Assembly: GCF_017656155.1 (NCBI RefSeq)
Contig: NZ_JACDOH010000002.1
Span: forward strand, 1-64,000
Reading direction: 5' to 3'
Length of the DNA: 64,000 nt
Source of the DNA: Thermosyntropha sp.
GTDB taxonomy: Bacteria; Bacillota; Syntrophomonadia; Syntrophomonadales; Syntrophomonadaceae
The first letter of the stretch is position 1, and every line of letters begins with the position of its first letter. The notes beneath the pieces were generated by a model. That model ran no database searches. It had not been told where the DNA came from and saw only the letters and a program-made list of their open reading frames with translations. This document shows, piece after piece, positions 1 to 64,000 of the stretch. The translations under genes were made by a program, and so were the position numbers.

Positions 1-75
1 CATAAACACTGGGGTTCTACGATTGCAAATATGATTTAAGTTAACAGAACTGAAATAATGAACAGGGGGAGTTAA

Positions 76-441
76 ATGAATCGGCGCAGGCAGGAAAGGC
101 TAGCAGAAGAAATCAAACGAACACTTTCTATGATAATAAAAGATCTTAAAGACCCGCGGGTTGATTTTACCAGGGTATCAGTTACTAGAGTCGAACTGAC
201 CAATGATTTAAGTCATGCCCGTATTTATATAAGTATTTTGGGAAATGAAGCTGAACAAAAAGAAATTATGGAAGTAATTCAAAAGGCTAAAGGATTTATA
301 AGGAGTAGATTGGCTTCTGAAATACAGTTGAGACATGCTCCTGATATTGATTTAAGGTTGGATAAATCTATTGAACATGGTATAAGAATATCTTCTCTTT
401 TAAATGAAATTAATAAAAGGGAAGAAAAGAAACAGGAGTAA
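76..441 (+). CDS. rbfA: Ribosome-binding factor A
   Basis: RbfA is a small KH-fold cold-shock protein that binds the 30S subunit and assists 16S rRNA 5'-end maturation. The 121-residue product has the usual length and the family pattern: an N-terminal basic helix (MNRRRQERLAEEIKR), the DPR segment near residue 27 and the hydrophobic IRSRLASEIQLRHAPDI stretch near residues 74-91. The start follows a purine-rich site (cagggggag) with normal spacing. It lies directly upstream of nrnA, truB and ribF, the standard Firmicute order. The 75 bases before it hold no gene I can recognise. Confidence 0.95.
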   Translation: MNRRRQERLAEEIKRTLSMIIKDLKDPRVDFTRVSVTRVELTNDLSHARIYISILGNEAEQKEIMEVIQKAKGFIRSRLASEIQLRHAPDIDLRLDKSIEHGIRISSLLNEINKREEKKQE

Positions 442-445
442 ATTT

Positions 446-1411
446 ATGAATACACTGGAAGATGTTTGCGCAAAACTGCTTTCAAATGATAATTATATTA
501 TAACAGGGCATGTTATCCCAGACGGGGATTGTATAGGGTCAATGGTAGGACTTTATCTGGGATTAAAATCATTGGGAAAAAAAACCTATATGTTTTTAGA
601 AGATAAAGTTCCGGATATCTATAATTATCTTCCTGCGGCTAAATTTATAAAATCTCCCCAGGCAGTTGATATTACTGATTATAACCTGGTTTTTTTGGAT
701 TGTTCTGACCGAGAAAGGGCAGGAAGGACAATAGCGGGATATTTTGATTCCCCTAAATACACTTTTAACATTGATCATCATCTTACCAATGATTTTTTTG
801 CTGATTATAACTATGTAGATGTTTCTGCTTCTTCTACTGCTGAAATAGTATATAATGTTTTACAGCAGATACAGGTTAAAATAAGCCCGGAAATAGCTGA
901 AGCATTATATACAGGAATAATTATGGACACGGGAAATTTTCAGTATAGCAATACTAAGAGCAGCACATTTGAGATAGCTTCCTGTCTTTTGGATAAAGGC
1001 GTTGACTTGGATAAGCTGCGGATTAATCTTTTTGAATCAAAATCCAAGGAAGAAATCTTACTTCTTGCTGCTGCTTTGCGGACTATAAATTTTAGCTGTA
1101 ACGATAGAATAGCGTGGATGACATTATCCTATGAAGATGTTAAAAGTATTGGTGCTTTAAGGTTACATCCAGAAGGAATAATAAATTACACGCGGATGAT
1201 AAAAGGGGTAGAAGTAGGAATTTTATTTAGAGAGATAGAACCGGGATTGGTTAAAATCGGCTTCAGATCGAAAGGTGAAATAGATGTTGCTGCACTGGCA
1301 TCGAAGCTGGGAGGAGGAGGACATAAGAGAGCGGCTGGTGCTTCTAAAGAAGGAAGCTTGGAGGAAGTCCGGAAATATGTTTTAAATCTGGTAGAAGAAG
1401 TGATGAAATGA
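446..1411 (+). CDS. nrnA: DHH-family bifunctional oligoribonuclease/PAP phosphatase (NrnA)
   Basis: NrnA degrades short RNAs (nanoRNAs) and dephosphorylates 3'-phosphoadenosine 5'-phosphate. The DHH domain shows GHVIPDGDCIGS near residue 22, DCSD near 85 and the DHH signature near 110; the C-terminal DHHA1 domain carries the glycine-rich GGGGHKRAAG motif near residue 295. I chose the ATG at 446 (321 residues) because caggag sits eight bases upstream; the frame is open back to 404 but without a better site. The gene overlaps truB by four bases (ATGA), indicating translational coupling. Confidence 0.93.
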   Translation: MNTLEDVCAKLLSNDNYIITGHVIPDGDCIGSMVGLYLGLKSLGKKTYMFLEDKVPDIYNYLPAAKFIKSPQAVDITDYNLVFLDCSDRERAGRTIAGYFDSPKYTFNIDHHLTNDFFADYNYVDVSASSTAEIVYNVLQQIQVKISPEIAEALYTGIIMDTGNFQYSNTKSSTFEIASCLLDKGVDLDKLRINLFESKSKEEILLLAAALRTINFSCNDRIAWMTLSYEDVKSIGALRLHPEGIINYTRMIKGVEVGILFREIEPGLVKIGFRSKGEIDVAALASKLGGGGHKRAAGASKEGSLEEVRKYVLNLVEEVMK

Positions 1412-2304
1412 TGGATGGTTTCCTAAATATCAACAAAAGTCCAGGAATGACTTCTTATGACGTCATTCGTCAGCTCAAAAAAATACTTCCTCCGTCAACT
1501 AAAATTGGACATTTAGGAACCCTTGACCCCATGGCGTCAGGGGTTTTACCGATTGCTGTAGGACAGGCGACGAAAATAATTTCTTATATTGACAATGAGA
1601 GCAAGGCTTATATAGCTGAAATGGTTATAGGTGGAATATCTGATACCCAGGATGCCTGGGGAAACATAAATTGTACGGGAAATGTTACATTTGAAGATTC
1701 TAGGCTGGAAGTAGTCTTAGATAAATATAGAGGAATTATAAAACAGATTCCACCTATGTATTCAGCAGTCCATTATCAGGGACAGAGGCTCTACGAACTG
1801 GCCAGAAAAGGTATTATAGTGGAACGGGAACCGCGAACTGTAGAAATAAAAAAACTTGAAGTCTTACAGATTGACAAGGATAATGATTTGCCACGGATAA
1901 AACTTTATGTTCAATGTTCACGTGGTACTTATATACGAACTTTGTGTCATGATTTAGGAATGGAGCTGGAAACCGGTGCTTATATGAGTGAACTGGTTCG
2001 TGTAAAATCGGGTGTTTTTACTTTAGAGGATTCTTATAAAATAGAAGATATTAAAAGTAGAGAAGAATTGCAAAAGATTCTGCTGCCTTTAGATTATCCT
2101 TTGGCTCATCTTGATTCTTATTATCTTAGATATGAAAAAGAATTAAAGGCTGTTAAAAACGGTAATATTATTAAGTACAGAGGCAATTTGCCCAGTACTG
2201 ATAAGGTTAAGATATATTGGGAAAATTCATTATTAGCTATTGGGGTTTTATTACAAAAAGACGATGGAAAATTTTTGAAACCTGAAAAAGTCATTCGAGT
2301 TTAA
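1408..2304 (+). CDS. truB: tRNA pseudouridine(55) synthase
   Basis: TruB converts U55 of the tRNA T-loop to pseudouridine. The 298-residue product starts with the family motif GFLNINKSPGMTSYDVI and has the catalytic-aspartate motif GHLGTLDPMASGVLPIAVG near residues 35-53. The middle contains YSAVHYQGQRLYELAR and CSRGTYIRTLCHDLG, both typical of TruB. It begins inside the stop region of nrnA (ATG at 1408; a second ATG at 1411 is equally possible) and is followed by ribF, so all four genes are probably co-transcribed. Confidence 0.95.
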   Translation: MMDGFLNINKSPGMTSYDVIRQLKKILPPSTKIGHLGTLDPMASGVLPIAVGQATKIISYIDNESKAYIAEMVIGGISDTQDAWGNINCTGNVTFEDSRLEVVLDKYRGIIKQIPPMYSAVHYQGQRLYELARKGIIVEREPRTVEIKKLEVLQIDKDNDLPRIKLYVQCSRGTYIRTLCHDLGMELETGAYMSELVRVKSGVFTLEDSYKIEDIKSREELQKILLPLDYPLAHLDSYYLRYEKELKAVKNGNIIKYRGNLPSTDKVKIYWENSLLAIGVLLQKDDGKFLKPEKVIRV

Positions 2305-2321
2305 AAACAGGGAGTTTTTTT

Positions 2322-3251
2322 ATGGAGATAGTACGCGAAATATATAACCTGCCTAGTTATGATAAGCCATTATATTTAGCTTTAGGAAATTTTGACGGAA
2401 TTCATGTAGGACATCAAAAACTGATTGGACAGGCTATTGAACAAGCTCATTCTAATAATGGTTTAGCGGCTGCTTTTATTTTTGATCCTCATCCATCCAG
2501 GGTAATTAACCCCTCAAAAGCTCCAAAACTTTTACTTAGTAAGGAACGAAAAGCAGAGATGCTTGAAAATATGGGCTTAGATGTGCTCATATACAATTCT
2601 TTTACCGATGAAATATCTAAGTGGACGCCGGAGGAATTTGTAAAAAAGGTTATAGTTGATAGAATCAAGGCTAAAGAAGTATTTGTTGGTTTTAATTATT
2701 CATTCGGGCATAAAGGTATTGGAAATCCTGAGCTGCTTAAAAGTTTGGGAGAATTATACGGTTTTAAGGTTAATGTTGTTCCTCCTGTCGAAGTAGGAGG
2801 ACAGATAGCTTCTAGCAGTTTAGTAAGAACTTTGCTTCTTGAAGGAGAAATAAAAGAAGCTCATAAAATTTTAGGTTATTATCCTTTTATCGAAGGCATA
2901 GTTGTAGAAGGTGAAAAGAGAGGAAGAAAAATAGGTTTTCCTACTGCCAATTTGGTGGTAGATGAGGATATTATAATTCCAGGTAAAGGAGTTTATGCAG
3001 CCGTAGCTGATATAAATGGCGAAAAATATAAATGTATGGTTAACATTGGAAACAAACCTACTTTTCATAAGGATTTTCCCGTTTCTGTGGAAGCCCATTT
3101 GTTGGATTTTAATGATTTTATTTATGAAAAGTTATTAAAAATAACTTTTTTGGAGAAAATGCGTGATGAAAAGAAATTTCAAGGTGTAGAGGAATTGATT
3201 GAACAGTTGAAAAGGGACAGTGAAGAAACCAGGCGAATAGTTCCTTTTTAA
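2322..3251 (+). CDS. ribF: Bifunctional riboflavin kinase/FAD synthetase
   Basis: RibF makes FMN from riboflavin and then FAD. The 309-residue protein has the N-terminal adenylyltransferase domain with LGNFDGIHVGHQKLI (residues 21-35), and the C-terminal kinase domain with KRGRKIGFPTANL near residue 203 and NIGNKPTF near 242. Length and domain order match the usual bacterial bifunctional enzyme. The start has an agggag site 8 bases upstream. It is the last gene of the rbfA-nrnA-truB-ribF run; rpsO follows after 158 bases with its own promoter. Confidence 0.95.
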   Translation: MEIVREIYNLPSYDKPLYLALGNFDGIHVGHQKLIGQAIEQAHSNNGLAAAFIFDPHPSRVINPSKAPKLLLSKERKAEMLENMGLDVLIYNSFTDEISKWTPEEFVKKVIVDRIKAKEVFVGFNYSFGHKGIGNPELLKSLGELYGFKVNVVPPVEVGGQIASSSLVRTLLLEGEIKEAHKILGYYPFIEGIVVEGEKRGRKIGFPTANLVVDEDIIIPGKGVYAAVADINGEKYKCMVNIGNKPTFHKDFPVSVEAHLLDFNDFIYEKLLKITFLEKMRDEKKFQGVEELIEQLKRDSEETRRIVPF

Positions 3252-3274
3252 GTTTGTTATATTAAGCTATAACA

Positions 3275-3303
3275 TTTACTTTTTTACGAGTCTGTGCTAA
3301 AAT
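3275..3303 (+). promoter_or_regulatory. Sigma-A type promoter of rpsO
   Basis: TTTACT (3275-3280) and TAAAAT (3298-3303) are separated by 17 bases, with a TG one base before the -10 element (extended -10). Transcription would start near 3310, giving rpsO about 100 bases of leader independent of ribF. Confidence 0.6.
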
Positions 3304-3309
3304 TTACAT

Positions 3310-3405
3310 TGTTGCCAAAGTGCAGATTAGAACCATTTACTAGGGATTGCGAGGTCTCCGGCGCTATTCTTGGTAATTGGCGATTAATAAAAGGAGGAGG
3401 TGAAT
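3310..3405 (+). promoter_or_regulatory. Possible S15 autoregulatory leader of rpsO
   Basis: The roughly 100-base 5' leader can close on itself: TTGCCAA near 3312 pairs with TTGGCGA near 3376-3382 just upstream of the aaaggagg ribosome binding site, enclosing a G/C-rich segment (gaggtctccggcgc). S15 represses its own translation through leader RNAs in several bacteria, so a regulatory RNA is expected here. I could not match it to a specific described class. Confidence 0.4.
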
Positions 3406-3409
3406 TTAT

Positions 3410-3679
3410 ATGGCATTAAGTCAAGAAAGAAAACAGCAAATTATTAAAGAGTTTCAGATTCATGAAAATGATACTGGATCTCCGGAAGTTCAGATAGCTA
3501 TTTTAACCGAAAGAATTAATTATCTGAATGAGCATCTCAAAGTAAATAAAAAAGACCACCATTCTAGAAGAGGTCTTTTAAAAATGGTTGGTAAAAGGCG
3601 TGCTTTGTTAGATTATCTGAAAGAAAACGATTTTGAACGCTATCGTAATATTGTTAACAGACTTGGACTGCGTAGATAA
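3410..3679 (+). CDS. rpsO: Ribosomal protein uS15
   Basis: Component of the 30S platform that binds 16S rRNA. The 89-residue product matches the full family length and pattern: [22 protein letters not shown] near residue 15, [23 protein letters not shown] near residue 43 and a C-terminal [12 protein letters not shown]. The start has a strong aaaggaggtg site. It precedes pnp, as in most Firmicutes, with a hairpin terminator between the two genes. Confidence 0.98.
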
Positions 3680-3701
3680 GAGCGGAAATACCGCTCTTTA
3701 A
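3679..3701 (+). terminator. Hairpin terminator after rpsO
   Basis: A 7-bp stem (AGAGCGG/CCGCTCT, arms 3679-3685 and 3691-3697) with a 5-base loop is followed by a short, interrupted T-run. It overlaps the rpsO stop codon and probably attenuates rather than stops transcription into pnp. Confidence 0.6.
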
Positions 3702-3745
3702 CTTTATAAAAACTAATTAACTGCAAAAGAAAGGAGGAATTTAAT

Positions 3746-5851
3746 CTGGTCAGGTATTTTGAAACTGAGGTTGGTGGCAGAAAGCTGGTTGCAGAAATAG
3801 GCAAGGTTGCTAAACAAGCCAATGGCGCTGTAGTTATGCGGTATGGCGAAACTGTGGTTTTAGTTACTGCTACTGCTTCTAAGGAGCCGCGGGAAGGAAT
3901 TGACTTTTTTCCTCTGACCGTTGATTATGAGGAAAGACTTTATGCGGTAGGTAAAATACCGGGAGGTTTTATAAAACGCGAAGGCAAACCTACTGAGCTA
4001 GCAACCCTCAGTGCAAGGCTGATTGACCGTCCGATAAGACCACTTTTCCCCAAAGGATACCGAAACGATGTTCATATAGTAGCTACGGTTCTGTCTGTAG
4101 AAAAGGATAATGCACCTGATGTTACCGCAATTACCGGAGCTTCTATTGCCTTATCGATATCGGATATACCTTTCAATGGGCCGATCGCTGGGGTAGTGGT
4201 AGGAATGGTAGATGGGCAGTTTGTTATAAACCCTACGGTAGAGCAGATGAATAAAAGTGAAATGCACATGACCGTGGCAGGCAGTAAAGATGCCATAATG
4301 ATGGTAGAAGGAGGAATGGATCAAATTCCAGAAGAAAAGGTTATCGATGCAATTTTCTTTGCTCATGAGGAAATTAAAAAATTAGTTGAATTTCAGGAAA
4401 AGATTATTGAAGAGCTGAAGCCTCAGAAGTCTGTCCCTAAACTGCAAGAAACAGACCCGGAAATTGAGGCTGCAGTGCGCGCTTTTGCTACTGAAAAGCT
4501 GGAAGCAGCCGTAAAGAATGCTGATAAAAAGGCTAGAGAAGGACAAATAGATGAGGTTAACAAGCTGGTTTTAGAGCATTTTGCTGAATTATATCCTGAG
4601 CAAGAAAAGGTAATCTCTGAAATTTTAGAGAAAATTTTGAAAGAAATAGTTCGTAAAATGATTTTAGAAGATGGGGAAAGGGTTGACGGACGTAAACTGA
4701 ATGAAATAAGGCCGATAAGCTGTGAAGTTGGATATTTACCGCGTCCTCATGGTTCTGGTCTTTTTACCCGTGGACAAACCCAGGTTCTCTCAGTTACTAC
4801 CCTGGGGGCAATGAGTGAAGAACAGATTCTCGATGGACTGGGAGTTGAAGAATCCAAGCGCTATATTCATCATTATAATTTCCCGCCTTATAGTGTAGGA
4901 GAAACTAGACCTATGCGGGGACCGGGAAGAAGAGAAATAGGACATGGTGCTTTGGCAGAGAGAGCCCTTTTGCCGGTAATACCGAGTGAAGAGGAATTTC
5001 CTTACACTATTCGCGTAGTATCAGATGTTTTAGAATCAAATGGTTCAACATCTATGGGCAGTGTATGCGGCAGCACCCTTTCTCTTATGCATGCAGGTGT
5101 GCCTATTAAAGCTCCTGTTTCTGGTATCGCAATGGGATTGGTAAAAGAGGGAGACCGTTTTGCCATATTAAGCGATATTCAGGGAATAGAAGATGCTTTA
5201 GGAGATATGGACTTTAAAGTAGCGGGTACCGAAAAAGGTATAACTGCAATCCAGATGGATATTAAAATATTAGGGGTTAATCGTGAAATAATTGAGAAAG
5301 CATTAGCCCAGGCTCATGAAGGACGTATGTTTATTCTGGGCAAAATGCTGGAGGCAATTAATAAGCCTAATGAACAACTTTCTCCTTATGCTCCCCAGAT
5401 GATAAGAATGAAGATTGACCCGGAAAAGATAAGGGATGTTATAGGCCCAGGCGGTAAAACTATTCACCGAATAATCGACGAAACTGGCTGTAAAATTGAT
5501 ATTGAAGATGATGGAACATTGTTTATACTGGCAACTGATCAGGAAGCAGGACAAAAAGCTAAGTACTATATTGAAGCTATAACATCTGATGTAGAAGTTG
5601 GCAAAACTTATTTAGGAACTGTTAAAAGAATAATGGATTTTGGGGCTTTTGTAGAAATTATTCCTGGGGTTTTAGGGACTCAAGGTAAAGAAGGTTTAGT
5701 TCATATTTCTCAGCTTGCTGAGGAAAGGGTTAATAAAGTGACTGATGTAGTAAATATAGGCGATAAGATTTTAGTAAAAGTTATAGATATTGATAATCAA
5801 GGCAGAATAAATTTATCACGCAAAGCAGTTTTGAAAAGCATCCAAAAGTAA
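3746..5851 (+). CDS. pnp: Polyribonucleotide nucleotidyltransferase (PNPase)
   Basis: PNPase degrades RNA 3' to 5' by phosphorolysis. The frame holds two RNase PH domains (first about 1-240, second about 320-560 with [13 protein letters not shown] and [17 protein letters not shown]), then KH ([16 protein letters not shown]) and S1 ([20 protein letters not shown]). The first ATG in frame, at 3836, would delete about 30 conserved residues ([20 protein letters not shown]). An aaggagg site at 3731-3737 lies exactly 8 bases before CTG at 3746, and no ATG, GTG or TTG is in frame there. I therefore place the start at CTG, giving 701 residues, the normal length. Confidence 0.93.
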
Positions 5852-5874
5852 AATTTAAAAATTAAATCCCAAGT

Positions 5875-5905
5875 AAACCGAGCAGGCTCGGTTTATTTGT
5901 GTTTT
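5875..5905 (+). terminator. Rho-independent terminator after pnp
   Basis: AAACCGAG (5875-5882) pairs with CTCGGTTT (5887-5894) around a 4-base loop, followed by a T-rich tail (ATTTGTGTTTT). Confidence 0.85.
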
Positions 5906-6025
5906 CTGGGCTGTTTTATATGAATAATGCCCCTTCAGTATGAATATAAATTTATGAGTAATTTTAAGGGGTGATTAATATTTTCTGTTGAGAGATTTTA
6001 TTACTGGCAGATTAATCGCAGAGCC

Positions 6026-6826
6026 TTGCTATTTTTTACTCTTTTAATAAGTTTGCCTTTACTTAATAACTGGATAGATAGGGTAGAAAGACATTTTTTT
6101 GGAGTAAAGCCTGGAGTAGAGCTTGCTGGGGAAAAGGTAGGAGGTCTTCTTCCTGATGAAGTGCAGGAAGTGATTGAGGAGCTGGCAGTTAGATATCAGA
6201 AGGTCCCTGTAGAACCTGCGATTGATAAGATTACGGGTGAAATTATACCTGAGCAAGATGGAATTATTGTTGATGTGGAAAAGACCTTGAGCAAGGTTTT
6301 AGCTGCCGATGAAAATGAGAAGTTAGATTTGGAGATTATAAAAATTCATCCCCGCTATTCTGCAGAAGATTTAGAAAGAGTAAATAGAATTATAGGAAGT
6401 TACTATACTTATATTTCCGGCAGTTATGCGCGCTTTAATAATATATCTTTGGGCAGCAAAGCTATAAATAATGTGATAGTTTGGCCTGAAGAGGTTTTTT
6501 CATTCAATGAGACAGTAGGACCTAGAACACCTGAAAGAGGTTATATGCCTGCACCTATTATAATGATGGGTTCGATGGATGTTGGTTATGGTGGGGGGGT
6601 GTGTCAGGTATCAAGTACGCTTTATAATGCAGTTTTAAAGGCTGGTTTGGAGGTTATTGAACGTCATATGCACAGCAAGCCTGTGCATTATGTACCAAAA
6701 GAAATGGATGCGACTGTAGACTATGGTTCGCTGGATTTAAAGTTTAAAAATAATACATTAAATCCTGTAATCATTAAATCAGAAGTAAAAAATGGTAGGC
6801 TGGTAGTTCAGATCTGGGGGGAATGA
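6026..6826 (+). CDS. VanW-family membrane-anchored protein
   Basis: A VanW/YoaR-like extracytoplasmic protein: an N-terminal hydrophobic segment (LLFFTLLISLPLL), a linker with PGVELAGEKVGGLLPDEV, and the C-terminal VanW domain (about 125-250) with SLGSKAINNVIVWPEEVFSFNETVGPRTPERGY and GGGVCQVSSTLYNAVL. The biochemical role of the family is unknown; cell-envelope context is usual. The start is uncertain: TTG at 6026 has only a weak ribosome binding site, while the frame stays open back to 5975 and encodes a basic flank (VERFYYWQINRRA) fitting a membrane anchor. There is an aaggggtg site at 5966-5973, but no ATG, GTG or TTG is in frame next to it. Confidence 0.8.
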   Translation: MLFFTLLISLPLLNNWIDRVERHFFGVKPGVELAGEKVGGLLPDEVQEVIEELAVRYQKVPVEPAIDKITGEIIPEQDGIIVDVEKTLSKVLAADENEKLDLEIIKIHPRYSAEDLERVNRIIGSYYTYISGSYARFNNISLGSKAINNVIVWPEEVFSFNETVGPRTPERGYMPAPIIMMGSMDVGYGGGVCQVSSTLYNAVLKAGLEVIERHMHSKPVHYVPKEMDATVDYGSLDLKFKNNTLNPVIIKSEVKNGRLVVQIWGE

Positions 6827-6829
6827 GGA

Positions 6830-7543
6830 GTGAGGATATATTTTATTACTAAGAAGAATTTATTGACTATAGGCATTGTTTTTATTCTATTAGCAGCTTT
6901 TTTAACTTTTTCTTTTATTTATTATGGAAAAAGTACAGTGGCATCCCGTGTGACTGAGCCTATATATCAAGGTAATACGGGTAAGAAAGTAGTTGCTATT
7001 ACAGTTAATGTTGATTGGGGTGAGGAGTTTGTTCCGCAAATGCTGGAGATATTTGATAAAAAAGGGGTAAAGGTTACTTTTTTTGTTACCGGAAAATGGG
7101 CTAAGAAAAATCAGGAGCTGCTTAAAAAGATGAGTGATAAGGGACACAGTATTCAGAACCATGGTTATGAGCATGTCCATTTTAACTCTCTTTCCATAGA
7201 GGAGTCCGTGGAGCAGATAAAAAAGGCGGAAAAAATTATTTATGAGATAACAGGCAGAAAGACTAAGTTTTTTGCTTCTCCGTATGGCGAACAAAGCCAT
7301 AAAATATTAACGGCTGTATCTAGTATCGGCTATGATCTTGTGATGTGGAGTGTAGATACAATAGACTGGCAGCGGCCTGACCCGGGGACTATTGTTAAAA
7401 GGGTGGCCAATAAAGTGCATAATGATGCTATTATACTTATGCATCCAACTGAACCTACCGTTAAAGCATTACCCGAATTGTTGGAAAGGCTTCAAAAAGA
7501 AGGGTATAAAATGGTTACTATTGAAGAGATAGTTATAAGATAA
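6830..7543 (+). CDS. ylxY: Polysaccharide deacetylase family protein (YlxY-like)
   Basis: A NodB-fold carbohydrate esterase-like protein of 237 residues with one N-terminal membrane segment (about 10-32). The domain shows KKVVAITVNVDWGEEFVPQML near residue 50, VTFFVTGKWAKK, HSIQNHGYEHVHFN and the terminal AIILMHPT motif. The first metal-binding motif reads NVDWG rather than TFDDG, and the second H-x3-H is atypical, so activity may be altered. The position after pnp and before the mlpA homolog matches Bacillus ylxY. It starts at GTG 6830, four bases after the VanW-family stop. Confidence 0.85.
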   Translation: MRIYFITKKNLLTIGIVFILLAAFLTFSFIYYGKSTVASRVTEPIYQGNTGKKVVAITVNVDWGEEFVPQMLEIFDKKGVKVTFFVTGKWAKKNQELLKKMSDKGHSIQNHGYEHVHFNSLSIEESVEQIKKAEKIIYEITGRKTKFFASPYGEQSHKILTAVSSIGYDLVMWSVDTIDWQRPDPGTIVKRVANKVHNDAIILMHPTEPTVKALPELLERLQKEGYKMVTIEEIVIR

Positions 7544-7561
7544 AAGAAAAAGGCGGTAGCG

Positions 7562-8689
7562 ATGAAAAGGATAGTAAATCTGATTAAAATAAATTTATTT
7601 TTTTGTATAATAGCATTAGTTTTATTTTTATCTATATCGACAGTTTATGCCATTCCATTGCTTTACTCTAATTATTATTGTTTGGTGGATGGAGATAGTG
7701 GGCAGATTATAGTTTCTAAAAATGCAGATCAGAAGCGCGAGGTAGCCAGCACGACTAAAATGATGACTGCAATTCTGGCTGAAGAATATTGCAGTATGGA
7801 CGAAATGGCTACTGTAAGTTATAATGCAGCAAGGACTCATCCTTTTACTATTGGGCTCAGAGAAGGACAAAAACTTAAGATAGAAGAACTTTTAAAGGCA
7901 GCTTTGATACGCTCTTCCAATGATGCCGCTGTAGTATTGGCTGAGCATGTAGCGGGGGAAGAAAGGCTGTTTGCCCATCTTATGACAAAAAAGGCCTTTC
8001 TGATTGGAGCTGTTAATACGCATTTTGTTAATGCTTCTGGGCTTCCTGCTTCTGAACATTACAGCACAGTTTATGATTTGGCTTTAATAGGGAGATATTT
8101 GTTATCTAAAAAAGTGAGCGGTGAAATAGTAGGAAAAAAGCAGGACAAATTCAGGCACCCTGCTTATCATGAACCTTTAACTATAACTAATACAAATGGC
8201 TTATTAGGTTATTATGAAGGAGCCAATGGCATAAAGACGGGAACAGCTAATGCTGCAGGTAAATGTCTGGTGGCTTCTGCTGAAAGGAGGGGGAGAAAGC
8301 TTATAGCTGTAGTTCTAAAGTCAGGAGATCGCACCGGGGACTGTGTCCGGCTTTTGAATTTTGGCTTTAATGATACCCAAAGGGTAAAAGTTGTAGATCA
8401 GAGCAGTCCTTTTAAACAGTTAAAAGTGATAGATGGGAAGAAACCATATGTTGATATATATCCCGCTTATGAGGTCCCTTTATGGATGGGAGAGGGGACA
8501 CCTTACATTGAAAAGAGGGTTAAGCTGAATTATAGTTTAAAGGCTCCTGTGCTTATGGGAGAAAAAGTAGGGGTTTTAGAAATATATGCAGATGGGAAAC
8601 AGGTTGCAGAAGTTCCGCTAGTTTCCAGTGAAACTGTAAAAGAGAAAAATAATTTAATAGTAAATCTTTATTACAAAATATTAAATTAA
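7562..8689 (+). CDS. D-alanyl-D-alanine carboxypeptidase (DacF-like)
   Basis: A low-molecular-weight penicillin-binding protein that trims the terminal D-Ala from peptidoglycan stem peptides. The 375-residue product has a signal peptide (about 1-30, ending STVYA), the S63-TTK66 catalytic motif, S118-S-N120 and K225-TG, followed by the C-terminal PBP5-type beta domain (about 285-375). The lysine spacing and length are those of DacF-type enzymes of spore formers. It sits between the deacetylase and the M16 peptidase, so it may be co-transcribed with them. Confidence 0.93.
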   Translation: MKRIVNLIKINLFFCIIALVLFLSISTVYAIPLLYSNYYCLVDGDSGQIIVSKNADQKREVASTTKMMTAILAEEYCSMDEMATVSYNAARTHPFTIGLREGQKLKIEELLKAALIRSSNDAAVVLAEHVAGEERLFAHLMTKKAFLIGAVNTHFVNASGLPASEHYSTVYDLALIGRYLLSKKVSGEIVGKKQDKFRHPAYHEPLTITNTNGLLGYYEGANGIKTGTANAAGKCLVASAERRGRKLIAVVLKSGDRTGDCVRLLNFGFNDTQRVKVVDQSSPFKQLKVIDGKKPYVDIYPAYEVPLWMGEGTPYIEKRVKLNYSLKAPVLMGEKVGVLEIYADGKQVAEVPLVSSETVKEKNNLIVNLYYKILN

Positions 8690-8722
8690 AGCTATAACAG
8701 ATTTAAACATGGAGGTATTAAA

Positions 8723-9997
8723 GTGGTCAATTTTTGGACATTATCAAACAAGGCTAAACTGGTGGTCGAAGAAATCCCTTATCTGAAATCGGCGGCAATT
8801 AATGTGTATATAAAAGTGGGATCAAGGCATGAGAAAGAAAATATGACAGGAGCCAGCCATTTTGTTGAACATATGCTTTTTAAGGGTACTGATAAAAGAA
8901 GTGCCCGGGATATTGCAGAAAGCTTTGAAATCATAGGTGGACAGCTTAATGCTTATACTTCCAAGGAATATACCTGTGTTTATGCACGGACTTTAGATGA
9001 AAATATATATGAAGCTATGGATATTATTTTTGACATGATTTTTAACTCTTCTTTTTCGCTTAAGGACTTTAATACCGAAAAAGGGGTAGTAATAGAAGAA
9101 ATAAATATGTATGAGGATACTCCTGATGATTTGATACATGATTTATTTATGCAAAACCTGTGGCAGAATCATCCTATGGGGAAACCTATTTTAGGCACTC
9201 TAGAAACGGTAAGCAGTTTTGCTAGGGATGATATATATTCTTTTTATAGGCAAAGTTATGTTCCTTCGAATATGGTAATATCCGTTGCCGGTAATATTGA
9301 TGGAAATAAAATTAAAGAAAAAGTTGAGTATTATTTGGACAAAGCTTCTTCAAACCGCGAATTTTCAGGAGCAGTTTTGGATAAGCCAAAAGAATCGATG
9401 AACTTTGTAAAACTTTTGCCTAAGGATACGGAACAAATACAGATATGCTTGGGGGTTCCAGGAATTTCTTATCTGGCTGAAGAAAGATATACCCAGCATG
9501 TTATGAACAGCATTTTAGGTGGTGGCATGAGTTCCAGGCTTTTTCAGACTATGAGAGAAGAAATGGGACTAGCTTATTCAGTTTATTCTTATCCTTCCAA
9601 TTATTCTGATACAGGGGCATATTCTATATATATAGGAACAGGAGCTAATAATATAAGCAAGTTTTTTGCCGCTTTATATGAAGAGCTGGATAGGTTTATA
9701 AGTAAGGGAGTAAGTGAAGAGGAGGTTTATCGTTCTAAACAGCTCATTAAATCAAGTATGTATTTAGGTCAGGAAAGCGTCATGAATCGCACTGGCAGGA
9801 TGGGGAAATCGTTGATGATGTATGGGGAAATAATACCGGTAGAAAAAGTTGTAGAAAATATTATAGCGGTGACTCCTCAAATGGTTAAGGAATTAGCTTC
9901 ACGACTTCTTTGTTTTGAATCTATTTCTTTAGCAGCTATTGGTCCGGAAAAAGTGTTGAAAGAAGTTGAGAAAGGGTTTAAGAATTGGTTTAAATAA
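8723..9997 (+). CDS. mlpA: M16-family zinc peptidase (MlpA/YmxG-like)
   Basis: A pitrilysin-fold metallopeptidase of 424 residues. The inverted zinc motif HxxEH appears as [11 protein letters not shown] near residue 47, with the third ligand Glu in [14 protein letters not shown] near 124. The C-terminal half carries the inactive M16 partner domain, with [27 protein letters not shown] near residue 270. The gene lies in the conserved pnp-ylxY-mlpA-ymxH order known from Bacillus, where MlpA has been linked to processing and regulation; its substrate here is unknown. The start is GTG with ggaggt upstream. Confidence 0.92.
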
Positions 9998-10010
9998 AGG
10001 AGAATTTATT

Positions 10011-10448
10011 ATGAAAGTATATGTGAAAAGATTACATAGTGATGATTTGCCTTTGCCGTGTTATATGACCTCAGGCTCTTCAGGACTGGATCTTTATGCA
10101 GCAGTTGAAAAAGAAATAATTATAGCTCCAGGCAAGATTTGTTTGGTGCCTACCGGAATTGCCATATCTATTCCGGAAGGTTACGAGGCACAGATTCGTC
10201 CCCGCAGTGGATTGGCTTTAAAACATGGCATTACCCTGCTTAATACTCCCGGAACTATTGATTCTGATTATCGTGGGGAAATAAAAGTTATTGTTATAAA
10301 TTTAGGAGACAAAGAGTATATTTTAAAAAGAGGTGAGCGTATAGCTCAGATGGTCTTTACGCGAATAGAAAAGGTTGAGCTGGAAGAAACAGATGATTTA
10401 GATTTTACAGAGCGTGGAAGTGGAGGTTTTGGACATACGGGAGTTTAG
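10011..10448 (+). CDS. dut: dUTP diphosphatase
   Basis: The trimeric dUTPase hydrolyses dUTP to dUMP, keeping uracil out of DNA and feeding dTMP synthesis. All five motifs are present in order: [42 protein letters not shown] and the C-terminal P-loop-like [11 protein letters not shown] chose the ATG at 10011 (145 residues) because aaaggag is upstream; the frame stays open further back into the end of the M16 peptidase gene, which is only 13 bases away. Confidence 0.97.
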
Positions 10449-10461
10449 AAGGGGGAAGTAA

Positions 10462-10731
10462 ATGAAACTTAATGAACTGGTAGGTAAAGAAATGATAAAT
10501 ATTTATGATGGGATGAGGATGGGGACGGTAGGAGAGTCTGACATGCTTATTGACCACGAAACAGGAAAAATAATTTCAATAATTTTGCCTAATCGTGGAA
10601 ATGCCTTTACATTTTGGGCTGATCGCCAAAAGCTTGTAATTCCGTGGGAAGCGGTAAAAAAAATTGGCAGGGAAGTAATCGTGGTTGATCTTGACCATAC
10701 CCATATGCGGCTTAAGAATAACTCTATTTAA
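10462..10731 (+). CDS. ymxH: PRC-barrel sporulation protein (YlmC/YmxH family)
   Basis: A single PRC-barrel domain of 89 residues: KLNELVGKEMINIYDGMRMG, then a beta-rich middle and VIPWEAVKKIGREVIVVDL. Members of this family are conserved in spore-forming Firmicutes and are encoded next to the M16 peptidase, as here; the molecular function is unknown. A gaaggggga ribosome binding site precedes the ATG. A strong terminator follows, ending the pnp-to-ymxH region. Confidence 0.88.
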   Translation: MKLNELVGKEMINIYDGMRMGTVGESDMLIDHETGKIISIILPNRGNAFTFWADRQKLVIPWEAVKKIGREVIVVDLDHTHMRLKNNSI

Positions 10732-10758
10732 GAAATATTACATAAAGTAAGAGTAAGT

Positions 10759-10793
10759 ACAGGATGTTTAGAGAAAAAACATCCTGTTTTTTT
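10759..10793 (+). terminator. Rho-independent terminator after ymxH
   Basis: An 11-bp stem, ACAGGATGTTT (10759-10769) with AAACATCCTGT (10777-10787), is followed by an unbroken T-run. The remaining 200 bases to the next gene are AT-rich with no gene seen. Confidence 0.93.
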
Positions 10794-10994
10794 GGTTAAA
10801 AGCAAAATAAAATACGAATACTAAAAAAAATATCTGATTTTAATGTGGAAATAAATATGCCTAATGGGTTATATAGTTAATAATAATGAAAACTCCTGAA
10901 ATAAAAGCTTATATGAGGCTGGTTACATGCTATAATTTTTATTAAAATTTATTTGTTGTTGTGTATAAAAATAAAATATTTGGAGGGCTGAATA

Positions 10995-12065
10995 ATGCAT
11001 AAAAAGTTGTTTATTCCTGGACCTGTAGAAGTAAAACCAGATGTACTCGAGAAAATGGCAACTCCTATGATAGGACACCGCAGTAAGGATGCCTCAGCTT
11101 TACAGAGAAGGATAAGCGACAAATTAAGAAAACTGTTTTACACGGAAGAAGAAATACTCCTTTCAACTAGTTCAGGCAGTGGACTTATGGAAGGAGCTAT
11201 TCGTTCCTGTACAGCCAAAAGAGCAGCTGTTTTTTCCGTAGGGGCTTTTGGTAAGAGATGGTATGATATGGCTGTAAGCAATAATGTTCCGGCTGATTTG
11301 TTTGAGGTTGAGTGGGGACAGGCTACTACTCCGGAGATGGTAGATGAAGTTTTATCTACCGGCAAGTACGATTTAGTAACTATAACCCACAATGAAACAT
11401 CTACCGGGATTATGAATCCGGTTGAAGAGATATCCAAGGTAATAAAGAAATATCCTGATGTAGTATGGTGTGTTGATGCGGTAAGTTCTGCTGGAGGAAG
11501 CAAGATTGAAGTAGATAAATTAGGCATAGATATATGCATAACTTCTACCCAGAAGGCATTAGGATTACCTCCAGGATTAGCTATATGCACTTTTTCTAAA
11601 AAAGCAATTGAAAGAGCTAAACAGGTTCCTCATAGAGGATATTATTTGGATCTTCTTTCACTTTATAATTATATTCAGAAAAAAGATTATCAATATCCTT
11701 CAACTCCGTCACTTTCCCATATGTTTGCTCTCGATTATCAGTTAGACAAGATTTTAGAAGAAGGTCTGGAAAATCGTTTTGCCCGTCATATTGAAATGGC
11801 TGAATATGTCCGGGCATGGGCTAAGAAGAATTTTGCTCTTTTTGCTGATGAACGCTATCTTTCCAACACCCTTACCACTGTAGCTAACACCAGGGAAATA
11901 GATGTTGCTGCTTTAAATAAAGAATTGGGACAGAGAGGTTTCCAGATTTCTAATGGTTATGGCAAGATGAAGGAAAAGACTTTCCGTATTGCTCATATGG
12001 CTGACTATACTTTAGATGATATTAAAGAGCTCTTAGGACATATTGATGACATATTAAAACTGTAG
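10995..12065 (+). CDS. Serine-pyruvate/alanine-glyoxylate class V aminotransferase
   Basis: A PLP-dependent class V aminotransferase of 356 residues. The N-terminus LFIPGPVEVKPDVLEKM and GHRSKDASAL are typical of the alanine-glyoxylate/serine-pyruvate group. The PLP lysine lies in STQKALGLPPG near residue 188, with the cofactor-binding aspartate in VWCVDAVSSAGG near 156. Next to a 3-phosphoglycerate dehydrogenase, such enzymes often act on 3-phosphohydroxypyruvate in serine synthesis; this role is inferred from context. A ttggagggctg ribosome binding site precedes the ATG. Confidence 0.9.
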   Translation: MHKKLFIPGPVEVKPDVLEKMATPMIGHRSKDASALQRRISDKLRKLFYTEEEILLSTSSGSGLMEGAIRSCTAKRAAVFSVGAFGKRWYDMAVSNNVPADLFEVEWGQATTPEMVDEVLSTGKYDLVTITHNETSTGIMNPVEEISKVIKKYPDVVWCVDAVSSAGGSKIEVDKLGIDICITSTQKALGLPPGLAICTFSKKAIERAKQVPHRGYYLDLLSLYNYIQKKDYQYPSTPSLSHMFALDYQLDKILEEGLENRFARHIEMAEYVRAWAKKNFALFADERYLSNTLTTVANTREIDVAALNKELGQRGFQISNGYGKMKEKTFRIAHMADYTLDDIKELLGHIDDILKL

Positions 12066-12105
12066 TTTATTCCTTTAATTTTTAAATTAAACAGGGGGAA
12101 AAGCA

Positions 12106-13017
12106 ATGGTTAGAATACTGGTCACGGACGGAATGGAAAAAAGTGCAGTAGAATCACTGCGCAAGGCAGGTTTTGAGGTAGTTGAACAGCATTATGAATC
12201 AGATGAATTAGGAGAAGCACTTAAAAATTTTGATATAGTTGTTGTGCGCTCTGCTACTAAAATAAGAAAAGATCACATTGACAAAGCTTTGGAAACTGGA
12301 AGGCTTAAGCTGATTATTCGTGGCGGCGTAGGAGTAGATAATATAGATGTGGCTTATGCTATGGAAAACGGAATACAGGTTTTAAATACCCCAAAAGCAA
12401 GCAGTGCTTCTGTTGCTGAACTTACTATTGCTCACATGTTAGCAGTAGCCAGGTTCCTTCATCTTTCTAATGTTACTATGCGTCAGGGTAAATGGGATAA
12501 AAAGAATTATAAAGGGATTGAACTTTATGGCAAAACTTTAGGATTAGTTGGATTCGGCCGTATTGCCCGGGAAGTTGCCAAACGGGCTAAGGCTTTTGGC
12601 ATGAAGGTAATTTATACAGATATTAGAGGGAAAATAGATGATGCTGGAGAATATGAATATCGTGATTTTGAAGATCTTTTAAGAGAAAGCGATTTTGTTT
12701 CACTGCATTGTCCTTATAATGCGGAATATGGCCCTATTATAGGCAAAAAACAGCTTGAACTTATGAAAGATGGGGCTTATCTTGTAAATCTCGCCCGCGG
12801 CGGAGTAGTAGACGAAGATGCTCTTATTGAAGCTTTAGAATCAGGTAAACTGGCAGGGGCGTGCATAGACGTTTTTGAAGAAGAACCTACTAACAACTCG
12901 AAACTGGTAAATCATCCCAGAGTTTCGGTTTCTCCGCATATAGGGGCTTCGACGGCTGAAGCTCAGCAGAGGATTGGTGAGGAGATTGTAGATATAATAA
13001 TGAATTATCAATTTTAG
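12106..13017 (+). CDS. serA: D-3-phosphoglycerate dehydrogenase, short form without ACT domain
   Basis: NAD-dependent D-2-hydroxyacid dehydrogenase, first step of serine synthesis. Visible are IRGGVGVDNIDV near residue 68, the NAD motif GLVGFGRIAREVAKRAKAFG near 146, the catalytic region VNLARGGVVDEDAL near 228 and SPHIGASTAEAQQRIG near 277. At 303 residues it lacks the C-terminal serine-sensing ACT domain of long SerA proteins, so feedback inhibition through that domain is not expected. It lies between the aminotransferase and the DUF1015 gene with gaps of 40 and 21 bases, probably one operon. Confidence 0.88.
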   Translation: MVRILVTDGMEKSAVESLRKAGFEVVEQHYESDELGEALKNFDIVVVRSATKIRKDHIDKALETGRLKLIIRGGVGVDNIDVAYAMENGIQVLNTPKASSASVAELTIAHMLAVARFLHLSNVTMRQGKWDKKNYKGIELYGKTLGLVGFGRIAREVAKRAKAFGMKVIYTDIRGKIDDAGEYEYRDFEDLLRESDFVSLHCPYNAEYGPIIGKKQLELMKDGAYLVNLARGGVVDEDALIEALESGKLAGACIDVFEEEPTNNSKLVNHPRVSVSPHIGASTAEAQQRIGEEIVDIIMNYQF

Positions 13018-13038
13018 TTTTGTATAGGAGGAAAAGTT

Positions 13039-14283
13039 ATGGCAGTTGTACGTCCTTTTAGGGCAATTAGGCCTGTTAAAGAGCTGGCAAGTAAAGTAGC
13101 AGCTTTACCTTATGATGTTATGGACAGTGATGAAGCGCGTGAAATGGTTAAAGGTAATCCGTATTCTTTTTTGCATGTAGACAAGGCTGAAATTGATCTG
13201 GATCCTAGCATAGATTTATATGATAAAAGGGTTTATGAAAAAGCACGCGATAATCTTAACCGAATGATTGAAGAAGGCATTTTTATTCAGGATGAAAAAC
13301 CATACTTTTATATTTATCAGCAGATAATGGATGGCAGGGTTCAGACTGGTTTGGTTGCCTGCACTTCAATTGATGACTATATGAATGATATTATAAAAAA
13401 ACATGAGCATACGAGGGCAGAGAAAGAACAGGATCGTATTAACCATGTTGATTACTGTGATGCCAATACTGGACCTATTTTTCTGACTTACCGTGTTAAG
13501 CCAGAAATAGACAGTATAGTTAAAGGCTGGACTAAAAATGAACCTTTGTATGATTTTGTTTCAGAAGATGGTGTAGCCCATAAGGTTTGGGTTATTGATG
13601 ATGAAGAAACAGTAAATAAATTGGTCGAACTTTTTAAAACCGTCGATTATCTATACATTGCCGATGGGCACCACCGCTGTGCCTCTGCTGTAAAAGTAGG
13701 CAAGATGCGCAGAGAGGCTAATCCGGGTTATACAGGAGAAGAGGAATTTAATTATTTCCTTTCTGTTATTTTCCCGGATATAGATTTATATATCATGGAT
13801 TACAACCGGGTAGTAAAAGATTTAAATGGCTTATCGGTTGAAGAGTTTTTAAACAAAATAAGTGAAAAATTTAAAGTTGAGAAGGCTGAAAAGGCACCTT
13901 ACAAGCCAGAAACTAAACATACTTTTGGTATGTATCTTGAAGGTCAGTGGTATAAGCTTACTGCTAAAGAAGGAATTTTTAATCCTGATGATCCGGTAGA
14001 CCGCTTGGATGTTTCTATTTTGCAAAATAACTTATTAGCGCCTGTTTTAGGCATTTTAGATCCACGCACTGATAAAAGAATTGATTTTGTAGGCGGTATT
14101 AGAGGTCTAAAAGAGTTGGAGAGAAGGGTTAACAGTGGTGAGATGAAAGTGGCATTCTCTATGTATCCGACTACTATAGATGATTTAATGGATATTGCAG
14201 ATGCAGGAAAGGTAATGCCTCCTAAATCCACTTGGTTTGAACCTAAACTTAGAAGCGGGATCTTTATTCACAAATTATCTTAA
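13039..14283 (+). CDS. DUF1015 family protein
   Basis: A 414-residue member of the DUF1015 family, which has no firmly assigned function that I know of. Conserved family blocks are visible: FRAIRPVKELASKVAALPYDV at the N-terminus, KHEHTRAEKEQDRINH near residue 117, and YIADGHHRCASAVK near 206. The DGHHR block resembles the nucleotide-binding motif of ParB-like serine kinases (SerK/SbnI). Association with serine biosynthesis genes is common for the family and holds here, directly after serA. Function in serine or phosphoserine metabolism is inference. Confidence 0.85.
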   Translation: MAVVRPFRAIRPVKELASKVAALPYDVMDSDEAREMVKGNPYSFLHVDKAEIDLDPSIDLYDKRVYEKARDNLNRMIEEGIFIQDEKPYFYIYQQIMDGRVQTGLVACTSIDDYMNDIIKKHEHTRAEKEQDRINHVDYCDANTGPIFLTYRVKPEIDSIVKGWTKNEPLYDFVSEDGVAHKVWVIDDEETVNKLVELFKTVDYLYIADGHHRCASAVKVGKMRREANPGYTGEEEFNYFLSVIFPDIDLYIMDYNRVVKDLNGLSVEEFLNKISEKFKVEKAEKAPYKPETKHTFGMYLEGQWYKLTAKEGIFNPDDPVDRLDVSILQNNLLAPVLGILDPRTDKRIDFVGGIRGLKELERRVNSGEMKVAFSMYPTTIDDLMDIADAGKVMPPKSTWFEPKLRSGIFIHKLS

Positions 14284-14314
14284 TGTATAATGTATTAATT
14301 AAACAAAATATTGT

Positions 14315-14351
14315 AAGCCAAGATAATTTTAAATATCTTGGCTTAATTTTT
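14315..14351 (+). terminator. Rho-independent terminator after the serA operon
   Basis: AAGCCAAGATA (14315-14325) pairs with TATCTTGGCTT (14334-14344), followed by AATTTTTAT. It ends the aminotransferase-serA-DUF1015 unit. Confidence 0.88.
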
Positions 14352-14431
14352 ATATTTATTTAAGGTTATTTTTACCATAAAGATATATGAAAAAAGCGGG
14401 AAAGCTATTAACAAAAAGGAGTAAGGATAAT

Positions 14432-14662
14432 ATGGAAAATAGTGATAAAATAGGTTCTTTCCCGCCTTGGAGCAGAATAGATGATTTGGCTAAAATGACA
14501 GAAGAAGTCGGTATAGATTTTGATCAGTTTATTCAATGTTTAAAAGAGAATAAGAATACAGAAGAAATGGCTTTTAAGTTTAAAGTCAGTGAAAATACAA
14601 TAGATATACTTAAAGAACATTTTTACCATTATGGTGTTAATTCAACCATGGGAGGAGATTAG
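14432..14662 (+). CDS. Small conserved protein, possible helix-turn-helix
   Basis: A 76-residue protein starting at ATG 14432, chosen because aaaaaggagtaagg lies upstream; the longer frame from 14387 lacks a good site. It has an N-terminal PPWSRIDDLAKMTEEVGIDFDQFIQCLKEN segment and a stretch resembling a helix-turn-helix (TEEMAFKFKVSENTIDILKEHF). I do not recognise a characterised family; a small DNA-binding protein is possible. It ends about 100 bases before guaB, with which it may share transcription. Confidence 0.7.
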   Translation: MENSDKIGSFPPWSRIDDLAKMTEEVGIDFDQFIQCLKENKNTEEMAFKFKVSENTIDILKEHFYHYGVNSTMGGD

Positions 14663-14726
14663 ACTCTTTTGTACACAATATACAAATCGTCTTAAGCTTC
14701 TTGCAAATTGGTTTTATTTATTATAA

Positions 14727-16211
<1,485 letters not shown>

Positions 16212-16212
16212 T

Positions 16213-16542
16213 ATGTTTATAATTTTGTTAAAATTAGTTTTTGCGGCGATTTTGGCTTTTTTACTGGGGATGTTCTTGTACAATGGCCAAACTGCTCGTA
16301 TTTTTGCTTTTGTTTGTGTTGGCTCAACTTTAGTAACTATAACTTCAATTTATTTTTTTCAAATAGCAGGTTTTCCATGGTATGGGGACCCGGGAAGGTT
16401 GGCTGCACAGATTGTAAGTGCACTGGGGTTTATCGTCTCAGGTTTGATTTGGATGGGAGAAGATAATAAAATAAGGGGATTAAATAAGGCAGCAGCTTTA
16501 TGGATTATATCAATAACAGGAATTGTTATAGGTATGGCTTGA
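16213..16542 (+). CDS. Short MgtC/SapB-like membrane protein
   Basis: A hydrophobic 109-residue protein with three to four predicted membrane segments. The second half, DPGRLAAQIVSALGFIVSGLIWMGEDNKIRGLNKAAALWIISITGIVIGMA, keeps the MgtC/SapB pattern (R-x-A-x-QI-x-S-x-GF, RGL-x-x-AA-x-LW), whereas the usual GLRTH motif in the first half is replaced (GQTARIFAFVCVG). MgtC relatives are linked to Mg homeostasis and stress, but the role of short forms is unknown. It begins one base after the guaB stop and has no clear ribosome binding site of its own. Confidence 0.7.
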   Translation: MFIILLKLVFAAILAFLLGMFLYNGQTARIFAFVCVGSTLVTITSIYFFQIAGFPWYGDPGRLAAQIVSALGFIVSGLIWMGEDNKIRGLNKAAALWIISITGIVIGMA

Positions 16543-16625
16543 TGGAATGCTATTTTTGATATGATATGATATAATAAATATAATATGTTATAAAAAATTA
16601 AATTTCACATGTAAATACCTGTTTT

Positions 16626-16745
16626 TTAAACGCTGAATCTGAATTGTCAGAGCGGAGGAACCATCTTTTGGGGTGAATCGAATTTATTTCGAGGGGCTAA
16701 CCCTTAAGGCCCTAACCCGTCAGCTAACTTCGTAAGCGTTTTAAG
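16626..16745 (+). promoter_or_regulatory. ydaO/yuaA-type c-di-AMP riboswitch
   Basis: The region carries the hallmark blocks of the ydaO motif in order: CGCTGAATCTGAA, GAGCGGAGGAACCA, GGGGTGAATCG, then CCCGTCAGCTAAC with TTCGTAAGCG. The closing stem P1 forms between AAACGCT (about 16628-16634) and AGCGTTT (about 16735-16741). This aptamer binds c-di-AMP and normally turns genes off when the ligand is abundant. Downstream, GGAGGG near 16746 can pair with CCCTCC near 16768-16773 as part of an expression platform. It directly precedes the aminomutase gene. The 80 bases before it are AT-rich and presumably hold the promoter. Confidence 0.92.
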
Positions 16746-16836
16746 GGAGGGGACAGGTTAAAAAAAACCCTCCATTTCTCTAATTTTCACCGTAGATTTT
16801 TACAGTGTATTCAGTATTTCTAAGAGGAGGGAAAAA

Positions 16837-18102
16837 ATGAATAAAATAGTCAATTTAAATAAGTTAGAAGAAGATGCTAAGCGGGAAATTGCTTTGAAAA
16901 GGGCTGAAGAACTTAAACAAAGAATAAATGATTATTTAGAAAAAGAACCTTACATTGAAACTGGATTTAGGGTAAAAGAAAGGGTAGAAGCTAATAAAAG
17001 AAAGATTTTGGAGTATTTTGACGCTACTGAAGATGATTGGAACAACTGGGTATGGCAGATGAAACATCGTATATCTAAGCCGGAGGAACTCGCTTATTTT
17101 TTACCTTTAAATGATAAGCAGTATGAGGAATTAGTTGAGGTATCTAAGCATTTTCGCTGGGCTGTATCTCCTTATTATTTGAGTTTAATAGATTTTGAAA
17201 ATTTTTTGGAATCACCTATATATAAACAGGCAGTGCCGATTATTTCCGAGTTGCTCGATAAAGAGGGATATGATGATCCAATGGGAGAAAATTATACCAG
17301 CCCTGCTCCCTGTATTACCCGGAGGTATCCGGATCGCTTGATAATAAATGTTACCAACCAGTGTGCTATGTATTGCCGGCATTGTCAGCGGAGGCGTAAT
17401 TTTGGAGAGAAAGATGTAAGCGTTACCAGGAAGGAATTAGAACAGGCATTAGATTATATACGAAAAAACAAAGAGATAAGGGATGTTTTAGTTACCGGCG
17501 GAGATGCCTTAATGTTGAGTGACACTATGTTAGATTGGATTTTATCTGAACTTGATTCCATACCTCATGTAGAAATAAAGAGAATTGGAACCAGGACTTT
17601 GGTAACTTTGCCCCAGAGGGTTACTCCTGAATTGTGTACAATACTAGAAAAACATCCGCCTATATATGTAAATACCCAGTTTAATTCACCTTTAGAGATT
17701 ACGCCTGAAGCCAAAAAGGCCTGCGATATGCTGGTAAAAGCAGGAGCGGTATTAGGAAACCAGGCAGTTTTACTTAAAGGAATAAATGATGATGAATATA
17801 TAATGAAGAAGCTTAATCAAGAATTGTTAAAAATAAGGGTTCGACCTTATTATATTTTCCATGCTAAACAGGTAAAAGGGACTTCACATTTTATTACTAA
17901 AGTTGAAACTGGAATAAAAATAATGGAAAAACTGAGGGGCTACACTTCCGGATTAGCTGTACCTACTTATATAATTAATGCTCCAAATGGATATGGTAAA
18001 ACGCCTATGCTGCCAGAGTATTTGTTATCAATGGGCGACGAGGAAATCACTATAAGAACCTGGGAAAATAAAGTTATGAATTATAAGAATAAAACTTATT
18101 AA
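16837..18102 (+). CDS. eam: Glutamate 2,3-aminomutase (KamA family radical SAM/PLP enzyme)
   Basis: A 421-residue member of the lysine 2,3-aminomutase family. The radical SAM cluster motif is C176-x3-C180-x2-C183 and the PLP lysine is K388 in NGYGKTP. The two aspartates that bind the lysine side chain in lysine 2,3-aminomutase are replaced: the first position is K344 (FHAKQVKG) and the second is N381 (IINAP). The same Lys/Asn pair marks the glutamate 2,3-aminomutase described from Clostridioides difficile. The product would be beta-glutamate, a compatible solute. No beta-lysine acetyltransferase gene adjoins, consistent with this reading. A ydaO riboswitch lies upstream and a terminator follows. 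Confidence 0.85.
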   Translation: MNKIVNLNKLEEDAKREIALKRAEELKQRINDYLEKEPYIETGFRVKERVEANKRKILEYFDATEDDWNNWVWQMKHRISKPEELAYFLPLNDKQYEELVEVSKHFRWAVSPYYLSLIDFENFLESPIYKQAVPIISELLDKEGYDDPMGENYTSPAPCITRRYPDRLIINVTNQCAMYCRHCQRRRNFGEKDVSVTRKELEQALDYIRKNKEIRDVLVTGGDALMLSDTMLDWILSELDSIPHVEIKRIGTRTLVTLPQRVTPELCTILEKHPPIYVNTQFNSPLEITPEAKKACDMLVKAGAVLGNQAVLLKGINDDEYIMKKLNQELLKIRVRPYYIFHAKQVKGTSHFITKVETGIKIMEKLRGYTSGLAVPTYIINAPNGYGKTPMLPEYLLSMGDEEITIRTWENKVMNYKNKTY

Positions 18103-18120
18103 TATGATTTTTGACTAAAA

Positions 18121-18153
18121 TAATAAAAGGGGGAGTTTATCCCCCTTTTATTA
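18121..18153. terminator. Bidirectional terminator between eam and the SASP gene
   Basis: A perfect 14-bp stem (arms 18121-18134 and 18140-18153) around GTTTA, A-rich on one side and T-rich on the other, can serve both convergent genes. Confidence 0.93.
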
Positions 18154-18159
18154 ACAGAT

Positions 18160-18380
18160 AGGTGCGAGTTAAAACGGTCTGTTGGCTAAACTTCTTTCAG
18201 CAATTTGAATAGCCATTTTGACCATATTTCCACAGTCTCTGGAACTTATTGCCCCCCAGCCTTCGGTAGCTACTATATGGTCTACTCCCAGCTCACGGGC
18301 AATCTCGTACTTTAACTGTTCAGACATAATACCTTTTCGTCTGGACATTTTAAAACCTCCTTATTGTTTAACTCGCACCT
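18160..18380. repeat. 14-bp inverted repeat flanking the SASP gene
   Basis: The arms AGGTGCGAGTTAAA (18160-18173) and TTTAACTCGCACCT (18367-18380) are perfect reverse complements. One arm covers the SASP stop codon and the other lies just upstream of its ribosome binding site, so the mRNA 5' leader can pair with its own 3' end. Confidence 0.9.
18169..18348 (-). CDS. Small acid-soluble spore protein, alpha/beta type
   Basis: A 59-residue SASP that coats and protects DNA in dormant spores. It carries the family signatures: LKYEIARELGVDHI in the first half and WGAISSRDCGNMVKMAIQIAERSL in the second. The usual GlyGly after the SR(E/D)xG block is replaced by a shorter NMVKMAI form. The ribosome binding site is aaggagg. 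Expression in the forespore under sigma-G is expected from the family, but I did not identify a convincing promoter in the 147 bases upstream. The gene is enclosed by a perfect inverted repeat. Confidence 0.93.
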   Translation of the reverse strand: MSRRKGIMSEQLKYEIARELGVDHIVATEGWGAISSRDCGNMVKMAIQIAERSLANRPF

Positions 18381-18495
18381 GTTATTATTTTGAGTAAAAT
18401 TATATTAAATATAGCTAGATTTTAATTTATAATTTGTAAACTATTTCATCAGCTAGATTATTTTTATAATATTATATAAAGGGGAGGTTGAAGGT

Positions 18496-19374
18496 ATGAG
18501 ATATGAAGGTAATATATTCAGGCCGCCTAGTGAAGCTAACAGCTATATTTTGCAGGTTACCATAGGTTGCACTCATAATCGCTGCACTTTTTGTGCCATG
18601 TACAAAGATAAAAAATTCCGGGTGCGTTCTCTAGATGAGATAAAAACCGATATTCGTATGGCTAAACTTTATTATGGCGATGTGGAAAAAGTTTTCCTAG
18701 CCGATGGAGATGCTTTGGCCATGGATACCGATCAACTTTTGGAAGTATTGGAAACTTTATACAAGACTTTTCCAAGTTTAAGACATGTAGGAATATATGC
18801 TGGTCCTGACAGTATAATCTCTAAAGAGATGTCTGAACTTACTGCACTAAAGGCGGCAGGACTTTCTATTGCTTATTTAGGAGTAGAAACCGGAGATCCT
18901 GAGCTTTTAAAAGAGATACGCAAGGGTGTAACTTATGAAGAAATGGTAGAAGCAGGACAACGCATAAGAAGAGCAGGAATAAAGCTTTCAGTTACTGTTT
19001 TATTGGGATTGGCTGGCAGAAGTCCACGTGCGGTTGATCATGAGATTAATACAGCGAAAATTTTAAATGAAATTAATCCTGATTATATTGGTGCTTTAAC
19101 CTTGATGGTAGTCCCAAATACTGAATTGTTCCGCAAGCAACAAAGAGGGGAATTTGAAGTTCCTGGGCCTTTTGAAATATTAGAAGAAATGTATATATTG
19201 ATTAAACATTTAGAGTGTCAGGGAACTGAGTTCAGAAGTAATCATGCTTCCAATTATCTTCCAATAAAAGGAAGATTACCTGATGATAAAGAAAAGATGT
19301 TAGCTTTAATTAAGGAAATTATTGAAAAAAATGACCGCAGATATTTACGACCAGATTATTTAAGAGCACTATAG
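18496..19374 (+). CDS. Radical SAM protein with CX4CX2C cluster motif
   Basis: A 292-residue radical SAM protein. The N-terminus RPPSEANSYILQVTIGCTHNRCTFCAMYKDKKFRVRS contains C-T-H-N-R-C-T-F-C, i.e. four residues between the first two cysteines instead of the canonical three. The rest of the barrel is typical (FLADGDALAMD, YLGVETGDPELLKEIRKG). There is no extra C-terminal cluster domain. I recognise the family as widespread in anaerobes but know of no assigned reaction. Ribosome binding site aaggggaggtt; it is transcribed alone or with the PhoU-like gene 50 bases downstream. Confidence 0.85.
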   Translation: MRYEGNIFRPPSEANSYILQVTIGCTHNRCTFCAMYKDKKFRVRSLDEIKTDIRMAKLYYGDVEKVFLADGDALAMDTDQLLEVLETLYKTFPSLRHVGIYAGPDSIISKEMSELTALKAAGLSIAYLGVETGDPELLKEIRKGVTYEEMVEAGQRIRRAGIKLSVTVLLGLAGRSPRAVDHEINTAKILNEINPDYIGALTLMVVPNTELFRKQQRGEFEVPGPFEILEEMYILIKHLECQGTEFRSNHASNYLPIKGRLPDDKEKMLALIKEIIEKNDRRYLRPDYLRAL

Positions 19375-19424
19375 ACAATATTTTTATATAACTGAATTGA
19401 AAAAATACTAAAAGGGTGAAAAGC

Positions 19425-20051
19425 TTGAGATTATTTGGACATAAAGATAAAGAATTATTTATTCTGTTAAATGAAAGTGCGCGGATAGTAGTTAGAGGAG
19501 GAGAAATTTTAAAAGAAGTAGTATATGATTACAAGGATCTTGATTTGAAACTGGCTAAATTGACTGCTATGGAACATGAAGGTGATCGCATAATAGAAGA
19601 ACTTATAAGAAGGCTTAATACTTCTTTTATACTTCCTTTCGACAGGGAAGATGCTTTCGAATTGGTGCAGGCTTTAGCCGTAGTTTTAGATTATATAACC
19701 GGAATAATTGATCGCATGATTTTATATAAGACCGGTGAGCCAGATGATAGGGTAAGAGAGATGGTAGAAATTTTGTGTCGCTCTTTAGAATTACAGGAAA
19801 AGGCTTTTAATATGCTGAATAAAGTGGAACAAAACAAGGCGGGTATAATATCCTGCTGTGAAGAGATAACTAGTTTGGAGCGAAAACAGGACAGCTTATA
19901 TCGTAATGGATTGGCCAGGTTATTTGAAAATGAAAAAGACCCTATACAGATAATTAAGTGGCGTGAAGTTTATGAGCATATTGAAATGGCCCAGGATTAT
20001 GTACAAGATGTTGCAGAGCTTTTAAGTAGCATAGTAGTTAAATACTCTTGA
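19425..20051 (+). CDS. DUF47 (PhoU-like) family protein
   Basis: An all-helical protein of about 208 residues of the DUF47/PhoU-like family, usually encoded with Pit-type phosphate transporters and thought to regulate phosphate uptake. The pattern includes LTAMEHEGDRIIEELIRRLNTSFILPFDREDAFELVQALAVVLDYITG near residues 45-90 and EVYEHIEMAQDYVQDVAELLSSIVVKY at the end. No transporter gene adjoins here. I place the start at TTG 19425 because aaagggtg lies six bases upstream; GTG at 19416 is the alternative. Confidence 0.85.
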   Translation: MRLFGHKDKELFILLNESARIVVRGGEILKEVVYDYKDLDLKLAKLTAMEHEGDRIIEELIRRLNTSFILPFDREDAFELVQALAVVLDYITGIIDRMILYKTGEPDDRVREMVEILCRSLELQEKAFNMLNKVEQNKAGIISCCEEITSLERKQDSLYRNGLARLFENEKDPIQIIKWREVYEHIEMAQDYVQDVAELLSSIVVKYS

Positions 20052-20060
20052 AAAACTAAA

Positions 20061-20096
20061 AAAAAGCCTTGCTCTTAATTGTCAGCAAGGCTTTTT
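20061..20096. terminator. Bidirectional terminator between the DUF47 gene and corA
   Basis: A 13-bp stem AAAAAGCCTTGCT / AGCAAGGCTTTTT (20061-20073, 20084-20096) sits between two convergent genes. Confidence 0.94.
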
Positions 20097-20103
20097 GTGT
20101 TAT

Positions 20104-21081
20104 TTACAGCCATTTTTTCATTCGGAAAGCCAAAAGCATACCTAAAGACAGTGAAACCATTCCGAGCATTATAAACCATGCTGCCAGGGGATGACTTTGC
20201 CCCGGAAGGTTGACATTCATGCCGTAAAAACCGGTTATAACAGTAAGAGGCATCATAATTACTGAAATGATAGTTAAAACAGTTATAATTTCACTGGTGC
20301 GACCATTGATTATCGAATAATAAGTTTCCAGTGAGCTGTTGACGAGTTCGCGGTAAGCGTTGGCTGCATCAATGATGCTGTCTAAGTGGTCAACCAAGTC
20401 TAAATAGTAAGGAATATTTTCTTCTTTAACGAAAAATGAATAGCGACCGTTTATGTTGCTGAATATTCTGCGTTGAGGAATGAGAACTTTTCTAAGGAGG
20501 ATTATGGTTCTTCGTAAAGCAAGGATTTCTTCGGTAATTTGTCGACCGCGTAGAACAAAAATATCATCTTCCAGTTCGTCTATGCGTTCACCCAAACGCT
20601 CAATTATAGGAAAATAATCATCAACTATGTTATCTACAATCGAATACAATAAATATTCCGGCCCTCTGTTCATTAAAGTAGTTTCTTTAAGACAAACTCT
20701 TGCTGCTTTACCTACTGCAGAAAGGGCAATAGGATGGATAGTTACAATATAATTGGATCCCATAAATACATCTAGTTCGATGTTGCTTAATTCGTCTTCC
20801 TCGAGAACATCTTCAGAGTAGCGCAGGGCGTGAAATACGAAAAAATGATAATTGTCATAGCGATCTAATTTTGCTCTTGGACTACTCTGTAAACAGTCTT
20901 CTAGCGCTAGGGGGTGAAAGTCGAATATATTTCCTATATAATGAAGTTCATTAGGAGAACAGTCATAGATATCTATCCACAGAAGGCTGTTAGGAGAAGC
21001 AAGTAGAAGGTCTTTTTGGGTTAAGTCGACGTCATGGTACATTTTATTTTCAACATAATTATACCAGTATGTTTTAATCAT
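20104..21081 (-). CDS. corA: CorA-family magnesium/cobalt transporter
   Basis: A 325-residue CorA channel for divalent cations. The large N-terminal cytoplasmic domain is followed by two C-terminal membrane helices (about residues 264-285 and 300-320) with the selectivity signature YGMNVNLPG between them. The start has a ggaggga site. It is transcribed towards the DUF47 gene, from which a bidirectional terminator separates it. A leader of over 130 bases with paired segments lies upstream. Confidence 0.95.
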   Translation of the reverse strand: MIKTYWYNYVENKMYHDVDLTQKDLLLASPNSLLWIDIYDCSPNELHYIGNIFDFHPLALEDCLQSSPRAKLDRYDNYHFFVFHALRYSEDVLEEDELSNIELDVFMGSNYIVTIHPIALSAVGKAARVCLKETTLMNRGPEYLLYSIVDNIVDDYFPIIERLGERIDELEDDIFVLRGRQITEEILALRRTIILLRKVLIPQRRIFSNINGRYSFFVKEENIPYYLDLVDHLDSIIDAANAYRELVNSSLETYYSIINGRTSEIITVLTIISVIMMPLTVITGFYGMNVNLPGQSHPLAAWFIMLGMVSLSLGMLLAFRMKKWL

Positions 21082-21102
21082 TTCCTAATCCCTCCTTGTT
21101 TT

Positions 21103-21218
21103 AAAGAGGGTTAGATTTTCACCTGGTGGTACAATGCAACCCTCTTTATATTATTTTGTTTAGAACGGATAAAGTGTCGCGATCGATAATCCGGGATAGG
21201 TTCCATGTGACCACCACC
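21103..21218 (-). promoter_or_regulatory. Structured 5' leader of corA, unknown class
   Basis: On the minus strand a 10-bp hairpin (arms at 21138-21147 and 21103-21112) lies just before the ribosome binding site. Upstream of it, CGGAT/ATCCG (21189-21193, 21166-21170) forms a second stem. A GGTGGT run at 21211-21218 can pair with ACCACC in the loop of the first hairpin (21125-21130), a pseudoknot-like contact. I see no match to the M-box or to other riboswitch classes. Confidence 0.4.
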
Positions 21219-21344
21219 TTTATATCATTTCTCAACATCTTATTATATACTATGGATTAGTTTTTCGTCAAAAAAGTTGAATAAAATTTTGTTTAAGGAT
21301 AAATTACGATGAATTTGGGTAATTTAGGAAGAAGGAGGGGTTAT

Positions 21345-23354
21345 ATGCGTAGATTTATAAGTGTTTTAGTCATTTTTTCGCTGCTTATATTTTTTTCTAG
21401 TGGTTGCAGTTTAAAACTTCCAGAAGTAAAAGCTCCGGAGCCTTCTGTGGTATATGATATAAATAACCAGCCTATAAGAGGTATTGCCCATCAAAACCAG
21501 ATAAATTTGAATTTTAATGAAATACCTAATTATTTTATACAGGCTGTAATTGCAGTAGAAGATAAAAATTTTTATAAACATCATGGAATAGATATAACAG
21601 GAATATTAAGAGCAGTCGTTATGAACATAAAGGCAGGGAAAATTGTAGCAGGCGGAAGTACTATAAGCCAGCAGACTGCTAAAAATCTTTATTTGAGTAA
21701 TGAGAGAACTTGGTTAAGAAAAATAAAGGAGCTTTATTATACATTTCAACTAGAGCGCAAATACAGCAAGGATGAAATTTTAACTATGTATTGCAACAAT
21801 GTTTATTTTGGCCATGGAGCTTACGGTCTTGAAGCTGCTGCGCGCACTTTTTTTGCTAAGAATGCCGAGAAGCTAACCTTGGCTGAAGCTGCACTATTAG
21901 CAGGTCTTCCTCAGTGGCCGTCTCATTTTGACCCTTATCAAAATCCTGATGCAGCTAAAAAAAGGCAGGAAGCGGTTTTACAGAGGATGGTTGAAGAAGG
22001 GTATATAACTCCTGAACAGAAAGATGAAGCTGTAAAACAAAAATTGAGTTTTCAAAAATCCCCTTATATAAGCGGAGAGGCTCCTTACTTTATGGCCTTA
22101 GTGGAACAGTATGTAAGGGAAAAGTATGGAGATAGGGCTATGACTAGCGAAGGACTGAAGATATATACTACATTAGATTTAAATTTGCAGAGAGCAGCTA
22201 ATAGAGCTTTATTTGAAGGGATGCAAGACAGGCCGTCTGATATGCAGGCTGCTCTTGTTGCGGTTGATGTCAAAACCGGGGAAGTCAGGGCTTTAATTGG
22301 AGGAAGGGATTTTACGACTTCTCCTTATAATCGCGTTATGGCTAAGAGACAGCCTGGTTCAACTTTTAAGCCTTTTATTTATTCTTTAGCCATTGATTCT
22401 GGTTTTACAGCAGTAGATATGATAATGTGTGAAAGAGTAGAATATAGAATGAGTGATGGAAGTTTATATATTCCAAAAGATTATGGAAAAAAACCCTATC
22501 ACTATCGTGAATTTACTTTAAAGGAAGCTTTAATGAAGTCTGATAATGTGGTGGCAGTAAGGCTGAATGACATGTTAAATCCGGAGGTTACTGCCAGATA
22601 TTGTGAAAGATTTGGCTTTAAAAATGTAAAGCCTGTTTTATCTCTCCCTTTAGGCTCAATTGAAGTTACTCCTCTGGAAATGGCAGCAGGCTATGCGGTT
22701 CTTGCCAATCAAGGTATATACAGTGAACCTTTATATATTTTAAGGATAGAAGATAAAAGGGGAAATATTTTAGAGAAGAATAAACCGCATTCAATAAGAG
22801 TAATTTCTCCTGAAAATGCTTATATCATTACCAATATGCTTAAAGGAGTTCTAGAACCTGGAGGAACAGGGTCTCATTTAAGGGGAATTGTTGGCTCTAA
22901 TGCAGCAGGAAAAACAGGAACTACTGATGATTATCGTGATGCATGGTTTGTAGGTTATACCCCCCGAATTTCCTGTGCAGTATGGGTAGGTTATGATGAT
23001 GGAAGAAGCGTCCATTTACCTGGAGGAAGTTTGGCTGGACCTGTATGGGCAAAATTTATAAAACAAACTTCAGCCAGACTCGGAAAAGAAGATTTTAAAA
23101 AACCTTCTAGTGTAAATTTAGTAAATATCTGTTTAGATTCCGGACTTATTGCAACAGAATTCTGTCCACGCACATCTATGACTGCTTTTATAAAAGGAAC
23201 AGAACCGCAGGATATATGTTATTTACACATGTATAATGAGGATACCGATGAGAAAGAAGAAGATTTACCACCTGAAGTAGATGAAGGAGGACAACAAGAA
23301 AATGAGACCGAAGAAAAAAATGAAGTATCTGAATCGGAAGAGGCAATAGAATAA
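21345..23354 (+). CDS. Class A penicillin-binding protein (PBP1A-like)
   Basis: A bifunctional peptidoglycan glycosyltransferase/transpeptidase of 669 residues. The GT51 domain has AVEDKNFYKHHG with catalytic E72 and GGSTISQQTAKNLYL; the transpeptidase domain has PGSTFKPF (SxxK), KSDN (SxN) and GKTGTT. An acidic, Glu-rich tail ends the protein. The N-terminus MRRFISVLVIFSLLIFFSSGC resembles a lipoprotein signal with Cys21, unusual for this class, which normally keeps an uncleaved anchor. I chose the ATG at 21345 because aaggagggg lies upstream; the frame opens at 21309. Confidence 0.93.
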   Translation: MRRFISVLVIFSLLIFFSSGCSLKLPEVKAPEPSVVYDINNQPIRGIAHQNQINLNFNEIPNYFIQAVIAVEDKNFYKHHGIDITGILRAVVMNIKAGKIVAGGSTISQQTAKNLYLSNERTWLRKIKELYYTFQLERKYSKDEILTMYCNNVYFGHGAYGLEAAARTFFAKNAEKLTLAEAALLAGLPQWPSHFDPYQNPDAAKKRQEAVLQRMVEEGYITPEQKDEAVKQKLSFQKSPYISGEAPYFMALVEQYVREKYGDRAMTSEGLKIYTTLDLNLQRAANRALFEGMQDRPSDMQAALVAVDVKTGEVRALIGGRDFTTSPYNRVMAKRQPGSTFKPFIYSLAIDSGFTAVDMIMCERVEYRMSDGSLYIPKDYGKKPYHYREFTLKEALMKSDNVVAVRLNDMLNPEVTARYCERFGFKNVKPVLSLPLGSIEVTPLEMAAGYAVLANQGIYSEPLYILRIEDKRGNILEKNKPHSIRVISPENAYIITNMLKGVLEPGGTGSHLRGIVGSNAAGKTGTTDDYRDAWFVGYTPRISCAVWVGYDDGRSVHLPGGSLAGPVWAKFIKQTSARLGKEDFKKPSSVNLVNICLDSGLIATEFCPRTSMTAFIKGTEPQDICYLHMYNEDTDEKEEDLPPEVDEGGQQENETEEKNEVSESEEAIE

Positions 23355-23460
23355 ATATTTAAAAACAAGAGGAAAGTTTAGAAAACAATGGCTAGCCTTA
23401 TATGTGTTTTCAATGATAAAATTTTACTATATGTACAATATTTCCTGTGAGGAGAGACAT

Positions 23461-24153
23461 ATGCAAAGAGGAGAATTGTTGGAAGGGATGAAAGATGCCT
23501 TGCCAATTGTACTGGGATATGTGCCTTTAGGTTTTGCATTTGGGATTTTAGCCAATGAAGCAGGTATGTCGGTTGTTCAGGCCACAGCCATGTCGATTTT
23601 ATGTTTTACAGGGGCAGGGCAATATATTGCTATTGGGGTTTTGCAGGCGAATGGTGCTGTAATTACTGCAATACTCGCTAATATTCTGGTTAACATGAGG
23701 TATTTTCTTTTTTCAACTTCTCTGGTTCCTTTTTTAAAAGATAATGTTCCTTCTAAAATTGCTACTGTGCTTTCTTATGGCCTTACCGATGAAACTTATG
23801 CGGTAGCTTTTAATCGTTATAAGTTTAAGAAACCTACCAGTTCATATATAGCAGGTCTAAACATTACCTCGCATATAAGCTGGATAAGTAGCACTTTTTT
23901 AGGCGCTTTATCGGGGACTTTGATAACCAATACTGACAAAATGGGATTAGGCTTTGCTCTGCCTGCTATGTATACCTGTCTTTTAGTTTTAGTAATAAGT
24001 AAGCGTAATGATATAATTGTGGCCTTTATAGCTGCAGCTTTGTGCCTTTGGACAGGATATGTTTGGCCGGCTTCTATGCAGAATCTATCCAATATAATAA
24101 TAGCTACTGTAGTGGCTGCAACTATAGGGGTGATAATAAATGACAAACGCTGA
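23461..24153 (+). CDS. azlC: AzlC family branched-chain amino acid exporter subunit
   Basis: The large membrane subunit of the AzlCD exporter, about 230 residues with multiple membrane helices. Family motifs include LPIVLGYVPLGFAFGILANEAG near residue 13 and ILVNMRYFLFSTSLVPFL near 77, then LSYGLTDETYAVAF. The ATG at 23461 has gaggagag upstream; the frame extends back to 23404 without a site. It overlaps azlD by 14 bases, the usual arrangement for the two-subunit transporter. Confidence 0.92.
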   Translation: MQRGELLEGMKDALPIVLGYVPLGFAFGILANEAGMSVVQATAMSILCFTGAGQYIAIGVLQANGAVITAILANILVNMRYFLFSTSLVPFLKDNVPSKIATVLSYGLTDETYAVAFNRYKFKKPTSSYIAGLNITSHISWISSTFLGALSGTLITNTDKMGLGFALPAMYTCLLVLVISKRNDIIVAFIAAALCLWTGYVWPASMQNLSNIIIATVVAATIGVIINDKR

Positions 24154-24469
24154 TATCTGGATTATGATTATAGGGGTTTCAATCGTAAGCGTATTGCCAC
24201 GGGTTTTGCCGGTTGCATTTTTTTCCAGGTTTGATTTTCCTGAAATTTTGAAAGAATGGCTTTCTTACATAGCACCTGCGGTGCTGGCAGCTTTGACTGC
24301 TTTAAGTATAATTGCCCCTGGAGGATCTATAGATATAAGCTTTAATAATATTTATATTCTGGCTTTTATACCTACAATTATTACAGCAATAAAGACCAGG
24401 AGTCTTTTTTTTACTTTGCTGGTAGGCATCGGGACGATGGCAATACTTTATAATCTTGTTCAATTATAG
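24140..24469 (+). CDS. azlD: AzlD family small transporter subunit
   Basis: The small partner of AzlC, 109 residues with about four membrane helices (first WIMIIGVSIVSVLPRVLPVAFF; then LSYIAPAVLAALTALSIIAPGG). The family motif R-x-LP-x-x-F is present near residue 20. Its start lies inside the end of azlC, suggesting translational coupling. Confidence 0.9.
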   Translation: MTNADIWIMIIGVSIVSVLPRVLPVAFFSRFDFPEILKEWLSYIAPAVLAALTALSIIAPGGSIDISFNNIYILAFIPTIITAIKTRSLFFTLLVGIGTMAILYNLVQL

Positions 24470-24504
24470 TTTTACATAAAAAAACAAAATGGGGAGGGTA
24501 TTTT

Positions 24505-25335
24505 ATGAATACTAAAATTACCATTCTGGTGGAAAATACTACACCTGTTCCAGGCTTAACGGGGGAATACGGATTTGCTGCTTTAATAGAAAGGAATGAA
24601 AAAAAATATCTGTTTGATACAGGATCTAAGGACGCTTTATTTAATAATGCCAGGTTTTTAGGTATTGATTTAAATGAAGTATCTGAACTGATTATAAGTC
24701 ATGGACATTTTGATCACACCGGTGCAGTTTTGCCTCTTGTTAGGGATTATCAGATAAAAAAAATATATGCCCATTCTGGTATTTTTGTTTCAAGACCAGT
24801 TTTCCTGGGTGATGGAAATTTTAGAGAAATAGGGTGTGCGTTTAAAAAGGAAGAAGTTTTAAACTTAGGGGTCGAGCTCATTTGGACAGATGAATTTACA
24901 GAAATTAGCCCAGGAATTTTTGTTACTGGTGAAATTCCGAGAAATAACAGGTTTGAGGATGTTGGTGGCCCTTTTAAGGTAAAGATTGAGAATAATATTG
25001 CAAATGATGTTTTACCGGATGATATGGCATTAGTTATCGATGATAAAGATGGATTAGTTATAATCAGCGGTTGTGCACATGCAGGTATGATAAATACTAT
25101 CGATTATGTTGTTCAAAAAACAGGCAGGTCGATAATCAAGGCGTATATAGGTGGAACTCATCTGATAACTGCTTCAAAAGAGAGAATAGATAGAACTATA
25201 GAATCTCTGAATAATTATCATATTGAGAAGATTATCGTGTGTCACTGCACGGGCTTTTATGCTGCATCTCTTTTATATAATGCGCTAGGAGACAGAATAA
25301 TAAAAGGAGAAACTGGAATGAGCTTTACTTTTTAG
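24505..25335 (+). CDS. Metallo-beta-lactamase fold hydrolase (DHPPP synthase-like)
   Basis: A 276-residue metal-dependent hydrolase with the HxHxDH motif in ELIISHGHFDHTGAV near residues 65-80 and a second histidine in IISGCAHAGMINTI near 190. The N-terminal ILVENTTPVPGLTGEYGFAALIE and these motifs place it in the group annotated as 7,8-dihydropterin-6-methyl-4-(ribofuranosyl)aminobenzene 5'-phosphate synthase-like, related to archaeal methanopterin biosynthesis. The substrate in bacteria is not established. A tggggagggt ribosome binding site is present, and the Lon-like protease gene starts 21 bases after its stop. Confidence 0.85.
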   Translation: MNTKITILVENTTPVPGLTGEYGFAALIERNEKKYLFDTGSKDALFNNARFLGIDLNEVSELIISHGHFDHTGAVLPLVRDYQIKKIYAHSGIFVSRPVFLGDGNFREIGCAFKKEEVLNLGVELIWTDEFTEISPGIFVTGEIPRNNRFEDVGGPFKVKIENNIANDVLPDDMALVIDDKDGLVIISGCAHAGMINTIDYVVQKTGRSIIKAYIGGTHLITASKERIDRTIESLNNYHIEKIIVCHCTGFYAASLLYNALGDRIIKGETGMSFTF

Positions 25336-25356
25336 CAATATTGGGGGTGTAGATTT

Positions 25357-27789
25357 TTGACTGTCAATAAATGCAGGGTTAAACCGAAAAATTTAAAAAA
25401 GAAATGCAATCCTGGTATTTTTAAATTCAAAAGTACAGAAGAGCTTAAACCTTTAAAAGGTATTATTGCACAGGAAAGAGCCTTAAAGGCGGTGTCCTTA
25501 GGGATAGATATTGAGCATCTCGGTTATAATGTTTATCTTTCAGGAGCTGTAGGATGCGGTAAAATGACCTTAGCCCGGCAGGTTTTGGAAAATAAAGCTA
25601 AAAAAGAGCCGGTTCCTTCCGACTGGTGTTATGTATATAATTTCAAAAATCCTGATATGCCAAAGGCGTTAGAGCTTCCTTCGGGACAGGGAAAGGTTTT
25701 TCAAAAAACAGTTGCTGAAAACGTGGAAAAGGTAATTGACAGTATTATAAAAGCCTTAAGCAGTGAAGAGGTTGAAAATAAAAGGAACCAGATATTAAAC
25801 CAGTTTATGGAAGAAACCAACCGCAGATATTTGAAGCTTGAAGAAGAAGCGAGAGCTTATGGATTCACCATAGCGCGCAATGAGGCGGGCGTTACCAGTA
25901 TTCCTCTTAAAGATGGAGAGATAATGAGTCAAGAAGATTTTGTGCGTCTTTCTGATGAAGAAAGAAATGAAATAATGAAAAAAGGCTCCATAGTGCAGGA
26001 AAAATTGAACGATGCTTTAAGGCAATATAGGGAGATGGAAAAAAGCGTAAGAGAAAAAATAAGGCTGTTAGAAAGTGAGGCTGCCCGGGAGGTTATTGAA
26101 CCTTATTTTAATAAACTTATAGATAAATACAAAAATTTTCCTAAAGTTATTCAATATTTACAGGAAATGCAGGAAGATATTCTGGAAAATAAAGATAATT
26201 TTACAAAAAGCCATGAAGATTCACCTTTCAATTTTTTAAATCATATGAGCCGCCGAAGTGTATTAAGGAAATATCAGGTTAACCTGATTGTTGATAATTC
26301 CGAACTTAAGCATGCACCGGTTATTATCGAGAAGAATCCTACTTATGCCAATCTTTTTGGACAAATTGAGTATGAGGGAGAATTTGGTATACTGTCTACC
26401 GATTTTTCAAAAATAAAGGCGGGAGCAGTACATAAGGCCAATGGTGGTTATTTGGTATTATATGTTGATGATATTTTAAATAACTTTTATATTTGGGATA
26501 AGCTAAAAAAAGTAATAAAAAATCAGGAAATAAGCATTGAAAGCATTGGCAAGATGATTGGCATAACTAATACGGAAACTTTACAACCTGAGCCTATTCC
26601 ATGCCATATAAAAGTAGTGCTTATAGGTGAACCTATATATTATTATCTCTTTTACAACTATGACAATGATTTTCAAAAGCTTTTTAAAGTAAGGGCCGAT
26701 TTTGACGTTGAAATGGATAGAAGCAGAAAGCATATTAATGATTATGCCCGTTTTATAAGTTCAGTATGTGAAAGCAAGGGTTTGAGACATTTTACTCCAG
26801 ATGCGGTGGCAGAAGTAATAGATTATGGAAGCAGACTGGTAGAACATCAAGATAAACTTACTGCTTTATTTAATAAGTTGGAAGAAATAATATATGAAGC
26901 TGACTGCTGGGCTAAGTATGACAATTCTGAACTGGTAACTGGAGAACATGTAAGAAAGGCTTTAAATGAGAAAAAAATGCGCTCTTCTCTTTTAGAAGAT
27001 AAAATCCAGGAATATATCAAAGAAGGAACTTTGCTGATAGATACTAAAAGCTGGAGAATAGGTGAAATAAACGGATTAGCAGTTTACGAGCTGGGTGATT
27101 ACAGCTTTGGCAAACCGGTTCGAATTACGGCTAAGACGTTTATGGGAGAAAAAGGGGTAGTAAATATAGAACGGGAAATTCATTTAAGCGGAACTATTCA
27201 CAGTAAAGGGGTATTGATATTAAGCGGATTTTTGGGTGCTAAATATGCCCAGGATAAACCGCTTTCTCTTTCGGCCAGTTTAACCTTTGAACAGAGCTAC
27301 TCAGGTATTGAAGGAGATAGTGCTTCCAGTGCAGAATTATATGCATTATTATCCAGTTTAGCTGAAGTGCCTATTTTTCAGGGAATTGCAGTTACCGGTT
27401 CGGTTAATCAGAATGGAGAAATACAGCCAGTAGGAGGTGTTAACCAGAAGATAGAAGGGTTTTATAAGGTTTGCAAGGAACAGGGATTAGATGGAAGACA
27501 GGGAGTTATAATACCAAAGCAGAATGTCCCTCAGCTTATGTTGGATGATGAGATAATTGAAGCAGTAAAAGAGAAAAAATTTAATATATGGGCGGTAGAG
27601 CATATTGATGAAGGATTGGAAATATTGACTGGATTGCCTGCTGGCAAGCCAGACAGTAACGGGAAATATCCTCCTTCTACCATTCATTATATGGTTGATA
27701 ATAAATTGCGCCAGTGGAGCAAAAAACAAAACCGTTATCCTAAAGAGAGGAACAGCCGCCGACGGCTGGCGGGGAGGAGTGAATGGTGA
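25357..27789 (+). CDS. Lon-like ATP-dependent serine protease (S16 family)
   Basis: An 810-residue protein with an N-terminal AAA domain and a C-terminal S16 (Lon) protease domain. The P-loop is SGAVGCGKMTLARQ, with Met after the Walker lysine instead of Thr/Ser. The protease Ser/Lys dyad is visible in EGDSASSAEL and GVNQKIEGFY near residues 645-710. The insert between the AAA parts (about residues 130-300) is helical, as in the family of Lon-related proteases with the start motif LKPLKGIIAQERAL. Translation begins at TTG 25357 behind gggggtg. It overlaps the following lipoprotein gene by seven bases. Confidence 0.9.
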   Translation: MTVNKCRVKPKNLKKKCNPGIFKFKSTEELKPLKGIIAQERALKAVSLGIDIEHLGYNVYLSGAVGCGKMTLARQVLENKAKKEPVPSDWCYVYNFKNPDMPKALELPSGQGKVFQKTVAENVEKVIDSIIKALSSEEVENKRNQILNQFMEETNRRYLKLEEEARAYGFTIARNEAGVTSIPLKDGEIMSQEDFVRLSDEERNEIMKKGSIVQEKLNDALRQYREMEKSVREKIRLLESEAAREVIEPYFNKLIDKYKNFPKVIQYLQEMQEDILENKDNFTKSHEDSPFNFLNHMSRRSVLRKYQVNLIVDNSELKHAPVIIEKNPTYANLFGQIEYEGEFGILSTDFSKIKAGAVHKANGGYLVLYVDDILNNFYIWDKLKKVIKNQEISIESIGKMIGITNTETLQPEPIPCHIKVVLIGEPIYYYLFYNYDNDFQKLFKVRADFDVEMDRSRKHINDYARFISSVCESKGLRHFTPDAVAEVIDYGSRLVEHQDKLTALFNKLEEIIYEADCWAKYDNSELVTGEHVRKALNEKKMRSSLLEDKIQEYIKEGTLLIDTKSWRIGEINGLAVYELGDYSFGKPVRITAKTFMGEKGVVNIEREIHLSGTIHSKGVLILSGFLGAKYAQDKPLSLSASLTFEQSYSGIEGDSASSAELYALLSSLAEVPIFQGIAVTGSVNQNGEIQPVGGVNQKIEGFYKVCKEQGLDGRQGVIIPKQNVPQLMLDDEIIEAVKEKKFNIWAVEHIDEGLEILTGLPAGKPDSNGKYPPSTIHYMVDNKLRQWSKKQNRYPKERNSRRRLAGRSEW

Positions 27790-28112
27790 ATTTTAGGGGA
27801 TTGATTTATGTTTTGATAACTTTAGCAATGTTTTTTTTACTTGGGGTTAGTGGATGCAGTTCTGGTTTTTCTGGATTTGAAATGACTGAAAATTCCAAAC
27901 CTGAACTCATCAAGGTACAAATTTTTTTTACCGATAACCAGTCTATTACAGGTTATGTAAAAAGCCTGGGTATAGAGGAAGATGCCAAGGTATATGTAGG
28001 AGGATCTTCACTTAATTATCTATATGATAAAAACGGCAATATCATAGGTTCTTATAATTATCAGAGGGTGCTTTATATGAAAATAATTCCGGAAAAAGAA
28101 GTTGATGATTAG
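27783..28112 (+). CDS. Putative lipoprotein, unknown function
   Basis: A 109-residue secreted protein with a lipoprotein signal: a hydrophobic stretch then LLGVSGC, the cysteine near residue 25. The mature part contains KVQIFFTDNQSITGYVKSLGIEEDAKVYVGGSSLNYLYDKNGNIIGSYNYQRVLYMKI, which looks like a small beta-barrel. I do not recognise the family. It overlaps the protease gene, which implies coupled translation and possibly an envelope quality-control link (inference). Confidence 0.75.
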   Translation: MVNFRGLIYVLITLAMFFLLGVSGCSSGFSGFEMTENSKPELIKVQIFFTDNQSITGYVKSLGIEEDAKVYVGGSSLNYLYDKNGNIIGSYNYQRVLYMKIIPEKEVDD

Positions 28113-28170
28113 GAAGGCCGTGCCTATGAATTTTAAAGATTTTGATGAAAGTTATTAGGGGGTTAAAAGG

Positions 28171-29892
28171 GTGAAGGCGTTTCTTGACTGGTTTGAAATT
28201 TTGCTGCGTAGGGTGGATGTGAGGCTTCGCTTAATTATTGCTTTTACTCTGGTTTTGGCCGGGGTTACCGGTTTGATGGGAATTTATGCCACCTGGCTTA
28301 TGGGCAATAAAGTGGTAATGACGGCAGAAGAAAAATTGAAATCGGATTTAGCCTTAGGAAGAGAAATAATTGAACAAAAATATCCCGGAGATTGGCAGAT
28401 TATTGGAGGTAAGCTTTATAAGGGAAATGTTTTGATGGAAGGAAATTATCAGATAGTAGACCGGATTGGGAAATTAACTGGGGGGACGGTTACTATTTTT
28501 AAAGGTGATACCCGGGTAGCTACCAATGTTATGAGAGATAATCACCGGATGGTTAATACTAAGGCAGCAGATTATGTTGTTGAAAAAGTGCTTAAAAATG
28601 GCAAAACTTATTTAGGACAGGCTGATGTGGTAGGGGTGAAATGTTTTACCACATATGAACCTATAAAAGATAAAAATGGACAAATAATCGGCATGTGGTA
28701 TGTAGGGTTGCCTGCTACCCCTTATGATGAAATGGTAGCCAAATTCAGGCTTAATATGATTGGCTATTCTGCTCTAGGCATAATAGCTGGTTTTATTGCT
28801 GCATTTCTTATTGCTTATACTGTTTATATGCCGTTGAGGCGTATTGGAGATGCAGTGGCTAAAACGAGTGAAGGTGATTTGACTCAAAGAATACCGGTAA
28901 AAGCAGATGATGCTTTAGGAAGATTAGCAGTTAAAGTAAATGTAATGATTGAACGGATGTATGATTTGATAGGCAAGACTAAGAACTTAAGCGCAACTGT
29001 AAAAGATTCAAGTTCGCAGCTTTTAGAACGGTCAAATTTAAGCGCATCTCTTACTGAAAAAATGGTTAATGAAGCTAATACTATGAGCAGTAATACACAG
29101 GAACAGGCGCAGCTTACAGAAAAATCAAGAAGAGCTATAACTGAAATGTCAAGTGCAATAGAGCAATTGGCTGCTAATACCCAGGAGGTATCAACCTCTG
29201 CAATGACTGCTACGGATAAGGCAAAGGAAGGGGAAAAACAGATAAAGGATGCTATAAATCAGATAAATATTATAAAAGAAGCAGTTAATAGTGCAGCCGG
29301 AGTTATTGAAGGTTTAGGTAAAAAATCTCAAGAAATCGGACAGATTGTAGATTTAATCACCAGTATTGCGGCACAGACTAATCTTCTTGCACTAAATGCT
29401 GCTATTGAGGCAGCACGGGCAGGAGAACAGGGGAAGGGTTTTGCGGTTGTAGCAGAAGAGGTGCGCAAACTTGCTGAGGAATCTGGTGAGGCAGCCAAGA
29501 AAATTGCTGAACTTATTAATGAGATACAAAGTGAAGCTCAAAGTGCTGTCCATTCGATGCAGGAAGGAACCCGAGAGGTAAATAATGGAAGCGAGATAAT
29601 CTTAGCGGCTGGTGAATTCTTTAATCAAATAATAAATGCAGTTTCAGCGGTGAATGAGCAGATTCAGGAAATATCAGCTGCTAGTGAGGAAATAGCTGCA
29701 AGTGCAGAAACTGCGATTATATCTATTGAAGAAACTACCAGAACCGCAGAGAATAATGCGCGGGCTGCAGAGAAAATAAGTCAGATAGCAGAAGAACAGA
29801 TGGCGGGAATAGAAGAAGTAAATGCAACGATAAATAGGCTTAATGATATAGTTAATGCTCTTGAAGAGGCTATGTCTTATTTTAAAATCTGA
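28171..29892 (+). CDS. Methyl-accepting chemotaxis protein with Cache-type sensor
   Basis: A chemoreceptor of 573 residues. A membrane helix (about 18-42) is followed by an extracytoplasmic Cache-like sensor (about 45-190, with [42 protein letters not shown] and MWYVGLP), a second helix (about 195-217), a HAMP domain ([21 protein letters not shown]) and the signalling domain with the hairpin tip [40 protein letters not shown]. The start is GTG behind taggggg. No che genes are nearby; the ligand is unknown. Confidence 0.95.
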
Positions 29893-29944
29893 GAATGATG
29901 AGATAAAAATGGTTGTAATGGGTATTTTAAGGGGAGGGACATAA

Positions 29945-30121
29945 ATGAATAAAATTGCCGCCCGGTGTATAATGTGTGGCAAAACTTACGAGGTAGCGGA
30001 AGACCATAAAGATTATCCTAAATTGTCACAGGCTAAAGATGCCGTTTTTGTATGCGACAGGTGTAATTATAAAGTGCGTTATGAAAGCGAGGAAAAACAA
30101 AAACCTAAAAAGCCTATGTAG
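29945..30121 (+). CDS. Small zinc-ribbon protein (YlaI/DUF2197-like)
   Basis: A 58-residue protein with two cysteine knuckles, RCIMCGK at residues 7-13 and VCDRCNYK at 37-44, separated by about 25 residues, a zinc ribbon. The C-terminus is lysine-rich. It resembles the YlaI (DUF2197) family, whose function is unknown. A strong aaggggaggg site precedes the ATG. It stands between the chemoreceptor and the hydrolase gene, 12 bases from the latter. Confidence 0.85.
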   Translation: MNKIAARCIMCGKTYEVAEDHKDYPKLSQAKDAVFVCDRCNYKVRYESEEKQKPKKPM

Positions 30122-30133
30122 GAAGGATAATAT

Positions 30134-30892
30134 ATGGAAAAGATTTGTATAAGAAATGAAGAAAAGGAACTGAGAACTTATATAAATATACCGCCTTCTG
30201 CTACCCATTTATTGATAATATGCCATGGTTTTAGGGGAAGTAAAGAAAATGGGGGAAGGGTTTTTGATTTTACATCCAGGCTTGGCTATGCTGGGTTTGG
30301 TGTTTTAGCTTTTGATTTTTCCGGTAGTGGAGAAAGTTCGGGCGATTTTGCCGATGTTACTTTGTCAAGGCAAGCGGAAGATTTAAAACTGGTTTTGAAT
30401 TATGTCAAAGAAAATATTTCATTGCCGGCGGTTCTTTTAGGCAGGAGCTTTGGAGGGACAACCGTCCTGGCCGGAGGAACCGGCGAAGATATTGTAAAAG
30501 GTTTTATTTTATGGTCAACACCGGTTTTTCTACACTCTACCTTTAGCCAAATAATGCCAAAGGAATACAAAAAATTAAAAGCAGGTGTGCGAGTAAAGCT
30601 AAGGGATGAAGGGGGTTCTTTCGAATTAAATCCCTATTTGGTGGAAGATTTTGATAGCCATAACATCGCTGAATACATAGGAAATATAGGCGATAGACCG
30701 GTTTTAATCATTCATGGAGGCAAGGATGAGATAGTTTCTGTAAAAAATGCTTATTATATGGCAGAAAAGATTCCTTTATGTACTTTAAAGATATTTCCCA
30801 ATGCCGATCATAAGTTCATTTATTGCTACCGTGAAAGGGAAGATTATACTATTGAATGGCTTAAGAAAAAATTCGAAGCTTTGTGGGAGTAA
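30134..30892 (+). CDS. Alpha/beta hydrolase
   Basis: A 252-residue serine hydrolase of the alpha/beta fold. The nucleophile elbow is LLGRSFGGTTVL (G-R-S-F-G) near residues 96-107, an oxyanion-region motif LLIICHGFRGSKENGG is near residue 25, the acid is in IIHGGKDEIVSV near 196 and the histidine is in FPNADHKFIYC near 226. It belongs to the YpfH/acyl-peptidase-like esterase group; the substrate is unknown. It is separated by three bases from the next gene, suggesting co-transcription. Confidence 0.88.
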   Translation: MEKICIRNEEKELRTYINIPPSATHLLIICHGFRGSKENGGRVFDFTSRLGYAGFGVLAFDFSGSGESSGDFADVTLSRQAEDLKLVLNYVKENISLPAVLLGRSFGGTTVLAGGTGEDIVKGFILWSTPVFLHSTFSQIMPKEYKKLKAGVRVKLRDEGGSFELNPYLVEDFDSHNIAEYIGNIGDRPVLIIHGGKDEIVSVKNAYYMAEKIPLCTLKIFPNADHKFIYCYREREDYTIEWLKKKFEALWE

Positions 30893-30895
30893 AGA

Positions 30896-31531
30896 ATGAT
30901 GTCATCTTTTTTCAGTATCAAATCAGATGTAATTTCCGAAATAGCAATAAAAAAATCAAAGTTTATTGCTTGGGCAGTTCCGGTAGACAATGCTGACAAA
31001 GTTGAAGCGTTATTAGAGGAAGCCCGCCAGATATGGCCTGGGGCCAGACATTATTGTTATGCCTATATAATCAGAGAACCTTATCAGGAAAAATTTAGTG
31101 ATGATGGAGAACCTTCAGGGACAGCTGGATTACCTATATTAAATGTAATTAAAAAACAGAAATTTGAAAATGTTTTGATAATAGTTACAAGATATTTTGG
31201 GGGAATACTTTTAGGAGCTTCTGGATTGATAAGGGCTTATTCATCTGCTGCTTCTGATGCTTTGAATAAAGCAGAAAAGCGGTTATTCACATATTGTCAG
31301 GAAGTAAAAGCTGAAATTAGCTATGCCTACTGGGGGGTAATAAATCATCGATGCAATCTGGAACAAGTATTGATTGACCAGATTCAATTTGATACTTCGG
31401 TTAAAGTGAAATTTTTAATTCCGATAGAAAATGTAGAGAAATTCATAGAAATGCTAGTTTTCTTATCTAATGGAACTGCTGTTGTTATGCCAGGAGAAAA
31501 AAAATATTGCTCGATAAAAAATGCTTCTTAA
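30896..31531 (+). CDS. yigZ: YigZ/IMPACT family protein
   Basis: A 211-residue protein of the UPF0029/IMPACT family. The N-terminal domain (1-120) has KKSKFIAWAVPVDNADKVEALLEEARQIWPGARHYCYAYI, DDGEPSGTAGLPIL and VTRYFGGILLGASGLIRAYSSAASDAL; the C-terminal EF-G-IV-like domain (about 140-205) follows. The function in bacteria is unclear, possibly translation-associated. Two tandem ATG codons lie three bases after the hydrolase stop. Confidence 0.92.
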   Translation: MMSSFFSIKSDVISEIAIKKSKFIAWAVPVDNADKVEALLEEARQIWPGARHYCYAYIIREPYQEKFSDDGEPSGTAGLPILNVIKKQKFENVLIIVTRYFGGILLGASGLIRAYSSAASDALNKAEKRLFTYCQEVKAEISYAYWGVINHRCNLEQVLIDQIQFDTSVKVKFLIPIENVEKFIEMLVFLSNGTAVVMPGEKKYCSIKNAS

Positions 31532-31548
31532 AAGGAGGCTTTTTTTTA
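31522..31548 (+). terminator. Terminator after the yigZ gene
   Basis: A six-pair stem with G-T pairs (GCTTCT/GGAGGC) spans the stop codon region and is followed by an eight-base T-run. It reaches into the end of a small gene on the other strand. Confidence 0.6.
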
Positions 31549-31653
31549 TAGAAGAACAAAAAATCCTATTGCTAAGATGTAGCTTAAGGTTATTATGCAG
31601 AATGATCCTATAAGTGTTTGTAATAATTCTTTTTTCGTAAAATTACTAAACAT
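31546..31653 (-). CDS. 35-residue single-pass membrane peptide
   Basis: A short frame with an excellent ribosome binding site (aaaaggagg) eight bases before its ATG. The peptide has a polar/basic N-terminus (MFSNFTKKELLQT) and one membrane helix (LIGSFCIITLSYILAIGFFVLL) that runs to the end. I do not recognise a family. It lies downstream of the tRNA-Arg gene on the same strand. Coding status rests on the start signal and the amphipathic layout; the upstream stretch 31660-31927 is AT-rich with nothing else seen. Confidence 0.55.
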   Translation of the reverse strand: MFSNFTKKELLQTLIGSFCIITLSYILAIGFFVLL

Positions 31654-31927
31654 AAGTTCGTCCTCCTTTTTGATTTTAGGAACATTTGTTTTATACGCAA
31701 ATAATAACATCAAACATATATTCTGTCAATGCCTTTATTAAATATTATTTAATTTTTAAATAAAATATTACAATTACAACCAAAAATAGAAAAATATAAT
31801 TTTGACTTGATAAAGATATTAAGAGGGAAATCATGTTTGTATTGATGGTTTAAGAAATGAGAAATTATTAAGGTAAAATTTAAGAAGAAGCAATTGCTTA
31901 TGATTTAGGAAGGCAGAAAATAAAAAA

Positions 31928-32002
31928 TGGTACGCCTGAGAGGAATCGAACCTCCGCTCCCGGCTCCGGAGGCCGGTGCTCTATCCACTGAGCTACAGGC
32001 GT
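31928..32002 (-). tRNA. tRNA-Arg (anticodon CCG)
   Basis: A complete cloverleaf on the minus strand: acceptor ACGCCTG with CAGGCGT, D-arm GCTCAGTGGATAGAGC, anticodon stem CCGGC/GCCGG with loop CTCCGGA (anticodon CCG), T-arm GGAGG-TTCGATT-CCTCT. The discriminator A is followed by an encoded CCA and then a T-run that could end transcription. Confidence 0.95.
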
Positions 32003-32083
32003 ACATCGCATTATTTAGTATAGCAAAAAAAATACTGCAGGTCAAAATAAGTAGAGATATTTTTGAGGAAATTTATTTTAAAA

Positions 32084-33487
32084 TCATGAGCTTTTTTCTG
32101 ATTTTGCAGTAGTCCAGAATATATTTCGGTATTTACGGGTGTATATAGATAAAATAACTCCTAAGAGATTTAGTGAAGCTGAAATAAGATAGACATAATG
32201 TAAAGATTTGGTATATGCCTTATGATAAGACATATTAATCTGGTAACGGTTCAATAAATAAATGAATATACTTACTGAAAAAGATATACCAAGTGAAAAG
32301 GAAAAATTGCGTACGGTTGAAATAAATCCGCCAGTATATCCGGATTTTTGAGGAGGTACAGAACCTAATATAGAACTGTTATTGGGAGAACCAAAACTTC
32401 CCATTCCTGCCCCTAAGATTATCAAGCTTAATATTGCAGTTTCTAGGTTTAAAGTTAAAACAGATCTAGATAACATTAAATGAGCCCCGGTCAGCAAAAT
32501 AAAAGAGGCTGAAGTTAACGGTACTGCCCCTAAGCGGTCAGATAAGTTACCTGCAAAAGGTGCAGTTAAGGCCATAAGGACTGGAGGAATAGTCATTAAA
32601 AGTCCTGAATTTGCCGGAGATAGTTTAAGTATGTTTTCAAAATAAAATGGCAGAAGGAAAATGATAAATGTTTGTGAACTATAAGCTATAAAAGCAAGGA
32701 TATTGCCTGCAACAAAGTTCGGGTTTTTAAACAGTTCAAAATCAAGAAGAGGATCAGGAGTTTTTCGCTCTGTATAGATAAAAATTGCAAATAAGACGAT
32801 GCTGATTATCAAAAAAGCAATATTTATTTCTCCTGATTTTGAAATGGAAAAAAGGAATAAAATTAAAGCAAGAGCCATAAGCAAAGTTCCTAGTATGTCT
32901 GAATTGTTGTCTTCAGTATCAGTATTGAAAGGAGAAATTAAAAACTTATTGGCCAGATAAAATCCGGTAAGGCCAATAGGAACATTAATTAAGAATATTA
33001 CTGGCCAGGAAAAATTTTCAACCAGAATACCTCCCAGACTTGGTCCTGTCATATTTCCTATTCCTACCATGCTGGCAGTTAATCCTAATGCTTTACCTCT
33101 CTCATTGGCTGGGAATGTAGTAGAAACTATTCCCATGCCAGTTGCCATCATCATGCTTGCTCCAAAAGCCTGGATTATGCGTGCTCCTATTAGCAAGGAT
33201 AAAACCCTAGCAAAGCTGCACAGCAGTGAGCCTAAGACAAATATTAAAAAACCATAGGTATATATTTTGTGCCTACCTTTGCGGTCGCCTAATTTCCCAA
33301 AAAAAAGAAGGGTTGCGGTTATTACCAGCATATAGGATGTTACCAGCCATTGAATTTGAGAGAGTGAAACAGAAAGGCTTTCAGCAATGGTAGGATTAGC
33401 TATATTTAAAATACTGCCGTCTAAAGTAGACATAAATATTCCGGTATTTACTACTATGAGTACACGCCATTTTGGTTCAAGATGCAT
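32084..33487 (-). CDS. MFS transporter, DHA2 (EmrB/QacA) type
   Basis: A 467-residue drug:H+ antiporter-like transporter with about 14 membrane helices. The N-terminus VNTGIFMSTLDGSILNIANPTIAESLSVSLSQIQWLVTSYML is the DHA2 signature in helix 1; motif A is present as GKLGDRKGRHKIYTYG and motif C-like as GIGNMTGPSLGGILVENFSWPVIFLINVPIG. Likely exports drugs or other toxic small molecules. It is monocistronic, with tRNA-Arg downstream on the same strand. No regulator gene adjoins. Confidence 0.93.
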   Translation of the reverse strand: MHLEPKWRVLIVVNTGIFMSTLDGSILNIANPTIAESLSVSLSQIQWLVTSYMLVITATLLFFGKLGDRKGRHKIYTYGFLIFVLGSLLCSFARVLSLLIGARIIQAFGASMMMATGMGIVSTTFPANERGKALGLTASMVGIGNMTGPSLGGILVENFSWPVIFLINVPIGLTGFYLANKFLISPFNTDTEDNNSDILGTLLMALALILFLFSISKSGEINIAFLIISIVLFAIFIYTERKTPDPLLDFELFKNPNFVAGNILAFIAYSSQTFIIFLLPFYFENILKLSPANSGLLMTIPPVLMALTAPFAGNLSDRLGAVPLTSASFILLTGAHLMLSRSVLTLNLETAILSLIILGAGMGSFGSPNNSSILGSVPPQKSGYTGGFISTVRNFSFSLGISFSVSIFIYLLNRYQINMSYHKAYTKSLHYVYLISASLNLLGVILSIYTRKYRNIFWTTAKSEKSS

Positions 33488-33644
33488 TTATATTCTCCTC
33501 TTAAGATTTTTGATTTTTTGTTTTTTATATTTAGATTAACAAAAAAATTCTCCTTTTAGAACATGTATTTATGAATAATGAAGCACTAAAATCATTATTG
33601 ATTAATAAAAAAATAGAAATAAATTAAGAAGGGGGGGAAGTGAA

Positions 33645-33938
33645 GTGAATGAAATAGCTGGATTATTGCTTTTAGCTGTTTTGGCTGAGGCAATATGGGA
33701 GACTTTAAAAATGATTAAAGTAAATAATGGAATAAGTACAGACCGCCTGGGGGCTATTGTAATAGCGGTTATTATAACTGTATCAGGGAATGTTGATTTT
33801 TTCAAAATTGCAGGTTTACCACTTAATATACCTTATTTAGGTTCAGTCTTTACGGGAATAATTGTGTCAAGGGGAGCCAATTTTGTGCATGATTTACTTA
33901 AAATAACTGAATCAATTATGATTAAAAATAAAGTTTAG
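33645..33938 (+). CDS. Small membrane protein, holin-like
   Basis: A 97-residue protein with two to three hydrophobic segments (AGLLLLAVLAEAIWETLKM; LGAIVIAVIITVSGNVDFF; LGSVFTGIIVSRGANFVHDLL). The layout is like small holin-like proteins of Clostridia, but no lysin or phage gene is present. It starts at GTG 33645 behind an agggggggaag site. It ends four bases from the convergent spoIIP stop. Function unknown. Confidence 0.65.
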   Translation: MNEIAGLLLLAVLAEAIWETLKMIKVNNGISTDRLGAIVIAVIITVSGNVDFFKIAGLPLNIPYLGSVFTGIIVSRGANFVHDLLKITESIMIKNKV

Positions 33939-33942
33939 TATT

Positions 33943-34878
33943 TTATGAGAGGTCTTCATTCCTAAGCACTTTGATTATTATATCACCTAAAAATTTCATG
34001 CTTTCTTTAGCTTCCTTAAGGTTATTTTGCTCAGTACCAACTTCAAAGAGAAGGGAAGTAGGATATAGATCCTGATTATAATCTCCTTTGCCTATAAATA
34101 TACCGCGCAGGAAACCAGGATAAATTTTGTCGGCAACTGCTTTTACTCTTTTTGCATAATCTAAGTTTGTCTGCATGTTGGGATTAGATCTTCCTATTAC
34201 AATCATAACCCGGGCAACGGGTATTCCATTAATTTTGGTCTGATAGGCAGAAAGGGGCGCGGAATCCCGATGTATGTCAAAAATAGCATCTGGGCCTTTT
34301 TTGACGAGACTGATAGCTGTACGCCGTGAACGATGATAGGCGTTGATATCATGAGGGTCATGGGCATTTAAACTGTGAAAAACTTTGATTCCTGGCTTTT
34401 TTAGCCGTTCTTTCAAGGCTTTTCCCACTTCAAATATGTCTCCTTTAGCTCTTTTGGAAGGAGTACCAGATGTGGGAATATATGATTCATCACTGTGAGT
34501 GTGATAAATCGCTACCGAAAGGTCAGTATAGTCAGGTTTAAGAAGGCGATCAGGCACAAAAAGAGAAGCTGCAGGGATGCTGTTATTTTGTGAAAGAACC
34601 TCATTTTTAACTACCGCTGTTGCTTCAGTGCCTTTTACGGAGGTTACTATATAATGGATATTTTGTTCACTTATATATTCGTCGTTTTTATATACCTTTA
34701 TCCCTGTTTGCAGAATAACATTACCCCTGGTGTCTTTAATTGTAAAATAGCTGGAAGATGTTGTTTTGATTTTAGGGAGATTTTGTTTTTGAGCTAAGTT
34801 TAAAAAGTAGCTTCCTGCTAATATTATAAATAAAAAAGCAAAAAATACCATTATATATTTTCTTCTTGCTGCTTCCAT
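33943..34878 (-). CDS. spoIIP: Stage II sporulation protein P
   Basis: SpoIIP is a membrane-anchored peptidoglycan amidase/endopeptidase that works with SpoIID and SpoIIM during engulfment. The product (311 residues from ATG 34878) has an N-terminal membrane segment (YIMVFFAFLFIILAGSYFL) and the catalytic domain with IYHTHSDESYIP, FDIHRDSAP, VMIVIGRSNPN and LFEVGTEQNN, the expected metal and catalytic residues. The ribosome binding site aaaggacgg is part of the 3' arm of a hairpin. The frame is open upstream to 34965 but has no better start. Sigma-E control in the mother cell is typical of the family. Confidence 0.9.
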   Translation of the reverse strand: MEAARRKYIMVFFAFLFIILAGSYFLNLAQKQNLPKIKTTSSSYFTIKDTRGNVILQTGIKVYKNDEYISEQNIHYIVTSVKGTEATAVVKNEVLSQNNSIPAASLFVPDRLLKPDYTDLSVAIYHTHSDESYIPTSGTPSKRAKGDIFEVGKALKERLKKPGIKVFHSLNAHDPHDINAYHRSRRTAISLVKKGPDAIFDIHRDSAPLSAYQTKINGIPVARVMIVIGRSNPNMQTNLDYAKRVKAVADKIYPGFLRGIFIGKGDYNQDLYPTSLLFEVGTEQNNLKEAKESMKFLGDIIIKVLRNEDLS

Positions 34879-34880
34879 AT

Positions 34881-34938
34881 AAAAAAACCGTCCTTTGCCT
34901 GTATAATCAGTAATATTATGGGCAAAGAGGCGGTTTTT
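34881..34938 (-). terminator. Terminator of ahcY overlapping the spoIIP ribosome binding site
   Basis: On the minus strand AAAACCG and CTTTGCC (34937-34921) pair with GGCAAAG and CGGTTTT (34899-34884), with a small internal loop, and a T-run follows. The 3' arm contains the spoIIP ribosome binding site, two bases before its ATG. Confidence 0.8.
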
Positions 34939-34957
34939 ATACAGCAAAAAAATTTTT

Positions 34958-36238
34958 TTAGTCAATATCCCAGTTGGCTAAATATTCTTTTTGTTCTTCG
35001 GTAAGTTCATCAATTTCAACATTTTCAGCTTTTAACTTTAATCTGGCAACTTTCTGATCAATTTCAGGTGGAACATTATATACATGGTTTTCTAATTTAT
35101 CACGATTTTTAATTACATAAAGCAAGGATAGTGCCTGAAGAGAAAAGCTTAAATCCATAACTTCAGCAGGATGTCCATCACCTGCTGCCAGGTTTACCAG
35201 GCGTCCTTCAGCTAAAAGATAAAGCTTGCGACCATCAGGCAGGACAAATTCTTCAATGTTGTTTTTAACCTTACGTGTTTGGGCGGCCAGGTCATATAAG
35301 TCTTTTTTGCTTATTTCCACGTCAAAATGGCCGGCATTTGCCAGTAGGGCATTGTCTTTCATCACTTCAAAATGTTCCCGGCGTATTACATTTATGTTGC
35401 CAGTTACAGTTATGAATATGTCGCCGATTTTAGCTGCTTCCCGCATGGGCATTACCTGGAATCCATCCATTATTGCTTCATTTGCTTTTATAGGATCAAT
35501 TTCTGTTACTATTACTTTTGCTCCCATACCTAAAGCACGCATGGAAACCCCTTTTCCACACCATCCATATCCTACTACTACTACATTTTTCCCGGCAACT
35601 ACTAGATTGGTAGTGCGGTTAATGCCATCCCATACTGATTGTCCAGTTCCATATCGGTTATCGAAAAGGTATTTCATATAAGCATCATTTACGGCTATCA
35701 TGGGGAACAGAAGGGTATTATCTCTGTCCATAGCTTTGAGGCGGACTATTCCAGTGGTAGTTTCTTCACAGCCGCCGATTATATTTTTAGCTTGTTCACG
35801 CCTGTCACGATGCAGAATGGTTACCATGTCGGCTCCATCATCAATTATAGCATCGGGCATGGTATCCAAAGTATATTCCAGGTATCTATGGTATTCTTCT
35901 GGAGTTTCTCCATGTACCGCATAAACAGTAATGCCTGAATCAACCAGTGCAGCTACTACATCATCTTGAGTAGATAAGGGATTGCTAGCACAGGCTACCA
36001 CTTCGGCACCTGCTGTTTTAAGTGTTTGCAAAAGATAACCCGTTTTGGCTTCCAAGTGAAGGCAGCAAGCTATTCTTTTACCAAGAAGAGGTTTTTCTTT
36101 AACAAATTCTTCCCTCAAAAAATTAAGAACAGGCATGTTATGACTAACCCATTCCAGTTTTTTGTAACCTTCCGGAGCAAGGTCGGGATTTTTAATGACA
36201 GAAGGGCGTATTTTTTCTAGTTTCAAAACAGTGTTCAT
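34958..36238 (-). CDS. ahcY: Adenosylhomocysteinase
   Basis: AhcY hydrolyses S-adenosylhomocysteine to adenosine and homocysteine, relieving product inhibition of methyltransferases. The 426-residue product is the compact type. Landmarks are [19 protein letters not shown] near residue 54, the adenosine-binding ETTTGIVRL, the NAD motif [30 protein letters not shown] near 219 and the C-terminal [14 protein letters not shown] strong ctaggaggttt site precedes the start. No SAH riboswitch was seen in the 135 bases upstream. Confidence 0.96.
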
Positions 36239-36376
36239 TAATAAACCTCCTAGCTTAAGGTTTTATTTTATATATTGTTTATTTACTTATAAAACATTAT
36301 AAGCAAAAAGCCTTACAATAGAAATAATTATCTGGTATATTATTAAAAAAAATGTATAGTAAACGAGGGGATTTTG

Positions 36377-37555
36377 GTGAAGGTGCTTATGTTTAGCTGG
36401 GAATATCCTCCGCATATGGTGGGAGGGTTAGGGCAGCATGTGTTTGATCTAAGCAGATTTCTCGTGAAGCAGGGGATAAAGGTTTATATTATAACCCCCG
36501 TAGCTGAAGGTTGCCCGTCTTATCAAAATGAAAACGGGGTACATATTTATAGGGTAGGAAATCCAGCTTCGGAAGCAAAGGATTTTAAATCCTGGATTTT
36601 TTCCTTTAACAGTGAAGCTATTAGAGCAGCAGTGTGCTTAAATTACGAAATCGGAGGTTTTGATATTGTACATGCACATGACTGGCTGGTAGCATATGCA
36701 GGCAGATCAGTAAGCAAAATTTTTGACATTCCTCTAGTTACTACCATCCATGCCACTGAACATGGGCGACATCGTGGATTACATAATCGTATGCAGCGTG
36801 AAATTAATGAAATTGAAAAAAATCTAGTTTTGGAAGCAGATCAAGTTATATGCTGCAGCAATTATATGCAAAATGAAGTCAGCACCCTTTTTGATATCAA
36901 AAGAGAAGCGATACGGGTTATACCTAATGGGGTAGACCCTGAGCTTTTTAAGAAACTTCCGGAAAAGTCAAATTTTCCCATCAAAGAAAGTGATAAAGCC
37001 GTAGTTTTTTTGGGAAGATTGGTGCCGGAAAAGGGTGTATGGCAGCTTATCCATGCATTTCCTCAGGTACTCGAAAAGGTTCCTGAGGCTAAATTATATA
37101 TAGGGGGAAGAGGACCGGAAAGGGTAGCTTTAGAAGAAAAGACGGAAGAACTGGGGATAGATGAGAAGGTTGTATTTATGGGATTTATAGGAATAGAGGA
37201 AAGGAATTATATATACAGCAAGGCAAGTGTTGCGGTATTTCCGAGCCTTTATGAACCTTTCGGCATTGTTGCTTTGGAAGCAATGGTTACAAATACCCCT
37301 GTAATTGTTGGAAATGCAGGAGGGCTTGCTGAAATAGTAGAAGATGGGGTTACCGGACTTAAGGTAAATGCGCGAGAAATAGATAAACTGGCTGATGCCA
37401 TTATTAAGCTGCTGACCGATGAGTTTTTAGCGGAAAAAGTGAAAAGGAATGCTGTAAAAGTAGTGAGAAATACTTACAGTTGGGAAGCTATTGCCCGAGC
37501 TACTGCTAATGTTTATAGAGAAGTGGCAGGAATAAAACATAAAGTAATTTGCTAA
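36377..37555 (+). CDS. GT4 family alpha-glucan glycosyltransferase
   Basis: A 392-residue GT-B glycosyltransferase of family 4. The N-terminal KVLMFSWEYPPHMVGGLGQHVFDLSRFL and HAHDWLVAYAGRSVSKIFDIPLVTTIHATEHGRHRG are strongly like the glucosyltransferases that pair with GH57 branching enzymes, including mycobacterial Rv3032. The C-terminal nucleotide-sugar motif is PSLYEPFGIVALEAMVTNTPVIVGNAGGLAE with the E-x7-E pair. Likely elongates an alpha-1,4-glucan from a nucleotide-glucose donor. I chose GTG 36377, six bases after acgagggg; TTG 36374 is possible. First gene of a four-gene operon. Confidence 0.9.
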   Translation: MKVLMFSWEYPPHMVGGLGQHVFDLSRFLVKQGIKVYIITPVAEGCPSYQNENGVHIYRVGNPASEAKDFKSWIFSFNSEAIRAAVCLNYEIGGFDIVHAHDWLVAYAGRSVSKIFDIPLVTTIHATEHGRHRGLHNRMQREINEIEKNLVLEADQVICCSNYMQNEVSTLFDIKREAIRVIPNGVDPELFKKLPEKSNFPIKESDKAVVFLGRLVPEKGVWQLIHAFPQVLEKVPEAKLYIGGRGPERVALEEKTEELGIDEKVVFMGFIGIEERNYIYSKASVAVFPSLYEPFGIVALEAMVTNTPVIVGNAGGLAEIVEDGVTGLKVNAREIDKLADAIIKLLTDEFLAEKVKRNAVKVVRNTYSWEAIARATANVYREVAGIKHKVIC

Positions 37556-37579
37556 TACGGGGTAAGGGAAGTGTAAAAA

Positions 37580-39139
37580 TTGAATTCACGCATAATACTT
37601 GTGCTACACAGCCATATCCCTTATGTAAAAAGGCAGGGTAGATGGCCTTTTGGTGAAGTATGGCTTTTTGAAGCAATGGCTGAAACATATATTCCGCTTC
37701 TTCGCAGTTTTTTGCGCCTGCATGAAGAAGGAGTTAAAGCTCACGTAACTATAAGTTTAAGTCCGACTTTGATGGAGCAGCTGAATTCTAAATATATAAA
37801 AAAAGAATTTATAGATTATCTTAAAGCTTGTGAAAAGAGAGCTGCTGAAGACGAAAGATATTTTATTTCCTGCGGAGAGAAAAAACTAGCAGAAACTGCG
37901 ACCAGCTACTGCCGGTTTTATAAGGATGTCAGAAGGGATTTTACAGTTGACTTCGGAAATGATATTTTAGGGATTATCAAAAATATGCAGGAAAATGGAT
38001 GTATAGAGGTCTTAGCTACTGCTTTTACCCATGCATATTTGCCTCTTCTTGATTATAAAAGTGCAAAAGCCCAAGTTTTTTATGGCAAAAAAATATATGA
38101 GAAGTTTTTTAACACGGAACCTAGAGGTTTTTGGCTTCCTGAATGCGGGTATCGAAAAGGACTGGAAGATATTCTTATCGAAAATGATTTTAATTATTTT
38201 TTTGTGGATAGCCATGCGATAGAAGGAGGAAAGCCTCTGGAAGTATTCAGCGGGGAGGTTTTGGAAGACAATCCGGAAATAGAAACTTTTGCAATTACCG
38301 GACTTAGCACCTACCGTCCTTACAAACTTAAAGATAAAGATATTTCAGTTTTTGGACGCAATGCTTTGGTAAGTTATCAGGTGTGGTCAGCTGAATTTGG
38401 TTATCCAGGTGATGAAAATTACAGGGAGTTTCATAAACATTCCCCCAGGTCTGGTTTGAAGTACTGGAAGGTAACGAATCGTAACAAGCCTTTTGACCAA
38501 AAAGAAGTTTATAATGTCCATAAAGCAGAAAAAAAAGCAAAAGAACATGCTGCCCACTTTGTGGATGTTCTGCAAAATACTATAAGTGAAGCACAGAAGA
38601 TAGGCTTTAATCGTCCTTTGATTGTAGGATGTTATGACACCGAACTTTTCGGACACTGGTGGTGGGAAGGGGTTATTTGGTTAGAAGAAGTAATGAGGCA
38701 GATAGATGAAAAAGAGCTTAATATGGCTTTGCCTTCTAATGTTGAGCCTCCGCGTCATGAAGCAGAAATTTTTGATTCTTCATGGGGAATGGGAGGAAAA
38801 CACTTTGTATGGTATAATCGTGAGACTATGTGGATGTGGGAAATTATTGAGAAAGCACGACAGGAATATGATGTCATTGCAGAAGGCCCAGGGCAAACTG
38901 AACTGGAATACAGAGTGAAACAACAGGCTTTAAAAGAGCTTATGCTTATTCAGAGCAGTGATTGGCTTTTCATGGTGACCAATAATCTTACCCGTGATTA
39001 TGCTATGAAGAGGTTTTTTGAGCATTACACTAAATTTTTGAGGTTAGTTGACAGCCTCAAAAATAACAGATTAGATGCAGATTTTATTGAATGGTTCAAA
39101 CAGATAGAATTTGAAGATGATTTATTCAACTCCTTGTAG
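37580..39139 (+). CDS. GH57 1,4-alpha-glucan branching enzyme (DUF1957 type)
   Basis: A 519-residue GH57 protein with the N-terminal LVLHSHIPYVKRQGRWPFGEVWLFEAMAETYIPLL typical of branching enzymes. The catalytic nucleophile is E188 in RGFWLPECGYRKG and the acid/base is D353 in VGCYDTELFGHWWWEG. The C-terminal helical domain (about 420-519, SDWLFMVTNNLTRDYAMKRFFEHYTKF) is the DUF1957 part. Forms alpha-1,6 branches in an alpha-glucan. It starts at TTG 37580 behind aagggaagtg, 24 bases after the GT4 gene. Confidence 0.92.
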   Translation: MNSRIILVLHSHIPYVKRQGRWPFGEVWLFEAMAETYIPLLRSFLRLHEEGVKAHVTISLSPTLMEQLNSKYIKKEFIDYLKACEKRAAEDERYFISCGEKKLAETATSYCRFYKDVRRDFTVDFGNDILGIIKNMQENGCIEVLATAFTHAYLPLLDYKSAKAQVFYGKKIYEKFFNTEPRGFWLPECGYRKGLEDILIENDFNYFFVDSHAIEGGKPLEVFSGEVLEDNPEIETFAITGLSTYRPYKLKDKDISVFGRNALVSYQVWSAEFGYPGDENYREFHKHSPRSGLKYWKVTNRNKPFDQKEVYNVHKAEKKAKEHAAHFVDVLQNTISEAQKIGFNRPLIVGCYDTELFGHWWWEGVIWLEEVMRQIDEKELNMALPSNVEPPRHEAEIFDSSWGMGGKHFVWYNRETMWMWEIIEKARQEYDVIAEGPGQTELEYRVKQQALKELMLIQSSDWLFMVTNNLTRDYAMKRFFEHYTKFLRLVDSLKNNRLDADFIEWFKQIEFEDDLFNSL

Positions 39140-39154
39140 TTGCGGAGGTGTTTT

Positions 39155-41659
39155 ATGAAAGGCCATATAGCATTTTGTCCCCATTTTCATCAGCCCCATT
39201 TTCAGCTTTACAAAACCAGGGAAGAGGCTTATCGTAATTCTTATCTGCCCTGGCTTAATTTGCTAAAAAATTCGGCAAAAATGGAAGGCTTTTTTGTGAA
39301 TCTACATTTTTCGGGACCTTTTTTATACTGGATAAAAGATAAAAAACCTGAATATATTGGAGAATTAAAAGCTTTATATAAAAGCGGCAAAGTTGGCATA
39401 ATAGGTGGATTTGCAGATGAACCATTTATACAGCTCTCTTCACGCCGCGACGATTTTTTTTATCAACTCAAAAAGTATGAGGAACTAACATTTGAACTTT
39501 TTGGAGTAGGTGCTGATGAATGGCAGGGAATACATATTGTTGAGCGTGAAGCCGGTGAGTTTCTGTTAGGAGAGTTAAGTTATGCTGCAAAAAAAATCGG
39601 TGCTTTTCCTTTATACTATTTAGATGCAGAAACTTTTTACAATACCTATTTTGCTTATCCTGGCTCTAAAAATGATTTTTGTCTTAAAAACTTTGGATTT
39701 AAGGATTCTTATTCTAAAACTACCATAAGTCATCTGCCTGATGAGATGCTTTTTTTTGCTCTGCGTGATGAAATAGGTGGACAGGAATATTTTGCAGTAC
39801 CGGTGCACAGTCCTTATAGATACCATCTGTTAAAAAGAAATTCCTTTAGTCCAGAAGATAAAGTTATTACTAAACCAAAACATTATTATTTTTATGTAAA
39901 AGATGCTTTGGAAAATGCCTGGAAGCTTATTAAAAGGTATGGAAAAAATATTGAACCGGTTCTGCTGATATTTGAAGATGCGGAAAAGTTAGGCCAGTGG
40001 AGTAAGGATCCAGCAGGTGATGCTAGATGGATGGAAGAGTTTTTTAACCTTGTTATGCAGGATGAAGAAATTGATTTTATAGGTTTGAAGGATTATGTTT
40101 TAAAATACGGATTTTTAGATACTTATCCGGTAAGAAGCAGTCACAGCTATGCGGAATGGGAGAACTGGACAGCAAAAAGAGGAATAAGAGGTGTAGTTTT
40201 TGGAGATGAAAGGCTGCGTAAAGTTATAAATTGTCTGAGGGATTTTGAATCTGAACAGGCAGAGTTTGAAGATTATGTAATCGATCTTTTCTGGCAGAAT
40301 GAACATTTTCTATCTGATGGAATGCCAAAAATGCTCAAAACTGCGGTTTTAAATTCAGCAGAAAGGTATGAGATAGTAAAGTCTATATTGGAAAAATATT
40401 TTTCCGCCGATATGGCTTATAATTATGAACTTATCAATCGGGTCAGGCATGTAGTGTATCAGGAAGATCCCAAGTGGGCGAGCAGGCATCCTAGTTATGG
40501 TTCTTCTCCCTATTATGATATGCAGGGGCTTTCTTATCTTTATATTGCTCAAAGGCTTTTAAGGCATATGATAAATGAAGTTAAAAATAAAAAAAATGAA
40601 AATATCGTAGAAATCAAGGATTGGGATCAGGATGGGACAGAAGAAGTAATAGTAAAAACTGGAGAGCAGATGGTGGTTATAGATACTGAAGGTGGATGTA
40701 TAAGCTATCAGCAGGTTATTGATGGAAAAGCTGCTTCAAGCAAAGGCTTTTTAGAAGATGTTTTAGCCCAGAATATTCCCCAAATACCTGCTTACAGCGA
40801 TATTTATAAAGTGAGTTATCCTTTGGTCTTTACTGAAACCGATAGTGATTTAACTTTGATGTTTTATAAAGAAGGCGGAAGAAAAGAAATATGCCGCAAC
40901 TCCATGCGATGCAATATCCTGTTTGTCCGAGATGGGGAATATAAATTATTAGGCGATTTTGCTACTGCTCATTATGAAATCACCGAGGTTATAAAGGAAG
41001 AAAAAGAAGTTAGAATAATACTGGAAAGAACCGAACAGGTTTTAATAGGAGATAAAGAATGTGTCATAACCCTCGTGAAGGAATTTACTGTTCTTGAAAA
41101 TAGAATAGGCTGTAGTTTTAGTGCGGTATGCGATGCCTTAAAGCCAGGGTTTGAATTGTTTTTAGTACCTCAGCTCGTAACTTCGGCGGCTCCTTCCGAT
41201 GAAGTTGATTTTGAACCTTTGGCATGGCTTAAAATTACCTCAGAAGCAGAGGGTGAAATGCTTTATGAAATAGAAGAAAAACAGGTTCATGAAGGAGAAA
41301 ATAATAATTTAACTAATGAAAATTTTGTTTCTTCTCTTCCTCAGATTATAAACTATTTTTACCAGATAAAAAGTGCCGGTGGACAAACTTTTGTTAATCA
41401 GGTTGGTTATAATATTAAAACTATGGAAAATATAAAAAAAATAAAAATTAAACCAGCCGTAGGTTCTTATTATAAAGAATATATATATGATGAACAGAGC
41501 AAGTTAGGCTATCACACTTCAGGTTTAGCTATAAATCCGTATGTTGCCTTTCAAGAAGGACGAGCTGATTTCAAAGTCGAAAATTCCTGGAGATTTGCGG
41601 TTATACCTGAAACTGATGATAAAGAAGGGGTAGTAGAGCTTTTAATTTATAAAAAATAA
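39155..41659 (+). CDS. GH57 family glycosidase, 4-alpha-glucanotransferase/alpha-amylase-like
   Basis: A large 834-residue GH57 protein. The family start motif is FCPHFHQPHFQLY. The likely nucleophile lies in GIHIVEREAGEFL (near residue 140) and the likely acid/base in LIFEDAEKLGQWSKDPAGDARW (near 280), matching the second GH57 motif D-x-E-K-(F/L)-G. The C-terminal ~350 residues form beta-rich accessory domains, as in 4-alpha-glucanotransferases of this family. It probably transfers or trims alpha-glucan chains made by the preceding genes. I took ATG 39155 because cggaggtg is upstream; the frame opens at 39140 inside the previous stop region. Confidence 0.85.
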   Translation: MKGHIAFCPHFHQPHFQLYKTREEAYRNSYLPWLNLLKNSAKMEGFFVNLHFSGPFLYWIKDKKPEYIGELKALYKSGKVGIIGGFADEPFIQLSSRRDDFFYQLKKYEELTFELFGVGADEWQGIHIVEREAGEFLLGELSYAAKKIGAFPLYYLDAETFYNTYFAYPGSKNDFCLKNFGFKDSYSKTTISHLPDEMLFFALRDEIGGQEYFAVPVHSPYRYHLLKRNSFSPEDKVITKPKHYYFYVKDALENAWKLIKRYGKNIEPVLLIFEDAEKLGQWSKDPAGDARWMEEFFNLVMQDEEIDFIGLKDYVLKYGFLDTYPVRSSHSYAEWENWTAKRGIRGVVFGDERLRKVINCLRDFESEQAEFEDYVIDLFWQNEHFLSDGMPKMLKTAVLNSAERYEIVKSILEKYFSADMAYNYELINRVRHVVYQEDPKWASRHPSYGSSPYYDMQGLSYLYIAQRLLRHMINEVKNKKNENIVEIKDWDQDGTEEVIVKTGEQMVVIDTEGGCISYQQVIDGKAASSKGFLEDVLAQNIPQIPAYSDIYKVSYPLVFTETDSDLTLMFYKEGGRKEICRNSMRCNILFVRDGEYKLLGDFATAHYEITEVIKEEKEVRIILERTEQVLIGDKECVITLVKEFTVLENRIGCSFSAVCDALKPGFELFLVPQLVTSAAPSDEVDFEPLAWLKITSEAEGEMLYEIEEKQVHEGENNNLTNENFVSSLPQIINYFYQIKSAGGQTFVNQVGYNIKTMENIKKIKIKPAVGSYYKEYIYDEQSKLGYHTSGLAINPYVAFQEGRADFKVENSWRFAVIPETDDKEGVVELLIYKK

Positions 41660-41680
41660 GTGAGGATAGGAGAGGGGAAC

Positions 41681-42889
41681 ATGATTTTACAGGATTTTTT
41701 TAATTATTATTTTGCAGCAGTAGATGATGAAGTTTATCAGATTTACAGGGATATGCTGCCTGATGCCGGTGATATGGCAGGAGCTTATGCGGAAATGTTT
41801 AGCCGCACTGATCCTGAAGCATTAAGTTTTTTGTTAAAATTTTATCCGACAGTCTCCAGACTGCGCTGTGAGAAACCCGAGCAGGCTATACTTTTTAATG
41901 TTAATAATAATATATGTTTTGATTTCTTTCTGGATTATATATGGAATACTATGACTTATGAAGAAAAAAACAAGGTTTTTGAAAAATGCAGCACTTCCCA
42001 CTATGATGAAATTAGAAGTCAGCTCAAAAAAGATGTAAACCTGCGCAACTGGTTTAGAAAAGAAATTGGAAGTCAATTAAACCAAAAGGAGCTTTTTGCC
42101 TTAAATGAAGTTATATCATTACAAAATTTTTCGTCTGGTGGTGAAGGGTCATTTTTAGAATATGTTTATCCCCGTATAAAAAAGATGCAGGGGAAGGTTT
42201 TAGATGCAGGATGTGGAGCAGGTTTTGCCACCTTGGTTATGAGCCAGTATATGGAGGTTTATTCTTTAGATGCCTGTCAGGCAAGGCTTAAAAGAGCTAA
42301 TGCTCTGGCGGAGATGATGAAAAACGGCGAAAACCAGATTTTTCCTCGGGTTATAAGTCTTATTCAAGAGGAGTTGGGACAGATTGAGGTATCTTATGAG
42401 TTCCCGGATGCTGAAATGCTTTTGAGCGGTAAGCCTAAAAAAGTTGAATTTACCTGGGGAAGTTTAGATAATTTGCCTTATCAGGATGAATTTTTTGATG
42501 TTATAAACTGTCTTGATGTCTTGGAACATACATATGATCCTTCTAAGATAATTCAAGAATTTGCCCGGGTTTTAAAGCCGGGTGGACAGGTTTTTATTAC
42601 TGCTCCTACCCGTTATGGCGAATTGGAACAGCGTATTTATGAGAGTATTGAAGGAAATTTATTCCCGGCTATGTTGCATATGCACCACTTTGATCGGGAG
42701 ATATTAAATGAATTATTTTCTAAATGTGGTTTTAAAGAAGTAGAAATAATTCCTTTTGATTATATAAGCTATAAAGAATTTATGGAAATTATTGAAAAAT
42801 CTCCTGAAAAGAATTGGCTTGAAAAACTTAAAGTTAAATCTTTTGATAAAGTTCCCATGCAGATCTTTGCTGTGTTTAAAAAGATATAA
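41681..42889 (+). CDS. SAM-dependent methyltransferase of the alpha-glucan operon
   Basis: A 402-residue protein with a class I methyltransferase domain in the C-terminal half. SAM motif I is KVLDAGCGAGFATLVMSQYMEVYSLDA (near residue 172), then LPYQDEFFDVINCLDVLEHTYDPSKII and EFARVLKPGGQVFITAPTRYGE. The first ~165 residues are helical and I do not recognise them. As the last gene of the GT4-GH57-GH57 operon it may methylate sugar residues of the glucan or its acceptor (inference). ATG 41681 follows taggagagggg. A terminator follows the gene. Confidence 0.82.
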   Translation: MILQDFFNYYFAAVDDEVYQIYRDMLPDAGDMAGAYAEMFSRTDPEALSFLLKFYPTVSRLRCEKPEQAILFNVNNNICFDFFLDYIWNTMTYEEKNKVFEKCSTSHYDEIRSQLKKDVNLRNWFRKEIGSQLNQKELFALNEVISLQNFSSGGEGSFLEYVYPRIKKMQGKVLDAGCGAGFATLVMSQYMEVYSLDACQARLKRANALAEMMKNGENQIFPRVISLIQEELGQIEVSYEFPDAEMLLSGKPKKVEFTWGSLDNLPYQDEFFDVINCLDVLEHTYDPSKIIQEFARVLKPGGQVFITAPTRYGELEQRIYESIEGNLFPAMLHMHHFDREILNELFSKCGFKEVEIIPFDYISYKEFMEIIEKSPEKNWLEKLKVKSFDKVPMQIFAVFKKI

Positions 42890-42916
42890 AATTAGAGATC
42901 ATAATATAAGTTTATT

Positions 42917-42948
42917 AAAGCTGCCATACTTTTAAGGCAGCTTTTTTT
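42917..42948 (+). terminator. Rho-independent terminator after the alpha-glucan operon
   Basis: AAAGCTGCC (42917-42925) pairs with GGCAGCTTT (42936-42944), followed by a T-run. Confidence 0.93.
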
Positions 42949-43049
42949 GATATAAATTAATCTGTGGTAATATAATATAAAATTATAATTTTATATAATC
43001 TTGATTATGTTATAATTTTTAAGTTAGTATCATAAAGGAGCAGATAAGT

Positions 43050-43475
43050 ATGGCAATTAATGAGAGTATTGATGAAAAACTTTTCAATTATATTATTAAA
43101 TCAATTGAAGAAACCCCATTTTATCGTTCCCTGGGGTTGAAACTGGAAAAAGCGGGCAAAGGTTATGTCCGGCTCAGCGTTTTGCCAGATGAAAATCATT
43201 TAAATCCTATCGGTATGGTGCATGGAGGACTTATAATGTCTATAGCTGATGCGGCTATGGGAAATGCTATTCGAACTTTGGGAAGTAGGGGAGTTACAGC
43301 CGATATAAGTGTAAACTTTTTATCTCCACCTAAAAAGGAAAAACCGGTTATTGCAGAAGGCAAAGTGGTAAAAGCGGGGAAAAACCTTATATTTACTGAA
43401 GCAAAGGTTTATTCTGAAGGTAATCTGGTTGCCAAAAGCCAGGCGGTTTTTTTCCGGGTCGGAGAAATATCATAG
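43050..43475 (+). CDS. PaaI-family hotdog-fold thioesterase
   Basis: A 141-residue hotdog-fold acyl-CoA thioesterase-like protein. The central helix motif is NPIGMVHGGLIMSIADAAMGNAI near residues 52-75, with the conserved HGG and the aspartate of ADAAMG; VTADISVNFLSPPKKEKPVIAEGKVVKAGKNLIF follows. Likely hydrolyses acyl- or aryl-CoA esters; the actual substrate cannot be read from the sequence. The start has aaaggagcag. The DUF3343 gene follows after 18 bases. Confidence 0.9.
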   Translation: MAINESIDEKLFNYIIKSIEETPFYRSLGLKLEKAGKGYVRLSVLPDENHLNPIGMVHGGLIMSIADAAMGNAIRTLGSRGVTADISVNFLSPPKKEKPVIAEGKVVKAGKNLIFTEAKVYSEGNLVAKSQAVFFRVGEIS

Positions 43476-43493
43476 TAGGAGTGATATTATTTT

Positions 43494-43784
43494 ATGTCTA
43501 ATCTTTTAAAAGCAGAAAAGTACTGTCTATTAACCTTTAACACTACTTCTCATGCCCTTAAAGCGGAAAAAGTTTTAAAATCCATGGAGGCTGAATTTTT
43601 AGTAGTCCCTACTTTGCGGGAAATTTCCAGCAGCTGCGGATTATCCGTAAAGGTCAGTCCGGAAAATATGGAAAAATATTATCATAATCTCGTAGAGAAC
43701 AAGGTTCCGGTTGAAGGAGTGTTTAAAGTGGAGAAAGAAGGAAAGAAAAATAATATAACTAGGATAGAAGATATTGGAGTTTAG
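43494..43784 (+). CDS. DUF3343 family protein (putative Se/S carrier-like)
   Basis: A 96-residue protein of the DUF3343 family: YCLLTFNTTSHALKAEKVLKSMEAEFLVVPTLREISSSCGLSVKV. The single cysteine in SSSCGLS is the conserved residue that gave rise to the family's 'putative Se/S carrier' label. Function is not established. It follows the thioesterase gene closely and is followed by a short terminator. Confidence 0.85.
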   Translation: MSNLLKAEKYCLLTFNTTSHALKAEKVLKSMEAEFLVVPTLREISSSCGLSVKVSPENMEKYYHNLVENKVPVEGVFKVEKEGKKNNITRIEDIGV

Positions 43785-43846
43785 TTTAGAAAACAGTAGG
43801 CAGTAAATTATCATAGTTTTTCATCTAAATTTTAAAAACATAGTTT

Positions 43847-43877
43847 CCCGGCACAGTCCGGGTTTTTATATTTTATA
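43847..43877 (+). terminator. Terminator after the DUF3343 gene
   Basis: A short stem CCCGG/CCGGG (43847-43851, 43858-43862) with a 6-base loop is followed by TTTTTATATTTT. Confidence 0.75.
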
Positions 43878-43999
43878 GAGAAAATTTATACCATAAAAAT
43901 AAGACTCAAAGCTAGGAGGGAACCCAAGTTTTTTGATAAAAAAGGCTTTTTATAATGTATAATTTATTTGATTTTATATCTTTAGAAAGGATCGGACTT

Positions 44000-46084
44000 A
44001 TGGGGATAGAACAGTATAAATCAGAGATAGAAAGATGTTTTGAAGATGTTGAAAAGGTGAGAAGAGTTATTCCCGACTATGTGTATAGAGAAGAACAGGT
44101 AAATTTAAGCAGAAGTATTATAGAGGTATTTGAAAGGGAAGAGTTTTTGCTGGCAGAGGCAGGAACAGGAATAGGGAAAAGCTATGCGTATTTGATTCCA
44201 GCTATTTTATGGACAGCCCGGGAAAAAAGCAAAGTAGTGGTTTCCACTAAAACTAAAGCCCTTCAGCAGCAGATTGTAGAGAAGGATATACCTAATCTAA
44301 GGCAGGTATTAGACCTTGATTTTACTTATGCTGAAGCTAAGGGGCGGGAAAACTTTTTATGCTGGAATAAATATATGGAAATTTTGGCGGGTAAAAAGAA
44401 GCTGGAAAAGGAAGAAGTGGAACTGGTAGAAGCAATTTTATGGTGGGCAGAGAAAACTGCAACCGGCGACCGCAAGGAACTGATGTTAGAAAATCGCTTG
44501 CTTAGACACTGGAGAATTTTGGCTGCCGATCGGGACAGCTGCAGAAAAGAAGCTTGTCCTTATCAGGAAAAATGTTTCCGTTTAAAAATGATGAAAAAGC
44601 TGCAAAAAGCCGACATTATCATAACTAACCATGCTTTACTTTTGTCTGACATCCTGGTTGATAATAAATTCCTGCCGGAATATGAGTACCTGATAATTGA
44701 CGAGGCACATGGCTTTGACCGGGAAGCTTTTGATAAACTGGCTATTTCTTTCATTTTTGATGAGATTAAAGATGTTCTGAATGTGCTTTATATTAAAGAC
44801 AGGAGGTTTGAAAAGGGTTATCTTGCCTATCTTAAACGAAGTTTTCCGGTATTAAATATGTTTATAAATGAGATAGAAGTCTTGGTGGAAAGGGCGATAA
44901 GCCTCACAGAGAAGCTACATGAATGGTTTAACAATTGGGCAGGAAGCTTTGACGATTTAAATTTTTCCAAGGTTTTAAAAGAAGAAGATAAAAAAGCTTT
45001 TCTTGACGAGGATTTTTATTCCCTTTACATTGATTGGCATGATATATTGAATCTTTTGGTTTTAAAAGTAGAAAATCTAAAAGAACAGTTAAATGAGACT
45101 GATGAGTCGTTGGATTTAGGAATAATAATCGAAAATCTTGTTTTTCAGCTTGATAAAGCCTTTGCCATATTTGAGGAAGATATGGAACGGAGCGATAAAA
45201 TTGTATGGATTGAGTTTAATGGAGGAAAGGTAAGATTAGTTGCTTCATCTCCATTATATATAGGGGATATTTTATATAACCGGCTTTATAAAAAAATGAA
45301 AGCCTTAGTTATGGTTTCAGCTACTTTAGCTGTTGAAAATGACTTTTCTTATTTTGTTTCTAAAAGCGGACTTAATTTTATTGAGAACGAAGGCAAGCTT
45401 AATACTTTAATAGAGAATTCACCTTTTACCTATAAAAAGCAGGCATTGCTCTATGTTATAGAAGATATGCCGATGCCTGATTCTGTTTATTTTAATAAAG
45501 CACTGTCCGAGGTAGTATTACAAATAATTGAGTTTATTCCCGGTCGAATTCTTCTTTTATTTACTTCCCGCCGGCAGATGAGGGAAGCCTCTCAAATACT
45601 GCGTCCCTTGTGTGAATCAAAAGGGATAAGGCTTTTAGTTCAAAATGAAGATGGGGAATCAGGGGCACTGGTAAACGAATATATAAGTTCTCCTAATGCA
45701 ATTTTGATGGGGCTTGATACCTTCTGGGAAGGTATAGATTTAAAAGGGGAACTTTTAAAATGCCTTGTTATTACTAAGCTGCCTTTCCGTTCGCCTGATG
45801 AACCATTTGCTAGAGCCTTGAGCCTTTATTTTACTTTGCAGGGACAAAACAGTTTTAAAAGTTTTATGCTTCCCGATGCGGTAATCCGTTTTAAACAAGG
45901 TGTAGGAAGATTGATAAGAAGTGAGCAGGATAAAGGATTGATTATTGTCCTGGATAGTCGTATGGAAAAAAAGGTTTATGGAACAACATTTAAGAAGAAT
46001 ATACCAATTACTAATATCCAAAAAATAAAAAAAGAAGAACTGAAAAATCAGCTTGAAAAGGCTTTATCGTTTTTAGATTTTTAG
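44000..46084 (+). CDS. dinG: DinG-like superfamily 2 DNA helicase
   Basis: An XPD/DinG-type 5'-3' helicase of about 694 residues. The Walker A is LAEAGTGIGKSYAYLIPAIL near residue 48, an iron-sulfur cluster is suggested by cysteines in NFLCWNKY and DSCRKEACPYQEKCF (about 110-195), the DEAH box is LIIDEAHGFD near 232, and motif VI is RFKQGVGRLIRSEQDKGLI near 635. There is no N-terminal exonuclease domain. ATG 44000 has aaagga 8 bases upstream; ATG 43955 is an alternative without a site. Confidence 0.88.
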   Translation: MGIEQYKSEIERCFEDVEKVRRVIPDYVYREEQVNLSRSIIEVFEREEFLLAEAGTGIGKSYAYLIPAILWTAREKSKVVVSTKTKALQQQIVEKDIPNLRQVLDLDFTYAEAKGRENFLCWNKYMEILAGKKKLEKEEVELVEAILWWAEKTATGDRKELMLENRLLRHWRILAADRDSCRKEACPYQEKCFRLKMMKKLQKADIIITNHALLLSDILVDNKFLPEYEYLIIDEAHGFDREAFDKLAISFIFDEIKDVLNVLYIKDRRFEKGYLAYLKRSFPVLNMFINEIEVLVERAISLTEKLHEWFNNWAGSFDDLNFSKVLKEEDKKAFLDEDFYSLYIDWHDILNLLVLKVENLKEQLNETDESLDLGIIIENLVFQLDKAFAIFEEDMERSDKIVWIEFNGGKVRLVASSPLYIGDILYNRLYKKMKALVMVSATLAVENDFSYFVSKSGLNFIENEGKLNTLIENSPFTYKKQALLYVIEDMPMPDSVYFNKALSEVVLQIIEFIPGRILLLFTSRRQMREASQILRPLCESKGIRLLVQNEDGESGALVNEYISSPNAILMGLDTFWEGIDLKGELLKCLVITKLPFRSPDEPFARALSLYFTLQGQNSFKSFMLPDAVIRFKQGVGRLIRSEQDKGLIIVLDSRMEKKVYGTTFKKNIPITNIQKIKKEELKNQLEKALSFLDF

Positions 46085-46162
46085 TCACCATTTTATGATA
46101 TTTATCATATATCGTAGTAAAGAATGAACTTAATCATACTAAAGAAAGGAGTTTTTAAGGAA

Positions 46163-46228
46163 ATGAAGGTTTATTATATAAGGATTCCTCTTTTTTTGCG
46201 TAATCTGCTTCTAAAAATATGGGGATAA
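46163..46228 (+). CDS. spoVM: SpoVM-like sporulation peptide
   Basis: A 21-residue peptide, MKVYYIRIPLFLRNLLLKIWG, after a ttaagga site. It aligns with the Bacillus SpoVM pattern (M-K-x-Y-x-I-K/R-x-P-x-FL followed by an amphipathic helix). SpoVM marks the convex forespore membrane and anchors the spore coat ATPase SpoIVA. The second helix is shorter than in Bacillus by about five residues. The identification rests on pattern alone in a very short sequence. A CATACTAA box at 46135 resembles a sigma-E -10 element. Confidence 0.65.
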   Translation: MKVYYIRIPLFLRNLLLKIWG

Positions 46229-46263
46229 GGATTTTAAAGTACAGAGGTTAAGGGGGGGAACCT

Positions 46264-46347
46264 GTGCCGAATCTGCGTATGATTATAGGAGCAAGCTTGC
46301 TTGCAGCTGGCATTGTGTTATGGTGTCTCTCCCGTTTATGTTTTTAA
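46264..46347 (+). CDS. 27-residue hydrophobic peptide
   Basis: A GTG-initiated frame behind a strong taagggggggaa site encodes a peptide with a basic start (MPNLRM) and one hydrophobic helix (IIGASLLAAGIVLWCLSRLCF). I do not recognise it. It lies 35 bases after the SpoVM-like peptide, possibly co-transcribed, and stops one base before the stop of the convergent membrane protein gene. Confidence 0.45.
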   Translation: MPNLRMIIGASLLAAGIVLWCLSRLCF

Positions 46348-46348
46348 A

Positions 46349-46720
46349 TCATTGATCACTCAAGCCTATTCCCAAAATACCTCCTAAACCGCCAGCTATT
46401 ATGCATATCAAAAGAGTATATAAAAATGAGGCAATACTTATTACTGAAGGGTTAAATATAAGTGTAGCTATAAACATAAGTATGAAAATGATTATTCCTG
46501 TACTTATACCTCTGACTAATCCCCTGTTGCCATAAAACCTGGTTATTGAACAGGCAGCAGTAAATATAGATATAATAATTATTATTTTACCTATTGGTGC
46601 AAGCAGGGTTTCTTTAAGACCGGTGTAATAAATTATTGTTGCGGTTATGATGCATAAAATAATGGATAAAGCCAAGGCTTTACTTAAGGCCTGAATTTCA
46701 ACTGATAATTTAAATTTCAT
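46349..46720 (-). CDS. TIGR04086-like membrane protein
   Basis: A 123-residue integral membrane protein with four predicted helices (ALALSIILCIITATIIYYTG; IGKIIIIISIFTAACSIT; GISTGIIIFILMFIATLIF; FLYTLLICIIAGGLGGILGIGL). The pattern RFYGNRGLVRGISTGII resembles the TIGR04086 family of Firmicute membrane proteins, function unknown. I chose ATG 46720, six bases after ggaggtg; that ribosome binding site is in the 3' arm of a hairpin. Confidence 0.75.
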   Translation of the reverse strand: MKFKLSVEIQALSKALALSIILCIITATIIYYTGLKETLLAPIGKIIIIISIFTAACSITRFYGNRGLVRGISTGIIIFILMFIATLIFNPSVISIASFLYTLLICIIAGGLGGILGIGLSDQ

Positions 46721-46762
46721 AAAAAACACCTCCTTATGGTAAAATTTATGAGGAGGATGTTT
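46721..46762 (-). promoter_or_regulatory. Hairpin covering the ribosome binding site of the TIGR04086-like gene
   Basis: On the minus strand AAAAAACA-CCTCC near 46768-46752 pairs with GGAGG-TGTTTTTT (46733-46721) with one bulged base. The 3' arm holds the ribosome binding site and a T-run directly before the ATG, so the element can act as terminator and translation block. Confidence 0.6.
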
Positions 46763-46851
46763 TTTTTATTACCCGAATCGCGTTTAATCTTCATTTTTAA
46801 TTTGTGTCATTCATAGACATAGAAAAAATAATTTTAATATTGAGGAGTATT

Positions 46852-47565
46852 ATGGATTCAGAATATTTATTGCTGATAAGCATTGTGGCCGGGATTTGTA
46901 CTGCTTTAGGGGCAGTTTTGCTTTTTATCAAGCGAAGCTGGAGCAGTAGAAGTTTGGCCATGTTTTTAGGTTTAGCTTCAGGGGTTATGATAGGGGTGGT
47001 TGTTTTTGACTTAATTCCTTCATTTTTGTTCTTCCCCGGTTTTGAAAAAGGTTTGATCGGATTATTAATTGGTTTTTTTTTACTTCGATTTATAAGCAAT
47101 TTTTTATTCAGTAATAGTTTAAGAGGCAAAAGTCTGGCTAGTCTTGGCTATTTAATAATGCTGGGAATAGCTGTGCATGATTTACCGGAAGGGATGGCTA
47201 TTGCTTTAGGAAATGAAATAAAGACCAGAACAGGAATGGTAATAGCTTTAGGTATAGGAATTCATAATATACCGGAAGGAATGGCTATTGCTGCCCCTCT
47301 AATAATGGGGGGGATAAGCAGAATCAGAATTTTAAAACAAACTTTGCTGGTTGGCCTGGTAACTCCTTTGGGAACTATACTGGGAATGTTTATGGTTGCC
47401 GTTCTTCCTGGAATACTACCTTTTCTTTTAGGTTTAGCTTCAGGCATAATGCTTTATTTGGTTATTTATGAACTATGGCCTCAAGCCATTTTGAGAGGGA
47501 AAAAAAGCAGGTGGTTTGGGTTTTGGCTTGGGATATTTATTATTTTAATCGCGACATTTTTATAA
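46852..47565 (+). CDS. ZIP-family metal transporter
   Basis: A 237-residue ZIP transporter with eight predicted helices. The metal-binding helices IV and V carry GIAVHDLPEGMAIALGNE and GIGIHNIPEGMAIAAPL, the ZIP signatures. It likely takes up zinc or related divalent cations. The variable loop between helices III and IV is short. ATG 46852 follows tgaggag; the frame is open to 46804 but lacks a site there. No metal-responsive regulator adjoins. Confidence 0.93.
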   Translation: MDSEYLLLISIVAGICTALGAVLLFIKRSWSSRSLAMFLGLASGVMIGVVVFDLIPSFLFFPGFEKGLIGLLIGFFLLRFISNFLFSNSLRGKSLASLGYLIMLGIAVHDLPEGMAIALGNEIKTRTGMVIALGIGIHNIPEGMAIAAPLIMGGISRIRILKQTLLVGLVTPLGTILGMFMVAVLPGILPFLLGLASGIMLYLVIYELWPQAILRGKKSRWFGFWLGIFIILIATFL

Positions 47566-47628
47566 ATCTGCATAAAATATTTTAGCTTGCCGGAAAATAA
47601 TTTAAAAAATATAAAGGAGCAAGCTGGA

Positions 47629-48072
47629 ATGCAAAATTTATTATATTTGGCGCTGGCTGCCTTATCAGGAGCTGCCATGGCTTTGCAGGGAACTTTAAAT
47701 GCTGCTTTGGGAAAAGTGTTGGGTATATGGCACTCAACTTTGTTAGTTCATATTATCGGAACGATAACAACTCTGGTTATAATTTTGGTTATAGGTGCAG
47801 GAATGCATAATTTTTCTAAAATAGGACAGGTTCCGTGGTATGCTTTTTTAGGCGGAGTGTTGAATGTAGCTATAATTTATCTGGTTACGCGTACTATTCC
47901 ACAGATTGGAGTAGGAAATGCTACCACCGCTATTATAGTGGCCCAGGTTTTAACAGCTGTTTTAATAGACGGTATGGGAGCATTCGGAATGAAAAAATAT
48001 GAATTTCATTATATTGATCTTTTGGGGATAGCGCTTTTAGCCGCTGGTGCACGTATTTTGCTTATTGACTGA
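47629..48072 (+). CDS. DMT superfamily YdcZ (DUF606)-like transporter
   Basis: A 147-residue membrane protein of the EamA/DMT-related YdcZ group with five hydrophobic helices. Visible are ALSGAAMALQGTLNAALGKVLG near residue 10, GVLNVAIIYLVTRTIPQIGVGNATTAIIVAQVLTAVLID near 80 and LGIALLAAGARILLID at the end. Family members often function as pairs or dimers; the substrate is unknown. ATG 47629 follows aaaggagc. Confidence 0.88.
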   Translation: MQNLLYLALAALSGAAMALQGTLNAALGKVLGIWHSTLLVHIIGTITTLVIILVIGAGMHNFSKIGQVPWYAFLGGVLNVAIIYLVTRTIPQIGVGNATTAIIVAQVLTAVLIDGMGAFGMKKYEFHYIDLLGIALLAAGARILLID

Positions 48073-48080
48073 ATATATTT

Positions 48081-48311
48081 TTAAATCAGCATGCTTATTA
48101 TAATTGTAATGATTCCGGCTAAAAAAAGTAGTGCTCCTCCTGCAAAAGCCCAAAAGGGAAATGGAATGAGATGGAGAGCCAATTCCAGATAATAGCTTAC
48201 CAGATCTTCTTTTTTTATTTCAGAAAGGCCCAGATCAGCTTTTTTATAGGCTATGTAGGCGTATAATATGCTTAATAAACCTGTTACTGCTATTATTATG
48301 CCTGTTATCAC
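48081..48311 (-). CDS. Small two-helix membrane protein, unknown
   Basis: A 76-residue protein with an N-terminal helix (IIIAVTGLLSILYAYIAY), a charged middle (KKADLGLSEIKKEDLVSYYLELALHLIP) and a C-terminal helix (GGALLFLAGIITIIISMLI). The start is GTG behind gtggggag. I do not recognise the family. It ends 8 bases from the convergent YdcZ-like gene. Confidence 0.6.
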   Translation of the reverse strand: MITGIIIAVTGLLSILYAYIAYKKADLGLSEIKKEDLVSYYLELALHLIPFPFWAFAGGALLFLAGIITIIISMLI

Positions 48312-48389
48312 AGAAATCTCCCCACTTCCTTTTTTAAAGATACTCTATATATTATATTTAATTTAACTCAATGAGTAAATTTAAAAATT

Positions 48390-48413
48390 TCCTGCTTGAG
48401 GCAGGATTTTTTT
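48390..48413. terminator. Hairpin terminator upstream of nurA
   Basis: TCCTGC (48390-48395) pairs with GCAGGA (48401-48406), followed by seven T; the flank on the other side is also AT-rich. It isolates the following operon from upstream transcription. Confidence 0.75.
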
Positions 48414-48486
48414 ATTTATCAGCTTGTTAACCAACATGTAAAAAATTTATAATAGAATAAATGTTTGGTTTAAAAGAGGGGTTTTT

Positions 48487-49461
48487 ATGTTGGAAGCTCA
48501 CCTGATAAAAAGTTTACAGGATTTTAATGAAAGGATAAAGAGAAACTATCAAGATTTGCCGCAGGCTGATACTTTGAGGGATAAAATATCTTTATTTGGA
48601 AGGTTTATCTATTGTAATAAAATCGATGCGTCACGAATTCCAGAATTTACAGAATGCCGCCCTGTTGTTGCAGTTGACGGTTCACGCATAGAATATGCTT
48701 CTTTTTTTCCCTACAGTCTGGTTTTTATGCGTACTTTAGCTAAATGTACTGGAGGAAGTGATATAACAAGAAGTGGAATTATTTCACCTCTGAATCTAGA
48801 GGTATACAACCAGTTAGAAAAAATATCTGATGAGCAGGACATAAGTTTAGAAGAAGCATACACCTTGCATTTAAAATATTCATTGGCATATATGGAGCTT
48901 TTGACTGCTTTAGAAGCAGCTAAAACCTATAAGCCATATATGCTTATGCTGGACGGTGGTTTTTTACTTTTTGACCGGTTTGAGGAATGGGAGGAACTGC
49001 GCCGGGTATGTATAGAAAACAAAATAATTTTGACTGGAATTATTGAAGAAATTGCTACCGCAGAATTAGCCAACTGGCTTGATTTAAATCGGGATAATCG
49101 TATAAGGATTTACGACCGGGAAGTATTGTTTGGCATTTTAGAAGTGGGAGAATATTTGATTTTTAATTCTGATCGGAGAATAAAAAAGGATTATTGCACG
49201 GTCTTTGCCCGTCTGGGGACTTCGCCGCAGGCTATTGGCTGTGATTTTTTGTCTGAACAGGAAGATGATGTTTTTAAATCGATGGATTTTATTTATACTT
49301 TGACTCCGAAAAGCGGACAGGGGATACCTCTCTGGCTGCAGATCACTGATGCCAGGGTCAGGATAAAGCGTGAGGAAGCGGAAAAGCTGGTTGAGAATTA
49401 TTTAGACCCTTACGTAAAAGAAAAGATTTTTAAAGCGAACCGGAAAAAACGAGCTTTTTAA
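48487..49461 (+). CDS. nurA: NurA-domain 5'-3' nuclease
   Basis: A 324-residue protein of the NurA family, RNase H-like nucleases that work with the HerA translocase to resect DNA ends. The first catalytic aspartate is D64 in VVAVDGSRIEYA, and a second acidic site is D156 in YMLMLDGGFLLFDRF, both conserved in NurA; the C-terminal segment SGQGIPLWLQITDARVRI is also typical. It is the first gene of an operon with herA, an Mre11/SbcD gene and Rad50/SbcC parts. A aagaggggt site precedes the ATG. Confidence 0.85.
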   Translation: MLEAHLIKSLQDFNERIKRNYQDLPQADTLRDKISLFGRFIYCNKIDASRIPEFTECRPVVAVDGSRIEYASFFPYSLVFMRTLAKCTGGSDITRSGIISPLNLEVYNQLEKISDEQDISLEEAYTLHLKYSLAYMELLTALEAAKTYKPYMLMLDGGFLLFDRFEEWEELRRVCIENKIILTGIIEEIATAELANWLDLNRDNRIRIYDREVLFGILEVGEYLIFNSDRRIKKDYCTVFARLGTSPQAIGCDFLSEQEDDVFKSMDFIYTLTPKSGQGIPLWLQITDARVRIKREEAEKLVENYLDPYVKEKIFKANRKKRAF

Positions 49462-49489
49462 AAACTGCTCATGAGAAAGGAGAAGAGAA

Positions 49490-51352
49490 ATGCAGGTTGT
49501 AGGCATGACAAATGAACATGAAGTATGGGCAGCCTCAAACAGACGCAAGTTCAGACTTAATGAACTGCTTATTATTGAAGATGATAAACTCGGCAATCCG
49601 GTAGGTGAAGTTATTGAAACTTATGCCTTAAATCCGTTTATTCCGGCAGTTGATGAAAAATCGCCGGTGCTTATCGACCATGAAGTAGTAGACTCTTTAA
49701 GTCGTTTAGGCTATGAGATAAATGAAGAAGTTATATATACAGCTAAAATCAGGATTTTAAGCGAACTTTTTTATCCGGTGAGTACGGGAGTAAGGGTTAG
49801 GGAACCACATTTTCATGAGGTAGAAGAGCTCCTTATAAAATCAAATCCGTCGGAGGGATTAGTTTTAGGTGTAATTCAAGGAACCGAGGGGCTTTTAGGA
49901 TCTTTACCTGAAGAATACAGGGATATTGCACCTTTATATGAAAATAAAACCGGGATTAAAGAACAAAACGGGGTTCCTTTTATTTTAGACTATCGGGCTA
50001 TGAACAACTATCCTCATATCGGCATTTTTGGAGGGTCGGGATCAGGTAAATCTTTTGGTTTACGGGTGCTGATAGAAGAACTTATAAAGAAACGGGTTCC
50101 ACTCTTAGTTTTTGACCCTCATTATGAAATGAGCTTTAAGGAAATCTTTGATCCTTCCCTCCCACCGCATTTTAAGGAAAGCTTTGAGCATCGTTCGCTT
50201 ATTTTGACGGTGGGAAGTGATGTAGGTGTTAAATTTGAGACTTTAAACTCCGGCGATTTATGCAATCTGTTAAGTGCGGTAAGCCCTGTTACAGAAGCAA
50301 TGGAAAATGCAGTTGCTTCTATTTTAGAATCCGGAGATAATTTAGAAACATTTACCTCAAGGCTTAATGACTTGATTTCTCTTTTAGAAAGTCCCGATGA
50401 AAGTGAGTTTAAAGAAGCTTTTATGCAAAGAAGGGATATTGAAGAAAATAAAAAAGCACAGTATTTAAATCGCCTTTCAGCCTTGAAAAAACAGGTGGGA
50501 CAGCTCAGCACTTTAAAATCGATAAACTGGCGGCTTAACCGGTTGATCCGGCAGGGTATATTTATGGAACAGGGGATAAGGCAGATTGAGGAAGGATTAA
50601 AGGCGCAGAAGACGGTAATAGTAAGAGGAAGCATCTGGATGCTTAAAGTTTACGCTGCTTATGTCTTAAGGAGCATTTATAATAAACGCCGCGAATATCG
50701 AGACGCTTTGCAAAGGGGACAAAAAATAGAAAACAAATTTCCGCCTTTTTTTGTAGTTACCGATGAGGCTCATAACTTTGCTCCCCGGGGAGAGCAAAAT
50801 GTGCCATCCCGCCGGGAAATAAAGGAGATAGCCCAGGAAGGCAGAAAATACGGGGTGTTTTTGATACTTGCTACTCAAAGGCCAGCCCTTCTCGATGATA
50901 CGGTTAATGCTCAGCTTAATACCAAAATTATATTCAGGACAGTTAGATCTACGGATTTAGGAGTCATCAAAGAAGAAACCGATATAGGGAGCGAAGAAAT
51001 TAAAAGGCTGCCTTATCTTCCTTCTGGCACTGGTTTTGTATCTTCACCCATTTTTGGCCGCACTGTTTCTATGCGGGTAAGGGTAGCTAAAACCAGAAGT
51101 CCGCATCAGTTGAATCCGTTTGACGAGCTGGAGATGGAAGACGAGCAGGATAAAGAGGTTATGGAGATTATAAATCAGTGTTTACCGGTAAATCAATCTA
51201 ATCTTATCGATGTAATGAAAAGATTGGAAAACCGCGGATTTGGCATGGGTGAAAGTGAAATTATAAATTACCTGGATAAAATGGTGGAAAAAGGAATAGT
51301 CGGCAAAGAAAATAATCCTCTTCTAGGTTTTATATATAAGAGGAATTCATAA
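49490..51352 (+). CDS. herA: HerA-like DNA translocase ATPase
   Basis: A 620-residue HerA/FtsK-superfamily ATPase. An N-terminal HAS-barrel-like region (1-165) is followed by the ATPase core: Walker A G181-GSGSGKS-F near 188, Walker B FFVVTDEAHNFAP with D425-E426, and the sensor ILATQRP with Q463. The insert between (about 250-370) is helical. A C-terminal helical region (about 540-620) resembles a winged helix (MKRLENRGFGMGESEIINYLDKMVEKGIV). HerA forms a hexameric ring that drives DNA through NurA. The start has gaaaggagaag; it lies 28 bases after nurA. Confidence 0.9.
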   Translation: MQVVGMTNEHEVWAASNRRKFRLNELLIIEDDKLGNPVGEVIETYALNPFIPAVDEKSPVLIDHEVVDSLSRLGYEINEEVIYTAKIRILSELFYPVSTGVRVREPHFHEVEELLIKSNPSEGLVLGVIQGTEGLLGSLPEEYRDIAPLYENKTGIKEQNGVPFILDYRAMNNYPHIGIFGGSGSGKSFGLRVLIEELIKKRVPLLVFDPHYEMSFKEIFDPSLPPHFKESFEHRSLILTVGSDVGVKFETLNSGDLCNLLSAVSPVTEAMENAVASILESGDNLETFTSRLNDLISLLESPDESEFKEAFMQRRDIEENKKAQYLNRLSALKKQVGQLSTLKSINWRLNRLIRQGIFMEQGIRQIEEGLKAQKTVIVRGSIWMLKVYAAYVLRSIYNKRREYRDALQRGQKIENKFPPFFVVTDEAHNFAPRGEQNVPSRREIKEIAQEGRKYGVFLILATQRPALLDDTVNAQLNTKIIFRTVRSTDLGVIKEETDIGSEEIKRLPYLPSGTGFVSSPIFGRTVSMRVRVAKTRSPHQLNPFDELEMEDEQDKEVMEIINQCLPVNQSNLIDVMKRLENRGFGMGESEIINYLDKMVEKGIVGKENNPLLGFIYKRNS

Positions 51353-51377
51353 TTTATTGATAGAGAGGAGGGCTGAT

Positions 51378-52370
51378 ATGCGCTTTCTTTATATAACTGA
51401 TACCCATTTACGGGGAAATGCCCCTAAAAACCGAATAGATAATTTTATTGTAAATTTAAAAAATAAAATTGATGAGGTGATTGATTTAGCGTATAAATAT
51501 CAGGTTGATTATATTCTGCACGGTGGCGATTTTTTTGATTCTCCCAGCCCTTCACTGGCAGCAGTAGGTGATTTTTTGAAACTTTTTACAAAGGAAAATT
51601 TTCCTCCTATTTATGCAATAAGCGGAAATCATGATGTGTTTGCTGCTAATTTAAACACCCTTCCGCGAACCATGCTCGGCTTTTTAGACAAGCTGGGATT
51701 TTTAAAGCTCATTATGCCTGGTGAGAAAATTATGCTCGAAAAAAATGACATAACCGTTCAGCTTACTGGACAATCTTACTATTATGATATAGATCGGGAA
51801 GATGAACATAATGCATATATAGTTAAAAAGGGTAATGCGGATATTGCAATTCATATGGTGCATGGTATGCTTGTTAATGATCCCGGTTTTCCAGGCCAGG
51901 ATTTTACTTTAATTGACCATATCCTAGATACTGAAGCAGATATTACCTTATCTGGTCATAATCATCTGGGTTTTGGAATTATTGAAAAAGAAAATAGACT
52001 TTTTGTAAATCCCGGCGCATTAATCCGGATTAGCAGCGATAAAAAAGAGATGTCCCGGAAGGTTAGTGTGGCACTAATAAAAATCGAAAGAAAAAAGCCA
52101 GAGGTTGACCTAATTTCGCTTACCTCTGCCTTGCCGGGAGATTTAGTATTATCAAGGGAAGCAATAGAAGCTGAAGCTGAACGCAGCAAAAAAATAGCTG
52201 GTTTTGTAGCTGAGATAAGTAAGGCGACTAATCTTGAGAGAACGGATGCCGAGCGTATTATTGAGGAAATTGCCCGTGCACAGAACATAAATCTGGAAGT
52301 GAGGAAAGAGGCTTTAGAGAGAATTTCTAAAGTCCAGGAAAGGCTGGAGAACGGCGAAAGAGGTGCATAG
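51378..52370 (+). CDS. Mre11/SbcD-type nuclease
   Basis: A 330-residue calcineurin-like phosphoesterase of the Mre11/SbcD type. All metal motifs are visible: D8-x-H10 in YITDTHL, HGGD51 in ILHGGDFFD, GNH85D in ISGNHD, H162 in HMVHG, and H194/H196 in LSGHNHLG. The C-terminal 130 residues include a helical part (EAIEAEAERSKKIAGFVAEISKA) that could dock on a Rad50 partner. ATG 51378 follows gaggaggg. It overlaps the next gene by eight bases, which is the ATPase half expected of its partner. Confidence 0.9.
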   Translation: MRFLYITDTHLRGNAPKNRIDNFIVNLKNKIDEVIDLAYKYQVDYILHGGDFFDSPSPSLAAVGDFLKLFTKENFPPIYAISGNHDVFAANLNTLPRTMLGFLDKLGFLKLIMPGEKIMLEKNDITVQLTGQSYYYDIDREDEHNAYIVKKGNADIAIHMVHGMLVNDPGFPGQDFTLIDHILDTEADITLSGHNHLGFGIIEKENRLFVNPGALIRISSDKKEMSRKVSVALIKIERKKPEVDLISLTSALPGDLVLSREAIEAEAERSKKIAGFVAEISKATNLERTDAERIIEEIARAQNINLEVRKEALERISKVQERLENGERGA

Positions 52371-53820
52371 TAAGGTGGAATGCTATATAAAGAGGCTTAA
52401 AATAAAAAATTTTCAATCCCATAAAAACACGGATATTGAGCTTTTACCAGGGCTCAATATCCTGGTAGGAGAATCAGATCAGGGTAAAAGTTCGGTAATC
52501 AGAGCTCTGCGTTGGCTTTTTTATAATGAGCCTAGTGGAACAGGTTTTATAAGGGAAGGGGAAACCTATTGTGAAGTGACAGTTGAGATGAATAGTGGGG
52601 TTGTTATAAGCAGGATAAGAGATGCCAGAATAAACAGGTATTTAATAAAATATCCTGATGGCTCTGAAGATAAATTTGACAGTGTTGGTAATCAGGTTCC
52701 TCCAGAAGTAAAGAGAGAATTGGGTATAACCAGCCTAAATTATGGTGAAAAGAGTTTGGACATCAACATTGCCTATCAGTTGGATTCTCCTTTCCTTTTT
52801 GATAAAAGTGGACCGGATAAAGCCAAAATTATTGGCAGTATAGCCGACCTTCATATAATAGATGCTGCTCAGCAGGAGCTTTTGAGAGATATAAAAAGTC
52901 AGCAATCTAAACACAGTGAACTGGAAAAAGAAATTACCGGCTTTAAAGCTGAGTTGGACATGTATGAAGATTTAGATTCTCAAAAGCAATTAGCAGCCCA
53001 AATAAATCAATTACTATCTGCAGCTGATGAAAAAAGAAAAGAGAAGAATTATTTTGAAGAAATAAAAAGTAGATGGGACAGGATACAGAATGAAATAGAT
53101 ATTAACAGTGCGAAATTAGAACGGTTGAAAAATATCGAGGTGGCAGAAGATTATTATAGGAATTCCTGTGAAAGGTATAATCTGTTTAAAAAGCTGACAG
53201 ATATAAATATCAACATGAAAAAAACAGTTGAAAATATTACTTTTTGTGAACAGAAGCTTGAAAAGTTAAAAAGCCTGGAAGATCTGCAAAAAATAAAAAA
53301 AGATTTAGAGAACTTGTCCTATAATTATAAAGAGCTTTGTAATATTGAAAAAAGACAAAAGGAAATAGAAGAAAACTTAAAAAGGATAAATTTAACAATA
53401 GAACATACCGAGAAATTGGATGAGATTGAAAAAATGATCGATTTGCTTAGAGAAAAGAGAAATCAAGGCAGTGAGATGCAGAAGATAAAGAAAGAAATGG
53501 CAAGGATGAAGGAAGGAATAAGTAAAGCAGAAATGATTATTAATAAAACTGCGAATGTTCCTGAGCTGGAAGAACTGCAAATTAAAATTACCGTAAATTT
53601 GGATAAATACCAAAAATTGCAGGAAATAAAGCAAAGATATGATAGGGTTGTTGCGGAACGGAACAAGGTGCTGAAACATTTAAACAGGTTGGAGGAAGAA
53701 TATGAAGATATGCTTAAGAAATATATAACTATTTTGCAAGAAATTGAGAGATGTCCTACCTGTAATTCGAAGATAACAGGTGATGTTGTGAAAGAAATCA
53801 TGAATAAAATGAGTTTATAA
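52363..53820 (+). CDS. Rad50/SbcC-like protein, N-terminal half ending in CxxC hook
   Basis: A 485-residue protein with a Rad50-type N-terminal ATPase lobe: IKNFQSHKNTDIELLPGLNILVGESDQGKSSVIRALRWLF, Walker A at residues 36-43, a Q-loop region around NYGEKSLDINIAYQLDSPFL. From about 165 it is predicted coiled coil (repeated Lys/Glu heptads). It ends with C464-PTC467-NSKITGDVV, the zinc-hook motif that in normal Rad50 lies mid-chain, and has no Walker B lobe. That lobe is encoded separately at 54106. The start is GTG 52363, overlapping mre11; GTG 52375 is an alternative. Confidence 0.85.
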   Translation: MHSKVECYIKRLKIKNFQSHKNTDIELLPGLNILVGESDQGKSSVIRALRWLFYNEPSGTGFIREGETYCEVTVEMNSGVVISRIRDARINRYLIKYPDGSEDKFDSVGNQVPPEVKRELGITSLNYGEKSLDINIAYQLDSPFLFDKSGPDKAKIIGSIADLHIIDAAQQELLRDIKSQQSKHSELEKEITGFKAELDMYEDLDSQKQLAAQINQLLSAADEKRKEKNYFEEIKSRWDRIQNEIDINSAKLERLKNIEVAEDYYRNSCERYNLFKKLTDININMKKTVENITFCEQKLEKLKSLEDLQKIKKDLENLSYNYKELCNIEKRQKEIEENLKRINLTIEHTEKLDEIEKMIDLLREKRNQGSEMQKIKKEMARMKEGISKAEMIINKTANVPELEELQIKITVNLDKYQKLQEIKQRYDRVVAERNKVLKHLNRLEEEYEDMLKKYITILQEIERCPTCNSKITGDVVKEIMNKMSL

Positions 53821-53839
53821 ATAATGGGGAGGGGACATT

Positions 53840-54106
53840 ATGCAAAGAGAAATTTCCTATGAGGAAAGAATAAAAAGGTTAGATGAGGCTTTAAAAAAAG
53901 CCCGTGAAGAAAGAACCCGTGCATTAACCAGCAAGGAACATTTAGAAAAAGAACTGGAAGAGCTTAGAAAGAAAGCTGAAGAATTAGGTGTTGAACCTGA
54001 TAAGCTAGGTGAAAAGATTCTAGAAATAAAAAAAGAAATTGATGAAATGCTTGAAAAAGCTCAGAAGCTTCTTCCCCCCGAATATCTGGAAAAGGTGGGT
54101 TTTTGA
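53840..54106 (+). CDS. Small coiled-coil protein between the Rad50 halves
   Basis: An 88-residue, almost wholly charged helical protein (RIKRLDEALKKAREERTRALTSKEHLEKELEELRKKAEELGV...). It has no cysteine and no catalytic motif. It starts with a good ggggagggg site and overlaps the next ATG by one base (TGATG). Its place between the two ATPase halves suggests it contributes part of the Rad50 coiled coil; this is inference. Confidence 0.7.
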   Translation: MQREISYEERIKRLDEALKKAREERTRALTSKEHLEKELEELRKKAEELGVEPDKLGEKILEIKKEIDEMLEKAQKLLPPEYLEKVGF

Positions 54107-54777
54107 TGACAGAAAATAAGCTTAAGGAGGCTTATGCTCTATTTGAAGAAAATATTAAAAGAAGGGAAGGAGAGAAAGAAAAGCTAGAACAGATTATTAC
54201 GGCCAAAGAGAAGGAGATAGATGAAATTAAGGAAAAAATTTATCTTTATCAGCAGGTAAATGAAATCTACAAAAAAGCGGCGGAATATGCCAGAGAAAAA
54301 TCGAAAGTAGCCATTGAAAACATCGTTTCACGGGCTTTAAGTATCGTTTTTTCCGATGATTTAAAATTTGAGGTCGAAATTAAAAGAGAAAGAGATAAAG
54401 ATAGTGCGCGCTTTCTGGTTTCTTCAACCTACGGTGGAGAATTTAAGATAACCAATGAACCCCAGGAAGCACGCGGCGGTGGAGTAGTAGATATAATTTC
54501 TTTAGCACTTAGAATTGCCCTTCTTGAAACTTCAAAATTTAACAATTTTGGGCCTTTGGTATTAGATGAACCAGCCAAGCATGTTTCCGGCGAACATATA
54601 GATAATGTCGCTGCATTTTTGCGGACTGTTATTACGACATTTAACCGCCAGATAATTATGGTTACTCATAATCAATACCTGGCTGAAAGTGGGGATATAG
54701 TTTACGAAGTAAAGATTGAAGATGGGGAAAGCCAGGTAAAGTTAAAATCTAGCTCTGAATTGCCAGCAGTTCTTTAA
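54106..54777 (+). CDS. Rad50/SbcC-like protein, C-terminal ATPase half
   Basis: A 223-residue protein starting with a coiled coil (1-75), then the C-terminal ABC lobe of Rad50: signature region EARGGGVVDIISLALRIALLE (residues 121-141), Walker B GPLVLDEPAKHVS with D154-E155, and the H-loop H188 in IIMVTHNQ. The canonical LSGG serine is replaced by Gly (RGGGVVD). With the N-terminal half it would rebuild one ATP site. It has an aaaggtggg site, overlaps the preceding gene by one base and runs 29 bases into the convergent DUF2225 gene. Confidence 0.85.
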   Translation: MTENKLKEAYALFEENIKRREGEKEKLEQIITAKEKEIDEIKEKIYLYQQVNEIYKKAAEYAREKSKVAIENIVSRALSIVFSDDLKFEVEIKRERDKDSARFLVSSTYGGEFKITNEPQEARGGGVVDIISLALRIALLETSKFNNFGPLVLDEPAKHVSGEHIDNVAAFLRTVITTFNRQIIMVTHNQYLAESGDIVYEVKIEDGESQVKLKSSSELPAVL

Positions 54778-55777
54778 ATTTTTGCTTGAGTTCTTCTTCT
54801 GTGGCAAATCCCTGGGGAAGATTTTCACCTGTCCATTGTATGACAGCATCTAATAAGGCTCTTAATACTTCTTCTCTGGTGAATAATTTATTTTTTGAGC
54901 TGCTCTGGTTGCTTACTTTTCGTAGCCATTCAATCTGGTCATCGTAAAGATGAGCAGGCATCTGCATAATGGGCCTGGATTTAGGTTTATCAGTATTTAC
55001 GGTATAATTTTGATTTGAAACAGAAGAAATAACATTTTGTTCAAATTTAGCCGTTTCAGTTGCTGCCGAAGAAGAAGCATTATCTTCTTCGGTTTTATTT
55101 TTTTGCATTTCTTCCCTGGCTAAACTCCATTGCTCACGGGCCATCTTTTCAATGTTGGGAGAATTTTTTATGTTTTTATGAGTAATTACTTTATTAAACC
55201 AGTTTACAGCTTCTCTGTAATTGCCTAAACGGCGGTTTAATTCGCCGATTAAATAGATAAGCTGGACTTCATCTAAGTTACCGACTTTATTGCCGGTAGT
55301 AAATGCTTGCATATATTTATTTAATGCTTCTTTTAAGAATTTGTATTCTAAATCGTGGTTGCCGATTTCACGGGCAATCCAGGCAGAAGCTAAGAGCAGG
55401 CCTGCAATCTCTCCAGGAGGAGCTTTTTTTAGTTGAGCAGTACGAATAGCAAGTTGAAAAGTATATAAGGCAGTTTTAGCATCTCTCTCTCCACACATAG
55501 AAGGACTATTTTCTGATTTCAACTGGGATAGGGCTAAAGCGATCTGTTCAGCAATCTTGGGAGATAATTCAACAGCAAAGCTGCTGGATGAAGCTGCATA
55601 TTCACAAGAAGGACATACGATTATTGAGTAATAAAGAGGATTGAGACCCCGGTAAATGGTGTGAAAGTCGCTTTCTTTTCTTTCTACATAAATCGCCGAA
55701 CTGCGCACAGCCAGTGTGCTAAAATTTGTTTTACAAAGAGGACAGGTATATTCACGCATAAAAAAAGGACTGGTCAT
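54749..55777 (-). CDS. DUF2225 family protein
   Basis: A 342-residue protein of the DUF2225 family. The N-terminal zinc-ribbon pairs are CPLC (residues 12-15) and CPSC (near 55-58), followed by TPR-like helices (YTFQLAIRTAQLKKAPPGEIAGLLLASAWIAREIGNHDLEYKFLKEALNKYMQAF; IYLIGELNRRLGNYREAVNWFNKVITHK). Function is unknown; family members are found in spore formers. Its 3' end overlaps that of the Rad50 C-terminal half by 29 bases. The start has gaggtga. Confidence 0.87.
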   Translation of the reverse strand: MTSPFFMREYTCPLCKTNFSTLAVRSSAIYVERKESDFHTIYRGLNPLYYSIIVCPSCEYAASSSSFAVELSPKIAEQIALALSQLKSENSPSMCGERDAKTALYTFQLAIRTAQLKKAPPGEIAGLLLASAWIAREIGNHDLEYKFLKEALNKYMQAFTTGNKVGNLDEVQLIYLIGELNRRLGNYREAVNWFNKVITHKNIKNSPNIEKMAREQWSLAREEMQKNKTEEDNASSSAATETAKFEQNVISSVSNQNYTVNTDKPKSRPIMQMPAHLYDDQIEWLRKVSNQSSSKNKLFTREEVLRALLDAVIQWTGENLPQGFATEEELKQKFKELLAIQS

Positions 55778-55896
55778 ATTTTAATCACCTCAGTAATATT
55801 TCCATTTGATAAGACTTTAAACCAATTCTATATTATAAAATTCAGTTTTAAAAGAGGCAAGAAATGAACTGTTTTGCTTAAGGGGGAGGGGGATTT

Positions 55897-58011
55897 ATGA
55901 AAATAAAAAAGTTTATGAGCACCCAGATAATCAAATTGGATCCAGATTTAAACTTGAGGGAAGCATGTCGAATATTTCTGGAAAATAAAATCGATGGAGC
56001 CCCGGTTGTAAAAGATGGCAGATTGACGGGTTTGTTTACCAAAACCCATCTGCTCCGAGCCTTTTATAATGGAAACTCTGCGACTGAATCAATAAAAAAT
56101 TATATGACCAAAAAAGTAAAGGTTCTGCATCCGGATGAAGACATAAGAGATGTAGATATTATGTATACTGGTAGATATCCTGTAGTTGAAAACGATGATC
56201 TGATTGGTTTTATAACCAAATCAGATATTATGAGGGGATTAAATCGTGTTATAGATGAAATGGCAGGACAATTGGAAACTGTTATCAATTCAGCTTATAA
56301 TCCTATAATAGCTATTGACAGAGAAGGCAGAATAAGAATATGGAACCGGGCAGCAGAAAAGCTGACAGGAATGTCGGCAGAAGAAGTTACGGGAAAATTT
56401 ATAAATAACGTTATACCGGAGAGCGAACTGCTTAACATAGTTAAGATAGGGAAAAAAGAATATGGTGTGAGATTAAGAGTTGGCCGCACTCCGGTAATAA
56501 CCAATCGTGCCCCTATAATTGAAAATGGTATTGTCACAGGTGCAGTAGCGGTGTTGTATGATGTATCTGAAATCGAAAATATTTCTAAAGAACTTAAATA
56601 TGTAAAGGAACTTAATCGAGAATTAGATGCCATATTTGAAGCCTCTTTTGATGGCCTTTATATTACTGATGGTAAAGGGAAAACTTTGCAGATAAACCAG
56701 GCTATAAAACGTATGACCGGACTTGGGGAAAAGGAACTTTTGAATAAAACTATGAATGAACTGGTTGAAAATGGGACTTTATCGCGTTCTGCCACCTTGA
56801 TAGTATTAGAAAAGCTTGAGCCGGTAACTACCACTCTCATGACTGTAACCGGAAAAACTTTACTGGTAAGCGCAGTCCCGGTTTTTAACGAAGAAGGAGA
56901 AGTTGTACGGGTTGTAACAAATGTTAGAGATATAAGTGAACTTAATCGGTTGAAACAGGAGATTGAAAAGCTGGAAGGGTTAAGAAAACATTTTGAATCT
57001 CAGATAAATCAAATGAAAATTAAATTCTCAGGGAGAATAGTTTTTAAAAGCAAGGCTATGGAAGATATAATCTATCAAGCAGCTAAGATTGCCGAAGTTG
57101 ATACTACAGTCCTGATAACCGGAGAATCCGGTACAGGAAAGGAAGTTATTGCCGAGATTATTCAGAAAAACAGCAACCGCCACAATAAGCCCTTTATTAA
57201 AATAAATTGTGCAGCTTTGCCGGAAAGCCTTATTGAATCTGAACTTTTTGGCTATGAGGCAGGAGCTTTTACCGGTGCTAGAAAAGAAGGCAAACCGGGC
57301 ATGTTTGAACTGGCCGATGGAGGGACTCTTTTGCTGGACGAAATAGGAGACCTGTCGCTTCATTTACAGGTTAAGCTTTTAAGGGCTATTCAACAGCAGG
57401 AGATTTTCAGGGTGGGAGGAACCCAACCGATACGAGTGGATGTAAGGATTATTGCTATTACAAATAAAGATTTAGAAAAACAGGTAGTAAAGGGCGAATT
57501 TCGTAAAGATTTATACTACAGGCTTAATGTTGTTCCTATTTATATCCCACCGTTGAGAGCAAGAAGAGAAGATATTCCGGTATTGATAAAGCATTTTATA
57601 GATTTTTTTAATCAAAGATACAATACGCAGAAGAAAATAAGTGGTGAAGCCTTGGAGGTATTAACCAGATATTCATGGCCCGGTAATATAAGACAGCTGG
57701 AAAATTTAGTAGAAAGGCTGGTTATAACCAGCAGACACGATTTAATCAGCATAGAAGACCTGCCTGATTTTGTACTTTCTGATTCTGAAAAATCAGGTGA
57801 AGATGACGAAGATGAAATAAGGGTTAACCAGATTATACCACTTAAAAAGGCGGTTGAACTTACCGAAAAAAAGCTATTAGAAAAGGTATGGGCTTTATAT
57901 AATTCCTGTAACAGAGCGGCTGAGGTCTTGGAGGTTGACCCTTCGACTGTTTCCCGTAAGCTGCGCAAATACAAAATAGTCAATAAAAGAGGCGGAAATT
58001 CCGCCATCTAA
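55897..58011 (+). CDS. Sigma-54-dependent transcriptional activator with CBS and PAS domains
   Basis: A 704-residue enhancer-binding protein. Domains in order: a CBS pair (about 1-120), PAS 1 (about 128-225), PAS 2 (about 243-350), a coiled linker, the AAA+ domain (about 375-615) with GESGTGKEV, the sigma-54 contact GAFTGA in YEAGAFTGARKEG and Walker B GGTLLLDEIGD, then a Fis-type helix-turn-helix (CNRAAEVLEVDPSTVSRKLRKYKI). The CBS pair probably senses a nucleotide and the PAS domains a ligand or redox state. It converges with the CoA-transferase gene, 12 bases apart, which has a sigma-54 promoter and dyad sites upstream. Confidence 0.94.
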   Translation: MKIKKFMSTQIIKLDPDLNLREACRIFLENKIDGAPVVKDGRLTGLFTKTHLLRAFYNGNSATESIKNYMTKKVKVLHPDEDIRDVDIMYTGRYPVVENDDLIGFITKSDIMRGLNRVIDEMAGQLETVINSAYNPIIAIDREGRIRIWNRAAEKLTGMSAEEVTGKFINNVIPESELLNIVKIGKKEYGVRLRVGRTPVITNRAPIIENGIVTGAVAVLYDVSEIENISKELKYVKELNRELDAIFEASFDGLYITDGKGKTLQINQAIKRMTGLGEKELLNKTMNELVENGTLSRSATLIVLEKLEPVTTTLMTVTGKTLLVSAVPVFNEEGEVVRVVTNVRDISELNRLKQEIEKLEGLRKHFESQINQMKIKFSGRIVFKSKAMEDIIYQAAKIAEVDTTVLITGESGTGKEVIAEIIQKNSNRHNKPFIKINCAALPESLIESELFGYEAGAFTGARKEGKPGMFELADGGTLLLDEIGDLSLHLQVKLLRAIQQQEIFRVGGTQPIRVDVRIIAITNKDLEKQVVKGEFRKDLYYRLNVVPIYIPPLRARREDIPVLIKHFIDFFNQRYNTQKKISGEALEVLTRYSWPGNIRQLENLVERLVITSRHDLISIEDLPDFVLSDSEKSGEDDEDEIRVNQIIPLKKAVELTEKKLLEKVWALYNSCNRAAEVLEVDPSTVSRKLRKYKIVNKRGGNSAI

Positions 58012-58023
58012 AAGGGGGGTAAT

Positions 58024-59382
58024 TTAGTAATCCTGTTTGTTAGTTCTGACCCATATTTTCATCTTATTTGCTTCTTTTATAAGTTCATCTCTAAAATCAG
58101 GATGAGCTATATTTATAAGTGCTTCAGCTCTTTGCCAGGTAGTTTTGCCTTTAAGAACGGTATAACCATATTCGGTTACGACATAATATGCCAGCGAGCG
58201 GGGAACAGTTACGATAGTTCCCAGACCCAAAGCAGGTTTGATGCGTGAAATTGTAGTTCCATCTTTTAATGTGGTGGTAGAGCTTAAGCATATTAATCCT
58301 TTTCCACCTTTAGATCTAAAGGCAGCATAGATAAAGTCGAGCTGGCCCCCAGTCCCTGATATTTGTCTGCCTTCGGCAGCTTCAGAAGCTATCTGGCCGT
58401 ATAAGTCAACTTCGAGTGCATTGTTAATAGCAAATACCTTATCATTTTGAGAAATAATAAACGGGTCATTGGTGTAATGTACTGGATAGCTTGCACAGGC
58501 TGGATTGTTGTTAAGGAAATCATATAATTTGTCGGTTCCCATGGCAAAAGTGTAGACCATTTTGCCCTTATCTATATTTTTATATTTACCGGTAATTCTA
58601 CCTGCTTCATACATATCTACAAATGAGTCTACCAACATTTCTGTGTGGACTCCCAAATCCTTAAGATCTGATTCTGCTATCATGGTTCCTACTGCATTGG
58701 GCATAGCTCCTATCCCTAATTGGAGGCAGGCTCGATCTTCGAGTAAATTCATAACATTTAGGGCAATTTTTTTGTCAACTTCGCTTATCTGAACAGGAGG
58801 CAGGTTGAAGAGTTTGGGATTATCTTTGCTTTCAACTATATAATCTACCTGAGAAATATGCACAGATTCACTGTTGCCCCCCAGGCAAATAGGAACTGAT
58901 TTATTAACTTCAACTACTACTTTTTTTGCTTTATTGATTACATAAGAGGTTATAGAATTAGAAGTGCCTAAGTTAAAAAATCCCTTTTCATTCATAGGTG
59001 AAACAGGAACAAAAGCAACGTCAATGTTTACAAATTCTTCAATCAATTTTTTTGCTTCATGATATGCAATTGGAATATAGTTGCATAGGTTTTGTTCATG
59101 TAAGCGTCGTGAAAAAACTGAAAAATGCCAGTCATTAATAATAAAATGTTTTCTTTCAGGGTCGACCTTTACTACTTCCGGTATCCAGGTTAGAGTAACT
59201 GAGCGAATTTTTACATCTTTTAGTTCATTTACCCTTTTAGCTAGAGCGGCATCCAGGTCTTTGGGCTGCATTGAGAATTCACCATACTGAACCCAGTCAC
59301 CTGATTTTACGATTTGAACAGCTTCATCAGCTGTCCTCTTTTTTCTTTCATATTCACGGAAAAAATCAGTGGCAAATGCCAT
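58024..59382 (-). CDS. Acetyl-CoA hydrolase/4-hydroxybutyrate CoA-transferase family protein
   Basis: A 452-residue class I CoA-transferase. The catalytic glutamate lies in DLYGQIASEAAEG, followed by the glycine-rich oxyanion motif ISGTGGQLDFIYAAFRSKGGKGL and TIVTVPRSLAYYVVTEYG. Family members transfer CoA between acetate and acyl substrates such as butyrate, 4-hydroxybutyrate or other organic acids; the substrate cannot be fixed here. In butyrate-metabolising Clostridia they activate or release fatty acids. Upstream (59383-59724) are a sigma-54 promoter and three dyad sites. Confidence 0.9.
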   Translation of the reverse strand: MAFATDFFREYERKKRTADEAVQIVKSGDWVQYGEFSMQPKDLDAALAKRVNELKDVKIRSVTLTWIPEVVKVDPERKHFIINDWHFSVFSRRLHEQNLCNYIPIAYHEAKKLIEEFVNIDVAFVPVSPMNEKGFFNLGTSNSITSYVINKAKKVVVEVNKSVPICLGGNSESVHISQVDYIVESKDNPKLFNLPPVQISEVDKKIALNVMNLLEDRACLQLGIGAMPNAVGTMIAESDLKDLGVHTEMLVDSFVDMYEAGRITGKYKNIDKGKMVYTFAMGTDKLYDFLNNNPACASYPVHYTNDPFIISQNDKVFAINNALEVDLYGQIASEAAEGRQISGTGGQLDFIYAAFRSKGGKGLICLSSTTTLKDGTTISRIKPALGLGTIVTVPRSLAYYVVTEYGYTVLKGKTTWQRAEALINIAHPDFRDELIKEANKMKIWVRTNKQDY

Positions 59383-59428
59383 TAAAACCCCTCCTAATTA
59401 TAAGGTTTTAAAATTGTATCTTATTAAG

Positions 59429-59445
59429 ATGCAAGAAATATGCCA
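59429..59445 (-). promoter_or_regulatory. Sigma-54 (RpoN) promoter of the CoA-transferase
   Basis: On the minus strand TGGCAT-ATTTC-TTGCAT reads as the -24/-12 consensus TGGCAC-N5-TTGCA with correct spacing and one mismatch in the -24 box. Transcription would start near 59418, giving a leader of about 36 bases. Confidence 0.8.
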
Positions 59446-59507
59446 TAATTCTGAATATTCAAAACTATAGCTTTATGTTGTTGAATTTATTAAATATAAT
59501 TTTTTTT

Positions 59508-59595
59508 TTGCAAAAACGCAAAAAAAAAATTGCAGATTTGCATTTAAATGTGAGTAAATTATAAAGATAACAGTTTATCTATTGCCAAAATGCAA
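59508..59595. promoter_or_regulatory. Three dyad sites TTGC-N6-GCAA upstream of the sigma-54 promoter
   Basis: Sites at 59508-59521, 59530-59543 (last base differs, GCAT) and 59582-59595 share TTGC-N6-GCA. Their centres are 22 and 52 bases apart, close to two and five helical turns, at 70 to 145 bases upstream of the -24 box. This is the usual place for enhancer sites of sigma-54 activators; the adjacent regulator is the likely ligand. Confidence 0.65.
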
Positions 59596-59724
59596 AAAGA
59601 AAAAGTATTATAACCTATGATGTGAAAAGTGAAAAAAAAAAGCAGTGTTTATTTTTAAAATAGCTTTATTAATGATAAAATCTATATGTATAAATAATAA
59701 CGTTTTACATGCGGAGTTGATTTT

Positions 59725-60105
59725 ATGATCTATGAATTAGGTGTTATTCAAGAATTTGCGGCTGCACATAAACTTAATAATTATGAAGGCAATTGCAGGA
59801 ACATTCATGGGCATACCTGGAAAGTAGAGATAGTAGTTGAGGGAGAAAAACTTGATGAGAATGGAATGCTTATAGATTTTCGAGAATTAAAAAAAATCGC
59901 TGCTTGCTTGATTGCCGAAAAATATGATCACAGGTTTTTAAACGAAATAGCGCCTTTCGATAAAATAAATCCAACCGCCGAAAATATAGCACATCAAATC
60001 TACATAGATGTGAAAAAAAAGCTGCCAGATGGGATTAAGCTGAAAAGTGTGAAGGTTTGGGAATCATCTAATGCCTATGCTTTGTATAAGGAGGGAGAAA
60101 GATGA
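59725..60105 (+). CDS. queD: 6-carboxytetrahydropterin synthase
   Basis: QueD converts dihydroneopterin triphosphate to 6-carboxytetrahydropterin in 7-deazaguanine (queuosine precursor) synthesis. The 126-residue product has the zinc histidines in EFAAAHKL and NIHGHTWKVEI and the catalytic cysteine in NYEGNCRNIHGH. The C-terminal glutamate motif is VKVWESSNAYALY. It overlaps queC by four bases (ATGA). The ribosome binding site (gcggag) is adequate. No folE gene is in the cluster. Confidence 0.94.
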   Translation: MIYELGVIQEFAAAHKLNNYEGNCRNIHGHTWKVEIVVEGEKLDENGMLIDFRELKKIAACLIAEKYDHRFLNEIAPFDKINPTAENIAHQIYIDVKKKLPDGIKLKSVKVWESSNAYALYKEGER

Positions 60106-60728
60106 AAGCAGTGGCCTTGCTTTCAGGAGGTTTAGACTCGGTTGTCTCAATGCTTTTGGCCCGAAAAGAGGCAGAAATTAAACTTGCTATAACGGTTGAT
60201 TATGGGCAAAGAGCCAGAATAAACGAAATAAAAGCATCCCAAAATATCTGCCGAATCTATGGAATTAAGCATGAAGTTATAGAGCTCCCTTTTATGAGCA
60301 AAATACATTCAGATTTGCTAAAACAGGGAAGCATGCCGATCGCTAATCCATGGGTGCCTAATCGCAACGGGCTTTTTATAAATTTGGCTGCCTGTTATGC
60401 TGAATCTTTGAAGGCACAATTGGTTATATGCGGTTTTAACCGGGAAGAGGCCTTTAATTTTCCGGATAATTCAGAAGAATATGTTGAATCAGTAAACCGT
60501 GCTTTATACTATTCTACTACTAATCATGTACAGGTTAAATCTTTTGTGCAGGATATGGATAAAATAGATATTATACGAACAGCTGCTGATATGGGGTTGG
60601 ATTTTCGCTATTTGTGGAGCTGTTATCAAGGAGGGGAAAAACCTTGCGGAAAGTGCTCCTCCTGTTTGCGTAATATTGAAGCATTTATGAAGGCAGGGAT
60701 TGAATACAGTGAAGATTTTATTTGCTGA
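60102..60728 (+). CDS. queC: 7-cyano-7-deazaguanine synthase
   Basis: QueC converts 7-carboxy-7-deazaguanine to preQ0 with ATP and ammonia. The 208-residue product has the PP-loop LLSGGLDSVVSMLLA at the start, the substrate region GFNREEAFNFPDNSEEYVESVNRALYYSTT, and the four zinc cysteines in LWSCYQGGEKPCGKCSSCLRN near residue 185. Length is slightly below the usual 220-230. Its end overlaps the DUF366 gene, so expression is coupled. Confidence 0.95.
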   Translation: MKAVALLSGGLDSVVSMLLARKEAEIKLAITVDYGQRARINEIKASQNICRIYGIKHEVIELPFMSKIHSDLLKQGSMPIANPWVPNRNGLFINLAACYAESLKAQLVICGFNREEAFNFPDNSEEYVESVNRALYYSTTNHVQVKSFVQDMDKIDIIRTAADMGLDFRYLWSCYQGGEKPCGKCSSCLRNIEAFMKAGIEYSEDFIC

Positions 60729-61266
60729 TGAAAGAATTAATTATGATGGGACTCAGCTTAAGCCTCATTGGATATATAATAATTTTGGTCTTTTAGGCGA
60801 TGCAGCTGTTGCTTTTGTGGGGGAAGCTAATGTTTCAATCGAAAATATGGTTGACTTGGCCGATGTGCATGAAAAAGCTTTTATTTATTCGCCTTTGATG
60901 CTTAATTTTATTGTTGAACATTTTAATGTTGATTTAGAACTGGCTGTTTATCGCCAAAGAATACTTATGGTATGCATAAAAGAAGAACTGGAACAGTTTG
61001 AGGTTGATGTCCTGCGCTTGGGGGATGATTTGTATGTAAATAAAGGAAAACTTTCAGTTTCTATTGCCACTGTTTCTCCAGTTTCTACGCTTATTCACAC
61101 AGGGCTTAATATTAATACTCAGGGAACTCCAGTAAAAACTGCAGGTTTAAACGAACTGGGGATAAGCGATGTTAAATCTTTCGCCTTCAATGTCCTCAAG
61201 CGGTATGAACGCGAATTAGAACAGATTTATGAGGCGCGTTGCAAGGTCAGGGGGAAATTATCTTGA
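60709..61266 (+). CDS. DUF366 family protein in the queuosine precursor cluster
   Basis: A 185-residue member of the DUF366 family (MKILFADERINYDGTQLKPHWIYNNFGLLGDAAVAFVGEANV). No enzymatic activity is known to me for the family; it recurs beside queC/queD/queE genes. The sequence has no cofactor motif I can name. I chose GTG 60709 (KILFADE as N-terminus) over TTG 60700; neither has a strong ribosome binding site. It overlaps queC and the start of queE. Confidence 0.85.
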   Translation: MKILFADERINYDGTQLKPHWIYNNFGLLGDAAVAFVGEANVSIENMVDLADVHEKAFIYSPLMLNFIVEHFNVDLELAVYRQRILMVCIKEELEQFEVDVLRLGDDLYVNKGKLSVSIATVSPVSTLIHTGLNINTQGTPVKTAGLNELGISDVKSFAFNVLKRYERELEQIYEARCKVRGKLS

Positions 61267-61994
61267 AAGCGTATCTAACGGAGATTATGGAAAGTATTCA
61301 AGGGGAAGGGCTTACTGCCGGAGCAAGGCAAATTTTTTTGCGCTTCAGTGGATGCAATTTAAGATGCAGGTATTGTGATACTAGAGCTTCTTTAGTAAAA
61401 CCTGAAAAAGGGATTTTTTATTTGAAGCCAGGAAGTAATTTAGAAAAAGAGTTTTTTTTAAATCCTTTAAGCATTGAGGATATGATGAAATTTTTACAAA
61501 GCTTTTCATCAAAGTGGATAAGCTTAACTGGAGGAGAACCGCTTTTATGGACAGATTTTATTTCAGAATTGATTGACAGGTTAAAACCTTCAGGATATAA
61601 ATTTTTGCTTGAGACTAATGGGACTTTGGTTAATGCGCTTGACAAGTGCATAAAAGGGATAGATTTAATAAGCATGGATTTTAAGCTTCCTTCTGCTACC
61701 GGGGACGATAACTGGGATAATCATTATTTGTTTCTGAAAAAGGCGGTTGTTAAACCTTGTTATGTCAAAGTTGTAGTAGATGACAGATCTAGAGAAGAAG
61801 AAATAGAAGCTGTTTTTGATATAGTGAGGCGAATAGATCCTCAGATTACCGTTATCCTTCAGCCGGTTACTATTATGGGTAAGGCTGACTTATCTTTGCT
61901 TCCTTTTTTACTTGTAATGCAGGAAAAAGGTTTAAAAAGCTTGAAAGATATAAGGATAATGCCCCAAATGCATACTTTTTTAGGGTTTATATAG
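61263..61994 (+). CDS. queE: 7-carboxy-7-deazaguanine synthase (radical SAM)
   Basis: QueE is the radical SAM enzyme that contracts 6-carboxytetrahydropterin to 7-carboxy-7-deazaguanine. The 243-residue product opens with YLTEIMESIQGEGLTAGARQIFLRFSGCNLRCRYCDTRAS, the cluster motif CX3CX2C plus the QGEG motif of QueE. SLTGGEPLLW near residue 90 binds SAM. I chose TTG 61263 because aggggga lies eight bases before it; the start overlaps the DUF366 stop by four bases. Confidence 0.93.
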   Translation: MKAYLTEIMESIQGEGLTAGARQIFLRFSGCNLRCRYCDTRASLVKPEKGIFYLKPGSNLEKEFFLNPLSIEDMMKFLQSFSSKWISLTGGEPLLWTDFISELIDRLKPSGYKFLLETNGTLVNALDKCIKGIDLISMDFKLPSATGDDNWDNHYLFLKKAVVKPCYVKVVVDDRSREEEIEAVFDIVRRIDPQITVILQPVTIMGKADLSLLPFLLVMQEKGLKSLKDIRIMPQMHTFLGFI

Positions 61995-62079
61995 TAATTT
62001 GAGATATTTCAATTTTGAAATCTTGTAAGCTCATTTTGATTAAACTACAATAATAAAACAGGGAAAGGAGAAATTTATC

Positions 62080-62256
62080 ATGGATGATGAAAAGAATAAA
62101 CTGGAGCTTATCGCTACCAAAACATTATCTGCTAGTGATGAATTAGTGCGTCTGGTTGATTTTTTAAACAAAAATCTGAAAAATAAACGGGTAATGTTTG
62201 GTATTACCAAAAATAAAGAAAAAAATGAGATGACTATAAGTATTTACGAATTTTAA
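62080..62256 (+). CDS. ypmA: YpmA-like small protein (DUF4264)
   Basis: A 58-residue protein: KLELIATKTLSASDELVRLVDFLNKNLKNKRVMFGITKNKEKNEMTISIYEF. The pattern LVDFLNKxLKxKxxMFG matches the small YpmA/DUF4264 family of spore formers, with unknown function. A strong gggaaaggag site precedes the ATG. It ends 17 bases before the signal peptidase gene, with which it is probably co-transcribed. Confidence 0.85.
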   Translation: MDDEKNKLELIATKTLSASDELVRLVDFLNKNLKNKRVMFGITKNKEKNEMTISIYEF

Positions 62257-62273
62257 GTATATGGGGTGGGGAA

Positions 62274-62834
62274 ATGAATAGAGCTATAAGGGATTTTGTA
62301 AAAGAAACGGTCAGCGTAGTATTAATTGCGTTTGTGCTGGCTATGATATTGCGGACTTTTGTCATTGAAGGACGTATAATTCCCACCGGATCGATGCTGC
62401 CTACTTTACAGCTTCAGGATAGGGTTCTGGTGAATAAATTTATTTATCGTTTTAAAGAACCTCAAAGAGGGGATATTGTGGTATTCAGGCCTCCTGATGC
62501 GATTAATGCCAATGAAGACTATATAAAAAGGGTTATAGGACTTCCAGGGGAAAAAGTAGAGATGAAAAATGGACGGGTATATATAAATGATAAACCACTT
62601 AATGAACCTTATCTGGCAGAAAATTTAGATTATGAATATGGACCGGTGATTGTTCCTGAAGATTGTCTTTTAGTACTAGGTGATAATCGTAATCACAGTT
62701 TTGACAGCCATATGTGGAATGCTTGGCTTACCAAAGATAGGCTTAAAGGAAAGGCTTTTATGGTATATTGGCCCGTAAGTCATTTGCATTTGCTGGAACG
62801 AGGTGTAAGTTTTGATGAAAATACTGGTAACTAA
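62274..62834 (+). CDS. lepB: Signal peptidase I
   Basis: The type I signal peptidase cleaves signal peptides at the outer membrane face. The 186-residue Gram-positive form has one N-terminal membrane helix (VSVVLIAFVLAMILRTFVI), catalytic S40 in IPTGSMLPTLQ and catalytic K85 in YIKRVIGLPGE, then the conserved LVLGDNRNHSFDSH. It overlaps surE by 20 bases. The start is behind tggggtgggg. Confidence 0.95.
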   Translation: MNRAIRDFVKETVSVVLIAFVLAMILRTFVIEGRIIPTGSMLPTLQLQDRVLVNKFIYRFKEPQRGDIVVFRPPDAINANEDYIKRVIGLPGEKVEMKNGRVYINDKPLNEPYLAENLDYEYGPVIVPEDCLLVLGDNRNHSFDSHMWNAWLTKDRLKGKAFMVYWPVSHLHLLERGVSFDENTGN

Positions 62835-63585
62835 TGACGATGGTATTCATGCCAAAGGAATAAATGCTTTAATACATCATCTGGGAGAAATAGCAGAATT
62901 ATATGTAGCTGCGCCGGATAGAGAAAGAAGTGGAACAGGTCACTCTATAACTGTTTTTGAGCCTATTAGGGTAAAAGAAGTAAAGGTGGCAAAAGCTAAA
63001 AGATCCTGGGTAGTAGGCGGAACTCCGGTTGATTGTGTAAAGCTGGCAATGAGCAGGTTAGTTGAAGGTGTTGATCTGGTAGTATCAGGGATAAATCATG
63101 GGCCAAATTTAGGAACAGATGTTTTATATTCAGGAACGGTTTCAGCTGCTGCCGAAGGTATCATAATGGGAGCTCCAGCCATTGCAGTGTCATTAGATTG
63201 TTTTGAAGAAGACCCTGATTTTGAATATGCGGCTAAATTTACCTGTGAAATAATTGAAATGATTAAAGAAAAGGGAATTGACAGAAGAACTATTTTGAAC
63301 TTAAATATTCCGGCTTTGAAGCCGGAAGCTATAAAAGGAGTGCGTATTACCAAGCTGGGGGTAAGAAATTATGAAAATCTCTTTGAAGAAAGAAAGGATC
63401 CCCGTGGTAATACCTACTACTGGTTGGGAGGGGGAATAAAGGAAGAACAGCAGGATGTTGACAGTGATGTATTAGCTGTTAAGGAAGGATATATCAGCAT
63501 AACGCCTATACATCTAGATCTTACTGATTACAGGTTGTTAAATGAATATAAAAAATATTTCACCAAGGATTTTCTAAAAAAATAG
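62815..63585 (+). CDS. surE: 5'/3'-nucleotidase SurE
   Basis: SurE is a metal-dependent nucleoside monophosphatase of stationary phase and stress. The 256-residue product has the catalytic NDDGI near residue 7, VSGINHGPNLGTDVLYSGTVSAAAEG near residue 90 and the conserved VGGTPVDCVKLA. ATG 62815 has gaggtgtaag upstream, lying inside the end of lepB. The reading frame continues with a typical SurE C-terminal arm (NEYKKYFTKDFLKK). Confidence 0.95.
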   Translation: MKILVTNDDGIHAKGINALIHHLGEIAELYVAAPDRERSGTGHSITVFEPIRVKEVKVAKAKRSWVVGGTPVDCVKLAMSRLVEGVDLVVSGINHGPNLGTDVLYSGTVSAAAEGIIMGAPAIAVSLDCFEEDPDFEYAAKFTCEIIEMIKEKGIDRRTILNLNIPALKPEAIKGVRITKLGVRNYENLFEERKDPRGNTYYWLGGGIKEEQQDVDSDVLAVKEGYISITPIHLDLTDYRLLNEYKKYFTKDFLKK

Positions 63586-63734
63586 AGAATTACATAAGAA
63601 AGGGGCTTCCAGACCAGCGGTATTTATCCCTTGATAAAGGTTTGCCAAACCCAGTAATTGGACGAAGGTATATTTTTTAAAGGTATTTGAATCGCTAAAA
63701 AAAAATTATAGTTTAATCATAAGGAGGTTGTTGA
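63586..63734. other. Intergenic region before the EF-G-like gene
   Basis: No gene. Two small hairpins can form (CCTTgataAAGG near 63642 and GGTTTgccAAACC near 63648), too short to assign. It ends with a strong ataaggagg ribosome binding site for the next gene. Confidence 0.3.
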
Positions 63735-64000
63735 ATGAAGGTTTATCCTACCAGCAAAATTCGTAATATTGCCCTTGTCGGTCATGGAGGTACCGGAAAA
63801 ACGTCGCTGGCAGAAGCAATGAATTATAACACCGGTGTTACCAAGCGCCTGGGAAAAGTTGATGATGGCAATACGGTAGCCGATTTCCTGCCTGAGGAAA
63901 TTAAAAAGAAAATTACGATCAGCACTGCTTTGGTTCCCTGCGAATACCGGGATCATAAGATAAATGTGCTTGATACTCCGGGGTATGCTGATTTTTATTT
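63735..64000 (+). CDS. Elongation factor G-like GTPase (partial, runs off window)
   Basis: The first 88 codons of a translational GTPase of the EF-G type. The P-loop is LVGHGGTGKTSLAEAM instead of GHIDAGKTT, and G3 is NVLDTPGYADF. The segment RLGKVDDGNTVADFLPEEIKKKITISTALVPCEY is the pattern of EF-G paralogs of unknown role (EF-G2-like), not of canonical FusA. The rest lies beyond the window end. Ribosome binding site ataaggagg. Confidence 0.9.
   Translation, partial: MKVYPTSKIRNIALVGHGGTGKTSLAEAMNYNTGVTKRLGKVDDGNTVADFLPEEIKKKITISTALVPCEYRDHKINVLDTPGYADFY

Follow-up and report, generated by a model that had tools for sequence, protein, structure and literature searches.

Six adjacent genes in the 64,000-nucleotide stretch of Thermosyntropha sp. 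DNA that we analyzed (hereafter, the window) raise the question of whether this bacterium carries a copy of the archaeal nurA-herA-mre11-rad50 operon or a machine that belongs to the Bacillota. The genes form one operon-like run of nurA, herA, mre11, and three genes that we call R50N, cc88, and R50C; all six open reading frames were recovered at or near the positions first assigned to them, with nurA, herA, mre11, and rad50 on the same strand and separated by short gaps. Another 19 genome loci in which nurA-herA is complete retain this gene order, which excludes a chance arrangement. An earlier note on this DNA had treated the run as one unit, and the cluster is indeed conserved in relatives, not found as scattered neighbors.

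The same note had placed a terminator upstream and a convergent gene downstream, and both were found, the terminator as a candidate. A terminator-like hairpin (TCCTGCTTGAGGCAGGA followed by seven T's; positions 48390 to 48406, forward strand) lies 5' of the operon, and between it and nurA is a promoter-like site, TTGTTA-18-TATAAT (48424 to 48453, forward strand). Both come from consensus scans only, and the promoter-like site matches at 10 of 12 positions, a quality for which shuffled sequence yields equally many sites. At its 3' end, the operon is bounded by a convergent DUF2225 gene (54749 to 55777, reverse strand; PF09986, E = 6e-55), which overlaps it by 29 bp and lies at the equivalent place in L031 and L032, the two nearest relatives.

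Profile searches agreed with all of the proposed identities, namely, NurA, HerA, Mre11, and parts of Rad50. The nurA gene (48487 to 49461, forward strand) encodes a 324-aa nuclease that matches PF09376 at 57.4 bits (cutoff, 21). Its conserved acidic residues D64, E137, and D156, a putative active site, are invariant in 19 relatives; a search of solved structures by sequence with NurA returned no match. The herA gene (49490 to 51352, forward strand) encodes a 620-aa FtsK/HerA-type DNA translocase (PF01935/DUF87, 65 bits; cutoff, 23.2) with sequence matches to solved HerA (4d2i and others). Its Walker A K187 and Walker B D425-E426 are invariant in 17 relatives, and this HerA may form a hexameric ring that pumps duplex DNA. 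The mre11 gene (51378 to 52370, forward strand) encodes an SbcD-like phosphoesterase nuclease of 330 aa, counted from the ATG at 51378. The reading frame is open from a TTG at 51357, but the ATG is likely the start because a good ribosome-binding site is found there. Mre11 matches Metallophos (PF00149) at 50 bits (cutoff, 21.5) as well as solved Mre11/SbcD structures. The Mre11/SbcD profile models match more weakly than PF00149, with 33 bits for the SbcD model TIGR00619 and 42 bits for Mre11_Sulfo, under their cutoffs of 77.65 and 500. All eight of its metal-site residues (D8, H10, D51, N84, H85, H162, H194, and H196) are invariant in 20 relatives. The catalytic residues that had been called intact from the window alone (NurA D64/D156, HerA K187/D425/E426, and Mre11 D8/D51/H85/H194/H196) are therefore invariant among relatives as well.

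To our knowledge, Rad50 is one long chain. The window encodes no such single chain; its rad50 consists of the three genes R50N, cc88, and R50C. The earlier note had spoken of Rad50 parts, and these are present, but their three-piece form, with an extra 88-aa subunit, had passed unnoticed as an unusual feature. R50N (485 aa; 52363 to 53820, forward strand) is the N-terminal half, with the ATPase N-lobe, a coiled coil, and the zinc hook. It matches AAA_23 and AAA_15 above cutoff, Rad50 models, PHROG 16465 (E = 3e-68), and solved Rad50 heads. In its Walker A motif GESDQGKS (residues 36 to 43; 52468 to 52491, forward strand), G36, G41, and K42 are invariant in 82 relatives, as is Q139. The same holds for C464, P465, and C467 of the zinc-hook motif CPTC (residues 464 to 467; 53752 to 53763, forward strand), which sits 18 residues short of the C terminus; a CPxC motif lies within 40 aa of the R50N end in 123 of 127 sequences. 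The Pfam hook model scores 15.4 bits, below its cutoff of 24.3, and R50N profile positions 413 to 479 match the solved Rad50 hooks 6zff and 1l8d.

Between the two Rad50 halves lies cc88 (53840 to 54106, forward strand; PHROG 18563, E = 2e-6), a separate 88-aa coiled-coil protein predicted to fold into two helices (residues 7 to 48 and 53 to 77; pLDDT, 85). Its identity with the two nearest relatives is 75% and 64%, compared to only 41% and 36% for R50N. R50C (54106 to 54777, forward strand) is the C-terminal half, with a short coil, signature, Walker B, and H-loop, and its likely start, the ATG at 54106, shares bases with the cc88 stop codon (TGATG). R50C matches PHROG 15167 (E = 2e-54) and solved Rad50 C-lobes, and Rad50 C-terminal models match it below their curated cutoffs. 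G125 and G127 of its signature-like motif ARGGG (54469 to 54483, forward strand), D155 and E156 of its Walker B motif LVLDE (54556 to 54570, forward strand), and its H-loop region are all invariant in our alignment (A1). Judged by these motifs, R50N and R50C are complementary halves that carry the hallmarks of the bipartite Rad50 ABC ATPase across two chains.

Among relatives, Mre11-Rad50 occurs in two gene orders: nurA-herA-mre11-rad50, which is confined to one clade that includes the window, and cinA-recA-mre11-rad50-rny. Of 80 genome loci, 56 are recA-linked (RecA identity was confirmed with NCBIfam), 19 are nurA-herA-linked, and none is both; the Mre11-Rad50 part of the window is sister to a recA-linked Bacillota form. 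Genomes of the recA type carry nurA-herA as a separate pair elsewhere, with NurA present in 26 of 27 and adjoining HerA in all eight that we inspected. Across a phylum sample of 199 Bacillota genomes, NurA was found in 29 of the 34 with a split Rad50 versus 9 of the 165 without, and AddB in 7 of 34 versus 113 of 165, counts that include related genomes and were taken without phylogenetic correction. An SbcC-like match (E ≤ 1e-20) occurs in 3 of 30 split-type genomes and is absent from the other 27. The earlier note had proposed checking the genome for addAB and sbcCD. A search of the window genome for canonical SbcC found none, and its only AddAB is a divergent AddAB-like pair, so the operon is not the sole possible resection route.

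We consider it likely that the operon encodes a Bacillota-type machine for processing DNA double-strand ends, composed of two linked modules, and that it is not a copy of the archaeal operon. In the first module, NurA would cut DNA pumped by the ring translocase HerA. For the second, we infer from the sequences that the Mre11 nuclease would act with a Rad50 built from three individually synthesized chains. Of these, R50N would bring the zinc hook, the larger share of the coiled coil that forms the arm, and the ATPase half with Walker A; R50C would bring the half with the signature and Walker B, together with a short returning coil. ATP would close two R50N-R50C heads, gating Mre11 at the DNA end. 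Mre11-Rad50 may open or tether the end, and resection by NurA-HerA would then leave a 3' tail for RecA. DNA-end processing, as the earlier note had it, is the likely role. Because many relatives carry the split operon directly downstream of recA, with nurA-herA elsewhere, we read the window as the variant, joined into one operon, of a repair system that is more widespread in the Bacillota.

The operon could instead hold two independent activities that share a promoter, with Mre11-Rad50 acting like SbcCD on hairpins or protein-blocked ends and NurA-HerA doing unrelated work. Bacterial SbcCD likewise pairs an Mre11-type nuclease with a Rad50-type ATPase bearing a zinc hook, although the window ATPase is split in three. 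Of the 29 genomes in the phylum sample with both NurA and a split Rad50, 15 have the modules at separate sites, and one genome (G037, locus L042) has lost only nurA-herA, keeping split Mre11-Rad50 without NurA, which shows that the modules are separable. Even so, we think this reading unlikely, since the modules co-occur so strongly despite being unlinked and since archaeal Rad50, Mre11, and HerA interact and are cotranscribed (PMC2288612). A repair role for bacterial NurA-HerA is nevertheless not a given, because removing nurA or herA from Deinococcus or Thermus has modest effects on damage resistance and can even improve it (PMC9960219). The Deinococcus proteins are also a bacterial pair of similar size (349 and 618 aa), whereas the window pair shares an operon with Mre11-Rad50 and is of a kind spread across the Bacillota.

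The operon of Sulfolobus shares the four linked functions, and likely 5' end resection, with the window (PMC2288612). It differs in that the window Rad50 comprises three polypeptides, including a new 88-aa subunit, and in that the window host has RecA, not RadA. The window HerA and NurA are also of the Bacillota type and score well under the archaeal equivalogs; HerA reaches 70 bits and so fails the curated archaeal cutoff of 970. Transfer of the archaeal operon as a block would account for a linkage also seen in hyperthermophilic archaea, and the nurA-herA-linked carriers include the named thermophiles Thermosyntropha, Ammonifex, Carboxydocella, and Desulfovirgula. We nonetheless regard such a transfer as quite improbable, given that Mre11-Rad50 is of the split Bacillota/phage type and sister to the recA-linked Bacillota clade, that the window pieces match archaeal Rad50 entries and models of single-chain proteins, and that NurA-HerA is found as its own pair throughout the recA-type Bacillota. 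The label "archaeal-style" is thus apt for the gene content but not for the Rad50, its clade, or HerA.

Phage defense, another role that had been suggested, is not supported by these data. Mre11-Rad50-like and HerA proteins do occur in defense, and PADLOC returned matches for HerA and the ATPase, as might be expected of an antiphage operon akin to other HerA-containing systems. These matches were only to generic HerA, ATPase, and phosphoesterase entries, however, with none for NurA and no specific match spanning several genes of a single system. The genes lie within core neighborhoods (recA-rny, an rsmI-like to a metG-like gene, and DinG to DUF2225) that are conserved in many genera, phages themselves carry split Mre11-Rad50, and the near-universal presence of NurA in recA-type carriers suggests housekeeping. 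We therefore hold a defense operon to be very unlikely.

The three-piece Rad50 is widespread in Bacillota and their phages. Each of the 80 Bacillota genome loci that we retrieved has the split (L106 is truncated where its contig ends), as do almost all phage loci, where other genes are sometimes inserted between the pieces. All nine possible combinations of reading-frame relations occur. Mre11 is fused to R50N in seven loci (L028, L126, L137, L159, L222, L235, and L245), and in L272 a natural Mre11-R50N-R50C fusion gives a 700-aa polypeptide that lacks coil, hook, and cc88, the sole case in which R50C is not on a separate gene. A possible cc88 within the fusion of the phage contig L159 scored only ∼10 bits and is not claimed; a search for further fusions of that kind found none. 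Two draft genomes (L063 and L086) have an extra break inside R50N. That the pieces are a normal rad50 broken by sequencing error, decay, or programmed frameshifting, as their adjacency, their order as in normal Rad50, and the further R50N break in those drafts might suggest, can hardly be credited, given that the break points are identical in all of the genome loci and in phages, that the frame combinations exclude a fixed frameshift, that phage genes separate the pieces, that the pieces have their own ribosome-binding sites, and that the nearest relatives differ less in cc88 than in R50N.

Fusions of Mre11 and Rad50 have been described in Mimivirus (R555) and Bacillus phage 0305phi8-36, and one SbcC ATPase segment was not observed in that phage and Anaerostipes (PMC3175470). 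The split Rad50 with its 88-aa partner is not described there, and in the window family the second half is, with one exception, a separate gene. Bacillus phage vB_BboS-125 has the three pieces in the window order with Mre11 just downstream, and the corresponding PHROGs are labeled "exonuclease" (16465), unknown (18563), and "ATPase" (15167), that is, not recognized as one Rad50. Our literature search, which covered few subscription papers, found no account of a split Rad50 or of this Bacillota system, nor any experimental work on a carrier.

We also considered how the arm might be built. A straight canonical arm, with cc88 and the R50C coil paired along the whole R50N coil, would run ∼300 residues up but roughly 130 down, and R50N varies in length while cc88 and R50C are nearly constant; we rejected it because of this mismatch and because the length of R50N alone varies. 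An AlphaFold model of R50N alone, with its partner chains absent, places a turn at residues 345 to 354 (part of it at pLDDT <50), and short-arm relatives lack residues 327 to 373, a region centered on the predicted turn. This suggests that the R50N coil is a self-paired hairpin, although we do not claim a topology. The small helical subunit cc88 would probably complete or cap the arm at the chain break beside the hook. We tentatively raise the possibility, doubtful as it is, that this break with cc88 bound is a functional gate and was kept across Bacillota and phages for that reason. If so, loading or releasing cc88 would open or dismantle the arm, allowing Rad50 to be threaded onto or off DNA in a way that a covalently closed arm could not.

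Annotation pipelines call the Rad50 pieces hypothetical, exonuclease, or ATPase. With its three chains, this Rad50 offers a natural experiment on which segments of the arm and hook need to be covalently joined for DNA tethering and nuclease gating. Finally, NurA-HerA has been ascribed to "a few bacteria, such as" Deinococcus-Thermus (PMC9960219); contrary to this, it appears to belong to the core repertoire of many Bacillota in which canonical AddAB and SbcCD are missing.

The earlier note had claimed a six-gene operon at 48487-54777; all six ORFs were found, on the plus strand, with family matches to NurA, HerA, an Mre11-like phosphoesterase and three Rad50-related ORFs. The genes are closely packed: nurA and herA are 28 bp apart, herA and mre11 are 25 bp apart (counted from the mre11 ATG at 51378), and mre11 overlaps the gene for the N-terminal half of Rad50 (R50N), which is followed after 19 bp by cc88, whose stop overlaps the start of the gene for the C-terminal half (R50C) as TGATG. 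The claimed bracketing was seen as well: upstream of nurA lies a hairpin resembling a terminator, followed by a promoter-like site, and a convergent DUF2225 gene overlaps the 3' end. The catalytic residues the note had listed were invariant across relatives. The window's genome (2.1 Mb, 15 contigs, 100% complete) falls in one genus with Thermosyntropha lipolytica DSM 11003. A DinG/YoaA-like DNA helicase gene in the operon's neighbourhood (43955-46084) is retained in T. lipolytica; its counterpart at locus L033 of genome G037 encodes a longer protein.

Rad50 is encoded here in three pieces. R50N (485 aa) carries Walker A, a Q-loop and a CPTC motif 18 residues from its C-terminus, cc88 is a free-standing 88-aa coiled coil, and R50C contains a signature-like GGG, Walker B and an H-loop. 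Scanning GTDB genomes with an R50C alignment yielded 258 relatives; in all of the best 80, which we examined, the pieces were separate ORFs ordered R50N-cc88-R50C (R50N being cut at a contig end in locus L106), and Mre11 lay upstream in the remaining 79 of 80. Rad50 was also split throughout the viral loci from two viral-contig scans (48 with R50C and 80 with R50N, on partly shared contigs). The most divergent phages place Mre11 between the Rad50 pieces, and cc88 was detected in some of them, not all. Bacillus phage vB_BboS-125 has the three pieces in the window's order, with an AP2-domain gene after R50N and Mre11 directly downstream; Bacillus, Geobacillus and Alkaliphilus plasmids do the same, and PHROGs already lists the pieces as separate phage families (16465, 18563 and 15167). 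A fixed frameshift joining the three ORFs is ruled out, because all nine combinations of relative reading frame occur. Genome G139 holds a second, degenerate split copy with Mre11 and R50C truncated (L283, 6242-9142), perhaps a prophage remnant. Neither a split Rad50 nor a Bacillota NurA-HerA/Mre11-Rad50 system of this kind turned up in the literature searched, which covers few subscription papers.

Between them, the R50N and R50C profiles matched both lobes of the Rad50 head in solved structures, and fold comparison likewise matched R50N to such heads. R50N profile positions 413-479 matched two solved Rad50 zinc-hook structures, 6zff at E 1e-6 and 1l8d at E 4e-6. Of 127 R50N sequences, 123 have CPxC no more than 40 residues before the C-terminus; among the other four, two or more come from draft genes with an additional break, and one is the L159 protein, which is longer. 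Genome G114 encodes a natural 700-aa fusion of Mre11, R50N head and R50C head (L272, 8651-10753, minus strand), spanning R50N profile positions 3-170 and R50C positions 47-214. Adjoining a canonical AddB gene, it lacks coiled coil, zinc hook and cc88 and keeps both ATPase lobes; judged by its sequence, it is a minimal Mre11-Rad50. Given this fusion, we consider there to be good evidence that R50N, R50C and Mre11 would form one head. Several phages and one Geobacillus plasmid encode Mre11 fused to R50N, and a 218,948-bp viral contig carries such a fusion followed by separate cc88 and R50C (L235, 2900-7100). A 2011 paper on Mre11/Rad50 fusions noted one ATPase segment as not observed in Bacillus phage 0305phi8-36 and in Anaerostipes (PMC3175470); a separately encoded second half could explain its absence.

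Beyond the head, the single-chain AlphaFold model of R50N (mean pLDDT 83, pTM 0.41) has two pairs of helices, 163-199 with 204-344 and 355-396 with 399-461, separated by a weak turn at 345-354; the second pair runs to the hook. Across the R50N family alignment, distances from Walker A to CPxC form three classes (near 383, 429 and 474) spaced ~46 residues apart, and the shortest class lacks window-protein residues 327-373. Lengths of cc88 and R50C are nearly constant in most loci while the R50N arm varies, and from these alignments the arm looks as if extended by whole coil units at its tip. Model and lengths together fit an arm whose tip may be a hairpin within R50N, but single-chain coiled-coil models can fold back falsely. 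Two helices are predicted for cc88 (7-48 and 53-77, pLDDT 85). We infer that Rad50 would be assembled from three chains, as we do the position of cc88 within it and the function of the chain break.

The order nurA-herA-mre11-rad50, whose conservation the earlier note had raised, was kept in 19 of the 80 split-Rad50 genome loci, with nurA-herA directly upstream. In 56 of the 80, (cinA-)recA was upstream, with rny downstream in most and ymdB often; none had both (RecA, RNase Y, CinA and RecX identities were confirmed by NCBIfam). In an Mre11 plus R50C tree, the nurA-herA-linked loci formed one clade (support 0.96) of 20 linked loci and three in which nurA-herA was not seen, two of these near contig ends. 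Of 27 genomes tested that lack the linkage, 26 encoded NurA elsewhere, and in all eight regions inspected it adjoined HerA or lay within about 350 bp of it; in several Bacillales, neighbours read by eye included rsmI-like and metG-like genes. Genome G037 (L033 / L042) keeps the genes that flank the operon and mre11-R50N-cc88-R50C and has lost nurA-herA, and we found no NurA elsewhere in it. By name, several linked carriers (loci L041-L118) are thermophiles, like archaeal carriers of the cluster; among alkaliphiles and halophiles it is the recA-linked form that seems common.

An even phylum sample of 199 genomes contained split Rad50 in 34. NurA was present in 29 of these 34 and in 9 of the 165 without split Rad50 (Fisher p 6e-22), and AddB (E<=1e-100) in 7 and 113, respectively (p 4e-7), p-values that overstate the strength because the tests ignore phylogeny. 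Among 61 close relatives, neither AddA over cut-off nor strong SbcC occurred in the nine split carriers, versus 39 and 30, respectively, of 52 non-carriers. No AddB over cut-off was found in 30 named split carriers, and three had an SbcC-like match. As to whether the window's genome also has addAB, which the earlier note had raised, another contig encodes a divergent AddB-like and AddA-like helicase-nuclease pair, then rmuC (L185, G000:C8:82001-98000, 4535-12118), and both proteins score below cut-off (947 aa, 157 bits against 904; 1135 aa, 359 bits against 708). Genome G025 has a partly related pair alongside canonical AddAB.

In archaea, Rad50, Mre11 and HerA interact and their genes are co-transcribed (PMC2288612), and Deinococcus NurA-HerA resects 5' strands in vitro (PMC9960219). 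By analogy with both, we propose that the operon probably opens DNA double-strand ends and resects them for RecA, a role supported by the split Mre11-Rad50 that adjoins recA in the sister clade.
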